Source of the DNA: Chlorophyllum brunneum | Taxonomy: Eukaryota; Basidiomycota; Agaricomycetes; Agaricales; Agaricaceae | Direction: 5' to 3' | NCBI GenBank assembly: GCA_963576785.1 | Contig: OY756142.1 | Coordinates: forward strand, 3,596,001 to 3,660,000 | Length of the DNA stretch: 64,000 nt | Shown here: one piece after another, positions 1 through 64,000 of the stretch | Layout of the letters: each line of letters begins with the position of its first letter | Numbering within the stretch: the stretch's first letter is position 1 | Notes under the pieces: model-generated | Told to the model about the DNA's origin: nothing | Database searches by the model: none | What the model saw: the letters and a program-made list of their open reading frames with translations, nothing else | Translations under genes and position numbers: made by a program

Positions 1-66
1 AGTCATTAGAACGTGATATCTTACTCCAGATTGCTGTACCTCTACGACCAATATTTTATGCTATGT

Positions 67-772
67 TTAATTCACACGTTGGGAGCTCTCTCCGTCAAGT
101 GTATCTGATATGAGGTCGCTCTCATTTTTGTGCTGGGCCCATTTTGGCAAGCCATCTCTCACATCCATCGCACGCTGCGAGTAAAAGATGTGACATCTAA
201 CGAACAACTTCCGGTGAAGTCCGTAAAGGTAATAGAGCATCTTCCACTCACGTTGGATACCACTTTTGTCTGTCTTCGAGGGAGTCAAAGTTTATCAAGG
301 TGGGGAAGATCAGAAGCATCCTTCGCCCCTCGTCCATGATTGGAGTACGGCAGTTGGTGCAAGATACTTTACAAGGAAGTATGTATCCCTGCGTCTTTTC
401 ACCCGGGTTCCAGTAAACAAGTTTGTCGTGGCCTTTTGTGAAGTACATGTCCGACTTCTCAATGATTGCAGCCTTGGCTCCAATGAGTTGGTAATCCCGA
501 GGCTACTTGTCGTGACAGCGTACCCATTGAAATGGTGCTCCATGTAATCGTTGGCATGTCGGACAGTGACAAAATTTAGCATCTAGTGGTTTCGCGCGGG
601 ATATCTTGTATTCTATTTCCTGGCAATGACAAGATCCGGTGTAGACTGTGTTGAACGGAAGGTCCGGGTGGACCAAGGAGTAGGGCGGTCGGTCCATTTG
701 GTTCCTGTGGATTTGATTCTTAACTTGGTGTGGAACATCGTTTGTGTTCTGAAGGTCCGATGAGGTGCTCAT
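67..772 (-). CDS. GFA/CENP-V family protein (glutathione-dependent formaldehyde-activating-like), three exons
   Basis: Seen: three exons on the minus strand. Exon 1 starts at 772 and carries the zinc-site cysteines GSCHC and FCHCPTC followed by HGAPFQW. A GT-AG intron follows near 530. Exon 2 (about 448-250) reads SDMYFTKGHDKLVYW, then GYILPCKVSCTNCRTPIMDEGR with a further CxxC pair. Exon 3 (about 190-67) reads HIFYSQRAMDVRDGLPKW and ends at a TAA. Known: this is the layout of the GFA/CENP-V (DUF636) fold, Cys-rich zinc proteins often annotated as S-hydroxymethylglutathione synthase-like; most fungal members have no proven substrate. Inference: cytosolic small zinc protein. The reading frame looks intact. 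Nothing in the neighbourhood narrows the substrate. Confidence 0.85.
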
Positions 773-1147
773 CGGAAATCCGGGTCAAGTATCGATGGAG
801 GTGAGTAGTCTGAGCTATCTCATGACGTCATCTCAGGCGTGTTATGGGGTGGCGTAGCCCCACATATCCCTGCGAAGTTGGACACAGGAGCACCATCGGT
901 CCCTGTAATACCTTGTAACGCTCGGACATGCTTGTCGGTTGTTGTCCCTTCCGGGCTCCGAACATTGGCACAGAGGGATTGATAGAACTCACGTTACAGA
1001 TACCAATTTAGCCATACAGGAGGAGTGTATTGTATATATTTCTAATAATAGAATAGTAAACGGAGCCGCATGAGCGTCATGAAAGATAAGGGAAAACGTT
1101 CAACAAATCTCATCCATCCTAAATGTTGGTTTCCCTCTATCACCTAT
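773..1147. other. Intergenic spacer, nothing recognised
   Basis: Head of the GFA-like gene faces the tail of the aldo-keto reductase. It should hold the promoter of the former and the 3' UTR of the latter. No open frame or repeat stands out. Confidence 0.5.
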
Positions 1148-2763
1148 TCAAGCATGACCAATAATAGCAAGAGGCTGATAGGGTTCCTCCAGCTGGCGAA
1201 TTTCATCTGTCGTCAATTCCACACTAACAGCACCTGTTTTCATCGTTAATATGAACACAAGATCCGGATGATCACACATAACATCAACGTACCAACGAGG
1301 TCATACAAATTATCTAGAGAAGTCGTCCCAATTATCGGTGCCGTTACACCTGATATTGAAAGTGTTATCGATGGGCCGGTCAAGTCGCCAAGAAACAATA
1401 AAAACGTTACGTACCTGGTTTACTCATGGTCCAGGCAAGCGCGACTTGAGCCATACTGATACCTCGCTTCTCTGCAATAATCCCAACACTGAACTCGGGT
1501 GTTAGTCGAGTATTAGGAGGGCAAGGAATAAACAAATTACCGATTAATGATTTCTTTCGTTGCGGGTGAATCGAGGGAATACACATTCCGCCATGACTCG
1601 GTTTCGCTTCTCTTCGTCGAGGTAGCGAGAGGTCTACATAGGAATCCCCGAGCGATAGGAGACCATGGTATGGCACCAACCCCGAACCACTGACATAAGT
1701 AGAAGGTTAGGCAAAGCCATGTTCCATCCAATATATGGACATACCTTGAGCGTTGGAAACATTTCACGTTCCTCTTCACGGTAGATCAGGTTATAATGGT
1801 TCTGCATGGATATGAATGGCGTCAATTTGTTGCTAATTGCATAGTCTTGGGGTTTTGATCAGTTCGAGGTCAGCATACGAATCGAACCGACGCACTTTGC
1901 ATAGCAGAGACTGATTTTTAGGGGTAAGTTGGTATCCATCAATAACAGATATAGAACTTACATTGCCAGGCATGAGAGGACGACATTCCGATGTACCGCA
2001 CATATCCTGCTTTTACGACATCGTGAAGGGCATGCATCTGAGAACAATTTGAGTCGATGAGCTATATCGCACTCGAAGAACACGCACAGTTTCCTCAATA
2101 GATGTTTCCTCATCAAATCGATGGCCTGCAGGAGAATTGTTAGGCGTGATTCGTTTAAAGCTGGTACATCTTCGTACATTGAAGAACATCGATGTAATCG
2201 AGTTGAAGTCTTTCCAAACTCTTCTTGACAGAATCAAAGATATGTTTCCGACTCAACCCATGCTGGTTCACGTATCCTTCTTGATCAACATTCTTGGTAT
2301 TGAAAACAGTCGCGTTGGGCGTATGACCAACTTGCCAAAAGACTTTTGTGAGGACCACAATTCTATCGCGGGGAAAGCCGTGTTCCTTGATCGCCTTTCC
2401 GAGAATGATTTCCGATTGACCATTAGAGTACGCCTGAAATTCTCGAGTTAGAAAAGAGGTGCCATGACGCGAACGTATTGAAGACATACGTTTGCGGTAT
2501 CGAATGCGTTTATTCCAGTATCATATCTATCTCCTAGCTTAGTCAAAATGTGAATTAGGAGTGGTCATAAGATTGTCATACGCAGCTTTGATGTGTTTGA
2601 TCGATTCTGATTCGGGGAGAACCCATCCCTCCCATTCTGGTGTGCCATAAGACATGCAACCGAGGATAATCTTCGAAACCTTTAGGCCCGAGTTGCCAAG
2701 TCGCACTGTCCGGTCAAAAAAATAAGTGTATGGTGACCGATAGTGTATGGAAGAGAGTACCAT
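1148..2763 (-). CDS. Aldo-keto reductase (aryl-alcohol dehydrogenase-like), multi-exon
   Basis: Seen: about seven exons on the minus strand from ATG at 2763 to TGA at 1148-1150. Order of landmarks: RLGNSGLKVSKIILGCMSYG (exon 1), INAFDTAN (Asp of the tetrad), YSNGQSE (Tyr), RIVVLTKVFW (Lys), LDYIDVLQCHRFDEETSIEET (His), VRYIGMSS, FISMQNHYNLIYREEEREM, GAIPWSPIARGFL, ISMAQVALAW, APIIGTTSLDNL and a C-terminal LTTDEIRQLEEPYQPL. Known: a complete AKR (alpha/beta)8 barrel with the Asp-Tyr-Lys-His catalytic tetrad; the LGCMSYG/PEWEGWVL start is typical of the fungal aryl-alcohol dehydrogenase branch, NADPH-dependent reducers of aromatic aldehydes. All joins use GT-AG introns of about 50 nt and no disabling change was seen. 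Exact substrate unknown. Confidence 0.85.
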
Positions 2764-3990
2764 AACGCATCGCAGCCTTCCTGTCAGTCATCTATACTCA
2801 ATGCGAACTGAGGGGAAATATCTTGCAAGGTCACCACCTCTTTATAGGTGAGCTACAAAACGTTTTCATGAGTCATGTCAGTGGTTCCGGCTAGTTCCCA
2901 GCATGGATACATGAGCCGCGTCTGATGCCGAGTGGACGCGTATGCTCTCCCCGAGGCCTAAGGAGGAATTTATGAACCCTACTGGACTGAGGATGGAGTA
3001 TTACCAACCATACACCGACCCGGGACGGCGATGACTGCGAAAATTGTTTGCGGTGGAACGTAAACGAGTACACAACAGAAAATAGTTTGGAAATAAGAGA
3101 ACATGAGAAAATGAACATTAGCGAAGAGCGCGGAACCCCAGTTTGAGGTCCGATGGAGATGGAGAGAGTCGGCCTGGTTCCTCTAGGGTCGTCCAGGTAT
3201 AAAGGGGATGTTTGAGGAGACACTGACGGCGGCTCTAAGACAGAATCGATATAACGGACGTGTTGCCTAAGTCCCAAGTTATACGACGGAGATTTTTCCT
3301 TGGGATCTGGAAAGGGTCCGAGGGCGGGTGACAAAGGAGGGAGGCAATTTAGATGTGCATCTGATTACGGAGGATGAAGATGAAGGTAGGTTTGGTCAAA
3401 AGGAAAGTAGGATTCTTGAAGATGTTTCTCTGGTGAGCCTGAGTAGAGGACGAAAGTGGCCTTGTACTTGGAGATGGACGTAGCAGTATTAGTAGTGCAT
3501 TTGTATATATGATGTAAGAGCCAAGGAGTATGTGTCGACGACACGGTGCTGTTCGCTTTGAGCAGGCTAGGACTGCTCATGGAAACGACGATTTGGCGGT
3601 GGATGTTCAGAAATCTCTTCCGCAGGTGGGTTAAGCAACACGTGACGTGACACGGTGCTCTCAGTCTCAAAACATTTCTGCCGTACGACTCCGAGGTCGA
3701 GAGCGGAAGCGAATATTATAATTCATCGACTAACGGCTCCCCAGTAACGCAGGCACATATCACGACTCCGTGTTATCACCGCATCCAGGTAGGGCGTGGA
3801 TGGCAAGCCCGCTCCTAGAGCGAGAAAGATGACGAGAAATCGGAAGTCGTAGAGTGGGGTTATAGGTCTTGAAGTCCTTATGTCCCTTTCATGTACTTTC
3901 CTTTTGGAAGGCAGTATGTCGGTGAGGATATAAATAACGGCCGATGTGGCACAACCTCGCGTCGCCCGTAGCCTGCCCACTTTGGCAACC
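2764..3990. other. Unassigned stretch
   Basis: Two minus-strand open frames (about 2891-3334 and 3365-3670) have no recognisable domain, signal peptide or splice pattern. They are most likely chance frames. The right end holds the promoter of the Cys-rich pseudogene. Confidence 0.4.
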
Positions 3991-4222
3991 ATGAAAACAG
4001 CTCGACTCTTATTCGTCCTTATTAGCATTGGTATTTCCACCACAATCGCTGCTCCGAGGCCTGCACCTTCTACCACGGATGCCTGTGAAACAACTACTTG
4101 ACTCATGAGCTGTGTACTTGAGAACAGGGCTGGTATTTGTCAGGGTGAGTCCGAGTTGTTGAGTTGACCCGAGTTTATATATCAACGATTTCTTAGATGA
4201 TAAATGCCTTTGTCTTCCTTAA
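3991..4222 (+). pseudogene. Secreted defensin-like Cys-rich peptide gene, stop codon at the second cysteine position
   Basis: Seen: ATG at 3991, a hydrophobic signal peptide (MKTARLLFVLISIG...TTIAA), a short Pro/Thr propeptide, then C-ETTT. The next codon (4099-4101) is TGA, followed by LMSC, eight residues, C and a GT donor (exon end 4144). Exon 2 begins at 4197 and encodes DDKCLCLP then TAA. Compared with the intact relatives here, the TGA sits exactly where the Cys of the C-x3-C motif belongs; the rest of the Cys pattern, the intron position and its phase are kept. Known: C-x3-C ... C-x-C is the CSalpha-beta defensin signature. Inference: a recently disabled paralogue closest in type to the 57.4-kb gene. 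Sec readthrough is very unlikely in this clade. Confidence 0.75.
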
Positions 4223-4614
4223 ACGCATCCAAGATACGAGAACGATAGTGTCTTGCACATTCTTCCTTACTTGTGAGCACGTCAGAAGCCGCCCTAATTC
4301 TATCTTATTGCTGACCCGAGCTAGAGCAGGTCTCCGCAATAAAATGTGAGCCTATGAATGCCACAAATCCGTTGCAAGAATTGATTGGATGTCGAGTGAT
4401 GTACGAACTTCCTTACCAATGTAGTTGGCACGAGCCCCTTGCATGAATACAAATTTCTTGCCCTACAAAAATGTCTTTCCATCGTGTTTATAAACTCCTG
4501 AATGACAGCAGCTAGCGTTCCACCTGACATGTCTAAACAGCTGCCTGTCTACCTTTTGCCCTCGACAGAGGCCCCTCACGCGACGCAGGCACATCCATCT
4601 ACGTTTTAACTACA
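4223..4614. other. Spacer between convergent Cys-rich genes
   Basis: Nothing recognised apart from the expected 3' ends of the two flanking convergent genes. A minus-strand open frame begins within it near 4530 without family features. Confidence 0.4.
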
Positions 4615-4806
4615 TCAACAGCATGAACATTCATCATATATCAGAGACTCACCCGGTGTGCAATTACCCAATGCGCCTCCCAGACCAACACAAGTTTTGT
4701 TACACACCTCCTGATCGCAGTAACTAACGGCTGGAAAATCGGGAGCGGCGATGGTGCTGGCAACAAAGAGGGCGATGAATAGGAAGGTAAATTGTGTGTG
4801 CTTCAT
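4615..4806 (-). CDS. Small secreted Cys-rich peptide, defensin-like with CxCC end
   Basis: Seen: 63 codons from ATG at 4806, single exon. Signal peptide MKHTQFTFLFIALFVASTIA, then C-x4-C-x3-C-x9-C-x10-C-x-C-C and stop. The spacing is identical to the gene at 60190, so the two are paralogues. Known: C-x3-C with a later C-x-C matches the CSalpha-beta scaffold; a seventh Cys ends the chain. Odd: unlike the rest of the local family it has no intron, yet the coding bases GGGTGAGT fall where the other genes have their phase-1 donor in a Gly codon. Inference: secreted antimicrobial or effector-type peptide. Confidence 0.7.
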   Translation of the reverse strand: MKHTQFTFLFIALFVASTIAAPDFPAVSYCDQEVCNKTCVGLGGALGNCTPGESLIYDECSCC

Positions 4807-5529
4807 GGTTTATTAAGTGGGTATGCGGGTGATGCAATGGCATTAGATACCTCGCTCATATTTAGCTACACAACAACCTCAGCGTCAGTTTTTTGGTTTT
4901 CGGTTGCGCTCAAACCCCGCTACTCGTCAATTTTTACCTAGTGAGTTTGCGTATGTTCCTTGTGCCCTCATTATGACTTAACTTGTACCTACACTCTGTC
5001 GAGATCAGTCAAAGTAACTGAAGACCGTCGCCTCACCATCCGGGGTACACTGTCAGGTCGTCTTTGAGACTTGTGGCATTAATACTCATCCGTTTCAATT
5101 GGGTTTACTATCTGCTTCAACACCACACACGGCTGAGCCGTGGTAGTACCAGAACCATATTCAGGGTACAAGAATCAGAGTATCACAACACTGGTACCAA
5201 TCGAAACTAGCATTCTCCCGAGTCGTTCGTGGTGACAAACTCCAAAAATCAAATATGCGAATGTAACTCATGTTTGGTAATAATATATTATTTACCACCT
5301 CAAACACGGCTATGATTTAGATTCTCCAAATCATAAGCGTCGAAAACTCCAAGTATGAATAGAAGCTGTGTTCTCCACACCATTGGAATACGTTTTTTGT
5401 TCCGTACATAAATCATCATTTCCCATGCCCAGAGAAATACAAAAATCTCCGATAACCATGGTACGACACTAGTAGTGGAGAATCTCCAGACAACTTAACC
5501 TACTAGACTCCACTTGTGGTAGAGGTGAA
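4807..5529. other. AT-rich intergenic stretch
   Basis: Promoter side of the 4.6-kb peptide gene. No coding signal, inverted repeat or recognisable element was found by eye. Confidence 0.4.
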
Positions 5530-6980
5530 GTTGGAGTAGACAAAATTGCCAACAAAAGATCCAAGAAATACGCCAATTGCTCATAGATTATCCCGTGCCA
5601 GGAAATTAGTCACCTCCGATACGCAGATCAATCTTGCGTTGGGGGACCCTGGAAAATGACCTTGCGATAGTGAGTCTTACTATTGCCCACCGGTGAGTTC
5701 AGCAAAATGATGATGAAAGTCGCGCTAGATCGAGCCAGCATTCCCAAATAATGGGACTGATAGCGATCCAAACAACAACTTCGCGTGAGGGTGAACAACT
5801 CCAAACCTAAAGGCTTAGCTATTTATAGCCGGTAGTGTAAACAGCGACGATTGCATAGTTTGGGTTTGAGCTCTCCGAAGAAAACATCATAACTAACCAT
5901 AATGCGAGATGTCTAACGCTGGACGGCTTCTAGCGGATGATTGGCATAGCTTCTCCACGCGGTTAAACACGGATGAGATAATTCCGCACCACAGGTAAAC
6001 TGACCCGTGTGTTCGCTGACACACAGTAAACATATGTGGATGAGTATCGATCGGTGAAGAGGGCTGAGCTCTCTGTCTCGTTTTGTAAAACAGACATTTG
6101 GCACACGAGCCCTTTGGGCGTGCGAGCCAATTCCTGGTCCTAAAATTTACCTGAAAAGAATTTCTTCCTTGGTCAGAATCCTGGTATACTGGCAGGGGTA
6201 CAATGGACGGGGCTATCGGGCTTCATCGACTCCGGGATACGATAATCTCATCTTGCATATCGTCATGGAGTATCCGTACCATCGAAACCAAGTCATAACA
6301 CACATTGGAGCTCTCCACCAGTTTCCAAACTGCGAGATCATCTATCATACCAACCCATATTGTATAAAAGCCTCGTACTAACCCTCAATTCAACCAACAA
6401 CAATAAAGCCTACTCAAGTTCTCGTCACTTTCATCGCTCTCTTCGCTACTACCGCTATTGCCACCCCCAGCCCCAATAACGAAGGCCTCGCAATCAGAGG
6501 CCTCGTTTGTGACTTTACGGGACCTGCTGCTGATGATGCGTGTAACGCTCTCTGCAAGCAAGAGGGTCACGGTAAAGGCGGCCATTGTATTGGTGGGTTT
6601 TACTGGAGGAATGGTGAAAGATGAGTTACTCATGCCGCGTCCTCCCACGATTAGACGGTACTTGTACCTGCAAGTAAACGTTGGCCATCCTTGAATGCCT
6701 TCGTATCCACCACGAGTGAGGAATTCTTTCTCTTTGCCTCCGATTCACCTGACGCTGAGGAGCTAGTCTAACGATCTTCAGTTTATTGAACGGATACGGA
6801 ATTTGCTAGTATGAGAGTGGAGGGTTGATGTAATGTTTTGGGTGATCGATGTGGAGAGCTAGTATCCAATGTTTTGTATCGCTGGAATGAGATGGTGTTT
6901 TAAACGAGATTGTACTGAAGCTACGGACAGAAACAGGAGAGCTACCGCGCTATGTAACCCTGTCAGTTGAATGAGTCAGT
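5530..6980 (+). repeat. Segmental duplication, copy A (partner at about 53.57-54.96 kb)
   Basis: Long DNA similarity to 53570-54960 in the same orientation, for example the strings CACCTCCGATACGCAG / CATCTCCGATACGCAG, the GCTTCTAGCGGAT block and the TATA-proximal region of the peptide gene. It carries a peptide gene with its promoter. A shorter inverted copy sits at about 52486-53000. Confidence 0.7.
6403..6677 (+). pseudogene. Plectasin-like defensin gene lacking its start codon (ATG replaced by ATA)
   Basis: Seen: where the family has ATG-CAG-CCT this locus has ATA-AAG-CCT (6403-6411); the nearest in-frame triplets upstream reach a TAA without any ATG. The rest is intact: signal peptide-like KPTQVLVTFIALFATTAIA, propeptide ending IRG, then C-x11-C-x3-C-x10-C. 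A GT donor follows at 6593. Exon 2 (6655-6677) encodes DGTCTCK and TAA. Known: this pattern with GKGGHC matches fungal plectasin-type CSalpha-beta defensins. Inference: translation loss by one base, everything downstream still clean, so inactivation is recent, or initiation uses ATA or another codon. A TATA-like box (GTATAAAAG) lies about 40 nt upstream. Confidence 0.8.
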
Positions 6981-8477
6981 GCACTCCGGAATGGCAAGAG
7001 AATAGTGCTAGATGAACAGGGTCTTGGTACGCCCAGGCATTGTACCAGCACCTTGGTATTGAGGTAACTCACAAGAACAAAATTGGTTGGGCCAAATCGG
7101 TCAAGTTTTGGTCAAAAAGGTCACTGTACGAGGGGCAAATACATTATTAGCAGCGGAATGGAAATGAAGTATGAGTCCGTCGAAGGGTTGCGACGGACGC
7201 TTTTCGTGACGAGCAAAAATCCCGAAATTTCATCGACTTGTCCCCATCTCCTGTTCAACGGGCCATCTTCTTTCGTGATCTCCAATCAAGGATATTTGTG
7301 AAGGCGTCGTGAAAGTAAACGGTAAAAGGCAAGCTGAGCTTTCAAAAGCTGGTCATTTTCTCACTGCATCGGAACCGGAACCCGGACCACCAGAGCCCGA
7401 CATGACATACACTTATTTATACACCAATTTTTTCCAGATGCCTGCAGTTGGGCGTTTGGGCGGATTCCAGTTATTAACTTGCAGAACCCGCACCCCACCA
7501 AATGATCCGACCACCTGGCTGTTTCCGTTTGACTTGGTTTGGTTATCATGCATAAAATTGTCACACCGCGCGTACTAGTCTAACCTCTATTGCCACAGGG
7601 CGAATCTATCACACTTTCAAAGCTGACCGCGCTCGACACAGAGGCCAGTCCCACACTTTGCACGTTGTTTGGCCTTCAACAAATTTCTCAGCCCTCTCAA
7701 GAAGGTCTGTTTTGATGATATCTAAGTATGATGCATCAGAAACAACCACAAAATAGCAAGGACCCAACGTGTTGGTCCATATGCGGACTTAGTCCAGGTC
7801 TGTGACGACGCTGGCACACTGCTGAGTTTGGTTTAATAGGTGCCCATGGCGGAAATTTCAGGAAACTGGACTTGTTGACAGAAGATACTATGCAGTCACT
7901 GTTTACAACACTTGGGCTGTGGTATAATAATATGACCCCTTTGTTGCCGTCTGTTTGTAATACACACTTAGGGGCACCGTGGGAATTCCGTGGGAATTCC
8001 AGGAGATATTTTGAACTGTAGAATCACCGGAGCTTCATGGATGCATGTGCAGGAGACTCTCACCATTTCTCTCGAGGGAAAGGGAAGATTGGAATCAAGA
8101 AGTTAGTTCTGATCTTGGCTATGGTTACGGGGTGCAGTGCGCGGTGACCTAAAATGAGAACGGGCGGCGGTGGTGGGATTCACAAATTTACTAACTCTAG
8201 ATCTTGTTTTAACCTACTCCTTAGCCGTAATGGTTGAGAGTGCTCCGAATGCAAGGGTACCCCGGAACTGTGTGGCTCGAGATTATCGTTATCCATCAGC
8301 GGGATTTATACCATCCAGCTCGGACATACAGTACAACATCCCAGGACACTTCAAATTAGCTCAATTCACATCTGGCTTCTTTTGATAGAACTAAGAAGCA
8401 CTCACGAAGAGGATATATACAGACTATTGCTCAGTCGACCCTTGTTTCCTCCGAGTCCCGTTTCGCTACTCAAAATC
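6981..8477. other. Unassigned stretch
   Basis: Several short open frames on both strands (such as 7083-7301 and 7309-7578) carry no family features. A direct duplication GTGGGAATTCC / GTGGGAATTCC lies near 7980-8000. The 3' end holds the promoter of the DUF6533-like gene. Confidence 0.4.
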
Positions 8478-10002
8478 ATGAATACTGTTGACGCCGCATG
8501 GCTTGGTTCTGGAATTCAACCAACCCGAATTATCTGCCTCGTGTCACTAACCATTATGGTAGGTGATATACCAGTGTACAGAAAATCCTGAAGGCCTCAC
8601 GTCCCAAGGTTTACGATTACTTGTCTACCTTGGATAGGGAGGTAATTAGCCTTAAGTATGTTTCCTTTCTGCATAACATTCATTGGTCTCCGATCCAGAT
8701 TGATTTAATCTGGAAGCGCCGCCTGGGGAACATTGCAACCCTTGTCTTTCTTGTAAACCGGTACCTCCCATACGCTTATGTTTTGAGCACCATACGAGGT
8801 AAGCAACATACCCCATAACATGAGCCTCACCTACCAGCTTGAACCAGAGTACTGGCTTATCGCCCATGCTCAAGAGGTAGGTATCCCCTTGCCCATGAAA
8901 CTCATCCCTCATATTGTTCAATATTAGACATGCCAGCATTGGGACATAGCGAATGCCGGTGAGTTCTTTGACAGGCTCACTTCCGGTTGAAAACTCTTAC
9001 CCTGGATTCCTACAGTTGTCGTTGCCACAGGTATCACAGTTTCCGAATGTAGGCTTTTGCAAGCCTCCTTCATTTCTTCGAGGTGCTTACACGGCTAAAT
9101 TAGTGATTCTCGCTCTCAGAACATGGGCGATTTGGAGACGGAGCCGGATAATTCTCGCCATCCTTGGAGTAGCAGCGGGCATAAAAGTTCCTCTCGTCCT
9201 CCTGGCATTATATCACATACTCAAAGATGTTCACTGTGAGCATATTGTGTTGGCCGTTGAGTAATCTGACTTGTGATAACTGCAACAGACATCAACATAT
9301 CTCCTTCTGAAATTGTTTGCATTAGTCCCGTCCTTGGAGCTTGGTCATGGGAGACCCTGGCTTTCACTGTCATTTTAATGACCGAAACAGGTACGCATGC
9401 CAATTTTGCGACCGTCTGCAACATCACCCTAACTTTCTCCTCAGTAATTGCCATCCTAACCCTGATCAGAGCCGTTGAAGGTGATACTCACCTTCCTGAC
9501 AAGTCAACGATGACAAGGCTAACCTATTACTCTAGCACGACACTCCCACTCACGATGGTTCTTCAAGATGCACTACATGGGTTTGCCCTTACCAGCAGTT
9601 TCTAGGTGTATACTCATGCGAATCTACAGGAATAATCTATTATTTCTACAACCTTGGTACGATTTATTTGTAGTTCATTGGTGGTAGATTGCAGCTGATT
9701 AGACCTTAGTTATGGCAACTCTCAATCTGATTGGGACGGTCTATATCCACGTACGTTTCTGCTGCAGAATAAAAGATACAACCAGGGCTGAGGACTTGGA
9801 TAGAACATGGGCAAGCTCACGTTTGTCCTGTAAGTACTCATCCTTGCACATTACAGTTACTGAGCAAATTCCTGACGTCGTTTGAAATAGGATGCAGAGT
9901 GTCCTCCAATCTGTGTTGTGTAGCAGGGTCATTTTCCTTGCTCGTGAACCTTCGGATCTCGGAATCGGAACAAGTCAAATTTATCTGACCAGTTTCCAGT
10001 GA
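8478..10002 (+). CDS. DUF6533-like multi-pass membrane protein, copy 1
   Basis: Seen: ATG at 8478, exon 1 to 8558 (AAWLGSGIQPTRIICLVSLT). Exon 2, 8609-8641, reads VYDYLSTLDRE. Exon 3, 8699-8798, reads IDLIWKRRLGNIATLVFLVN then RYLPYAYVLS. Further exons give CQHWDIANA, AKLVILALRTWAIWRRSR with a TM helix and LYHILKDVHC, then ISPVLGAWSWETLAFTVILM, and a last exon MQSVLQSVLCSRVIFLARE ending at TGA 10000-10002. Known: the order VYDYLxTxDxEV, WxxxxxxxxxLFLxNRY, LALRxWAxW and a C-terminal QSVLCSRV is characteristic of the DUF6533 family, expanded 7TM-like proteins of Agaricomycetes without proven function. Joins inferred by eye. Copies 2 and 3 lie at 10.8-11.8 and 16.0-17.6 kb. Confidence 0.75.
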
Positions 10003-10819
10003 GCTTTGTGTCTTGTTGCCGGTTTCATCTCATTTCTCACATAGATTAGGAGCTCCCACTCCCAGTTAAATAAGGGGAGACCCCCAACATAGTTATCGTG
10101 CTTGCAAAAAACGGAATTACAACTTCGAAAGATGAATTTATTGTGTCGATTGATGGTGGTTCGTTGATAAATACTACAGACTATGATCTTTATAAATATT
10201 GTGATAGTTGGATATGTACTGGTTGTACTACCAGCATCACAACATTGTCATCAGTTGAACTTTCCAACTGCTGATGAACACGGTCACAATAGAATCTATT
10301 TGCTCAATGCCGTCAGATGCGAACTCGAATAAATCCGACCCGTCTTTCGTTTGGCGTTGTTGGAGACCTTACATATTTGAAATAATGTGGCGGTTGACAG
10401 GGGTGTTGGGCGTGTGCATGGCGGTGAGAATCACGAGCCTCGAAATCAAGGGACTGATGATCAGAACGATGTAATGTTTGATATGACCGAAGAAGACGTC
10501 GAGTTGTTCTAAACTCGATCTTAATTTACCTGTCACCATATGCAGTAAGACTTTCCCAGATTTTCCCTCGATAGCCCGCTTCATCCCAAGTCCTGGTCAT
10601 GGACGTCCGACCCCGGCCCTCGATGTCGATCATGATTATCTTCAGTCCATTCTCACCCAGCCCCACCACCACACTCGGAGACCCACTGCATTGATTCGTC
10701 GCTTCGCGACCCCTTTCATCCAAAAACCCTGCTCAGTCAAATTTCGTGGCGGGCTAGAGACGGAAAGGACATACAAACCATAGTTGTCACTTCCCAGTTC
10801 ATCGTTCATTCTAACTCCG
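10003..10819. other. Unassigned stretch between DUF6533-like copies
   Basis: The 5' exons expected for copy 2 were not found here. Short open frames on both strands lack family features. Confidence 0.4.
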
Positions 10820-11810
10820 CCAATGGAACAACATCGAGACATAGCGAATGCTGGTGAGAACTGAATTAGTGATGGCTGGTGGTAAATGACGCTGTGGTTT
10901 TCATAGTTATCATTTGTGTGGGTTTGACAGTATCTCAATGTGCAGTGTACCTACACGCTAACGCTACCTGTGTCCAAGTAGCGATTCTTGTCTTGTGAAC
11001 ATGGGCTATCTGGAATAAAAGTTGGACCACCTTTGCCATTCTCATAGTGATGGTAAAGGCTCCATTGGTGTTCATTTCCCTGTACTATATGCTTAAGGAC
11101 GTTCATTGTGAGTCTGTGCTCGCCCCATTCATAGTTTCGTACCTAAGATGTTTTCCCTAGATATCAACATCTCCCCCACTGCGACCATTTGCAGTCCCGT
11201 CTTTGGCCGTTGGTCGTGGGAGATTCTGAGCCTGATTGTTGTACTAATGGTAGAAACCGGTGAGTGGATCAAAGGAAGTATGATGTGCAGCAGAGTACTA
11301 AAGGGCGGTCCAGCAAATACAATATCTACCATAGCGAAAACTGTGTAAGGTGGCCTTCGATATATCATGAAGTTATTAAACGTTTCACTGAACCACACTC
11401 GCAGCCAAGCACTCCGCTTCGGACTGATTCTTGTAGTACGAACTTGGAGCCCGAGTGCGATAAAGTCCATTACATGGGTATGTCAATGTACCCAAAGACG
11501 GGTTACGTTAGCTCTGAAACCTTCGTACTTTATTGTTGTGTAGGAATCATCAACTATTGCTATAATCTGGGTGAGATACTTGTAATCGCCAAATCGTTTA
11601 ATATGCTGTAACTGACTGCGTATCTAGTCATGACTCGCACGACAGAACTTGGGCATGGAATCGTTCCCAATGTAAGCTTAACTCGGTGGTTTTATAGCAA
11701 TAGAGAGTAAAGCCATGATTCACAGACTCCAAGGCGTTTTTCAATCCGTCCTCTGTTATCTCTCTGGGCCGTGAACCATCGAAACTTGGAGTCAGGTCTA
11801 GTGAACGATT
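10820..11810 (+). pseudogene. DUF6533-like membrane protein, copy 2, 5' truncated and mutated
   Basis: Seen: homology starts at RDIANA followed by a GT donor (about 10838-10855), matching WDIANA of copy 1. The helix segment then reads VAILVL, TGA, TWAIWNKS (about 10980-11010): the Arg codon of LALRTW is a stop. Next come LVFISLYYMLKDVHC, then DINISP...ICSPVFGRWSWEILSLIVVLM (about 11160-11260). The C-terminal LQGVFQSVLC near 11730 is followed by a frameshift. No 5' exons with VYDYL or LFLVNRY were found. Known: same family as copy 1. Inference: dead tandem duplicate. Confidence 0.7.
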
Positions 11811-13206
11811 CGTGTTGAGTGACCAGTGTGTTTAACCAGATTCCTTCTATGCGTCAAAGCTCTTATTAAATCAGATTTCTTCCACAAATTAGTTTGGCCG
11901 CGTGGAGCCATATACGGAAACCCATGCCGCACAAAGGCTTTGATGGGAGGAAGCAAGAGGGTATTAGGTGAATGTGAACGCTCGAGCTCTCTTCCCCTAT
12001 CCGTGGATGGATGGGAACACTTCGACGCCAGCCTGTCATTCTCGACGAGTTGCCGAGACCCATCTCGAGTTATCCGTGACTATCCGATCATGAGAGCGGC
12101 ATTTGTTCGAGCTGCTATCACGAGTCAAGTATATACATATACATTAAGACATGTCGGATTTCATTGTTCCCCCCTACTGTGACGTGCGTCCTGGATGATG
12201 TCTACCCTATGTCTGGCATACAGCGTCTATTTCTTCTGCGTGCCGAAGTTGACGGTGTGTCAGCTCTTTGCTCGTGATGCGGGTTCCAACTAGCACAGGT
12301 TGTCGCTGGAATTATCAACCCCGGTTTGACTAATGGCTTTATTGTGTGGGTTGTTAAGCGTTTCTTGCAAATGGTAACTACCACAAACCCAAATACCAAC
12401 CATAGACCATTGTCTCAGAATTGAAGGTCCAGATGATACCGAAAACCATGAAGTTCTGGTGATTCGTGTTGACGATTCCTGCGAATAATTTTGAATGTGG
12501 ACCGAATACCTACCCAAGGTCGGGCCCGCGAAGGTTCGACCGGCTAGCCGATGAATTCATGTGGTCATGAGGAGCTTCTTTGCATCGCCCCAGAATCGAT
12601 CGTCTATGACCATTGGACCTTAAAGCCTGAAAGTTGAGGCAAAGCCGGCCATAGAAGTCTGCATGGGACAACTTGACGATGTCCAAGTAGAGGTACTGAT
12701 TAAGAGACGTTGACAGTGTGACGCACTGCTTAGGTGTCAGTGTGTTTGAGGTAAATTGTTGTACTGACAGAAACTTAAAATCCAGGGTATAAGGTCACAA
12801 TGAGGCTGTGTTGATTAGGCACACAAATTCACACGTGGCTGAACTTGTGTGCGATTTGGACGCAGTAGCGTCGATTTAGCCGGGATGTGCGACGAAAAAG
12901 CATGTTAGCGCTCTGAGGCTCTGCACTGGCTCTATCGGTTCCGCTGGGCCTGCCATTTACCGTCGACCCCGGTGATCTGATCGTTAGCAGTGCAGAACTT
13001 CAGCGCCATTGATGGTGAAGTACGGATTGGGAGTTTGCCTGTGGTTCGCTGTGTTGCACAAGTCCAGGTATCTTCGAAGCCGAGGTCTATTAGGGGCATT
13101 ATGACTTGGAGCGGATAGTATATATACGCATCCAAAGTGCGTTTTCTTCACATATCCCCCCCTTTAACGACCCCTCACATAACTCTACCAAGTTCATTCA
13201 TAGTCT
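11811..13206. other. Unassigned stretch
   Basis: Open frames at 11826-12182 (+), 11866-12063 (-) and 12932-13135 (-) have no recognisable family. A local GC-rich stretch occurs around 12520-12660. No gene is supported. Confidence 0.35.
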
Positions 13207-13630
13207 ATGCCCTCAGTCTTCGGTGAAGCCAGCACAGTAGTTGCAGACACGTTCAAACCAAGCGATGATTCTCCTTTCCCGGTGAAGGAGCACACAGTCA
13301 AGTCGACTTCTACCGATATGGGTAAGGCCAAAGAGAGGGCAGACGAATTTGTCGCGACCATGGACTATACCCTTGAAGAACGACCCTTCTTTATCAGAAT
13401 TGGGAAGGAGGGTGTTATAGCCGCTTTAGAAAAGCTGGATGAGCAACTTGTTCGGGTAGGTTTTCCGCCCTGCCACCATGCCTGGATACTGACTAATTAC
13501 TGGGGCAACACAGGCCGGACGAAATAAAGTTCTTTCGGCGAAGTCACCGACTGACTGGACCGGAAAGGAGGTTATCCCTGGGCGGATGGGACTGATCAAT
13601 CATGGGTATGTCCCTCATGGACAGATGTGA
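13207..13630 (+). CDS. Hypothetical protein, or N-terminal part of the following band 7 gene
   Basis: Seen: ATG at 13207, open to CTTGTTCGG. A GT-AG intron of about 60 nt follows (donor near 13457, acceptor ACACAG near 13513). A second exon reads AGRNKVLSAKSPTDWTG and ends LINHGYVPHGQM at TGA 13628-13630. The same frame continues directly after this TGA into the SPFH coding sequence (KYAKDRTLIVVFQRFWPS). Inference: either a separate small gene, or one gene in which a sense codon (for example TGG) became TGA. Acidic/Lys-rich N-terminus, no signal peptide seen. Function unknown. Confidence 0.45.
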
Positions 13631-15272
13631 ACTACCAAGTATGCCAAGGACCGCACTCTCATAGTGGTCTTCCAAAGATTTTGGCCAAGCCGGGCCGATA
13701 CCCCCCGCTTCCCTTTAAGAAACTGGTGGGGTCGCTCGTGGTGCGGGACAACAGGTGTTTCGGACACCGTCATCGAATTCCAAGGTATCACCGTCGTTCA
13801 AGTCTCGCAGAACCAGGCCGCCGTTGTTTCCGACCCTCAAAACCACATTTTCGTAATTAAGAATTCCGGTTTTGTCGCTTTTGCCATGGGAGGTACCTAT
13901 GTGTTATCAATTGTCGATATGACGCATTTGCCAACTGTGGTTACGGATCCATTGACCAAGGTCACCCTTGGTTGGACACATGAAGTAAAGATGAAGAGCA
14001 AAGTTGGAGGCGCCGCGAGCAAAGATTATGTCGTGGCCACTTTGCATGTGACTTTCCGTTATTAGGTTCATGTTGTCTAACTCTTGAGTTAGCTTGAATA
14101 TCCCAGCGAGCAACTGTGCGATTCTACAAAGACGTGACGAGCTTTTGCTCTTGGGAGCTGGTCAATCTGTCATCACCAACCCGAATGTCACTCTTCGCGG
14201 GATTTACACACTTGGAGAGAACCAAATTGAGATGCCCACAAAGGATATGTGCGTTTCCTCTCCTCTTGACAATGCTGTTTATAACTCGTATTGAACCGGA
14301 TCTTAGCTTCACACGAGACCAAGTTCCAGTCAGCTTGAGAATCTACCTCAAGTGGCAATTGACTGAGCCTCTCAGACTGGCGACTCACGGTTACGCAACA
14401 CCATATGGGACAAGACACAGTCTATTTTGACACAGATCGTAGCACACCTCGACTACTCTGCAATGGTACGCGTGCTTCTTTGAAAATCACCGATCTCGCG
14501 GATTCACATACAAAAAGATCAAACAAAGGTCTCTGGGACCAGACAATATGGAAGACGGAACTGATGCGTCTTCTGCGTTCTTGGATGCATTGAGGACGAG
14601 GGCGATGGACGACATGCATGAGGCCGCCCTCGACTATGGCATTATCCTCAAAGACCTCGGTGAGCTTGGGCAGTTTCGTCCGTGTTACCCTTCCTGATAC
14701 TTTGTGTAGCGGCCATTGATCGTCAGTTCAAGGGTGAAGTCGCTCACACCATGGATAAATTAACGAGTGAGCTAATAGAATAGCTTTTTGCTAGCCGTAC
14801 ACAAACTGACACTGCCCTAGCTCGCACACTCCAGGCCCAAGTCGAAGCTGCTAACGTCGACAGAGAGAACAGTAACAAAGTGAAACAAGAAGAGGGCGCT
14901 CTTTCTGCCACCCGTATCAAAGCCCGGGCAGCCAACACTCAAGCCGACGGAGAAGCTTATCGAGTCATCGCAGCAGCCAAAGCACAAGCAGAGAGAACTC
15001 GGATTGAAGCAGAAGCTCAAGCTGAAGCAACTCGATTAGCAGCCAAGGCTGAAGCAGATGCCGTCTTGACCAAAGCAAATGCAGATGGTCAAGTTTCGGA
15101 TCAGTTTGCTAGGGAAATGGAAATGCGTAGAGTTGAAGCTGCCAAAGTCAGGGCATATGGATCGAGGACGATTTTCGTCCCTTCGGATGGACCGGGTGCG
15201 CAAATGGGAAATGCGTTGGCGGCCGGCATGGCAGCGGGGCTTGGGGCTGATGCGAGGCGCACGGCGCAATAG
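13631..15272 (+). pseudogene. SPFH/band 7 (flotillin-like) protein gene, frameshifted
   Basis: Seen: exon from about 13640 with VIEFQGITVVQVSQNQAAVV then SDPQNHIFVIKNSGFVAFA and TLGWTHEVKMKSKVGG; then NIPASNCAILQRRDELLLLG, VTLRGIYTLGENQIEMPTKD, TRDQVPVSLRIYLKWQLTEP. At 14404 the frame is lost: after ATPY about ten bases seem missing before DKTQSILTQIVAHLDYSAM, which continues in another frame. Later exons give SAFLDALRTRAMDDMHEAAL, AIDRQFKGEVAHTMDKLT, and a long Ala/Glu/Lys coiled coil (QAQVEAANVDREN ... QAEATRLAAKAEADAV), FAREMEMRRVEAAKVRAYG, FVPSDGPGAQMGNALAAGMA and stop at 15270. Known: SPFH domain plus C-terminal coiled coil is membrane-scaffold (flotillin/prohibitin-like) architecture. 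Inference: decaying copy; an in-frame TGA at 13628 may be a second lesion. Confidence 0.75.
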
Positions 15273-16038
15273 TGTTTTGTGTAATTGTTAGTTTATCTCC
15301 CGGCGCAGTGCGCCCGCCTAGTTCTTGGACTTGTAGCCTATATAGCACTTTCGTTGATCCGATTTTTTTCTGGTCACCACACACACTCCCTGTTCCCGAT
15401 TTTTACTACCGTAATCCTGTATCACGTAGGTTAGCGATCAATATTTCAAGCTCATCCTCCCACTCGGGCCAGTCGGATTACTGAGTGGACGGGATGATGG
15501 AGGGAAGCACACAGAGACCAACACATCTAATTCAAAAAACCAGAGTACCCTGAGAGCTGCTTTTGGACGGTGTTTTCTTCGAGCCCCCGAGTCCCAAGCG
15601 CCACGCCACTACCCCTCCCTTGTACACCAGGTCAACATACAGCGTACTCCATGCGCTCTTTAGCTCCTCTCCACCCGATGTATATATCCGGCTGAGATCA
15701 GCGGTGAGTATGGCCCTCACCAAAGGAACTATATGTCGTCACCTGTAAGCCTACTTGGTAACATACTAAACCTTATCTCGAGATTAAGCTGGCGGAGTTG
15801 ACCCGAAGCCATTATTAACGAAGCGAAGAACGGAGGAGGTCAGATGCGTGGCGGTTGGTAGAAGACAGCATCGAGAAGAGGGTGGTCTCGGGATTGAATT
15901 GGGACCGGACTCGCGCGATGCACAAAATTGTATTATTTTGATCGTCAACCACATTCACTACATCTAACTTCTGAACTCGATTCCAGACCTGATAACTTAT
16001 GTGAGAATTGACTTGAAGGCCTAATCAACGGGCGTAGC
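15273..16038. other. Spacer between tail-to-tail genes
   Basis: Contains the 3' ends of the band 7 gene (+) and DUF6533-like copy 3 (-). Short frames at 15272-15484 and 15563-15748 show no family features. Confidence 0.4.
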
Positions 16039-17574
16039 TTACCGTTGGTCGAGTAGATGTGTTTCGCCAGTTACAATCCCAAGTTCTGAGGGCTCGCGAG
16101 CAAGGAACATGACTCGGGTACACAGTACAGACTGCACAACACCTTGGAGCCTATGTACCTCCGATATCAGGGAATAGGGCCGAGGTACTGCGAAAGTATG
16201 AATGCTTACATGACAAAGGTCCACATGCCCATGTTCTATTCCGTTCTTCAGCCCTTGTAATATCATTTCAAGTGACAGAGGATGCATACATGAATATAAA
16301 CCGTCCCGATAAGATTAAGGATAGCCATAACTGGATTTTGATCAGCCACCAATTTGTTCGCCTTTTTGATCACAACAAAGCTTACCAACATTATAGAAGT
16401 AATAAACTATGCCTGTAGAAGCTCATGAGCATTACACATAGGAACTACCGACAAGAGCAGACCCATGTAATGCATCCTGAAAAACCATCGTGAGGATGAA
16501 TGTCGTGCTAGGGTAGGTCAATATTGGGCATCAATTGGTGACTGGGAGAACGGACCTTCGACAGTTTTGATCAGAGTTAGTATGGCGATTGCTGAGGAGC
16601 AACTTAGATGATGATACGTACAGCGACAAAGTTGGCACACATACCAGTTTCGGCCATCACGATGAGGGCTAGAGTCAGAGTCTCCCATGACCAAGCTGCA
16701 AGGACGGGGCTAATACAAATGATTTCAGATGAAGGGGTTTCAATGTCTGCCATATTTTCCCCGACTTAAATTAATGAATTGTACTACGCGAGCATACACT
16801 CACAGTGAGCATCATTCAGCATGTGATACGCGGCCAGAGCGGATAAAGGTATTTTGATGCTCCATACTACCCCAAGGATGATTGGAACTCTTCTGCTCCG
16901 TTTCCATATCGCCCACGTTCTGAGAGCGAGAATGACTAGTCTAGATCTTTAGCACCTCAAAAAATGAAAGGCGAAGTAAAATAAGCATACATTCGGAGAC
17001 CGTGATACCTACGGCAGCGACCACTAAACGAGGGTGAGAATCATGGCCCGGAGGTGAAAGTGGGTCCCCAAACTCACAGGCATTTGCTATGTCCCAATAT
17101 TTACATGTCTTGCTGGACAATGAGTGGTAAGCCTCATAGTTCGTTCACAAAATACCCACCTGCTGAGCATGAACAAAAACCCAATACTCTGAGCCAAATT
17201 TGTAGATAAGCCTCGCGAGCCAGTATTTACTTAGCTTCCTTACCTTGGAGTCCGCTCAGAACATAAATATATGGGAAATACCGGTTTACAAGAAACAAAA
17301 CTGTTGCAATACTCCCCAGGTGCCGTTTCCAGATTAGATCAACCTGAATGCGAGACCAATGAGCATTGCATAAAAAACGAAGCCACAACTAAAGGGCCAT
17401 TACCTCTTTATCCAAGGTTGACAAGTGTTCATAGACCTTTTCTACGTGAAACCATGACAACTATCCATATACTGGTGAAGCACATACCAGAACGGTAAGT
17501 GAGACAAGACAGATCATTCGAGATGACTGGATTCCAGCATCGAGCCATGCCGCATTGGCGGTGGTAATATCCAT
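16039..17574 (-). CDS. DUF6533-like multi-pass membrane protein, copy 3
   Basis: Seen: ATG at 17574 (MDITTANAAWLDAGIQSSRM then ICLVSLTVL, donor GTATGT). Next are VYEHLSTLDKE (about 17430-17465), VDLIWKRHLGSIATVLFLVN with RYFPYIYVLSGLQG (about 17340-17240), CKYWDIANA (about 17110-17080), VILALRTWAIWKRSRR with LAAYHMLNDAHC (about 16945-16803), ISPVLAAWSWETLTLALIVM (about 16720-16650) and LQGVVQSVLCTRVMFLAREP ending at 16039. Known: DUF6533 family as for copy 1. Odd: just before VILALR the sequence is one base shorter than copy 1, so the exon must use an acceptor closer to TCATTCTC to stay in frame; otherwise it is a pseudogene. Opposite orientation to copies 1 and 2. Confidence 0.65.
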
Positions 17575-20000
17575 GAGCAATCAAAGGAGAGGACTCGGAG
17601 AACCAACTTGAAGTAGGCAGAAAGTGTGGGGTGTATATCCTCTCCTCGGCCCTTCCTATCAGGGCGCGAGATGCAAATTCATTGAATTAGGTATAGGTCG
17701 TAACGTGTTGCCTGCGGTATAACACGTTACCGCCTAGCTGTGGAGCCGCTGTGATAGGGTGGACCATGCCCGAGTGGTTTTGTGTTATTGCCCGAGATGG
17801 TCACAGTCGTCTTCTCAAAGTCTTCATCAAGCCTGGGGGTGCGGATCCACATTGGCTGGCCCGCATGTACTGCGGAAGTTGAGATTCACAGCTAGCTACT
17901 CAGTGGTAAGCCGCTATACCAGATCCTTTGGTCGGAACCCTTGCCGATGCTCGATGATCGATGATGATTCGAAGGAGGGATGGGAAATTGGTAGTTCAGG
18001 AAGCTTCTGTGGCTCCAAAGGTTCGAAATATTTTTAAGTGCCGAAGCCCTATAACTTTCTGTTATGCCCTAAGGTTTCTAGTCTTGAATACCCCACGAGC
18101 ATTCTATCTAACTGTTTTCAATCACGCACATGGAACGTTGTTGCCGTGTCACAAGTTTCATTAAGACGGATTCAGAAGTCTTTACGAGTATATTTTCCGG
18201 TAATGACGGAGAACCCATGTACTAGTGCTTCCCGGTAGGCCGTCGATATCGGCGCAAGTTTCTCTCTCACGCACGCCGTCTGTGGCCTCAAGAAGTTGAT
18301 AACAGGGGTAAATACGAGTGTTGAATGATGAAGCCGTTGAAGGGCGTTCAACGTTCCTCCGCTCGAAAAGGGGTTTGCAAGTTCGGTTGAGGCAGGTGCG
18401 ATCGCGTCCGTCGATCGCTGGCTCCGGTCCAACACTGTCCACACGGTTCCAGAGGGGTACAAAGGCAGAGATTCGATTTATCAACAGAGCGGATGTTGGT
18501 ATTGAGAGACGGAGGGGGGTGGATAAGAATTTAAGGAGTTAATACGGATCCCAGAGCCCGCTGCCTCTTCTATCTTCGAAGTGGCCTTTATATATAATTT
18601 CTCTACCAGACCATCGTGTCTAATTTGTGCTACAGGGTCCAAAAGATCGAACGCGAAGAGCAGAAAATAGTTCATTTAGGAAATATGAAAGAAGGCGAAG
18701 TTTTTAGAATTAAAATCACCTAAGTACGCACGAAACCCGAGGCTAGTTGTATAGTAAATCCTTAGTGTGTAGAGTGTTTGAGGTAGTCGGAGCGCCGTTA
18801 TGCTAGCGGTACCCGCTATATAGACTGGTCAGGGGCGTGTATCGGAGCCGTTATCGACTGACAGAAGCTGTCAGCGGTATTTAGATGGGTGGGCGTCGGT
18901 TTTATATTCAAGAGGGCGCTCGGTCGGATTTTCTCGAGTAGCCGTGCGTCCGTCTTCACACGGCGTTCGAGGACTCTTTAATCCAACACCGAATTCGCAT
19001 AAGAGAAACAGAATCGAGCTCGGGATTGTCGCCTACCCAGTACCACCCACATCTCACAAACGGGCCAATCTAAGAACTAAGACAGGGTACCTTACGCAAT
19101 CAATCAAACATTGCCTCCCAAGCCTCCAGTTCAGAAGGCCGATGAGCCAAAAATCTCACACACAGCTGGATAGGAATAGTTTTGAATGACAAATCCCCCA
19201 AATCCTGTTCCCTCAGAAAAGAAAAGGTTATCATGGCATGAACGCTCGCCTACACGGTGACCGACTGCATTCCCGCACGCCGTTTGTCCAGAGTTTAGTT
19301 CATACTACAAAGATGTCTGCTCAAGAGGATGTTAACCACAAACTCCAAGTCAATGAACAGTCGTGTTTTGAGTTGATGCTCCCAGCGATAGTAGACCAAA
19401 CCTGCGCGGGCGTGCCTTGAAGTGGTCTGGGTGTCCGTAAAATGTTGGATAAAGTCAGATAATGTAGCACACGAAACAGTCTAGACGCACATTGAGAATC
19501 CCTAAACACCACACACAACAAACTCACACCAGTCACAGGCACAATACCATCCAAGCTATAAATCGGCTCTGTTCTCAAATAGCCGACGCCATCAGGGAGA
19601 GCACAACTAAGTCTATTCGCCAATGTATCGATCTGAGGCACAGATCTCACCTTCTGTGAGTGTAATCCCAAGACTGGAAAAACGAGCGTGAAGATGATAA
19701 CCATGAACCCGTCCATGAAGCACTCTTAGTTTGGACGGAGGTTCATACAGCACAAATCAACACAAAAAACATAATGTTTTGTTGAAAAGTCATCCCATCA
19801 TCCCCCTATATGACGCAGCACCAAAACGAACAAGACATCGAATTGACATCAGATACTCATACAATCCTCAAGGGTCCGTGTAATCACTCCCTCAATAAGT
19901 CACACAAAAAGACATCACAAAAAAAAAACGTCAACAAAAACGTCAACAAAAAACAAAACGTAGTAAAAACAACACACACAAAAAAAAAAAAACACAAAAA
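17575..20000. other. Unassigned stretch with an A/C-rich simple tract
   Basis: Open frames at 17759-18037 (+), 18172-18675 (-), 18944-19189 (+) and 19321-19716 (-) carry no recognised domain. The last begins MDGFMVIIFTLVFPVLGLHS, which could be a signal peptide, but no Cys pattern or family follows. Positions 19910-20000 are a purine-rich A tract with repeated CGTCAACAAAA units. Confidence 0.35.
19910..20000. repeat. Low-complexity A-rich tract with CGTCAACAAAA repeats
   Basis: Runs of A interrupted by CGTCAACAAAAA, CGTCAACAAAAAAC and ACACACAC. Lies directly 3' of the SH3 pseudogene (on its minus strand it is T-rich). Confidence 0.7.
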
Positions 20001-20516
20001 TCAAAAATCATCCAAATCAAACCACCTCAACCAACTCTCCGGCATCAACGTATGTCTCACATCACCAAAAACTTGAATACCACCTTCAACATCCTCAGGA
20101 AAAAACAACCCAGCCCAACCAACCCCTCACCTCTCCTAACAACACGTATAATTTGATCTTCCGTTAATTGCATTTCTTCTGTTCCTTCTGGTTCGAATGC
20201 GGATAAGGCGCGGTAGAGACCTGGATGGAGTAGTTCTTCTCCTTGTAGTGAGTGTGAGTGATCTAGTTCATCTTGGTGTTGGAAGAAGAAGTTGGATGAG
20301 GGCAATGTTCTTCAGCGTCGTAGTATACATCCGAACTTTGTCCACTCCCACTTCATGTTCTTCGTATTCGAAATTCATTCCTATTTCTCCTCGAGTTGGA
20401 TACTTTGTCGATTCTTCTTGTTCTTCTTCGCGATAATGTTGTTGTTGAACTTGTTTCTTCAACCCCGCCCATCCAAAACTAAACCTTCCCAGTATTACTC
20501 CCCGCACTAAGCGCAC
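20001..20516 (-). pseudogene. SH3-domain protein fragment, frameshifted
   Basis: Seen on the minus strand: a charged exon KKQVQQQHYREEEQEESTKY then GEIGMNFEYEEHEVGVDKV (about 20475-20330), then HPGLYRALSAFEPEGTEEMQ, LTEDQIIRVVRRGEG. After a G-run (20123-20126 on the plus strand) the SH3 continues one frame off as VGWAGLFFPEDVEGGIQVFG, RHTLMPESWL and stop at 20001. Known: ALYxFEPEG ... GWxxxxxxxx ... LxPxSxL is the SH3 fold. Inference: a one-base loss in the G-run broke the domain; a sequencing error would look identical. The upstream region merges into the repeat at 20.5 kb, so the 5' end is lost or replaced. Confidence 0.55.
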
Positions 20517-21137
20517 TAAGGCCGGGAAAATGTCCATAGGAATCGGGGCAGCGGATGGAGAGATCGAAAAGGAGGGTGGTATTGAGCACCAAAGGGACTC
20601 TCGAAGTCCATGGAGATTGTCATGGAATGAGCACAGGAATACCACGTTGTCAGATCGGTCCAACGGGACCCTCGTTTGGGTGTGGAGTGACATGAACGAA
20701 CCTGGTGGATGTCGGTCGAAAACCCAATGGCAATATTCATTTAACATAAGCATGCCAACTTTCTTCAGACGCCAAAGGTTGTGCCTTTCAACGGACTCGA
20801 TCTTTCTGCCTTAATTGGGTTATTCATTGTCCTTAAATCCCCTGCTCCCCGCGTACTAGTATATCCTCTGTTGCGGAATCAACAACACTCGACATCGAAT
20901 AACCTCAGACACTCAAGAGGATCCATTTCACTCGCTGTCGTCTCATCAAGATATAGTCCATTAGAAGCAGTAAGTTACAGTCACGAAAACAATTATACGC
21001 TCAAGGTGATAATCCCTCTATCAAATTATGGCACGGGCTATATGAGTGATATCAGCATCCCGAACAGAGTTTTGTAGAATCCATTCCTCACCAGATAGAT
21101 GTACGGGCATATAGCGTCTTGTATACGTGCGGATCAC

Positions 21138-21406
21138 CTAGTGCAAGCAGGTACAGGTGGAACCTAAACACAAGTGAGTCCTCCATTCTATCGTACAAAA
21201 GACAAGTAATACTGACCGACACATTGTCCGCCTTTACCGTTACCTTCCTGTTTGCAGACAGTACTGCAAACATCGTTGGCTGCAGAGCCTAGGAAGTCAC
21301 AGATGAAACCACGGGCTTCAAGCGAGACGGGCTCAGTTGTGGGAGTGGCCATTGCGGTAGTGGCGAAGAGAGCGATGAAGGCGATGAGGATCTGAGTAGG
21401 CTGCAT
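21138..21406 (-). CDS. Plectasin-like defensin precursor (type S), unit 1
   Basis: Seen: ATG at 21406 (chosen over an upstream in-frame ATG at 21451 because all paralogues start MQPTQ). Exon 1 21217-21406, intron 21164-21216 (GTCAGT...TTTAG), exon 2 21138-21163; 71 residues. Signal peptide MQPTQILIAFIALFATTAMA, propeptide TPTTEPVSLEA, a single Arg, then a 39-residue mature region beginning GFIC with C-x10-C-x3-C-x10-C-x4-C-x-C and GNGKGG before the fourth Cys. Known: length, GF start, GG before Cys4 and the C-x-C end match plectasin-type fungal CSalpha-beta defensins, secreted antibacterial peptides of which plectasin binds lipid II. Inference: same fold; target untested. TATA box TATAAAAGG about 45 nt upstream. 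Divergent partner at 22517. Confidence 0.88.
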
Positions 21407-22516
21407 TGTTGTTGGAGTATGTAGGTTGTTGCTGAGTTCATCTTGTTGCACAGAGTGCCTTTTATACGCTGGACATATCGTTTCCTAAGGAGGTTAAGGC
21501 TATGTTTTTCTTTTGACTTGCGTTGTAGTCAAGTTTCTGGCTGACGGGTGAGTTGCTTGGCTCCACTTTGGACACAACAACGGATTGCTATCATGTTGAT
21601 AACTGATCATTGTGTATCCTTGCTAGATGAGTTCTGCATCGCCGTCGTATATGACTCTAGATATGGTCATTGTTTGGGATGAGCGTAGAGATGCATTACA
21701 GTGGAGCCGTTGAAGGCTGTTTTCGCGGAGTGCCTCGCATCTGTCAACGCCTCGTTATACGTTCCGTTAGGAGCCCAATAATATGTTGAGGTATATGCTA
21801 TCCCCCAAAGCCGCACGAACCATTAAAGCCCTCATATCATGCTTGCTAATCGAATTTATTAACTTCCCTACCACCCAATGACAGACGCTCGGAAGCTGTT
21901 TCCAAGTAGCAAAAAGAGAGATAACAATCATATACACACAGCGCTTTTACAGAGGTTTCGGAGCCAACGACCCCTTGTGACGGATCCCGTTCACAAGAGG
22001 ATTGTCAGGCTGTAACATGGCTTCACAACAGATGTTTGTCGAGGTGCAGGGACGACATTTTGACAGTGGAGGGTCTCATGGGGCCGACTAGTAGTGGGCA
22101 GTGCGCCAAGTCTGACCAGTGTTTTGTGGAGCTGTGTGCTATTTTTAGTGTTCTGGGGGTACTTGTGTTTTCTGCGGTGATGTTGGCAGGAAATATTGGA
22201 CTTGGACTGTTGTCAAGGCTGTCAAGACTGAAAGGCCGGTGTTAATGATAAGGGTCATGGCATGTCGTTTCACGTTACAATTTGACAAAAAATTTGCAGG
22301 CTCCATGAGATTAAAAATCAAAACGACCGTCGTTCAGCTAATGCTCTTGGATTGCAATGCGTGTAGAGACTGACTGACGGGGAGATATGTTAATGGGTAG
22401 TAATCATCTCCACAGCTTGATAATTTATTTAATAGCTGGACATTACGAAGAGTATAAAAGAGATCCAATTCCACCAGACGAGTTCTACATTCACAACAAC
22501 AACTCTAACATCGAAA
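21407..22516. promoter_or_regulatory. Divergent intergenic region of pair 1 (homologues at 24804-25967, 28151-29281, 31480-32665)
   Basis: About 1.1-1.2 kb in every pair, with TATA boxes at both ends and shared internal blocks, for example CTTTTGACTTGCGTTGTAGT next to the type S gene and GATTAAAATCAAAACGACCG next to type P. Its conserved presence in all four pairs suggests a shared control region (inference). Open frames inside (22036-22245, 28835-29026) shift frame between copies and are not genes. Confidence 0.6.
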
Positions 22517-22810
22517 ATGCAGCCTACTCAACTCATCGTCGCTCTCATCTCTCTCTTCGCTACTTCAGCAATCGCCAGTCCAGCCCGCGCTCGTGCTCCT
22601 ACACCCGGTGCACTCGAAGTTCGCGGCTTCATCTGCGATTTCCTGCCTGGACCTGCAGCAAATGATGCCTGTAGCACTGTGTGCAAGCAGGAAGGTAATG
22701 GTAAAGGTGGTCACTGTGTTGGTACGTTGTATTCTCTGCTTCGTGTAGTAGAAAGTGGTTTACTTATCATTTGATGATATACAGGGAGTACTTGTACTTG
22801 TTTGCATTAA
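22517..22810 (+). CDS. Plectasin-like defensin precursor (type P), unit 1
   Basis: Seen: ATG at 22517, exon 1 22517-22721, intron 22722-22784, exon 2 22785-22810; 76 residues. Signal peptide MQPTQLIVALISLFATSAIA, a longer propeptide (SPARARAPTPGALEV) ending in Arg, and a 40-residue mature region with C-x11-C-x3-C-x10-C-x4-C-x-C. It differs from type S by PGPAANDA in the first loop and His for Gln before Cys4. The phase-1 intron splits the Gly codon between Cys4 and Cys5. Known and inferred role as for the other plectasin-like members. TATAAAAG lies near 22455. The mature sequence is identical to those at 25968, 29282 and 31190. Confidence 0.88.
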
Positions 22811-22982
22811 TTGGGATGACTTGACTGTGTACATCCATTGGCGATGGGGGCAAAGATTCCCCTTGTTTCGTTTGTGTTGTCGTTTCTGACATTACATGTA
22901 TAGTCTTGAGGCGTACGGAGATGAATGTCGGATATTGTGATTTTATATCCTATTATAATAATATTTACTGGTCTTAAAATTC

Positions 22983-24140
22983 GTGTGTGCACCTGTGAAT
23001 GCCTTGGTGGGGGTTCCTGAAAGGGGGGTTGTTCGAGGCGTCATGGTGAGAATCAGGGTTTTCGTGATCGATAATTTTGATGTTGGACAAGAGGAACGAA
23101 TTGAACAGACTCTCCCTGTGATTGAACATGCCCAGACTGTTCTCTCTCCATACACGCACACTCATGACAAGCCTGATTTTATGCACTCTTCCCTCAATAT
23201 CGTGATGCTCACGGAAGGCTGATAATGGAAGGGATGAAACCAGGACTTGTTGTCAGTAACTACGGACGAGATTAGGAGAGTGGAAGGGTTGTCGAGAAAA
23301 AGTGTTCATGGGGAGGATGAATTGGGTAGGGTGAGTAGGCATCTTTCGGTGTATATACGCATCGAGTCTGGTCCTTGGAAAGCTTGTACTTCGAAGAACG
23401 TAGTTCCCGGTAAATGACAAGACCAATGCTGAGATCCTTGTGTACAATGCGATACAATAGCGGGTCAATGCTGGTTTATTGGAAAAGTAAGGGTGCCTTT
23501 GTAGTGGGAAGGGAGTGACGGGGTGGTACAGATGGTGGGTTTCGGACGGGAAGTGAGGTGAAGTTAGTGATGTTGGACTATCATAGAACCGTCGTGATGA
23601 TAAAGTCTGCAAGGTGAGACTTGCCTCAATGACCACCACAGCAACGATCATTGCCTCAGCTAATATTTGTTATTGCGAAATGTCTAGGAGTTGGATCAAA
23701 TCTGAGCAACGCAATATATTATTTATACGACGACGGGGTGTGGGGATGGGTTCCATATCCTGGCCCCACCATGGGTTCATTTGAAAGTGCTTAGGGATGG
23801 CTTTCAGAGGGATGTGTTATTGAGCGTGGATACCGGGCCTGGCAGGAGATATCGTTGATGCTTTGTGGGGTACGATGCGGGCGTGGGTGTGACAGCCGCG
23901 TGACAAACGCGTTTTTGTGCTCTTCCTCTGATTTGATGCTGTCACCTTTTGCAATTGGAGATCGAGAGGAGGTTGGTACGGAACACCAGAGTGACTCTCG
24001 AGGTTCGCGGGAATTGTACAAAGGTGAGTCTTCCCTTACGCCAGCGACTTGTCTGCAGACCAAAGTATATGCGGAACACAGGAATACCCTGTTGTCAGAT
24101 CGGTCTAGTGGGATCCCGTTTGGGTGCGGAGCGGCGTGAA
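22983..24140 (+). repeat. Array spacer 1-2, with inverted counterpart at about 33.4-34.6 kb
   Basis: Matches 34600-33400 read backwards: for example CACCTGTGAATGCCTTGG at 22990 against its reverse complement near 34560, and TATCATAGAACCGTC at 23579 against its reverse near 33765. It contains one R1 core (23888-23913). Open frames inside it are not conserved between copies. Confidence 0.75.
23888..23913 (+). repeat. R1 core repeat, copy 1
   Basis: GTGACAGCCGCGTGAC followed by AAACGCG. Embedded in a longer block that includes a CTGGCAGGAGATATC string. Confidence 0.6.
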
Positions 24141-24530
24141 AGAACCTGGCTGGACGTCGGTTGGAAACAGCAAAGTGGACCTCGTAAGAATTTTCTTCAG
24201 GCGCCTACTGTTGTGTCTTTAGAGTCGGACTCTATTTCTCTGTTTATCGTCCTTAAATTTCTCGCTTTACCCTTACCAGCATGACCTCTTTCACTTTTCC
24301 AATAACTCGAGACAATCAAGAAGATTCGGTTCACTCGTTGTCGTCTCATCAAGATATAGTCCATTAGAAGCAGTAAGTTAAAGTCACGAAAACAAGTATA
24401 CGCTCAAGGTGTGATAATTCCTCTATCAAATTATAGCACAGGCTATATGAGTGATATCAGCATCCCGAACAGAGTGTTGTAGAATCCATTCCTCACCTGA
24501 TGGATATAAGACCGTATACGCGCGGATCAC

Positions 24531-24803
24531 CTAGTGCAAGCAGGTACAGGTAGAACCTAAACACGAGTGAGTCCTCCATTCTATCGTACAAAAGACAAGT
24601 AATACTGACCGACGCATTGTCCGCCTTTACCATTACCTTCCTGTTTGCAGACAGTACTGCAAACATCATTAGCTGCAGAGCCTAGGAAGTCACAAATGAA
24701 GCCACGGGCCAAGCGAGACAGGTTCAGGTGCAGGTGTGGGAGTGGCCATTGTAGTGGTGGCGAAGAGAGCGATGAAAGTAATGAGGATTTGAGTAGGTTG
24801 CAT
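24531..24803 (-). pseudogene. Plectasin-like defensin gene (type S), unit 2, frameshifted in the propeptide
   Basis: Seen: ATG at 24803 and a normal signal peptide (MQPTQILITFIALFATTTMA), then a Pro-rich propeptide. At about 24709 two bases of the GAA codon before the Ala-Arg processing site are missing compared with the three other type S genes (CTTGGCC instead of CTTGAAGCC). The shifted frame ends at a TGA a few codons later. The mature region, splice sites and exon 2 (GSTCTCLH, stop 24531) are otherwise undamaged. Two extra propeptide codon pairs (6 bp) are also present. Inference: inactivated by a single 2-bp deletion, very recent. Confidence 0.85.
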
Positions 24804-25967
24804 TTTGTTATCGAAGAAAGTGAGTTGTTGTTGAGTTCGTTCTGGCACTTTGACTGCCTTTTATATGTTCGATATATCGTTTCCTAGAGAATTTAAGGCT
24901 ATTTTTTTGTTTTGACTTGCGTTGTGGTCAAGTTTCTGGTTGACAGGTGACTTACTTGAACTCCACTTTGGACAGAACGGCGGATTGCTATCATGTTGAT
25001 ACTGATAATTGTGTGTCCTTGCTAGACAAGTTCTGCACTGCCGCCATATATGACCTACATATGGCCATTAGGGACGTGCATAGAGATGGACATAGAGATG
25101 TATTACGGTGGAGTCGTTGAGGCTGTTTTCGTGGAGTGCCTCATGTCTGGGAGCGCCCGTTATACATTTGTTAGAAGCCCATAATACGTTGGTGTATACC
25201 CTATCCTCTAAAACCATGGATTCAAGGATTGGACGATCCAGTTCGATGCTTAATACAATAACTTTGATAAGGTATGATCTTGATAAACCTACATGAAGGA
25301 CTAAAGTCAAGCACCATGTCTTCCAATCAAACCCCCATACCACACATCCGTCGCCTAAAATAATGATAGACGCTTGGAAGCTGTTTCCAAGTAGCAGACA
25401 GAGAGATAACAATCGTATACGCAGGCAGAAATTTGACAGAGGTTTCGGAACCAACGTAAAGTCGATACTGTTCATAACATGACATGCAGGGACAACATCT
25501 TGACAGTGGAGTGTTTGGTGGGGTCGGCTATTGGGCACTGCACCAAGTCTGACCAGTGTTTTGTGGAGCCGTATGCTATTTTTAGTGTTCTGGCGGTAAC
25601 TTGTGTTTTCTGCGGCGATGTTCGCAGGGAATATTGACTTGGCCTGTTATCGAGGCTGTCAAGACTGAAAGCCGTTCATGATAAAAGTCATGGCATGCCG
25701 TCTCACGTTACAATTTGACAAAACATTTGGGGGCTCCATGAGATTAAAATCAAAACGACCGTTGTTCAGCTCATGCTTTTGGATTGCAATGCGGGTAGAG
25801 ACAGGCTAACAGGGAAATATGTTAACGGGTAGTAAAGTATCGTTATCGTCTCCACCTGTTTCACAATTTATATTTTTCTGAGATTATCTATAGCTGGACT
25901 TACGAAGGGTATAAAAGACATCCAATTCCACCAGACAAATTCTACATTCACTACTCTAACATTGAAA

Positions 25968-26257
25968 ATGCAGCCCACTCAACTCTTTGTCGCTCTCTTC
26001 GCTCTCTTCGCTACTTCAGCGGTTGCCAGCCCAGCCCGTCGTGCTCCTATACCTGGTGCACTCGAAGTTCGCGGCTTCATCTGCGATTTCTTGCCTGGAC
26101 CTGCAGCAAACGATGCCTGCAGCACTGTGTGCAAGCAGGAAGGTAACGGAAAAGGTGGTCATTGTGTTGGTAAGTTACCTTGTTGGTTCTCTATAGTGGA
26201 AATTTGTGACTTACCATATAACGACTTACAGGCAGCACTTGTACCTGCTTGCATTAA
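25968..26257 (+). CDS. Plectasin-like defensin precursor (type P), unit 2
   Basis: Seen: ATG at 25968 (six bases after an in-frame TTG), exon 1 to 26169, intron 26170-26231 (GTAAGT...TTACAG), exon 2 to 26257; 75 residues. Signal peptide MQPTQLFVALFALFATSAVA, propeptide SPARRAPIPGALEV with Arg at the processing site, mature region as in the other type P genes with all six cysteines. TATA box at about 25909 (GGTATAAAAG). Its divergent partner at 24803 is dead, so this unit makes only the type P peptide (inference). Confidence 0.88.
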
Positions 26258-27872
26258 TTGGGATTATCTTGATACCTTCGTACATCCGTTGATTAGATCC
26301 CCTCCCTTTCGTTTACATTCCCATTTTGGCATCATGTGTTAGTCTTGAGGTGTCCGAACATATCTTTGTCCGAGATTGTAGTCCTATACACTAATATAAT
26401 AAGCCACACCAATCTTAAGATTCGCACGTGTCCTTTGCGAGCGCTGTAGATATGGTTTGCTCCCATTGAAGCACCTTTACCCCAACAAATGGCCCGCAAT
26501 TTGCATGGTGCACTACTATCAAGCTACCACTCTGAGTGTGGCATATGCATGATAGATGCATCTCAACTTGGTGGGGACTAGGAGCGGCAGGATTCAGGAA
26601 GACTGAAGAGGGGTCTTGTTCCAGCCATCACGGCGAGGATCACGGTTTCCATGTCTGAATGTGGGATTAGGGTAATAATCGAATGCTTCCAAACTTTTCT
26701 CTCAGACACTCTCATTCATGACAAGCCTAATATTATGCGTTCCTCCCTCAATAGTATTCTTTACGCTCGGTAAAAGGTGATCACGGAACGGATGTAACAA
26801 AGGGGTTGGTGGTAACTAAGGATCGTAAGGCCTAGAATGTGAGAGCGGAAGCGGAAGCGTTCTAGAGTTCCACGGAGGATATGGTTTACCTAAATCACCA
26901 CATTGCGTTCCCCCAATGCCGCTCCAACACCCAGACAGATGGCCCTCATACCTTCCAAATCTATGCTCTCATTCGATATAATCGCAACGTCTAGGGTCGG
27001 GATATATCAGAACCCTATTCGACCAGTCCCATATATTATTTGAGCGATGCAGCGGCCGTGGTGGTGGGGTGGGTATCTTGGTCTAAATTTGGGTTCGTTT
27101 GAGGGTTCTCAAAAACGGCTGTCCAATGGTTTTATTCTTGAGCATGGATACCTGACCTGGCAAGAGATATCATCAACTTTTTATGGGGGACGATGTGGAA
27201 GCAGTGTGACAGGCGCGTGACGGACGCGTTTAGTTGTGACATCGCATTCAACTACACCCTGTCTGTGATCACCCAAGATCTTATACGCGTGTTCTCGTCC
27301 CCTTCCCGGATGTGGTAGACGCTGCATGCTGCTCTCGTAGGCAAGCTAGGCCTAAAAAACATCCACCCGGTTACAAAATTGACGGAAGAGGAACGGAATA
27401 GGGAAGTGGAACTCAGCAAAGGTATGTCACTAGGCACAAAGTGGGAGGCTCTCGTGATTGTATCAAGCTGGGTCTTCCTCTAAACGCGAAGATGACATGT
27501 TACCGGATTGATCCAAAGACATGAACGATAACTCACTTGTCCCTTCCTTATTGCAAGCTCAGACCAAGGGGAGTTGGGTGTCTACAGATCAATCGAGAAT
27601 TTACTGGGCATTAGCTAGCTTTAATCTGTCACTTCACGTGTACTATCCCAGACCAAATTCATCAGATTTCGGAATAAATGCCAATTGACATCGTGTCGTC
27701 TCCTCAAGATACAGTCCATTAAAAGCAGTATGTAAGGTATGGTTACTAAAAATAATGTACAACGGACCATAGCATAGGTTATATTATGGATATCAGCGTT
27801 CCGAACAAGGCGTTCTAAAACCTATTTCTCACCAGATAAATGTACGGCCGTGTCTTGCCCCGGACGGAAAAT
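26258..27872. repeat. Array spacer 2-3, inverted counterpart at about 29.93-31.19 kb
   Basis: The block at 26820-27270 recurs inverted at 29940-30700 (for example GGTCGGGATATATCAGAA at 26996 and its reverse near 30205). It contains an R1 core at 27205-27230. No conserved reading frame; the frame at 27252-27437 (-) is not preserved in other spacers. Confidence 0.7.
27205..27230 (+). repeat. R1 core repeat, copy 2
   Basis: GTGACAGGCGCGTGAC followed by GGACGCG; the preceding block contains CTGGCAAGAGATATC. Confidence 0.6.
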
Positions 27873-28150
27873 CTAATGCAGGCAGGTACAGGTAGAACCT
27901 AAGTACAAACCACATCATGAGTCCTTGAATTCCCCCATATGAAAGTGGAGTATAACTAACCAACGCATTGTCCACCTTTACCATTACCTTCCTGTTTGCA
28001 GACTGTACTGCAAACATTGTTGGCTGCGGAGCCTAAGAAGTCACAAATGAAGCCACGGGCTTCAAGTGAGACGGGCTCAGGTGTGGGAGTGGCCATTGCA
28101 GTGGTGGCAAAGAGAGCGATGAAAGTAATGAGAATTTGAGTAGGTTGCAT
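27873..28150 (-). CDS. Plectasin-like defensin precursor (type S), unit 3
   Basis: Seen: ATG at 28150, exon 1 27961-28150, intron 27899-27960, exon 2 27873-27898; 71 residues. Signal peptide MQPTQILITFIALFATTAMA, propeptide TPTPEPVSLEA-R, mature region with the six-Cys type S spacing; one difference from unit 1 is Asn for Asp in AANNVC. Splice sites and processing Arg intact. TATAAAGG-type box near 28207. Divergent partner at 29282. Confidence 0.88.
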
Positions 28151-29281
28151 TGTGTTTGTAGAAGAAGTAGCTGAGTTGATGTTGAATTCGTTCTGTATTC
28201 TGACTGCCTTTATAGGCTCTATATATCGTTTCCTAGGGAAGTTAAGGCTATGTTTTTCTTTTGACTTGCGTTGTAGTCAGGTTTCTGGTTGACGGGTGAG
28301 TTACTTGACTCCACTTTGGACAGAGTGACGGATTGCTATCATGGTAATAGTGATCATTGTGTGTCCTTGCTAGACGAGTTCTGCACCGCTGTCGTGTAGG
28401 ACTCTGGATATGGTAATAATAGAGATGGATTACGGTGGGGTTGTTGGAGGCTGTTTCCGTGGAGTGCCTCGTGTCTGTCAGTGCCTGTTATACACACCTT
28501 TAAGAGCCCTCAAAATGTTGATGTATACACACACTATCCTCTAAAATCATGCACTCAATGGCTGGACAAAATGACACCCAATTCAATGCTCAATATAATA
28601 AGGTATGATCTTGATAGATCTACATGAAGCGCTAAAGTCTAATACCATGTATACCGATCAAACATCTCATCCCCTAAAATAATCATAGACGCTTCGAAGA
28701 TGTTTCCAAGTAGCGGACAAAGCAATAACAATCATATACCCGGAGAGCAAATTTGATAGAGTTGGAACTAACGTACCTCAGTGATAGATTCCGTTCACAA
28801 CAGGATTGTCAAGCTGTAACATGGCTAAACATGTTTGTCAACATGGAGGGGTGACATTTTGACAGTGGAGTATCTTATGGGGGTGGCTAGTAGTGGGCAG
28901 TGTGGCAAGCAAAATGTCTGGCGGAGCCGTATGCTATTTTTAGTGTTCTGGCAGTACTTGTGTTTTCTGCGGCAGTGTTTGCAGGGAATGTTGGACTTGG
29001 CCTGTTGTCGAGGTTGTCAAGATTGAAAGACTAGTGTTAATGATAAAGGTCATGGCACATCGTTTCAACTTACAATTTGACAAAACATTTGCGGGTTTCA
29101 TGAGATTAAAATCAAAACGACCGTTGCTCCACTAATTCTTTTGGATTGCAATGCACGTAGAGACTGAGTATCTCCACAGCTTCGTAATTTATTTTTTCTA
29201 TAGCTGGACATTACGAAGAGTATAAAAGAGATCCAATTCCACTAGACAAATTCTACATTCACAACAACCATTATATTGAAA

Positions 29282-29571
29282 ATGCAGCCTACTCAACTTT
29301 TCGTCGCTCTCGTCGCTCTTTTCGCTACTTCAGCAGTTGCCAGCCCAACCCGTTGTGCTCCCACACCTGGTGCACTCGAAGTTCGCGGTTTCATCTGCGA
29401 TTTCTTGCCTGGACCTGCGGCAAACGATGCCTGCAGCACTGTGTGCAAACAAGAAGGCAATGGCAAGGGTGGTCATTGTGTTGGTAAGTTGTCTTGTTGG
29501 TTTCGTGTGGTAGAGGTTGGTTACTTACTATATAACGACTTACAGGCAGCACTTGTACCTGCTTGCATTAA
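29282..29571 (+). CDS. Plectasin-like defensin precursor (type P), unit 3
   Basis: Seen: ATG at 29282, exon 1 to 29483, intron 29484-29545, exon 2 29546-29571; 75 residues. Signal peptide MQPTQLFVALVALFATSAVA. The propeptide SPTRCAPTPGALEV is unusual in carrying an unpaired Cys, which replaces Arg seen in units 2 and 4. The mature region is identical to the other type P peptides. TATAAAAG near 29219. Confidence 0.87.
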
Positions 29572-29981
29572 TTGGGATGATCTTGATACCTTCGTGTGTA
29601 CATTAACGAAGTGAGTAAAAGTTCTTTCCTTTATCTGACATCATCATCCTGACATCACATGTGTAGTCTTGAGGTGTACGAAGATATCTTTGTACAATTG
29701 GTAGCCCTATATACTAAATATAATCTCCATAATAATCTGTCCCAGTCTCGCTATTCGCATGTGTTCGTGTGAATGCTGTTGGTATGATCCGTTCCTGTTG
29801 AAGCACCTTTACTGCAAAACATGGTCTGCAACTTGCATAAATCGCATGGCGCACTACTATCAAGCTATCAACCTGAGTGGGACGTATGTGTGATAGACTT
29901 GTCTTGGCATTTCCCCCTACATCATACTTAGACCAAGGTGATGGGGGTCAAGGTTTTCAATATGAATGCGATGTCACAAAT

Positions 29982-30009
29982 GAACGCGTCCGTCACACGC
30001 CTGTCACAC
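29982..30009 (-). repeat. R1 core repeat, copy 3 (inverted)
   Basis: Reverse complement of the R1 core, followed by GATATCTCTTGCCAGGCCAG. Lies just to the right of the inversion axis. Confidence 0.6.
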
Positions 30010-30235
30010 CTCTTCCACGTTGTCCCCCATAAAAAGTTGATATCTCTTGCCAGGCCAGGTATCCACGCTCAAGAATACAACAATTGGAAAGCCGCTTTCG
30101 AGCACTTTTAAACGAACCCAAATTTAGACCAGGATACCCACCCCATCACCACGACCCCTGTGTCCCTCAGATAATATATAGGACTGGTCGAGTAGGCTTC
30201 TGATATATCCCGACCCTAGATGCGTTGAGATTATA

Positions 30236-31185
30236 TTGAATGAGAGCATGGATTCGGAAGGCGTGAGGGTTATTGACTTAGGCGATGGCATAGCATTGCT
30301 GGTGGAACCCAAAGTAATTTATGCAAGTCACATCCATTTGTGCATTTTCGATAGAAACATGAATCTGGTTCCCTTCACATTTTGTACCGCAAACTCACCA
30401 CTCCATGATATCCAACGGCGCACTCTTTATATGCAGAGATCCGAAGGTTACCGTCAGTACCACCCCTATCACTCTCTTCCCGCTACAAAGGGTTCCTTAT
30501 TTCCAGGAACTACTATCGAAGTACCGGCATCCCGAGAGTTGAAAGTAGCGCATATATAGGGGTAAGAGAGGCAATTAGTATCCAATACATCTTCTAAGGG
30601 CAGAAGGATCCAGATACGGCGTCCTATTCTCCGTGAAGTTTGGTAGCCCTCTACTCTCACATTCTAGGCCTTACAATCCCTATCGTCCCTCATGATCAGG
30701 CTCTCGTGAGCATAGGCAGTACTGTTGAGCGTATAGTCAGGCTTTATTGGGAATGGGTGCATGTGGGTGTGTAGAGAGAGCAGCTCCATGATAGATACTT
30801 GTGTTCCTATACTACACTATCTCCGACCACAACTCGAATGAGACTCTTCGTCAACAACTTCCTTGAGTGCCGCCATTCCCAGTCCCCACTAAATCTGTCT
30901 ACATTTCTGCGTGATTTCTTCCATTCCGTTTATGGCTCAGTCTGGTAGGATGTTTATGTAGCAGGAAAACCCACCGCACTCACAAAGAACACAGGCAAAT
31001 GTTAAGACTGATACAGATTTATCGATATTATATGAGTATATAGGATTACAATCTCCATGACATTCAGAAGAAGATATCTTCGTACACTTCGAGACTGTAC
31101 ACACGATGGCAGGACGACGATGTTAAATGAAGGAAAGAACTTTTTCTGACTTCATCAATGTATGTACGAAGGTATTGAGATCATC
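30236..31185. other. Inverted spacer, no gene supported
   Basis: An open frame at 30236-30559 (+) has no counterpart frame in the 26.8-kb homologue and no domain features, so it is treated as non-coding repeat. Confidence 0.45.
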
Positions 31186-31189
31186 CTAA

Positions 31190-31479
31190 TTAATGCAAAC
31201 AAGTACAAGTGCTCCCTGTAAGTTGTTATATGGTAAGTCACCAACTTCCACTATAGAGAACCAACAAGGTAACTTACCAACACAATGGCCACCTTTTCCG
31301 TTACCTTCCTGCTTGCACACAGTGCTGCAGGCATCGTTTGCTGCAGGTCCAGGCAAGAAATCGCAGATGAAACCGCGAACTTCGAGTGCACCAGGTGTGG
31401 GAGCACGACGGGTTGGGCTGGCAACCGCTGAAGTAGCGAAGAGCGCGACGACAGCGACGAAGAGTTGAGTAGGCTGCAT
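31190..31479 (-). CDS. Plectasin-like defensin precursor (type P), unit 4 (inverted)
   Basis: Seen: ATG at 31479, exon 1 31278-31479, intron 31216-31277, exon 2 31190-31215; 75 residues. Signal peptide MQPTQLFVAVVALFATSAVA, propeptide SPTRRAPTPGALEV-R, then the six-Cys type P mature region. The TATA-like box lies near 31530 on the minus strand. This is the only type P gene on the minus strand, because the unit is inverted; the partner at 32666 is correspondingly on the plus strand. Confidence 0.88.
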
Positions 31480-32665
31480 TTTCAATGTAGATGTTGTTGT
31501 GAACGTAGAACTCGTGGAATTGGATCTCTTTATACACTTCGTAATGTCCAGATATAGACAATTTCAGGAAAAAATGATGAAGATGATTACGATACTTTAC
31601 TCCCCATTGACATATCTCTCTGTCAGTCTGTCTCTACATGCATTGCACTCCAAAGGCATTAGCTGAACAACGGTCGTTTTGATTTTAATCTCATGAAACC
31701 CACAAATGTTTTGTCAAATTGTAAGTTGAAACGACATGCCGTGACCCTTATCATTGACACTGGCCTTTCAGTCCTGACAACCTCGACAACAGACCAAGTC
31801 CAATATTCCCTGCGAACATCGCCGCAAAAAAACACAAATACCATCAGAACACTAAAAATAGCATGTGGCTCCACCATATGTTTTACTTGGCGAACTGCCC
31901 ACTAACCGCCCCCACCAAACACTCCACTGTCAAAATGACATCCCTGTACCTCGACAAACATCTGCCATTTAGCTATGTTACAGCTTGACAATCCTGTTGT
32001 GAACGGAATCTGTCACAAAGGGATGTTAGCTCCGAAACCTCTGTCAAAGTGCTGTGTGAGCATATGATTACTATCTCTCTTTCCGTTACTTGGAAATGAC
32101 TTCCAAGTGTCTATCATTACGTGGTACGGAAGATAATCAGCTTGATTAGCCATTATAATATTCGGACTTTAGGCCTTCATGTAAATCTATCAAGATTAAA
32201 CCTTGTCAAATTATCATATTGCGCATCGAATTGGATATCATTTCGTCCCATCCTTGAATGCAATGGTTTTAGAGGACTGCGTATACGTTAACGTATCAAG
32301 GGCTCCTAACAGAATGTTTAAAGGGCACTGACAGACACGAGGCACTCCATGAAAACAGCCTCCAACGACTCCACTGTAATACATCCCTGCCCATCCCAAA
32401 CAAAGTCAATCAATGACCATATTGAGAGTCATACACGGCGGTGGTGCAGAACGCGTCTAGCAAGGACATACAATTATCACTATCAACATGATAAGAATCC
32501 GTCGTTCTGTCCGAAGTGGAGTCAAGTAACTCACCCGTCAACCAGAAACTTGACTACAACGCAATGCAGAAAAAAAATAGCCTCAATTGCCTCAGTAAAA
32601 ACATATAAAAGGCAGTTGGAGTAACGGAACGAACTCAACAACAGCTCACCTTCTTCAATAACAAA

Positions 32666-32943
32666 ATGCAGCCTACTCAGATCCTCATCGCTTTCATCGC
32701 TCTCTTCGCCACCACCGCAATGGCCACTCCCACACCTGCACCCGTCTCGCTTGAAGCCCGCGGCTTCATTTGTGACTTCCTAGGCTCTGCAGCCAACGAT
32801 GTTTGCAGTACTGTCTGCAAACAGGAAGGTAACGGTAAAGGCGGACAATGCGTCGGTTAGTTATACTTCACCTTTGAATGGTTGAAAATTGGGAACTCAC
32901 GATATGATTGGCTTTAGGTTCTACCTGTACCTGCTTGCACTAG
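32666..32943 (+). CDS. Plectasin-like defensin precursor (type S), unit 4 (inverted)
   Basis: Seen: ATG at 32666, exon 1 to 32855, intron 32856-32917 (GTTAGT...TTTAG), exon 2 32918-32943; 71 residues. Signal peptide MQPTQILIAFIALFATTAMA, propeptide TPTPAPVSLEA-R, mature region identical to the unit 1 type S peptide. TATA box ATATAAAAGG near 32604. Confidence 0.88.
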
Positions 32944-33442
32944 GTGATCCGTGCGCATACAAGAAATGATACGGCTGTACATCTATCTGGTGAGGAACGG
33001 ATCCCACATCACTCTGTTCGGGATGCTGATATCGCTCATACAGCTTGTGCTATAATTTGATTATCACCTTGAGCGTATATTTGACTGTACTTTACTGCTT
33101 CTAATGGACTATATCTTGAAGAGAGGACGATGAGTGAAATGAATCCTTTTGAGTGTCTGGGGTTAGTGGAAATGTGAATTCGATATCGAGTGTGGTCAAT
33201 TCCTCAACAGAGGTGATACCTGTACGTGGGCAGCGAGGGATTTAAGGGACGCTGAATAGCCCAAGGAGAAAAAGCGACTCTGTCTAAAGGCACCACCGAC
33301 GAGCATCCCACTGGACTGATCTGATATCCCTGTGTGCACCTCAAGACAAGAAAGACGCATATATTTTTGACGGGTGGATGGACAAGTTACCGGCAGACAG
33401 GACAATCACCACAAAGAAGTCGAATGTGGAAAACGGAAAGGG

Positions 33443-33471
33443 TAAACGCGTGTGTCACGCGCCTGTCACAC
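33443..33471 (-). repeat. R1 core repeat, copy 4 (inverted)
   Basis: AAACGCG...GTCACGCGCCTGTCAC, followed by GATATCCTGCCAGGCCACG. Confidence 0.6.
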
Positions 33472-34600
33472 TTTGCATCATACCCACACAAAAAATCGAT
33501 GATATCCTGCCAGGCCACGTATCCAGGTGCAATAATATAACCCTTCGAAAGCTGTTTTCAAGCGCTCTCGAAAGAGCCCAAAATTGGACCGGGATACGGA
33601 CTTTACCCTACGACCCCCTCGTCGTACAGATGGCTCTCTGATTCCACCCGACATATCGCGATGAGAGCTATTGGCTCAGGTGATCACAAGAACGTTTCCG
33701 TGGGAGCGTAAAGTGATGATCGAGGCAAGCCAAGTCTCACTCTGCAGACTTTATCATCATGACGGTTCTATGATAGTCCAACACCATTAACCTCACCTCA
33801 CTTCTCGTCCAAAAGCTACCGTGGGTACCACCCCGTCACTCCTTTCCCACTCCGAACGCATCCTTACATTTTCAATAAACCAACGTTGGCCGGTTATCGT
33901 TTCTCGTTGTACACAAGGGTCTCGGAGTTGGCTTTGTCGTCAGGAACTACGTTCCTTGAAGCACAAGTGTTGCTGGAATCGGACCCGACATATAAATCCC
34001 GGAACTCGGTATCGAATTCATCTTTGTACACTCCATCTTGTCAACACCGAAACATCCCTACTCACCGGAATCCGTCCCCCATGAGTACGTTCCCTGGACC
34101 TCGACAACCCTCCCGCTCTCATAATCTAATCCGTAGTTTCTGCAAACGCTCCGAGTTTCATGGCTTTGTTGATCAGCCTTTAATGGGTGTAAAGAGTATT
34201 GTCGGAGGAAGAGTGCATAAAATCAAATTTGTCATGAATGTGCGTGTACAAAGAGAGAGTGGAGTCTCAGGGTGAATCACGGAGAGTCTGTTGAAATCGT
34301 TGTTCTCGTGCATTATTCGTATTGCTTTATCACGAAAAACCTGATTCTCACCCACGACGCCTCGAACAAGACTGTTCAGTTTTCCTGTATGTCACCGTCC
34401 CTCATTTCTTCACCGGGTTTCTGGACATGGTTGCCTGCACCCACTTCTACGTGATTCTGGTTTTCCCATCCCGCTTTACACCATCTTGAACGCCTTCTTA
34501 ACGGACGTAAAGTTTTACATTGCCACAAGTTATGACCCTCCCTCAGGAACCCCCACCAAGGCATTCACAGGTGCACACACGAATTTCAAGACCAGTAACG

Positions 34601-36587
34601 CAGCTGCCATGTCGTCGCGAAGAGACTTTACAGCCGATGTCAAATAAATTATGTATTCGCTGCAGACATCCAATCTTGTCCCATCAGTCTTCTTCTGAGC
34701 CTACCAGATGTCGAATAAATTACCATTCACCCAAAGAGTAGCAATGGTAGTTTGGTTGTAGATTTGGCTAGGAAAGACAGGGACGGACTTGGCGGGGTTG
34801 GCGAGGAAAAAAGGTGGAGATGGGTCATGCAACATGCAGCGATGTACATTGATGAATGGATTTGTGATACCACTCAGGGACTCCGAACTGGTCTTATGAC
34901 TTGCCCGGAATTACTTAGGATGAAGTACCATCCTCTTATTCCGTCGCTTTCGTATATCCAACTCTTCGTTGATTCCTGTGGACATTTCTTTTGGCTTGAA
35001 AGCTGAGGACAGTACGTAACGTCAAAGAGTTAGCGAGAGCGGACGAGGGTATCTTATGTATAGCACTAAACCCCTAGGGTGGAAGTGCAGCGAAACAAGA
35101 GGGTGAGTTAGTCTTAATACCGTTACTGTAGAGAAAATGAGATGTAGTACACACCGTCAAGAATACATTCAACGCGCTGTGATGTGCCTGGGGGGACGTG
35201 CCGCGTCTGTGGTTGCTAGGTTGTCCCTGGGTCTTCCCTCTCAGAATCGGCATTTGTACGACAAGTTCCGACGGAACCTCGTAGAGACCAGGTCACGAAG
35301 AAGGCTGATGTGATATCGAAAATGGAACTAAACTGGCTTCAGTTTTATTGATAACTAGTCGTGCAACAGCTTCCAGGAGGTTTGGGACGCTGGTGGTGTT
35401 GTCAAAGAGGAGGGAAAACTGAGCGCCTCGTAGATGGGACTAGGGGAAAAAACGCATCTGTCACGCACTCGTCACACTTATCTTACAGCGTCTACTCACA
35501 AAAAATCGGCATTATCTCCTGCCAGGCCAGGTATCTACTTTCGAGAGTGTAGATCTTGGCAGGTCATCGTCTAGTGTTTCTAATTTAACCCAGAAACGAG
35601 CCCGGATATAGAACCCACCGCCACGACCCCTCGTCACTCAGATAATATGCGGCACCGATCAAAGAATGCTCTGATGTTGCAAATACGTCCTGTTCCATCT
35701 CCATCTTATCCTACCCATCCAAGTTCTCTTCCCTGTGCCAGATCACTTGTTTCAAGTTAGTAATTCTCGATCCTCCAGCAACGGATAATAGGCGAACAAC
35801 CCAATATCGAGATGTATTTATTGTCATCCCATTACGATCAATTACAACAAAGGGATTACTACGGATATTGTTGTAGACAAACTACCCGGGAGATATCAGT
35901 ACAAGCCAATAAAGTGCGAAATTTCTGTCGCAAACTCGACGGGTATATGAGTCCGGCTCCGTCCTATCTCCCATTAAAGAGTGCAAACACAGCGATCACC
36001 TAAACACAAGTCACTTAGTAAGTTCCAGTTTCCTATCTTCAAATAACTGACTCGACTTGCAGGTGCGAGTACGCGGACTCACTATCCGCTCTTCCACTCC
36101 CATAAAGATTTTCCTGGCCCCATAGCGCCAAGTATCTCGAAGGCTGCGCGTCATACACAACAACGAAAATCCAGGTGGGAAGGGTAGAGGGATGTTATCG
36201 CTGCTCTGGTTCCTGTCATAGCGTACGTTTGAGAGTGAGATATTTTGTAGAGACCAGGCCAGGACGAATAAGAACGTAATATATACGTAATAAACGACTA
36301 AATGTCGTTTCCAGCACCTTGAATAACCGAGACCATCAAGGAGGGGATTCACATCCTTAAAGTGTCGGGCATTTCTTGAAGAATCTGGAACCGTACTTGG
36401 ATACGGATCCCCCAGTGTGAGCTGTAACATAACACTTCGGAAGCCTGAGCATGAGAGCACATTCAATTAGTGTAAGCAAACAAGACATGCTCAGTGCGAC
36501 AATATAGATCTTAACTGGTATGCGTAAAAAAGTTATACTCTTTTCGCACGAGCTTGAGAACGCACAAAATTACTTCACGTTCATGAC
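34601..36587. other. Unassigned stretch right of the array
   Basis: Holds the R1 block at 35.45 kb and several open frames (34752-35006, 36011-36466) without recognisable features. The right end is the 3' flank of the FAD oxidase. Confidence 0.4.
35451..35660 (-). repeat. R1 block, copy 5, outside the gene array
   Basis: AACGCATCTGTCACGCACTC core, then ATCTCCTGCCAGGCCAGGTA and CCACGACCCCTCGTC. No defensin gene is attached, so the block is dispersed independently of the peptide genes or marks a lost unit. Confidence 0.5.
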
Positions 36588-38508
36588 TCAGGGCTCCTCA
36601 ATCGATGTTGGGAATCGGAACAAATTTGCTGGATCCATCACTGCTTTGAGACGTTGAAGACGTTCATAGTGTTTACCGAAATATAATTGCGGCCCTAAAG
36701 CCTGCATCAGTCTACATCATGTACCTCACAGAGCGGAACTCACAGTTATCCAGCCTATCATCGACATAGTTTGGATAGGCGCTTGTTATCGGGGTCAGGG
36801 AACAAAACGATTTCAATCAGAATATAATGGCTCACGTATATCTCCAGTTCGAAGGGTTATTATTGGTTATACTATTAACCATCCCTGGTGGATACAAATA
36901 AATACTCTGAGTCGTGAACAATGAAAGGGTACCTGAGTCAGCTCACCATCAATCATTGTGAATCCAGATTGCGGAAATGGAGGACTAGTTGCGTTCACAC
37001 TACCATAGAACTGGATAAGGAAGAGTGCATCCCTGTTTGCGAACGCCGTGTCATCAACAGGCACAGCATTGACCGCGGACTTTGATCCTCCGAATTCTTC
37101 GACTTCAATGAACCAATCCTAGGCATGACTTTGAGCGACCTTTTGGCGTGATTTAGAATTGTGGACCTACCAGCTGAGACATAAAACCTTCATTTGCTAG
37201 ATACTCCATAAACTTGTCCTGGCTCTCCCTCGTCATTGGCTGGCTCTCTGGCGTCAAGAGTGACTTGGGATAAAAGGCGGTTGTTGCTTGATCTGGAATA
37301 CCGGTCGTATTCAGCCTCATGCCTTTCTCACCAAAGAATGCAACACTGTCGATATAGCTTCCAGGTTTCACAAGTTGAATTTGTGGTTTCAGACCAATTT
37401 GATGGAGAAGAGGAGAGATGACAGGGCTGAAAGCATCCGCGGGGCCAAACCACACGCCTTGAAGTGTGAGGTTGACTTTGCCCTTCTCACTACCCTTCAC
37501 AATTTCCAATTCCGAGCCGAATTCGGGTGGAACCCCATCGAGAGAGAATTTTTGGTACGCGTCGAGAAGGGAGGACGCTCTTGGTGCCGCGAGGTCCCAG
37601 TTGTACTGGAATACTGTAGCGGACGGAGGTACAGGGAAAGTTTTGATTGTGATAGAAGTGATGATAGCGAAGGAAGATCCACCACCACGCAGACCCTAGC
37701 GAGATCTCTTAGTTAGCCAACCGGGTGTAGCATTGATCAGGATTATTCCAGAATAGCAGATGACTCACCCAGAAGAGCTCCGGGTTTTGATCCTTCGAAG
37801 CGGTTGTAATTGTTCCATTTGCGAGCACAACATCCATCGATAAAACAGCATCCAACGCGAGACCCCACAGTCGTGAAGCATAGCCAAATCCACCATATGC
37901 TACGTGCCCACCGATACCGATATACGGACATGTGCCGTGCCCAAAATCACGTCCATAACTATTCAGTGTTAATGCGGTATCGCCGAGCCGATTTCCAGGT
38001 TCAATCAGAGCTGTGTTGGAATGAGGGTCGACCCGGATTTGAGTGAAATGGCGGTTCATGTCGACTACAACTGCGCCGTCTTGACCGCCTAGGCCGTTGG
38101 CGACGTAGCTGTGCTGTCAGGTACGTTGTTATTAACTCAAGAAAAACGAAACGTGACAACATTGGACCTACCCCTCCACTTCGAGGAGCTACGGGTTTAC
38201 CAAATTTTGCCGCCGTCTGAACGATTTCAGACACCTGTTCAGGTGCCGTAGGGAATGTTACTGCTGCCGGCTGAAATGCGAATCTATGATTGACTGGGAT
38301 TTTGTTCATTATATCTCCTCCACAGCTCCGACAAATTTAGAAACCTACAGGGAGCGCTCGCATTTTCATAGCCTTGATCTCCTGGTGCAACGAGTGCCAC
38401 TCCTTTGGCCCTCAAATCTGCGATCAGATTTTGCCCCTCACAAAATGGGGCTAAAAAACTAGTCAAGAGGAACAGCACAGTTAAAAAGTTTAACTTGGGA
38501 GTAGCCAT
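36588..38508 (-). CDS. Secreted FAD-linked oxidase, berberine-bridge-enzyme type
   Basis: Seen: ATG at 38508 with signal peptide (MATPKLNFLTVLFLLTSFLA). FAD domain: NHRFAFQPAAVTFPTAPEQV, then APRSGG joined across an intron to HSYVANGLGGQDGAVVV (the His after SGG) and GHGTCPYIGIGGHVAYGGFG (the Cys after GHGT), WGLALDAVLSMDVVLANG. Substrate domain: NLTLQGVWFGPADA, YLANEGFMSQL, DWFIEVEEFGG; the C-terminus NYVDDRL ... LYFGKHYERLQRLKAVMDPA then NLFRFPTSI, TGA at 36588-36590. Known: this is the PCMH/BBE family; His plus Cys indicates bicovalent FAD, typical of extracellular oxidases of sugars or specialised metabolites. All exons look intact. Inference: possibly part of a terpenoid locus, as it lay head-to-head with the terpene synthase before the retroelement inserted. 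Confidence 0.85.
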
Positions 38509-41094
38509 ATTGGGCAGGGAAGAGGTCTGAGACGAAATAAGATTTCACTATTTATGCTACTCGTCGCGTGCCTAAAATATCGTTCTGTGTACAATGTGAA
38601 TGTTTGCATCATCTCTTAACGTACGGGGTCAGCTGCCATTCAATCCCTGCGAGGGGTAAGTAGACGTGTAAAAGATGCCCCACGTACCTATAAATACACC
38701 AGTTTGCTGGAGTCGGTATAGAGCCAACACATTACCAGTTGGAGAAATTGCGAAAAGTGCAACTAAAGGACGTCGATGGGTAATCTAGTCCACATCGACG
38801 TCGAATCGCAGATTATCAGAGTAGCAGCAAGACACAGTCTTGAAGGGAGTGTTCAGGAGTGGCGGGCGCCACGGAGCCGTGTTGGATCCATATAGCTGAA
38901 AGTGGGGATAATTCGGAGGTAGGCGTCATGATAATGGACCACTTGCAGTGGCGCGGTACGCTGTGTATTGATAGATATAGCAAATTTCAAAAATAAACAG
39001 CCTGGGAATGCAAAAGCATGCTGGGGTGTAAACCGCATTCTTCGGCTCCAACGTTCAGTTATCAAAGACAGAAGGGTTTGCAGAGGATTGCGACGCGTGG
39101 AACTAGTCATTTGACCTGTTGTGAAGTCGCACGAAGGGCTTAAATGTCCAGCATGGAAATAAGGAGTTTGTCACATCTTGGTCACGTCACATATATCGTT
39201 TGACTACTTCGATAGATAAGATATCCAGGGGAAAGATCGTGTGTTCACGCACGCTCTTTATGGAATCACTTTCATCATGTATTCTTGTCCCTCCCTCACT
39301 GCAAAAACACATCGTGACATATATATATTATCCACTTGGCACCTGGTCCCGTTCTACTTCCTAGTCACTCCAATATCCCATCTCCATATCACATTGAATT
39401 TGCATAACCCGCTGCAAGGTTTATTGAAGAAAGAACCTTCACGAAGGAGATCCAGACCTTCAACAAACCGGTGGGTACTGCCTGGCCCCCCCCCCATACC
39501 CTCCCATCCCGGCGGTGGTCGAAGTCGACGTACGGACGAACAGCACTACAGATTGACTGAGATAAAACCTCCATCGCCGCCCTTGAAACTGACACGAGAC
39601 TAAGCCGATCGCGGGATCGTCGGTCACATACGGTTCAACGAAGAGTGTGTTCCGTCAACTGGGTCAAACACAAGCAAATCTTGAACACTTCCGGCTCGAT
39701 GAAGACGGGACTTAGCTCATCAAAATAGGTGCATCACCAGAATGAACGAACGTAAACGGAGCTCCTTAGTAGTTTAAGACGAGCGGAGGGCTACAAATTC
39801 CACAAGCCGCGACTGCTGGAAAGCGTCAGGTAAAGTATGAGGGAGCATATTTCAAATTTTACCAGTTCATGGATTTCTCGATACTCCCTTACAAATATCC
39901 GGCGGTGTCTAGTCATCCACCAAGTGGATTCGTTGGAAACACAAAAATGGTCCTATTCTTTGTCCCGGTCCTAATCCATCTCCCATCCCTAACACTCTCC
40001 ATACTCTCAACCAACACAGACGTCCGACCCATCAGTAAGTCATACAACCGAATCCCATCTCCAGCTTTAGGATCTACTTACCAACCAACCCTCCAGTTCC
40101 ATCGCTTCTGTGATCCGCGCTTCATGAGCGTAGAGAGCAGTGATGGCATCCAGCGGGTCAAGGAAAGGGCGCATGGCATCGAGCTTGTTAAAAAGGGCAC
40201 AGAGTCTGGGGAGAAGGGGTGCTCAAGTTGTTCATGAGTCACGGTGACTATCAAGTATGGTGACACTATCGGTAGTTCCGGTAGAGGAGCCAGAGGAATA
40301 TTGTCTGGAAAGAGTCGAACGCAACATAGTACATAATTAAGGTCCGTGAAAGTAAGATGAGATGACTGTTAGGGTTACCTCCAGCTGGTTACGACGTTGA
40401 GCTGTTAGTAAGGAAAGTCTGGAACAAGGCCGTATTATGTACTACATGCGAATTTTGTCGAAGTAGTGAAGCTTACCGGTAGGTTATAAGTTGCTAGAGT
40501 TTTCATGGATAGAAATTGGCCATGACACAAGTTAGAGACTGGGGCAAGATGCCGTCACAAATCTGTGTCTTCTGCTTATCACAGAACATGTTCGCCACAA
40601 CCCTTGGTACATAAAGTATGATACGGCGGTAATAGTGTTACCAGAAGTCCAACATTTTCCTTATGGTTCCGAGCAGCCTGTCTTACCATGTATTTATTCT
40701 GGAAGGGACCGAAGTAATAAAAAGAGATTTTCAGTGTTGGGTTAAACTCCCAATGATTCAACTGCACATATGGATGAACCCTGTGAGGATGCATGACGTT
40801 ATGAAAAGCCTGGCGCTTATCCATTAATTAATAACCCTAATCCAGAGAAATCATTCAATGGAACAGCCGGGAATTAAGAGCTTCCTCAGATCACCAGATG
40901 CCGAGTACGTATACTCTACGTTCAAAGATGGACCGTCATGAATATACTGTACCACGGCTTTCGGGAATCCTGTAAGACGTGAAGAATGCAACTAACGTCC
41001 CTTATTGTCACACTTCCAATTCAGTGGCGTTCTAGAGTAAATTAGATGTTTTATACCACTGGACCGTACTAACTGTTCCACAAGTCCTCGCTCT
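38509..41094. other. Intergenic stretch between FAD oxidase and retroelement
   Basis: No convincing gene. A frame at 39947 begins MVLFFVPVLIHLPSLTLSIL and could be a short signal peptide but has no supported continuation. The block at about 39500-39760 resembles 53290-53520 (see repeat entry). Frame 40579-40824 (-) is unassigned. Confidence 0.4.
39500..39760 (+). repeat. Dispersed repeat shared with about 53290-53520
   Basis: Shared strings in the same order: GGTCGAAGT, ATTGACTGAGAT, GATCGCGGG, GGTCACATA, GGGTCAAA and CACCAGAATGAACGAAC against CACCAGGATGAATGAAC. It may be a decayed common gene fragment; no frame is clean in either copy. Confidence 0.5.
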
Positions 41095-41258
41095 ATAGGG
41101 TACGGTACACGAGAAGTCCATGGATCAATTTTAGCGTGTGAGTGATGGATTGGCCTTGGTTCGGTATGCCCGTCCCCTCAGACCCCCTTGAGCCTGCATG
41201 TTAATAGATGCATGTTAATAGGCTTTAGATCCATGGACTTCTAGTGTGCCGTACTATA
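41095..41258. mobile_element. MITE-like element with about 28-bp terminal inverted repeats
   Basis: Left end reads TATAGGGTACGGTACACGAG then AAGTCCATGGAT (to 41126); the right end (41229-41258) is the imperfect reverse complement, ATCCATGGACTTCTAGTGTG then CCGTACTATA. Total about 164 bp, no coding capacity. Inside, TGCATGTTAATAGA is tandemly doubled at about 41196-41221. TA or TATA flanks are compatible with a Tc1/mariner-like non-autonomous element (inference). Confidence 0.65.
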
Positions 41259-41359
41259 GGGTGTTATTTTCATATCATAACCCTTGCCCGTAAATTATCC
41301 ATTTACCGTATAAAGTGACACCACTTGCATTCCATTCCATTAGTCCACGTAAACCATTC

Positions 41360-41929
41360 TGTTGAAGTTTCGGACATATTCTAGAAATAGACTATGAAGT
41401 CATTATGATAATAATAGACTGATCCGTTACTTTCCAGTAACTTCATTCCGTAGTAACTTCCTATGAGTTGCTCTGCATACGATGAGAGTCATAAGTACTT
41501 GATAGATTATTCTACATAGTACCAATGACTAGATACTACATTCTACAGTACTCCGCAGGAACTACGCCGCAGTTAAAGGGAGTCATAAGGAACAATCCAT
41601 GCAATGCTAGTATTTTATGTAGTATGACTTGCACATGTTACAATATGTATATAAACCCCATGTACAGACCTAGTTCTGCATCTTGTTCAATCGAACAACT
41701 TCTTCATCATTGCCTATCTCTTTGAGTACAACACCTCCATCGATCTAATCGACTTTGACCTCTACTTATCTGACGTTAACCGCTTCATCAATAATATCTG
41801 TCTATCCGAATTACCTTTCTACAGGTATCAGATAGAAGCTTATTATCTCGGTGAGTAGACCCTACGTTCTCTCCCACTGCATTTACTGCTGCCCCCAGCA
41901 AACAACTCGTTACGGTCGTTTCCTCAACA
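41360..41929 (+). repeat. 5' LTR of the copia element
   Basis: 570 bp, begins TGTTGAAGTTTCGG and ends CCTCAACA. Differs from the 3' LTR by about six transitions and a small indel cluster near ATGTACAGACCTAGTTCTGC. Confidence 0.93.
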
Positions 41930-41947
41930 GGTTATGGGCTCCGGTAG
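41930..41947 (+). other. Primer binding site
   Basis: GGTTATGGGCTCCGG directly abuts the 5' LTR. It resembles copia-class sites that pair with the internal anticodon-stem half of initiator tRNA-Met rather than the tRNA 3' end (from memory of the class). Confidence 0.55.
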
Positions 41948-42088
41948 CCTTACCGATGGTTAAACCATTATCATCCTCTCTAACCGAGATAGGATGATAG
42001 GGCTTTACCTGACAGAGTTATCCTTGTATTTGATCATTGCTGATACGAGAATTTTCTTCTAGAAAGAAATACACTCGACAAAGATATT

Positions 42089-43357
42089 ATGTCTACTAAT
42101 AATATTATCGCTGGTTTACCTAAGCTTAATGGGCCAAAGAACTATGCGTTCTGGTCTAGAAGGCTTCAGGATGCCCTAACCCTCATTTCTGTCACTGGTT
42201 CTGACCAGTCCAGATGGACTGTGACAGACCAGGATCTCTCTCCTGCGAATCCTACCACCTTAACGGAGGAGGATAGAAGGAGAGAACAATTGAGAGGTCA
42301 GGCATTGGCTGTTATTAATGGCACCTTACCTGATTCCCTGTTACTCCATGGGCATGATGCTCCTGGATTCCTCTGGAGTGACTTGAAAACCCGCTTTGGG
42401 ACACCTTCTCCTGCCGCGGTGTATTCAATCCTCCAAAGAATGTTGCGAAAGCGCATTTCAGGGAATCAAGATCCAGCAATGGATCTAGCTGAATTGAGAA
42501 CAATGGCTTCTCAATTAGAAACAGCTAAAGTAAAATTGCCAGAAGTTCTTGGCGTGATGATCGCTTTGAACGCATTACCACCAGATTGGAATGCAGTGGC
42601 ACAAACAACATTGGCGAATAATCACGATGTTGTAGATATGACCTGGGAGGTAGTTCAGCAGGCTATAAATGCTGAGTGGTCAAGACGTGAAGGGTCAAGA
42701 CCTAACATGTCTAACCCACAAGCATCTTTTGCCGCCACTGCCAACTACCAAGCTCGCCCTCAGGGCAACTTACCCAGGACTCGCCCTGGACCACCCTGGA
42801 ACCGCTTCCACCCTGGAGGCGATACCAGGGCCCAGCCTGCGAGAGGTCCTCACCACCCTGCCAATCCAAGTGGGCAGCCCCCTCAGCCTTCTCCTCCTAC
42901 TCCTAACTGGATTAACATCCAGAAGAAGAAGAAGAAGCCCAAGAAGTGCCAGGGTAAACCCCAGGCCCACATGGCGGAAGCCATGGCGGGCTTCGCTGCT
43001 GCCACAGAACCGGTGGTCCGTCGCTTCACTGGTCTGGGGATGACCCCCTTCGACCTGATGAGGCGCATAGACGCGCCTCGACCCGTTCCTGCTCCCGCTC
43101 CTCCGACCACTCGTGTATTAGTGAGTGAGAGACCAAAACCTCTTACTTGGGTTAATCCCAAGAAGGTCCAGCAGACACGAGAGAATGCTCGTGCTGAGCT
43201 CGAGAAAAAGGTGCATACTGAAGCACGAAACTTATGTTTCACCGCCTTGCTCGAAAACTCACTGCGGATCCAACAGGTGACCACCTGGCACGACCGCGTC
43301 ACTGGTCCTTCACCTATGCAAATGGCGAAGAAACGTGCTCTCGATCGTTATGATTGA
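42089..43357 (+). CDS. Copia Gag polyprotein region
   Basis: Seen: 422 residues from ATG 42089 to TGA 43355. The N-terminal part (GPKNYAFWSRRLQDALTLIS ... WSDLKTRFGTPSPAAVYSIL) is the copia-type Gag capsid region; a Pro/Gln-rich and basic linker (KKKKKPKK near residue 280) follows. Two successive TGA codons end it, and the frame then continues open, so the true Gag-Pol frame extended further. No clear CCHC zinc knuckle was found. Acts in virus-like particle assembly in the cytoplasm (family knowledge). Confidence 0.85.
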   Translation: MSTNNIIAGLPKLNGPKNYAFWSRRLQDALTLISVTGSDQSRWTVTDQDLSPANPTTLTEEDRRREQLRGQALAVINGTLPDSLLLHGHDAPGFLWSDLKTRFGTPSPAAVYSILQRMLRKRISGNQDPAMDLAELRTMASQLETAKVKLPEVLGVMIALNALPPDWNAVAQTTLANNHDVVDMTWEVVQQAINAEWSRREGSRPNMSNPQASFAATANYQARPQGNLPRTRPGPPWNRFHPGGDTRAQPARGPHHPANPSGQPPQPSPPTPNWINIQKKKKKPKKCQGKPQAHMAEAMAGFAAATEPVVRRFTGLGMTPFDLMRRIDAPRPVPAPAPPTTRVLVSERPKPLTWVNPKKVQQTRENARAELEKKVHTEARNLCFTALLENSLRIQQVTTWHDRVTGPSPMQMAKKRALDRYD

Positions 43358-44821
43358 TGAATGCACGAGGTCTCTCATCCCTGCGCCCAACAAGGATGAT
43401 CGGTAACACCTCCCGGTGCACCTTCAGTTCCTTCTGGTCACTCCCCAGGTTGTACCTGTGAGGGACACACGAGGGTGAGTAAATGGTTCACTAAGAAGAG
43501 TAACCCCAATATTAATGTGACTCGCGTCCGTTTCGCTTTTCTTTTACCTCATAATTCACCATATGCCTTATTGATTTCTCCCAAATTTGGGAATAAACTC
43601 AATTTGGCTATGCATCATGTGGTAAAGATTCCAAGCATGGACTCTGTCGCCTGGGGCGACTCCCTTGAACCCAGAGAGATTCGGCCGTACTACCTTCCTC
43701 CTCCGGAGGAAATAGTAGCTCCGACTGTCAGGACCTACGAAGAGGAGTTCCCTCCTCTTCCTCGGGCCTCCCCTCCAATGGAGCAATTCCAGAGTAAGAA
43801 ATACTCTCTTACTCAGAAAAACAAGACCGCTGACAGGTGATCTGCCACACTTACAGTGTTGGTAGATGAAGCCTTCAAACGGCTTGAGAGCAAGAAGGAG
43901 GTTGACGACCTCATGGCGCTGGCTCAGGATGTCGCCTACGACATCCGCGACCCCAGGAACCCTGCAAACGTCGCAGGACCCTCTTCTGGGCCTCTCCCGA
44001 AGTCTCCGAAGTCTGAACCCTTTGCTTCGGCACCTCAATCTGAGGTGTCACTCGGACTTTTGTCGACCGACTACGGAAGCGACTTCAAGAAGAAGGGAGG
44101 AGCTGGATACGTGATCAATTCGATCTCAGATACTCTTACTAACCCTGATACACAGTCCTGTCACCAATATGCCAACTGGCCGTCTTCGCAAGAAGAAGGG
44201 TAAGGGCAAGGGGAAGGGACGTTGGGGGCCGGGCATGTAATTATGCTATCGGGATCTTTAGGATCCCATAATAATGTTGTTACGAGCGAATTGATGAATG
44301 AGAAGTGTTTTAACACTTCTCAATTTTCTTGTTTCTCCACACGTATGCCCGATCAGTATTTAAGAGTACCGGATCAATTAAGATCTCTATCACTAAGCAA
44401 TGATCAAATCATAACGCCACTAGAAGAATATAGTGACATATGGTTATTAGACTCAGGAGCATCATGTCATTATACCCCTTATGCGGAAGACTTCATTAAC
44501 TTCGAAGAACTCGAAGTTTCGATCCCAATTAAGACTGTAGGAGCACAAAGTCCCTATCTTAATGCAGTTGGTCTTGGCGCAGTTATACTTAAGCATAGAG
44601 TCTATAATGGGAAGACTGACAGCGTTCAACCAACGCAGATATTAATATATCCAGTCTTCCTTCTAAAAGGAACCTCTGAACGACTAATGTCAGTGGGACA
44701 GTTATGCCAGGATGGAAAAACTGTTAGAACAGATGCCAACGAATCAGTAGTAGTTGATAGCGAAGGAAATGCTATTCTTCAAGCATATCCTTCAGCAAGT
44801 TGTAATACTACTTAACATTTT
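43358..44821 (+). pseudogene. Copia Gag C-terminus and protease region, stop-interrupted
   Basis: Seen: in frame with Gag, with stops at 43358, 43397, 43838, 44201 (TAA) and 44813 (TAA). A Lys-rich tail (RKKKGKGKGKGRWG) is open in another frame near 44175-44225. The protease motif WLLDSGASCHYTP lies at about 44441-44479. Family: retroviral-type aspartic protease, active-site Asp-Ser-Gly. The TAA at 44813 looks like a C-to-T change of CAA. Confidence 0.8.
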
Positions 44822-45904
44822 GTTAACATAAAAATTGTACATTCGGAACAAGCAGCCATGACTGCGGATCTGATCATTGGCTACAAAGTTGTACATGCGA
44901 GATTAGGACATCCCTCTAATCGTATCCTTAATCACTTTGAGAAAAATACGATTGGGTTTACTCCGGTGCAGATTCCTGAGCAAAAGCCAGTCTGTGACGG
45001 TTGTGCCAAGGGAAAGATGCACCAGAAACCCTTTAGAGAGAACCCTACACACGCAAAGCGTCCATTCGAAAGAATACACTCGGATTTAGTTGAACTTCCA
45101 ATTCTTTCTTACTATAAATTTAAATGGGTCATGACCATAATGGACGACTTTTCCTCTCATGGATGGATTCACTTCCTCCATAAGAAATCAGAAGCAGCAG
45201 AAGAAATGAAAAATTTCATTGCCTTAATTCAGACTCAATATGAGACTAAATTAAAAAATCTCTGCACTGATAGAGGAGGAGAGTATGCAACTGACGAGTT
45301 GCAATCTCATTTGCACTCATTAGGGATTATACATGAGACCAGTGCACCGCACATACACCAACAAAATGGTCGAGCGGAACGCTTGAACCGAACTCTAATG
45401 GATAAAGCAGAAGCCATGCGGCATCATGCTTGTATTCCTGATAGTTGGTGGGAGTTTTCTATAGATCATGCGATACATATCTATAATAAAACACCGGTAT
45501 CATGGCTCATGTGGAAAATACCTTATGAAGTGTTGAATCAGAAGATTCCAGACATCTCCAAAGAGAGAGTCTTTGGCTGCGGTGCTTATGTCTTTCTCCC
45601 AAAAGAGATAAGAGACAATAAACTGACAGCGAAATCAGAACTCATGATTTTCCTTGGTTGGACATCAGACAGGAAAAATTATCGTTTCATGAGGCACCTA
45701 AATGGAAATGTAATCTATACATCTCCAACAGCCGTATTCAGCGAAGAACACTTCCCTAAATGTGTTGGGAAGAAGCAAGAAGAATGGATGAACCAACTAT
45801 CATCTTCTACTTCTCGAAGTACACCTTCGGAAGTTATTGTCTTCCATGCTCCAGATCCATCTACTGGTTTACCTATTGATAAACCACCAAGCCCTATTCC
45901 CTGA
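44822..45904 (+). pseudogene. Copia GAG-pre-integrase and integrase core
   Basis: Seen: VVHARLGHPSNRIL, CDGCAKGKMHQKPF (zinc-binding HHCC part), then the rve core with catalytic acidic residues: HSDLVELP, CTDRGGEYATDEL and QQNGRAERLNRTLMDKAEAM (the D-D-E set). The C-terminal ELMIFLGWTSDRKNYRF module follows. The frame ends at a TGA at 45902 where PIP is followed by open sequence, consistent with CGA to TGA. Confidence 0.88.
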
Positions 45905-48112
45905 ACTTCTACCGGAAGTTCTCCGGAAGATAGGACTTATAGATCTGTACATGGACGAATTCCAACTCCTTTCCCTAAACCTAAAAATAATAAAGGAAAG
46001 GGAAAAGCACCGAATATCGATACCGATGTTCAGGAGGAGTGGGATGGTATTGTGCAAAACATTCTCTTTCCACCAAGAGAAGCACAAACACCAGAAGACG
46101 ATGATAGTGATAGATTATCTTATGCTGATCCACCTAATCACCCTGAAGGTTCAAACCATCCGCCTTCTCTAAGAGATGATCCGGATGTACAACCATTCAT
46201 ACCCTATACCCCTGTCGAAGATGATTGGGATGCTGGTTCTTCTGTACCACGAGGTTACTCGGATCAAATACCGGTTCCTGAAATACCTCAGAGACCGCAA
46301 AGAACCAGAAAAGTATCTGAACGTCCAGGAAACTTCTATGGTTCTACAAAGCATCCGACCAAAATACTCCAGGACTATGAGATGTTCCAACCTCCTAAGT
46401 CGAAATTAACAAGTTCTACAAGTAGACTTGTTAGACAAATTCGATCAGAGGCTCCCAAACCTGGAATAATCGATAGACGTTCTCAGCATGAAGCTTCTAC
46501 ATTAGAAGACTTATGCAGAGAAGGAGGAGTAGGGATGATCGATTATCTGTGTGCTCAAAAAGTTGAATCACCATTAGTTCCTATTTCTTTCAAGGATCTA
46601 AATCGACTACCATCAGAAGAGAAATCTAAATGGTGGAAAGCATGCTTAGAAGAGTTAAATTCACTCAAAGAAAGACATGTTTATGACTTAGCTAAACTTC
46701 CGCCTGGAAGAAAAGCTGTCAAAAATAGATGGGTCTTTACACCCAAATCAGATGGTTGATACCATGCTTGACTAGTAGCAAAAGGATTCTCTCAGATAGA
46801 GGGAATCGATTACGATGAACTATTTTCACCAGTAGTCCGTTATGAGACAGCACGACTCATATTTGCAGTCGCTGCCCTCAATGATTGGGAGATGCTCAGT
46901 TTAGATGTTAAAACTGCTTATCTCTACGGAAAACTGGATGAAGAACTCTATATGGAACTTCCAGAAGGTTTCAATACAGGTCGTGGTAATCTGGTTTGGA
47001 AATTAAACCGAGCCATTTATGGATTAAAGCAATCTGGACGACAATGGTGGAAGGAATTGACTAAGTCAATGACCGACCTAGGATTTGTCCGATCCAAACT
47101 AGATGCTGGAGTCTATTATTACTACGACCCTGAAACCAAAGAGCTTATTATAGCTCTGGTCTATGTAGATGACTCAATGTTTGTTGGAATTAGAGGCTCT
47201 AGACTTCTACATGAGAAGTGAGCACTCTTTATGAAGAAATGGGAATGCCGAGACCTTGGTCCAACCAAAGAGTTTCTTGGCATGAAAATTTCGCGAAATC
47301 CTATAAACCGATCAATCACCCTAGACCAAATGGATTATCTAGGAAAAGTACTTGATCAATTTAATATAATTGGAAAAGAAGAAATACCATTACCAAATGG
47401 ATTTATCTTCAAATCCAATACAGGAAAAGTGATACCTGACTTCATAAAGAGGTATCAACAATTAGTAGGATCAGTTATGTATCTGATGATAGGCAGTCAG
47501 CCCAACATAGCTTTCGCCACTGTCAAATTATCACAACATATGACCAATCCAACTAAAGCGCATTATAATGCAGGCTTACATTTGCTAAAGTATCTTAATG
47601 CTACTCGCAAATATAGAATTACCTATAATGGAAGTTCTATGCAAGGCCTGAATGCCTTTTCCGACTCTGATTGGGCTGGTGATCCAATTAGTTGTAAATC
47701 TGTAACTGGATATTTCTGTTTGTTAGCCAGCGGAGCTATCGCTTGGTTAAGTAGGAAACAGAAAACTGTTGCATTATCTTCCACCGAAGCTGAATATATG
47801 GCTTTATCAGATTGCAGTCGACAACTTGTTTGGACTGTCAATTTATTGGAAGAAATTGGTATCCAATCATTAGCCCCTTATCTCTTCGGTGATAATGAGG
47901 GTTCAATATTTTGGGCCAAGAATCCAGTAACAGAAAAACAATCAAAACACGTCGACATCAAATACCATTACATCCGTGATTTGGTAGAAGATGGAAAGAT
48001 TGAAATATTCTCTGTGAAAGGCACTGAAAATCCTGCCGATATTCTCACAAAGAATTTAGACAAAATTAAATTCAATTTATTCCGACCTCGCCTTGGCTTG
48101 ACGTTTGAGTGA
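45905..48112 (+). pseudogene. Copia reverse transcriptase and RNase H, with three internal TGA stops
   Basis: Seen: linker to about 46590, then WWKACLEELNSLKERHVYDL, KNRWVFTPKSDG. TGA stops lie at 46757 and 46769, where the family has Arg-x-x-Ala-Arg before LVAKGFSQIEGIDYDELFSP. RT then continues with LSLDVKTAYLYGKLDEELYM, IYGLKQSGRQWW and ALVYVDDSMFVG (YVDD site). A third TGA at 47219 precedes FMKKWECRDLG. RNase H follows with SDSDWAGDPISCKSVTGYFC, LSSTEAEYMALSDCSRQLVW, HVDIKYHYIRDLVEDG. The frame ends naturally at TGA 48110-48112, about 34 bp before the 3' LTR. Confidence 0.9.
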
Positions 48113-48132
48113 TTAAAACTCTATATCAATAC

Positions 48133-48146
48133 AGAGCAAGGAGGAG
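48133..48146 (+). other. Polypurine tract
   Basis: AGAGCAAGGAGGAG immediately upstream of the 3' LTR; second-strand primer site of LTR elements. Confidence 0.75.
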
Positions 48147-48715
48147 TGTTGAAGTTTCGGACATATTCTAGAAATAGACTATGAAGTCATTATGATAATA
48201 ATAGACTGATCCGTTACTTTCCAGTAACTTCATTCCGTAGTAACTTCCTATGAGTTGCTCTGCATACGATGAGAGTCATAAGTACTTGATAGATTATTCT
48301 ACATAGTACCAATGACTAGATACTACGTTCCGCAGTACTCCGCAGGAACTACGCCGTAGTTAAAGGGAGTCATAAGGAACAATCCATGCAATGCTAGTAT
48401 TTTATGTAGTATGACTTGCACATGTTACAATATGTATATAAACCCCATGTAGCAGACCTTTCTGCATCTTGTTCAATCGAACAACTTCTTCATCATTGCC
48501 TATCTCTTTGAGTACAACACCTCCATCGATCTAATCGACTTTGACCTCTACTTATCTGACGTTAACCGCTTCATCAATAATATCTGTCTATCCGAATTAC
48601 CTTTCTACAGGTATCAGATAGAAGCTTATTATCTCGGTGAGTAGACCCTACGTTCTCTCCCACTGCGTTTACTGCTGCCCCCAGCAAACAACTCGTTACA
48701 GTCGTTTCCTCAACA
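48147..48715 (+). repeat. 3' LTR of the copia element, adjoining the terpene synthase
   Basis: 569 bp, nearly identical to the 5' LTR. It ends 36 bp before the terpene synthase ATG, with the 5-bp CATTC duplication between. Any transcription start within this LTR would read directly into that gene. Confidence 0.93.
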
Positions 48716-48751
48716 CATTCCTCCACTCTCCCCACTACCACAAGGACAACA

Positions 48752-50011
48752 ATGTCAGAGCTGCTCAAGGAAACGACGTCGCCAATTGTAGTAAGGCTTC
48801 CTGACCTCCCCGTCAACCGGCCCTGGCAATGCAGTATGAGTGAACACTACAAAGAAATTAAAGCGCAATCACTCGCTTGGGTAGAAACATTCGGCACTTT
48901 GGAGAAACCTGGCCTTGGCAGGAAATTCGAGCTATGCGACTGTGGTATGCTATTGAACGTCAGTCGTAGTTCTGTTGTAATTCTCATAATGTAATCCCTA
49001 GCCCTACTTGCGGCCTATACATGTTGTACCCTCGATAAACGTGCGTTTTTTCCGAGGGTATCAGAGTGTGCATTGTTGCTGACTAAAAACAGCGCTTATC
49101 CGCCTTGGGAGTGATTTGACAGGACTTACCCTGCTTTTCGATGAATTCACAGATGTTGCGGATGCGTCTGGAGCTCAGAAGCTGTGTGACATTATCATGG
49201 ACGCTATGAAAAACCCAGATGTGCCTCGTCCTGACGGAGAAGTGTCTATCGGTGCCATAGCAAGAGAGTAAGCATCCCGTCGTAATGTATCTATCCTGAA
49301 ATAACTGGCTCTACAGTTTTTCGAACTGCGCACGCGCCGTATCTGGACCTGAAGCTCCGTGCATTGAACATTTCCTTCAGGTCTGGGAAAGTTATATGAC
49401 GGCCATTGTCCAAGAAGTGAAAGATCGTGAAAAGAAGACGTATCGCTCATTTGAAGATTATCTCAACCTCCGTCGTAGGACTGTCGGGGTGCATCCTTCT
49501 CTCACACTCTTGGAATACAATCTCGGAATTCCAGAAGAGGTATATAACCATCCAGCTCTCGCTTCCTTGAGGGACAAGACTGCAGAAATAATAGCTGTTT
49601 CTAATGTGAGTGTTATTCAATACCACTGGCCTCGCTCCGAATGCTTATTATTCTAAGGATATCTATTCCTTTGCTGTTGAAAGGGATCTAGGTCGTCTCG
49701 TGCACAATGGCATGGGAATCATCATGCATGAGAAGGGTGTATCTGTTCACGAAGCTATCGATCAGTTAGAAGCCTATGGAAAAGGTGTGATTGAGAGGTT
49801 TCTTGCAGACGTCGATGCCTTGCCGTCATGGGGAGAGCATATCGATGTGATTGTTCGGACGTACGTCAATGGCCTTGGTCGGTGGATTCGTGCTGTGGAT
49901 GATTGGAGCTTCGAAACTCAGCGTTACTTTGGTTCGAAGGGACCAGAGGTAAAGCAGAGTCGAGTTATGACTCTCTGTTCTAAGGACAATCTATTCATAG
50001 GGGCGCAGTGA
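48752..50011 (+). CDS. Class I terpene synthase 1 (sesquiterpene-synthase-like)
   Basis: Seen: five exons 48752-48944, 49002-49040, 49093-49267, 49317-49605 and 49658-50011, all GT-AG, summing to 1050 nt (349 residues). Aspartate-rich motif LLFDEFTD (D94-E95-F-T-D98). The NSE triad NDIYSFAVE (N232, D233, S236, E240) is created only after splicing exon 4 to exon 5. C-terminal RY pair (R321-Y322) in ETQRYFG. Known: this set defines the alpha-fold terpene cyclases that ionise prenyl diphosphates with three Mg2+ ions in the cytosol; about 350 residues without a prenyltransferase domain fits fungal sesquiterpene synthases. The gene looks intact. A copia LTR now replaces most of its upstream region. 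Product not predictable. Confidence 0.9.
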
Positions 50012-50773
50012 AATGTTGTTCCAACGGTGGTCTTATTCTACCATACTCCACCCTACCTTCACTGCTGAACGACGCCTAGGGAGCACTTGGCACCTTATCT
50101 GTGGCCCTCTTTGCCTCGTGGACGTTGAGGATGACTCTATTTGACAAGACGCACGACATGGCAACTGGGAATCCAATGGGGATCTTGAGCAGTGATTGCT
50201 GAAGTTAAGCTGTTGTGGGTATGGGGATTGGTAGTAGTGTCACTTACTCAGCGGCGATCCAGACAAGGAGGCACGCCAAATAGGTAGACATAATATAGGA
50301 CAGAGTCTCTGATGAGGATGGAAACAAGACGTCTGCCAGACCAAAACATTGTTTCACCCAATCTGAAGGTTTGAAAACCTCAAACGAGGGCCAGGGAACA
50401 TAGGAGGCATTAGTACGCCAACATTGGAATCCAGAAAGTGAAGAATTTCGAGGAGATGTCTAAAGGTGCGCAGAACACATAATCGTTGATTTGGAGGAAA
50501 GCGAACAGTCTCGACGTCCATGCATATCAGCCCAGATATTCTCATTCAAACTAACATGGATATTCCTATATCAGTTTCCATCGTACAGACTAAGCGAGAG
50601 AACAAAAAGGGAAGGGACATGGGTACACCGAGTCCACGAGCCATCAGGTAGCAGAGTCCCCGAATCCTGAATCAGAGTAGCGCCTGCTTTCCATCAGCTA
50701 CAACCTACGGCCACATGATCCACCTTAATCATGCACGGAACGAGTAGGAGTGCATCAGAGATCTCATTGTGCA
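50012..50773. other. Spacer between terpene synthase 1 and membrane protein
   Basis: Tail-to-tail 3' flanks. The minus-strand frame 50354-50545 has no support. Confidence 0.4.
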
Positions 50774-51864
50774 TCAAGCGATTTGATTTGGCTTTTCGCC
50801 TTCCGAACTGGACGATGTTGCCCTTCCTACCAATATCACAGAGTGTTCATGCTGTGAACCATTCGCTCTGCCCAAAGCGACTTGGTGGATGATTAAGATA
50901 GAAGCAAGTGCCTGGGGGTGTTCCGATCAGGTTTCCAACACTGTATTAGGTCTAAGGATGATTGCGCACTTGACTTGCACCAGCAACGGGAAACATGATT
51001 ACTCCCAAGGCCCCCAAAAATACTCCAATGACCGTGATTATTGCGATGGGCACATTGATAGCGGCGGACTGCAGCAAGACACCTATGATATGCATATAAT
51101 ACGCCAAAGGTGCCTTAGCTCCAACGGCCGTGACCCAGCACTTTCGGTGATGGAGGAGACGTAGAGAGATGAAGGTTGTTGAGTAGATAGTAATGACCGC
51201 ATTTGCCATAAAGAGGCACGCCCAGAGTGTATCGATTAGGGTCCTGTTGCTCGAGTCTTCAGACACAGTACCCAAAATTCCTGTAACTGAGTCTACTGTT
51301 CAGTACTAGTGTCTGATAGGCAGCTGTCGAGCGTACCAAAGCCCATGATCCAAACACATGTCGGAAAGAACCAAAAAATGTTCTGCCACCGGAAAATCGT
51401 TGGCCTCATTGACCTTTGCACCATATAACACCGCCATATCTTGAAACACTTTGTTTTCAGCATCCTGTATCTGGAGGTTTCTAAACAGGAAAACTCACAA
51501 ACAGTGCATCCGTCATCGTGACCACAATGAGAGGAAGGAGATCAAAGGCCCATCGCAGCGCCTGAAATGAGTCTAGAAGCAGCTCTTCCCGGGTACGAGC
51601 ATGGAAGATGCCCCGATAGTTGGCATGGATGAAGTATGTGACCTATAAGCAAACGACAAATATCACCAGTATTACGATATAGATGCTGAGGAGAATGCGC
51701 TGCTTCCGAGACCCTCCACTTTCTGAAGACAAAAGGAAGAGAGAGATGATCGATATTGCGATAAGACCACCACTGAGTGCAGTACCGACGGGAACACCAG
51801 ACATGTACAGCATATTCTCATGCACCACGGTATATGCATCGTCAAGAGTGATATTGACGGACAT
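50774..51864 (-). CDS. Multi-pass membrane protein of unknown function
   Basis: Seen: ATG at 51864 (MSVNITLDDAYTVVHENML). TM segments: GTALSGGLIAISIISLFLL, ILLSIYIVILVIFVV, then VTYFIHANYRGIFHARTREE, LRWAFDLLPLIVVTMTDALF, IFRWQNIFWFFPTCVWIMGF, IDTLWACLFMANAVITIYST, YYMHIIGVLLQSAAINVPIA and VIGVFLGALGVIMFPVAGAS. A 58-nt intron joins this to ALASILIIHQVALGRA and a Ser/Glu-rich tail, with TGA at 50774. About seven helices. Known: this style of protein recurs in Agaricomycete genomes without assigned function (recollection of general pattern, not a named family). Reading frame intact through inferred introns. Confidence 0.65.
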
Positions 51865-52485
51865 ACTTCCAGCGGATCCGGCTGAGAGCTGTTAAAGAGG
51901 GTGGTAAATTGGGCTGGATTTTTGATCTGCCTCACTTCGGTTACCTTTATGGCGGGGTGGACGAGCGCTGTAATATAGAAATCAGACCATCAAAGCTTCC
52001 CAAAGCCGCTGATTCGGCATTTTGGATAGTCTGAGAGAAAATGTCTGAATGCTGCCTAGCCGATTACAGTGGAACAAGCATCCAGTGCAAACGTCCTTCT
52101 ACCCGAATGCCCTGCCAACGGTATCATGGTACTCACTATCTTTGACCCGAAACTTGGCTGAATATGTGCATATTTTGGAGCTTTAGTGCAAAGCCAGTTG
52201 TGAAAGCTATTTTATTTCTAGATAGAGGAGCCCGACTACAGCCTTGTGAAGACAGCTGTTTGTCATGCTTGATATATCAGATAAATTATGTCCCAGAAGC
52301 TGATGCATGATTCTTACCATCAGGGGTCCAAATGAGAGAGGAGGTGGGGAGGTGGCTGAATTGGGTCCAAGTTTTGACGACAGGATATCCGATTTGAGCT
52401 TCATGGTGAACGTCGTGTTATGTTATGAAGTGTCCTGAGTGAACCTCTGATATCTCCCTTCATGAAGTTCATGAATGCAGCTCTC
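51865..52485. other. Spacer, promoter side of the membrane protein
   Basis: Minus-strand frame 52207-52404 lacks features. No gene supported. Confidence 0.4.
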
Positions 52486-52576
52486 TGACTGCGAGGCGTT
52501 CATTATTGGGGCTGGGGGTAGCAATAGCGGTAGTAACGAAGAGAGCAATGAAAGTGAGAACTTAAGTAGGCTTCAT
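52486..52576 (-). pseudogene. Truncated plectasin-like defensin gene, mature region lost
   Basis: Seen: ATG at 52576 in the context ATG-AAG-CCT-ACT-TAA, so codon 5 (Gln in relatives) is a stop. The signal peptide-like sequence then continues (VLTFIALFVTTAIA), one Val codon shorter than the 6.4-kb copy, through propeptide PSPNNERLAVR. Similarity ends abruptly exactly at the processing site; the Cys-rich region is absent. The upstream flank to about 53000 matches the promoter region of the 6.4-kb copy, in inverted orientation. Confidence 0.75.
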
Positions 52577-53000
52577 TGTTGTGCGTTGAATCGATGGTTA
52601 GTACGAGTCTTTTATACATGAACTTTTGGTATGAAAGATGATCTCGCCGTTCGGAGACTGGTGGAGAGCTCCAAATAAATGTGTTGTGACTTGGTTTCTG
52701 TGGTACAAATACTCTACCTGAAGGTATGGAAGATGAATCTTATCCTGGAGTCGATAGTCTTGTTTGTTGTGTCTTTGGCAATATATCAAGGTTGAACCAT
52801 GAGTTGGCTCGCATGTCCAAACGGCTTGTGCCAAGTGTCTCTTTGAAAACGAGCTCTCTTCATTGATTGAAACTCGTCCACATGTATTCCCACTTTCAAA
52901 CCAAGAAATGGGTTGGGGACTGAAGCCGCCGAATCCACCATACGAGCATAAGTGACCGGAAAGAGAAAACACAATCGGAGGCACCCCGGTAGTTGATCTT
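52577..53000 (-). repeat. Inverted promoter-side copy of the 6.2-kb/54.2-kb duplication
   Basis: Reads on the minus strand as the flank of 6169-6402: ACTGGTGGAGAGCTCC, AAACCAAGTCACAAC and GTATAAAAGACTCGTACTAA have close counterparts near 6300-6380 and 54290-54360. Confidence 0.65.
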
Positions 53001-53569
53001 CAGTCATTTACAGTTCCTTACCAGAGAAAGCATTCTCTCATGCCGCAACATGTTCAGGCTCGAGCTTAGAGCCGGACCCACTCCACGACTTTCCCACATA
53101 ATCCATCGCGAGGGTGCCTGCCATCACATACACGAGAGGGTCGTGTACTGGGTTGAGAAGTAAAGCCACCAGTACGTGGTGGTCTTACTGTTGACTGGCT
53201 TTCGACTCTTCCCGGTCCCTGTTCCACTACTGCCCGCCCAACCAACTCCATTACGATATCATGTCCATCCGGACCACTTTGAACAGCCCCTCCACCCCAT
53301 CAGCGGTCGAAGTTGACAACGTGCAGACTAACGGCACCGGACATTGACTGAGATGAAACTGATCGCGGGCCCGTTGGTCACATAAAATTCGATGGAAGAA
53401 GAGAGTCGCATCAGCGGGGTCAAATACAGCCAGAGATTGAACGTTGGGGGAGATGAGGTCAGTATGTAGAGGGCGCCGAGAAGGAAGCTTGTAGGATTAC
53501 AGACGTCACCAGGATGAATGAACATGAACGCAAGAGCGAGGTACAGGTGAATTCGGAGTAGACGAGCTT

Positions 53570-54960
53570 GCGAACAGAAAAGATCCACGAAATACATCAA
53601 ATGCTCATAACATGTCCTTTGTCAAGAAAAATTGACATCTCCGATACGCAGGTCAATTTTGTGTTGTGGATCCCTGGAGAACGAGTTGCGGTAGCAAGTC
53701 TTATTACAGTTCTATTGGTAAATTCAATACACGAAATGACCGAATATGAAAGTCGTACTGTTGAATTGATCTGCATCTCTCACTAACAGGACTGATAACA
53801 ATCCAAACTAACAGCTTCGTGAATGACTCCAAGCCTAAAGCCTTGGTAATTTATAGCTCATTAGTGTAAACAGCCACTACCTCGGCATAGTTGGTGTTTG
53901 AACTCTCCGAATAAAATATCATAATGTGATATGTCTGACACTGGACAGCTTCTAGCGGATTATTGGCATATCTTCACCCCGTTGAAGACAGATGAGATGA
54001 TTCTGCAACACAGTAAACAGACATGTGTGTTGGTTGCGCCACGTAGGAAATATCTGTGGACAGATATCAATCAATGAAGAGAGCTGAACCCTCAGTCGTA
54101 TTTTTTGAACAGACGCACGAGCCGCTTGTGAATACGAGCCAATTCTTGGTTCTAAAATTCACCTGAAACAAAGTTCTTCCATCGTGAAGACCTTCGTATA
54201 CTGGCAGAGGCACAATGAATGGAGCTATCTGGATTCATCGATTCTGGGATACGACAATCTATCTTCCATATTTTCGAGTGGAATATTCGTACCACCGAAA
54301 CCAAGTCATAACGCACAACCATTGGAGCTCTCCACCAGTTCCAAAACTGCGAGATCGTCGATCATAATGAGCCTATGTTGATCCAACCAAAAACAAAGAA
54401 GCCTGCTCAAGTTCTAGTCACTTTCATCGCCCTCTTCACTACCACCGCTATTGCTACCCCCAGTCCAGGCAACGACCGCCTCACAGTCAGAGGCTTCGTT
54501 TGTGACTTACTGGACCTGCTGTAGATGATGCGTGCAATGCTCTCTGTAAGCAAGAGGGTCATGGTAAAGGTGGTCACTGCGTTGGTAAGTCCAGCCGGAG
54601 ACATTGTGAAAGTTGATTTTTCACTCATGGCATACTTAGATGGTAGTTGCACCTGCAAGTGAAGATTGAAGCATTCACATGCATAGCGGGTAAAATGCTG
54701 TTTCTCTTATTCCTAACTCGACTTTCCTGACACTTCGGAGGTAGTAAGCAGCCTCCGTTTTATTGAATGGACACAGTAGTTGTTAATGTGTGAGAGTAGA
54801 GGATCGAGCGATCGAGCGAGTATCCAATTTCGTATTACTGGAATCAGATGGTATTTTTGAAATGAGCGGATTGTACCGAAGCTAAGGACAAAATAGGAGA
54901 GCTGCGGCCCTATGCCACCGCGGAATTTATGACGAGGTGCACAGGGTATTTGACCGGCCG
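53570..54960 (+). repeat. Segmental duplication, copy B (partner at 5530-6980)
   Basis: Same orientation as copy A; includes the CATCTCCGATACGCAGG block, the GACAGCTTCTAGCGGAT block, the peptide gene flank and the 3' flank (GAAGCTAAGGACA against GAAGCTACGGACAG). More internal insertions and deletions than copy A's gene region. Confidence 0.7.
54396..54662 (+). pseudogene. Plectasin-like defensin gene, start codon lost and frameshifted
   Basis: Seen: at the start position the triplet is AAG (54396-54398) instead of ATG. The signal region reads KPAQVLVTFIALFTTTAIA and the propeptide ends TVRG. After FVCDL one T is missing relative to the 6.4-kb copy (about 54511), shifting into DLL-stop; the remaining Cys codons continue in the other frame, with the donor at 54592 region and exon 2 (54640-54662) encoding DGSCTCK and TGA. 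Two independent lesions make this dead. It lies in the copy B duplication, 1.8 kb from the inverted truncated copy. Confidence 0.82.
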
Positions 54961-55430
54961 TTGACAACATCGGAAACGCTATGTGAAGTATTTGCAAAGC
55001 TGAGTTAGAGCACGATTTAGATCGACGCTACAACACAGCAGAGAAAGGGTCCACAGAACTTAATGAACAGTGGATGCAGAGGCTGCTGACAAAGTGACGG
55101 AATAGGGGGGTACAGAGAAGGGAGTCTTCAAGGTCAACCGACTTCCCTCGTTTGCTTACTGCAGAGTATATGGGCCACATCCTATCCCAGTACATCTCAC
55201 GACTTGCCCTGGACTACTTGGACCTAGTCTCTTGTTCTCATTCAGGTGACAAATCAGTTCACCCCTACCAGGTGACAATCGAAGAAGAAGGAACTTGAAC
55301 CGCAGTCAGCAACATGGAGATGGCACAACTCCATTCACTACGATCGCAACCAAAACGCAAGTTTACTGTATTATAATTCAACATCATAAATCTGTCCAAC
55401 AGCTGGCATGATCATATTTGGAGGTATAAT
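54961..55430. other. Intergenic stretch, nothing recognised
   Basis: 3' flank of the SDR gene; no open frame of interest. Confidence 0.4.
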
Positions 55431-56658
55431 TTAGTCAAAGAATTGACCGCCATTGATGGAGATCTATATTGACATGGTCAACCATGAAGGAAATTGTCAT
55501 CAACGTGGAGCGAAGAATACCGTTTGTCCTGTGGTATATGCGGATTCCGGGGAAGCTAAGTATGATACAAGACTGGCAACTTCTTCCGGCTTCCCAGCGC
55601 GACCCACGACTGTCTTTTTGATTTCCTGGAATGGTATCAGGGTGTGAAGATGAGAATCCAAGACAGTGACTGAGAATAATAAATCTCACGCTCTCCATTA
55701 GGGCTTCTGTGCTAGCTTTGTCCAGGCCCAGGGTTTGGACTGCGGACCAATTCAGCCAGCCGTGGTTCTGTTGTCTGGTAGGACTTACACAAAGGGGTAT
55801 CAATGGGACCTGATGACTAGTAAGTATGCGACAGTGGTACAGGAAGGTCACCAACCAGGTGCATATGCGTTGACGGTAATACCATACTGTCCCAGCTCCC
55901 GTGCTTTTTTTTCCCATGTGGTATATCATGTGTCTCTGATATAATGGAAGCAGAATGAATACTCACCAGCACTTTGGGTTAAACCTCTGACGGCAAACTT
56001 TGATGCACAATATGCCGTCGTAGCTATGCCTGGTGGCTTTCAAGTTATCTGCGAGAGGTCAACAACCTGAAATTGCCATACCTTGCTTTCCCGCAACAGA
56101 CGAGGCGCCGATAATTCTCCCGCCCTCTCCCTGGTTTATCATCACGTCCGCGGCATACTTATAACACAGAAAGACACCACGAGCGTTCACTGACATGGTT
56201 TGATCCCAGACGTCGATACTGCCCACTATTTCACAGGTCAGTGCCTCGCTGCTCCCGACTAATAAGAATTTATCCCCTTACATGTTTCAATTGGACGGAA
56301 GCGAGCGATTCCTGCATTTGCGACCATCTATGTACTCGATAGTTGAGTTGATAATTCCTCAGCTAGAGCTCTTGCGATGGGTAGTTGAGATAAGTCGACT
56401 CACCACGTGTAGACCACCAAGATTTTCGACTGTACTACCTACCATGTTCCTTACTTCACGTTCCTTGCTGACATCTGCAGTGTGGATATATGAACGACGT
56501 CCCAAGGTTGATATCTCTTGGTGCAATGTCTCTAAGGCTGGCATTTGAGAGGGTACGTCGTTTAGTGCAAGATCAAAGCCGTCTTTGGCAAGGCGGCGAG
56601 CGATGGCTGCTCCGATGCCCCTGGAAGCACCTGTAACGAGAGCGGTTCGTAGTGCCAT
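55431..56658 (-). CDS. Short-chain dehydrogenase/reductase (classical SDR)
   Basis: Seen: ATG at 56658, RTALVTGASRGIGAAIARRL (TGxxxGIG nucleotide site), TADVSKEREV, then exons giving VANAGIARFRPIET (NAG), DQTMSVNARGVFLCYKYAAD (the N of helix 4), GGRIIGASSVAGKQ (Ser), GIATTAYCASKFAVRGLTQS (Y-x3-K), ELGQYGITVNAYAPG, a long exon, EIKKTVVGRAGKPEEVASLV then SYLASPESAYTTGQT, and a last exon ISINGGQFFD ending at TAA 55431. Known: complete classical SDR with Asn-Ser-Tyr-Lys; the VGRAGKPEEVA and ISxNGG end resemble diacetyl/acetoin reductase-type members, NAD(P)H enzymes. Substrate not deducible. Located between the two terpene synthases, so a tailoring role is possible (inference). Confidence 0.85.
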
Positions 56659-57349
56659 GTTGAAGGATGCCTGAGCCCCAAGGCATGGGAATCCAGTTCT
56701 TATACATTCGGAGGAGTAAGCGAGGATGAGTCAACTAAGTATGATGCCAAGTGCAGATATATTTATATGTAGAAATTCTTACATCTCCAGACATTCATAC
56801 AACGACTGTTAAACATATAGCCTTTCCGTAATACAATCGGAGTAGTAAATTATCATCGACCCAGTCAAAGAATCTGGCTTTGTCTATGAAGACTTATCTT
56901 AGCGGCATATTGAATATAGTGGCACGGATATTTACCATCTTTATCCTTCACTATGAAACACGGGTTCCGATGATATTAAGCATTCATGAAGGAGAGGTAG
57001 TTAGGTGTGAAGCGATGAGATGAAATACGAGAAGATGGGCGAAAGCCTGGGACCTTCCTGCCTGTCAGGGTGGGTCTACGAACCAGAAGGGGGAGAAGCC
57101 GCGAGGGTGAGTAGGGTCACTATACGTGGCTCTGTCACTGTCACGTTTCTCGGATACGTGACCGCTCGTCACTCCTTCTCCCGTGCGCCCCAGTTTGAAT
57201 TCCGCACCCAGGGCAGATATCTACACCAGCTCTACACATGTTGCTATTCATCTACTGTTCCCAGATGCATGTCACCTCACTATAGTCTACAATTATCCAA
57301 CCAGCTCAACTAGACTACCACTTCGCTCGTCTCTCGACGGATGTTCCCA
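56659..57349. other. Intergenic stretch
   Basis: Promoter side of the SDR and 3' flank of the next peptide gene. The frame 57020-57313 (+) has no recognisable features. Confidence 0.4.
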
Positions 57350-57617
57350 TTATGTGCCGAAGCACTGGCAAGCCCCCCCTGAAACAGGTTTAAATCACAC
57401 GAGGTGAAATTCTCTGAGGATTCTGAGGTTAAAGGAGTGCGCGTCATCACTCACGGTTACAAATCCCAGCATGAAATCCTCTCGCCGCACAGTAACGTAT
57501 GCAGCCATTGGGGTCCCCTGTCTCGCATGGATCGAGAGCTGAAGAGGATAGTGAAGTCGCTAGGATTGGCATAGCAAAAAGGGAGATGAGGGCTATGATA
57601 ATGTGAGCAGGTTTCAT
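57350..57617 (-). CDS. Defensin-like secreted Cys-rich peptide, two exons
   Basis: Seen: ATG at 57617 (MKPAHIIIALISLFAMPILA signal peptide; an in-frame ATG at 57662 is less likely), exon 1 57455-57617, intron 57379-57454 (GTGAGT...TTTCAG), exon 2 57350-57378 giving GACQCFGT and TAA; 63 residues. Cys pattern C-x7-C-x3-C-x9-C-x4-C-x-C. The phase-1 intron between Cys4 and Cys5 matches the main defensin family, so common descent is likely despite low similarity. No dibasic or single-Arg processing site is obvious before the first Cys. Closest structural relative is the broken gene at 3991. Confidence 0.75.
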
Positions 57618-58045
57618 GGGTGCCGACGGTGAAGTGATGACGTGTGGAGAGCGAGGGGCCATTACCCGGGTTATGGTCGACCTTTAATAGCTAGGTCATA
57701 AGCTCACCTGCTGGAGCTTCATCTCCATGACCCGGAGTATCGGGGCAGGTTACTCTAAGTTCCACCACTCGACTGTCTTCTCTTACATATATGGCGTTAC
57801 ACTGCCTACGTGAGCCCCACAACATGCAGTGGGTCTTTATGAACACACGTTTAGTAAACATGATCCAGTAATCGAGTCTATGGAGCTACACATTTAATCC
57901 ACCACCTCCTTGCTCTAATCAGACATTCGAAATAACCATCTTATCTGCGATAGAACAAAGATTATTCGTCCTATGTCAGCAGAGCAGACTCGGATACAAA
58001 CGATCAACTCACCGAGAAGAGTAAAATGGACTTGAAGGTTGTCGC
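57618..58045. other. Spacer between peptide genes
   Basis: Promoter of the 57.4-kb gene and 3' flank of the 58.0-kb gene, both on the minus strand; nothing else seen. Confidence 0.4.
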
Positions 58046-58276
58046 TTAGTTCAAGCAGGTGCATTGGAGAATATCTAAATAACAGCCAGATCCTAGAGAA
58101 ACGAGCATATAACGATATTCGAACTTACCAGTGCAACGACCGCCTTTTTTGCCTTCTTCCTTACAGACCGCTTCACAAGCCTCATCGGTTCCAGGACCCA
58201 AGGTACAGATGTCTCCAGCAGCTACAGCTGTGGCAAAGAGGGCGATAAGTATGGCAAGGTATTGTGTGGGCCTCAT
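58046..58276 (-). CDS. Plectasin-like defensin precursor with a readable intron
   Basis: Seen: ATG at 58276, signal peptide MRPTQYLAILIALFATAVAA, then almost no propeptide, and C-x9-C-x3-C-x9-C with KKGGRC before the intron. Exon 1 58129-58276, intron 58075-58128 (GTAAGT...TTTAG, 54 nt), exon 2 58046-58074 (DILQCTCLN, TAA); 58 residues spliced, with C-x5-C-x-C at the end. Odd: the intron length is a multiple of three and has no stop, so the unspliced message encodes a 76-residue variant with an extra Cys. Same intron position and phase as the 21-33 kb family; MxPTQ start also shared. Confidence 0.78.
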   Translation of the reverse strand: MRPTQYLAILIALFATAVAAGDICTLGPGTDEACEAVCKEEGKKGGRCTGKFEYRYMLVSLGSGCYLDILQCTCLN

Positions 58277-58960
58277 GGGGGTGATTTGTTGATATGAACT
58301 GGAGAGTGTCCGCTGGGGTTTAAATGCTTTTGATAAGACATCTTTTTGTGGTGCTACGAGCGGGTTGCTGTCGTTTCATCCATAGACAGGTGGTGCCAGT
58401 CAACACTGTCAAAACGTACGGTATGGAATGTCATAAATCCGTTTAGCGTGTTGAGACTAGTGGTTACCTGTCGGGCTTGGTTGGTATCTCGGTAAGTGTG
58501 ATTGAGATTTGTTGGTCCCGAAGCTTATCAGCCGTTAACTAGGAAGCTGAGATGTAAAGTGTCTCATATTTTGTCGTCGGCTCCCTAAGGATAAAAGTCT
58601 TTAAAGCGGGCGTCCCAAGACTCCGGTAGTCAGTCGCATGATTTCCAACCAAGCAGTACGATAACCATTATGTCCTCTAGCCCATCTCAACCAGAACCTT
58701 CCACCTGCGTATGTCTCCATGAGTGGGCATAATATAGTAACAACACATCAGCTGGCGTACTTTTCCAATGATTCATAGGCCTATGATATTTGCCATTCAG
58801 TCGTTGTCCATTGTTGTAATACGGCTCTAGATACGCTTCGGTACAGCCCCGCCAGAGGTTGTGGAATCTGAGGATATGGATTATGCCATACCGATGGACA
58901 GACCAGAGTGCTTCAGCTTCCAAAGATGCATATTCAGTAATCACGCAATGAAGCTATATG
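58277..58960. other. Unassigned stretch
   Basis: Promoter side of the 58.0-kb peptide gene; the upstream part of the dead aminotransferase was not recognised here. Confidence 0.35.
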
Positions 58961-58984
58961 TCCGGACCATTGGTGCAGTCTTGA

Positions 58985-59625
58985 TGACCAAGAAGGTGGC
59001 TCGAGTATCCGTGGCAGTTCGGGTATCTGGAAGCACGGTCATACTTACCGGGTTGGTTATTATTCGTCGTAAATTTTAGGGCTGAACAAGGCTCTTGGTT
59101 GGATAGGCTCATCTTCTGGCCTGTGCTACTGCCCTTGCGGCACAAAAATTCATTGAAGAGGTAAACCTAGTCGTGGAGCATAGCTAGGTATGTCAGCAAT
59201 ACCTGCGTTTATTACAGTCGTTATGCTTAACCAAGAGAGCGTCTGTGTGGTCCAGATACACCGACAGCACCCTATGTTTACGATATCCGTGGCGGTGGTC
59301 TATTCTAGGGCTTTGAGTTCGACTACGGTGCCCTTGAAGCCTCATGGCTTGACTTTAAAGGAGGCAGAATGTGTATTTCCGGGCATTGAAGAAGGGGCTC
59401 GCCATGATGGGGTTGATTGGGGTGGGAACCTCGAAGGGACAAAAGGCGATCACATCATTCTGGCGCCCGTTTACAATGTTACAAAGGAGGAAGTTGGGAT
59501 GATAGCCGAGATCGTTGTACGGGGTGTGGAAGAGGTCTTGAGAGAAGACAAATCGACATGGACGCATTTTATTTGTGGACCTTGTACAATGATCATTTGT
59601 TTTTGCTTTGAGCATTCGAAGTAAC
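58985..59625 (+). pseudogene. Class III (PLP) aminotransferase remnant with stop codons
   Basis: Seen: fragments in order on the plus strand: SSGIWKHGHTY (about 59016-59048), then after a likely intron a TAG and AHLLACATALAAQKFIEE (about 59097-59160), PRERLCGPDTPTAPYVYDIR with GGGLF, TAG, GFEFDYGALEASWLDFKGGR (about 59230-59370), and, after a frame change, NLEGTKGDHIILAPVYNVTK then EEVGMIAEIVVRGVEEVLRE (about 59427-59550). Known: VxDIRGxGLFWGxEF and GDHxxLAPxY are C-terminal hallmarks of the class III aminotransferase fold. The TAG at about 59309 stands where Trp (TGG) is expected. The PLP-lysine half was not found. Inference: 3' half of a dead gene. Confidence 0.7.
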
Positions 59626-60189
59626 AAATGGGTGCTCATTTCGTCCTGACTTAGTGCAGCCCAAGGCGGGCGTCAGGGCCAGGGCTTATACATAACCGAG
59701 GCAAGTTTCCCCGTACGAGTCTGACTCATCACTGCTGCGCACTACAGCTTGTTAACTGTGTTATGGGTGAAGTACAAAGTTTGTACAACCTGGCTTTCCA
59801 TCAGAGTGTGTATTATCTGCGTCATCACATCCTCGGCAAATAAACATCACACCCCGAGGGATCGCTTTAGCGGTACGGATACCATTGATTATCAGAATTG
59901 CGCCAGTGTATAGTGAGCCCCCACTTGCAGGATTATCTCAGGATGAGGTGAAAACTTCGCTAACACCCTGAGAGCGGGATTTAAGCGCAACCGATTTTAC
60001 GTACTGCTCAATCCATAAGACCTGTTCTGGTTGCTGTCGAATATCATCCTAGACTTCTGGCATTTTTTCATAGAAGAAATGAAAATTCTGGTCCCAAACG
60101 ATTTTGATCCTGAAATTGTGAATATATTATAAGTATGGATAAGGTGATTACGGTCGTTGCAACTCCTGCACGACCTACTCTGATAAATC
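59626..60189. other. Spacer, promoter side of the 60.2-kb peptide gene
   Basis: Nothing recognised. Confidence 0.4.
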
Positions 60190-60390
60190 ATGAACCACAC
60201 ACGAGCGGTCTTTGCCTTCGTTGCCGTCTTTGTTGCTAGCACGGTCGCTGTGCCTAGCACGCAACCCGATGGCGCATGTGACGGAGAAAGATGTAATAAA
60301 GGTTGTATCGACCTTGGAGCTACATTGGGTCTTTGCGCGATAGGTCAGTCTCCGATGCATGCCAAGTGTTTATGCTGTCGATACGAGTAA
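60190..60390 (+). CDS. Small secreted Cys-rich peptide, paralogue of the 4.6-kb gene
   Basis: Seen: 66 codons, single exon. Signal peptide MNHTRAVFAFVAVFVASTVA, then C-x4-C-x3-C-x9-C-x10-C-x-C-C, the same spacing as at 4615, followed by RYE. The C-x3-C and C-x-C placement fits the CSalpha-beta scaffold with one extra Cys. The loop between Cys4 and Cys5 starts with coding bases ATAGGTCAGT at the position where the two-exon relatives have their donor. Function unknown; secretion strongly suggested. Confidence 0.72.
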   Translation: MNHTRAVFAFVAVFVASTVAVPSTQPDGACDGERCNKGCIDLGATLGLCAIGQSPMHAKCLCCRYE

Positions 60391-60615
60391 AAATTAGATG
60401 GATGTGCTTGTATCGCCCCCTGAGGTGTATTGCAAAGAACTTCTCGGAGGGCTATTCTTCGGATTGAGGATGGGATTAGTGGTTGATCTTGGCAGCGTTT
60501 CTATCTTCTCTCGCGTTGTCTGTATTGAATGGGTAGCTAGGTACTTTTTTACTGGGCGTCATTTATCAGTGGATCTGGAGTAAGTTGATAAGACTACTAC
60601 GGAACAAACATTTTA

Positions 60616-61887
60616 CTACGCCCCTATGAGTAGGCTATCTTCCTGATCATGGAGAGTCATGACTCGACTGCGCTTGATTTCTTGTCCGTCTAAATCGAAA
60701 TAACGCTGGGATTCGAAGCTCCAATCGTCCACCCCACGAACCCACCGACCGATGCCACCGACATATGTCTGAACGATCTCATCAATATCCTCTCCCCACG
60801 ATGGTAAGGCAGCAACGTCTGCGAGAAACCCGTCAACGACGCCTTTTCCGTAGGCTTCTAACCTATCAGTAGCTTCGTGGAAAGATACATCTTGTTCGTG
60901 CATTATGATTGCGATGCCGTTATGTACGAGATGACCTAGGTCCCTTTCAACGACGAAGGAATAAATGTCCTTCGGGGAGTAAGCATTCGGAGTGAGGCGG
61001 GCGGTATTGAATAGGGCTTACATTTGCAATAGCTGCTATCTCCGCAGCCTTGGCTCTCAAGGAATCCAGGAGCGGATGGTTATAAACTTCCTCTGGAATC
61101 CTAAGATTGAATTCCAAAACGGTGAGAGAAGGATACATTGCCGAAGTCCTACGACGGAGTTTGAGATAGTCGTCAAAGGTGCGGTATGTCTTGGTTTCAC
61201 GATCTTTGACTTCCTGGACGATGGCTGACAAATAACGTTCCAAGCCGTGAAGAAAATGTTCAAGGCATAGAGCTCCAGGCTCAACTAGAGCGCATGCACG
61301 AATCCAAAAGCTGAAAAACCGGTTGTTTGAGTATGAATATGTCGTGACGGGGTGTAATTAGTGTTTACTCTCTTGCTACGGCACCGACAAAGACTTCTCC
61401 TTGGGGACGAGGTACGTCTGGATTCTTCATAGCATCTAGGATAATATCACACAGCTTCTGAGCTCCAGACGCGTCGGAAGCGTCAGTGAACTCATCGAAA
61501 AGAAGGATGAGCTCTGTTAAATCACTCCCCACACGAATAAAGGCTGTTTTGCCAAGCTAGTCAGCTAACGTACACCGTGACTTTGACTTCGGAGGACGTA
61601 CGCTTATCAAACAAAGTACAGGTATGTGATGCAAGTAAAGCTAACGGTTTCTGAGCAACACGAGCACAACTACCGAGGAGAAGTAACATACCGCAGTCAC
61701 ATAAATCGAATGTTTTTCTGAGATCAGGTTTCTGGAAAGCGCCAAAGCTTTCGACCCAAGCAAGTGATTCGGTTTTGATTTCTTCGTAATGCTCGCTGAG
61801 GCCGCACTGCCAAGGCCAATTGACGAGGACGTCAGGAATCCTCACTACAGCTTTGGACGACGTGGTTTCCCCCGATGGATTTGACAT
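60616..61887 (-). CDS. Class I terpene synthase 2 (paralogue of synthase 1)
   Basis: Seen: ATG at 61887; exons 61692-61887, 61602-61640, 61369-61543, 61022-61310 and 60616-60969, summing to 1053 nt (350 residues). Exons 2 to 5 have exactly the same lengths as in synthase 1 and exon 1 is one codon longer. Motifs: LLFDEFTD (aspartate-rich), spliced NDIYSFVVE (NSE triad), ESQRYFD (RY pair). Known: class I terpene cyclase as above. Strong similarity throughout exons 1-5 shows a duplicate in opposite orientation, tail-to-tail with synthase 1 across about 10.6 kb. Unlike synthase 1 its own promoter region (61888 onward) is uninterrupted. No disabling change seen. Confidence 0.9.
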
Positions 61888-64000
61888 TGTCTTTGAGGTT
61901 GTGTTGAGTGGTATGGATACTGGAATGGAACGCGAGTGGGTGGCATTTTATGTATGAAGTCCATAGCTTTGAAACGCCACTTAATTCGGAATAGAGTTTA
62001 GTTGCATTCTGCATGTCTTACGGGATCCTATGCACACAAATTTCACAATATACGCTTGACCTCTAATATACATATTAATGGCAGGTAGTATGACCAATCG
62101 TGTCGGGTAAGTGCAGTCAAATTGTTGACTGCGAAGTGCGAACACCCTCAGAATGTAGCGCACCGTTTCTAGGCTAATCGCTGGGTGGCTGCTGTGGCTA
62201 ACCTCGGAAAACACTGCAGTGGTTTTTCAGCCATTCTCCAGTTTGTCAATCACTTGGAACTCTGAACTCCCGATGACCGTGGGTTGAGCCACGCCCCTCC
62301 TCGCCTCGCATGGTATTTCGCGTCGTGCTTCAATAAACTGGTTGATGGGCTATCTGCCGTGGGCTAAGGGCGTAGAGTCACGGAAATTGTTATACGGAGG
62401 TATCGTATTCATGATGTAATGGAGATATTATTATTCCTCACTGACCACGAATTTGCCGGATGTGCTAGGTTTGTCTCGCGATATTCCACGTCATCGTTCA
62501 TAGGCTTCGTAAAGGAGAGAAAGTTAACCTCCTCCTTCATATCAAGCCACCTGGGTCCCATCATGGACTCGGATCAGGGTTGTGAAATGGATTGGCTAGT
62601 CCACGACATGGGAGGTACAATATCACCACTTTTAGATTCAATACATAGCAAGACAGGGTACTCGGTAAAATCACGGACGGATCGGACCAGCTCACAAAAA
62701 TCCTTCACTGAAATGGGAGATTCGCAGCATGAGATAAAACTTGGAGCAGGGTTGGGCAGTCATGGCAGGGATAAAATGGCCACCGACTCTCAGAGTGTCA
62801 ATTCTTTGTACGTGTAGCACAAATGTGACATCGCGTGACAGACGCGTTCTGTTTTCAACCATGTGCTGCTCCTCAACATTCCTATAGAGACGACATTCGG
62901 AGCAATGATTTGAACAAACGCCTCCGAAAAATGTTCGGGGAAGAGGATATATATGAAGTACGCAACATGGAGGGTTGATATTCCACAATCGGTGGACTAG
63001 AATGTACTGTGTTGCTCTCTCTGTTGGGTAGCTTGGCACCATTTAGCAATGTTCCCAAGGCAGCAAAACGTCTTGGTTGAGGTCTCGTCGGCTATGTTAG
63101 TGGGGATGGCTTTTGAGTGGAGTGGGGGGGTTCGAGCACAAGTGTGGATGCAGGGAAGGATTTCCGAATGCTACCGAGAGTGTCACTGGTGATAGGTATA
63201 TGCGGGTGCAGATGAGGTAGCATTTCTTCGAGGCTGTTCAAAAGCTCTGTTCGCGCAACACGAGAAATGGGACTGTAACAATACATCACATTGCTGCTGC
63301 GTCCTTAATCCTCCTTCCTTACCTTTGTCTTCATCAGTATATAAATCCTCTTCCGAATCGTCTTCTTCCTTTACTTTCGCCTTAAATATTTCCCACCTCC
63401 GAGTAAAGCCTCTCCGCTGGATAGCTTGGCACTGTTCCAAGTCGAGGGTTTCGGTGGAGTGGTGGACCTGGGTGGTAGTTGATGTGGAGGAATCACCGGT
63501 TTCCGCTCGAGCGAGGGGATGGCCCCTGTTTATTGTTTATGTGGTTTGGATTGAGAAGAGTCAGGAGCAGGTTGTGAGGTAAGCGTGATCCGCTTGCGAG
63601 ACCGTCTTCCCTGTTGATTGCGAGTCAGTACCCTGTTTCGGGTACGGGACGACATAAAACGTCAATCTTATTCATCTTCTGGCAGTGTCCCGAATCATCA
63701 AAATTCAACCGAAATGGTATGAGTTCGATCTGATGTCTTGCACCAAAGTAGTAGTGACATAGGACGACTTGTAGGTACAAGTTAAATGGTTCAAGCTTTC
63801 AAGAGCGGACTGCTCACTACGCAAGGAAATGGTAGTTGTGTCAATAGCATTGCTCCCTTGGTGTGCTGGAGTAAACTCTAGGAGGGTTCAGAGGAGGAAT
63901 TTACTGATCCCTATCTCAATGGTCCCTGCCAGGATGTCAGTTTCATTCAGTTGAGATGATAACCCATTAGCGTTGAGTTCAAACACTGCATGCTCAATGA
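61888..64000. other. Right-end unassigned stretch
   Basis: Left part is the promoter of terpene synthase 2. Open frames 62419-62817 (+), 62692-63042 (-), 63183-63440 (-) and 63325-63582 (+) have no recognisable family; the last two overlap antisense. A string resembling the R1 core (TGTGACATCGCGTGACAGAC) lies at 62824-62849. Confidence 0.35.

Follow-up and report, generated by a model that had tools for sequence, protein, structure and literature searches.

The 64,000-nucleotide stretch of Chlorophyllum brunneum DNA analysed here (the window) carries an array of defensin-like genes assigned to the abisin (fDEF1) family of Agaricus bisporus. The best explanation, with a probability of roughly 0.55, is a subtelomeric abisin-type cluster whose array would supply more of two unchanging host-defence peptides, aimed at a constant target. 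The family itself was already known; the size of the array and its evolution are new here.

Organization of the array

Eight homologous two-exon copies were located at 21138-32943, seven intact and one frameshifted, using tblastn and gene models with checked ends. The original prediction of eight such genes, seven intact, within 12 kb was confirmed. The predicted divergent pairing was also found. The copies are ordered as four divergent B/A pairs, of which three lie head to tail in the same direction and one is inverted.

21138..21406, minus strand: B1, intact, with two exons and a 53-nt phase-1 intron; mature peptide GFICDFLGSAANDVCSTVCKQEGNGKGGQCVGSTCTCLH
21407..22516, no strand: divergent intergenic region of pair 1 (B1-A1), 1110 bp
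22517..22810, plus strand: A1, intact, with two exons and a 63-nt phase-1 intron; mature peptide GFICDFLPGPAANDACSTVCKQEGNGKGGHCVGSTCTCLH
24531..24803, minus strand: B2, frameshifted copy, a pseudogene
25968..26257, plus strand: A2, intact; intron 62 nt; mature peptide identical to A1
27873..28150, minus strand: B3, intact; intron 62 nt; mature peptide one residue off B1 (AANNV)
29282..29571, plus strand: A3, intact; 62-nt intron; propeptide with an additional Cys; mature peptide as A1
31190..31479, minus strand: A4, intact; intron 62 nt; mature peptide as A1; inverted unit
32666..32943, plus strand: B4, intact; intron 62 nt; mature peptide as B1; inverted unit
20777..34369, no strand: total span of the duplicated DNA, from self-comparison

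Self-comparison of the window gave main unit matches of 75-79% identity and downstream pieces of 68.6% and 87% (310 columns). The seven intact precursors share a signal-like N-terminus and a propeptide with a single terminal Arg (EVR or EAR before GF). The mature core has 39-40 residues in the pattern C-x(10/11)-C-x3-C-x10-C-x4-C-x-C, with GG before Cys4. These are the signal peptide, single-Arg propeptide and six-Cys core described beforehand, and they are visible in the sequence. The predicted intron is in phase 1 and lies between Cys4 and Cys5 in all 11 intact genes of the window. The use of exon 2 is supported because four-way identity across the units is higher in exons (0.90-0.93) than in introns (0.74-0.75).

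A layout scanner recovered 7 genes at first, and its donor rule was then loosened, after the B genes had been seen, to admit the B donors. The loosened scanner found 11 genes in the window and none in any of 20 Markov shuffles when a start codon was required; without this requirement, each of 20 Markov shuffles again gave 0. In 119.8 kb of flanking DNA, 0 genes of the array layout were found.

Relatives in the window and in the genome

Outside the array, the window holds eight further relatives (4 intact, 4 degenerate), one fewer than the nine originally counted; the copy at 3991 is the least sure.

3991..4222, plus strand: possible degenerate short n-loop copy; stop in exon 1
4576..4806, minus strand: S4, intact; signal peptide and phase-1 intron in common with the array; short n-loop core C-x4-C-x3-C-x9-C-x4-C-x-C
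6403..6677, plus strand: S6, homologous ATG missing, remainder open
52478..52576, minus strand: signal exon remnant, 79% identity to S6 over 34 residues
54396..54662, plus strand: S54, degenerate; lost ATG, broken frame
57350..57617, minus strand: S57, intact; common signal peptide and intron; core C-x7-C-x3-C-x9-C-x4-C-x-C; start assigned to the inner ATG, with a further in-frame ATG upstream at 57662
58046..58276, minus strand: S58, intact; propeptide not seen; Pfam Defensin_2 match
60190..60423, plus strand: S60, intact; belongs to the S4 subfamily; matched at E 9.5e-11 when S4 was searched against the genome

S57, S4 and S60 share the signal peptide and intron with the array, and their mature loops are unrelated to it. 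Genome searches were performed with A, S58, S57, S4 and S60. All matches fell within the window except two weak ones (E 0.16), the S57 matches at C4:1.87 Mb, which were taken as noise. The searches score the best candidates only, and at that sensitivity the convincing matches are confined to this locus. The locus is subtelomeric; a (TTAGGG)n telomere lies 20 kb beyond the end of the window. When the genome was searched with Pfam Defensin_2, the one match was S58, below the cut-off; sub-threshold matches were also seen in 3 of 14 control genomes. The protein search with S4 returned no candidate, and a profile built from 12 family members recovered the same eight proteins again. The literature search found no paper combining fungal defensin-like, subtelomeric, tandem and cysteine-rich.

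Family membership and fold

One relative carries a name, the hypothetical protein P0001 of Agaricus bisporus H97, with 73% identity over the precursor (E 1.6e-26). Its mature part has 40 residues and a mass of 4096.5 Da, compared with 4097 printed for the 40-residue abisin1/2 (PMC4165938). P0001 is identified as abisin1/2 by this length and mass. The A core differs from that of P0001 at 5 of 40 mature residues; the calculated mass of the oxidised A peptide is 3993.4 Da. By sequence, the array genes have the signal peptide, the propeptide and the one intron in the helix or c-loop that mark abisin/fDEF1. The abisin intron is read as lying in the c-loop from the relative P0004, whose frame runs through there. 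The prediction that the paired array consists of fungal defensin-like genes is supported.

The CS-alpha-beta framework C...C-x3-C...C...C-x-C is present in all 11 intact genes, a framework that the scanner itself required. The predicted model of P0001, used as a stand-in for the window peptides, has a helix at 42-54 and strands at 59-63 and 66-70 (pLDDT 69.5). In Foldseek, 20 of its 25 rows were titled scorpion toxins or defensins. The fold matches are for the most part CS-alpha-beta toxins and defensins, none of them significant (best E 0.99 in Foldseek), and the evidence for the fold is weak. A search with a single A peptide placed the scorpion toxin Cn2 first at a weak E of 0.004. With such E-values (0.004 and 0.99 at best), the scorpion-toxin matches would reflect a shared fold. 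The family profile searched against the PDB gave drosomycin as the best match, followed by defensin ARD1, at E-values of at least 0.03, which are not significant. The HMM check gave a divided result. S58 exceeded the Pfam Defensin_2 (PF01097) cut-off (23.8 vs 20.4 bits), S57 stayed under it at 14.0, and A, B, S4, S60 and P0001 had no listed match.

Selection on the mature peptides

Genes A1-A4 encode one identical mature peptide. The mature DNA differs at 17 sites, and all 17 differences are silent. With 25.8 silent of 120 sites, this all-silent pattern has p 4.6e-12 when variable sites are treated as independent. In the signal peptide and propeptide, 11 of 19 variable sites lie in amino-acid-changing codons (Fisher p 1.5e-4 against the mature region, sites again treated as independent). 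The dS among A genes ranges from 0.23 to 1.10, where values near or above 1 are unreliable. This codon pattern indicates that the A mature peptide is both frozen by selection and multiplied. Gene conversion alone was ruled out as the source of the identical mature peptides, because the genes differ at silent sites and in their introns. The idea of a bidirectional promoter under strong conservation was likewise rejected, since intergenic identity is about that of the introns. Twelve invariant runs of 13-20 bp cross the four units, and 3 of them lie between genes.

Comparison with plectasin and alternative explanations

One alternative is that the array peptides are true plectasin-type antibiotics that bind lipid II in Gram-positive bacteria and block cell-wall synthesis. 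The shared cysteine framework (C-x3-C, GG ahead of Cys4, C-x-C) points this way; of 16 aligned sequences, 15 have F2 and all 16 have Cys1. According to PMC6272156, every characterised classical fungal defensin hits lipid II, with slightly different specificities. However, of the plectasin lipid II contact set (F2, H18, I22, K23, Y25, K26, Y29), only F2 and K26 are kept in A and B. H18, I22, K23, Y25 and Y29 become V, E, G, G and H/Q, and G3 becomes I; among the 7 positions compared between Cys2 and Cys4, K20 and K26 alone are kept. The loss of His18 alone is not decisive, as PMC5321639 describes NZ2114, in which His18 to Lys gives a more active peptide. Plectasin also tolerates some exchanges at 25 and 29 (PMC11222147, Table 1). 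According to PMC11222147, positions 22 and 25 need hydrophobic or aromatic residues, an acidic residue at 22 left no activity even at the top dose used, and K23A and K26A cost a fivefold to tenfold loss. These data speak against the plectasin-type reading of A and B. The DEDD patch is missing, the C-loop is shorter by two residues, and the loop similarity to plectasin beyond the cysteines is marginal, being reached by 36 of 1000 loop shuffles for A and 209 of 1000 for B. The lipid II reading is unlikely, at about one chance in five. "Plectasin-like" describes the family and probably the fold of the array peptides, not the lipid II interface. The original term plectasin-type is too strong where function is concerned.

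The array peptides could instead act mainly on other fungi, such as fungal parasites of mushrooms, much as drosomycin and heliomicin do. Drosomycin and defensin ARD1 are antifungal, and these two lead the family profile matches (VCKEEGR-SSGHC vs VCKqEGnGkGGHC for drosomycin). The match covers the helix and its loop only, and the ranking is unstable, as the Cn2 result shows. A and B have a net charge (K+R minus D+E) of -1, B3 and S57 of 0, and S58, S4 and S60 of -3; the array peptides are not cationic, and this reading is improbable. A role as endogenous signals or fitness factors of mushroom development, rather than as weapons, is no better placed. The low charge and a frozen mature peptide suited to a fixed receptor favour it. 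Anisin1 of Aspergillus ties stress signalling to development (PMC4165938), and Pyronema defensin genes are down-regulated during sexual development (PMC3778014). Yet seven near-identical clustered genes suit dose over signalling, and unrelated mature loops under a common signal peptide, as in S57, S4 and S60, are often seen in weapons. It is very improbable that the array reflects duplication in the assembly or between haplotypes, or that it consists of inactive repeats. Broken copies do occur, 1 of 8 in the array and 4 of 8 outside it, but seven frames are open and mature change is almost only silent; the assembly duplicate was rejected on the 75-79% unit identity.

Under the preferred explanation of raised dose, copying of a divergent pair of one B and one A gene would have produced the four present pairs, of which three are arranged head to tail and one is inverted. 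From the sequence we infer that each gene would give a secreted precursor with a signal peptide and a short propeptide cut after the single Arg. The 39-40-residue core would fold as a helix and beta-hairpin held by three disulphides. More gene copies would mean more of two invariant host-defence peptides for use against microbes, and a constant target would leave the peptides unchanged. The target surface would be other than the full lipid II interface of plectasin; contact via the N-terminal backbone (GF-x-C) may remain. More tentatively, and with somewhat less than an even chance, two modes of evolution may meet in one locus: a frozen mature peptide in an old array (dose, not diversity), and relatives that kept the signal exon and remade the mature part. 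The frozen peptide would then have traded away the plectasin lipid II surface, and abisins would have a different invariant target.

The silent-only pattern speaks against the common view of antimicrobial peptide arrays as diversity engines. Seven near-identical selected genes, whose peptides lack most plectasin target contacts, offer a clean natural test. The target of abisin-type peptides would tell whether the scaffold hits something besides lipid II.

Comparison with known systems

Three abisin genes are known in Agaricus bisporus (fDEF1; Wu, Gao & Zhu 2014, PMC4165938), and the array enlarges this little-studied family of mushroom defensins. Abisin1-3 similarly have cores of 40, 40 and 39 residues, are acidic, carry one intron and are paralogues on one contig; two have identical mature peptides, as among the array genes (PMC4165938). 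The present locus differs in having eight genes (7 intact) in four divergent pairs, less acidic array peptides (-1 or 0), and 8 scattered relatives with subfamilies, on which the text of PMC4165938 is silent. Plectasin of Pseudoplectania nigrella shares the cysteine framework, the N-terminal GF and the GG before Cys4; the array peptides differ from it in the contacts, the calcium-binding DEDD patch and the C-loop, as described above.

The original prediction held that fungal defensins usually occur as one or a few genes. This is corrected by the gene clusters already published for Pyronema (6), Mortierella alpina (14) and Agaricus bisporus (3). Measured against the three abisins the expansion is notable, but defensin arrays have been described in fungi before. 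The pyronesins of Pyronema confluens likewise form a cluster of six plectasin-like genes, two of them pseudogenes, in a region of about 10 kb (PMC3778014, PMC4165938); they differ in the ascomycete host, charges of +0.2 to +2.4 and unconserved intergenic regions. Pyronesin4 is reported as a lipid II binder (PMC8877149). The malpisins of Mortierella alpina are also a large defensin-like family with some tandem members, but their 14 genes are spread over five contigs, with sizes of 33-48 and charges of -3.5 to +5.4, and give diverse mature peptides (PMC4165938).

Array layout and gene structure

Eight homologous genes of two kinds, A and B, were located at 21138-32943 in the window (G000:C4:3596001-3660000), whose source genome spans 38.9 Mb in 14 contigs.

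Starts of the array genes, numbered by pair
22517, +, A1
25968, +, A2
29282, +, A3
31479, -, A4
21406, -, B1
24803, -, B2
28150, -, B3
32666, +, B4

The genes form four divergent pairs with start-to-start gaps of 1110, 1164, 1131, and 1186 bp, as measured from the match coordinates. Pairs 1-3 run head to tail, with pair 4 inverted relative to them. A frameshift breaks B2 (24.5-24.8 kb); the remaining seven genes have open reading frames. Exon 1 encodes a signal-like peptide, a propeptide ending in EVR or EAR, and Cys1-Cys4. A phase-1 intron of 53-63 nt follows, with the donor GTAAGT or GTACGT in A and GTCAGT or GTTAGT in B, and the short exon 2 ends in GSTCTCLH. With the intron retained, Cys5 and Cys6 would fall out of frame or beyond a stop, as judged from the reading frames. 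The propeptide of A3 (29282-29571, +) carries a Cys (SPTRCAP) that is absent from the other A genes. The original prediction of eight homologous two-exon genes, seven intact, in divergent pairs was borne out by the coordinates, open frames, and gene models.

A mechanical scan for the gene layout required a signal-like start followed by C-x(3-14)-C-x3-C-x(5-13)-C, then a GT-AG intron, and a closing C-x-C. Seven genes were found in the window under a strict donor rule. The rule was then loosened so that the B donors passed, which raised the count to 11. The loosened scan found none in the shuffled window (20/20 with a start codon, 20/20 without). A wider variant, with slightly larger loops and an intronless option, recovered these 11 window genes and none in the flanks, which spanned 100 kb and 19.8 kb on the two sides; this control covered one chromosome arm.

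Silent change in the mature peptide

In the mature region of A1-A4, 17/17 variable sites show silent change (p 4.6e-12, given 25.8 silent sites among 120), whereas 11/19 variable sites of the signal and propeptide lie in amino-acid-changing codons (Fisher p 1.5e-4 vs mature). In B1, B3, and B4, 12/13 mature sites are silent and 5/14 upstream sites lie in changing codons, without a significant difference between the two regions (p 0.16). Judged from these codon patterns, the mature peptide is under strong purifying selection. Pairwise dN is 0 among the A genes and 0-0.011 among the B genes. Recent copying was rejected as the cause of the same mature peptides, given pairwise dS of 0.23-1.10 (A) and 0.17-0.72 (B). 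Self-comparison matched the array units at 75-79% identity over 0.9-2.3 kb. By four-way identity, B2 included, exons reach 0.90-0.93, introns 0.74-0.75, the stretches between genes 0.745-0.795, and downstream sequence 0.51-0.59.

Relatives outside the array

Relatives found elsewhere in the window
4806, -, S4, intact, same layout (layout scan)
57617, -, S57, intact, same layout (layout scan)
58276, -, S58, intact, same layout (layout scan)
60190, +, S60, intact, same layout (layout scan)
3991, +, start of degenerate relative
6403, +, start of degenerate relative
52576, -, start of degenerate relative
54396, +, start of degenerate relative

Genome searches gave 13 matches for A, 13 for S58, 3 for S57, 3 for S4, and 2 for S60, all inside the window except two weak S57 matches (E 0.16, C4:1.87 Mb). 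Intact S4 and a possible degenerate short n-loop copy are convergent at 3991-4806, about 0.35 kb apart; S60, an intact gene related to S4, lies 55 kb from this locus.

S57, S4, and S60 follow a pattern opposite to that of the array genes, with the signal kept and the mature loops unlike. Their signal-peptide scores against B were reached by 0, 2, and 0 of 1000 composition-keeping regional shuffles, respectively, whereas 911, 543, and 616 of 1000 reached their mature-loop scores against A, no match beyond chance. S4 matches S60 in the mature part, and for S58 and A the match extends over signal and mature part alike (0/1000 shuffles each). Signal scores were 53 (S57), 52 (S58), 49 (S4), 46 (S60), and 33 (degenerate 3991 copy), against a top score of 24 among 250 hydrophobic Met-starting 22-mers from the flanks.

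Chromosome position and neighboring genes

The last 110 bases of contig C4 contain a run of 18 TTAGGG units, and this chromosome end looks complete. The array thus lies about 51-63 kb from the telomere. Ten neighboring pieces were tested against Pfam, three of them without a match; short-chain dehydrogenase and aldo/keto reductase fragments were also identified.

Other features of the window (Pfam)
37153-38116, -, FAD-linked oxidoreductase (piece 37709-38116 matches FAD_binding_4)
42044-48112, copia-type retroelement (one tested piece carries integrase core, GAG-pre-integrase, and polymerase SH3-like domains)
49610-50011, +, terpene synthase (Terpene_syn_C_2)
60616-61357, -, terpene synthase (Terpene_syn_C_2)

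The oxidoreductase gene sits between the array and the retroelement, which carries several frame breaks. Defensin-like copies at 52.5, 54.4, 57.5, 58.2, and 60.3 kb sit between the two terpene synthase genes, whose C-terminal exons are alike by eye.

Relation to plectasin and possible function

PMC10771296 and PMC3418506 give F2, G3, C4, C37, and H18 as the lipid II contacts of plectasin. PMC11222147 adds, from solid-state NMR, the loop with I22, K23, Y25, and K26 and the side chains Y29 and Y40, together with a DEDD patch that binds calcium. Between Cys2 and Cys4, a block of equal length, residues 18, 20, 22, 23, 25, 26, and 29 of A/B are V, K, E, G, G, K, and H/Q. They further differ from plectasin by I at position 3, an n-loop without the acidic cluster, a C-loop two residues shorter, and the C-terminus LH. 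A and B have a net charge of -1, B3 of 0. Among 16 aligned sequences, His18 is absent from all 16 and F2 is present in 15. Loss of His18 by itself decides nothing, since NZ2114 with His18 changed to Lys is the more active peptide (PMC5321639). In Table 1 of PMC11222147, the MIC exceeds 50 when residue 22 is acidic, vs 0.78 for plectasin, and a number of exchanges at 25 and 29 have mild effects. Loop similarity to plectasin was reached by 36 (A), 209 (B), 112 (P0001, an Agaricus bisporus H97 hypothetical protein), 48 (S58), 32 (S57), 594 (S4), and 270 (S60) of 1000 Cys-anchored shuffles, uncorrected for seven tests. Of the predicted plectasin likeness, the family stands and the fold is probably shared, but the known lipid II interface mostly is not, with most contacts replaced at 18-29.

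The most likely reading (probability about 0.55) is that the array would raise the dose of secreted host-defence peptides, whose target would be constant and other than plectasin's full interface. A plectasin mechanism, which the replaced contacts argue against, is unlikely. An antifungal role, to which drosomycin as the best PDB match of the family profile (E 0.03) would point, is somewhat less probable still, and a developmental role is about equally doubtful. These four gradings are judgements, and the readings overlap.

Comparison with known fungal defensin clusters

No account of an abisin array with only silent change, of its subtelomeric setting, or of the neighboring subfamilies S57 and S4/S60 was seen in the open-licence papers searched. 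The paired layout was likewise not seen there; the abisin arrangement drawn in PMC4165938 Figure 6C could be paired. Two abisins encode one shared mature peptide and are separated by four silent changes (PMC4165938 text). Section 3 of that paper names the mature peptides of abisin1 and abisin3 as identical, whereas in its Table 1 size and mass coincide for abisin1 and abisin2; one of these statements seems to be a mistake. The expansion had been predicted to be notable, but arrays of fungal defensin genes are already known, since in Pyronema six plectasin-like genes, including two pseudogenes, lie within 10 kb and are separated by unconserved intergenic regions (PMC3778014), and Mortierella alpina has 14 defensin-like genes (PMC4165938).
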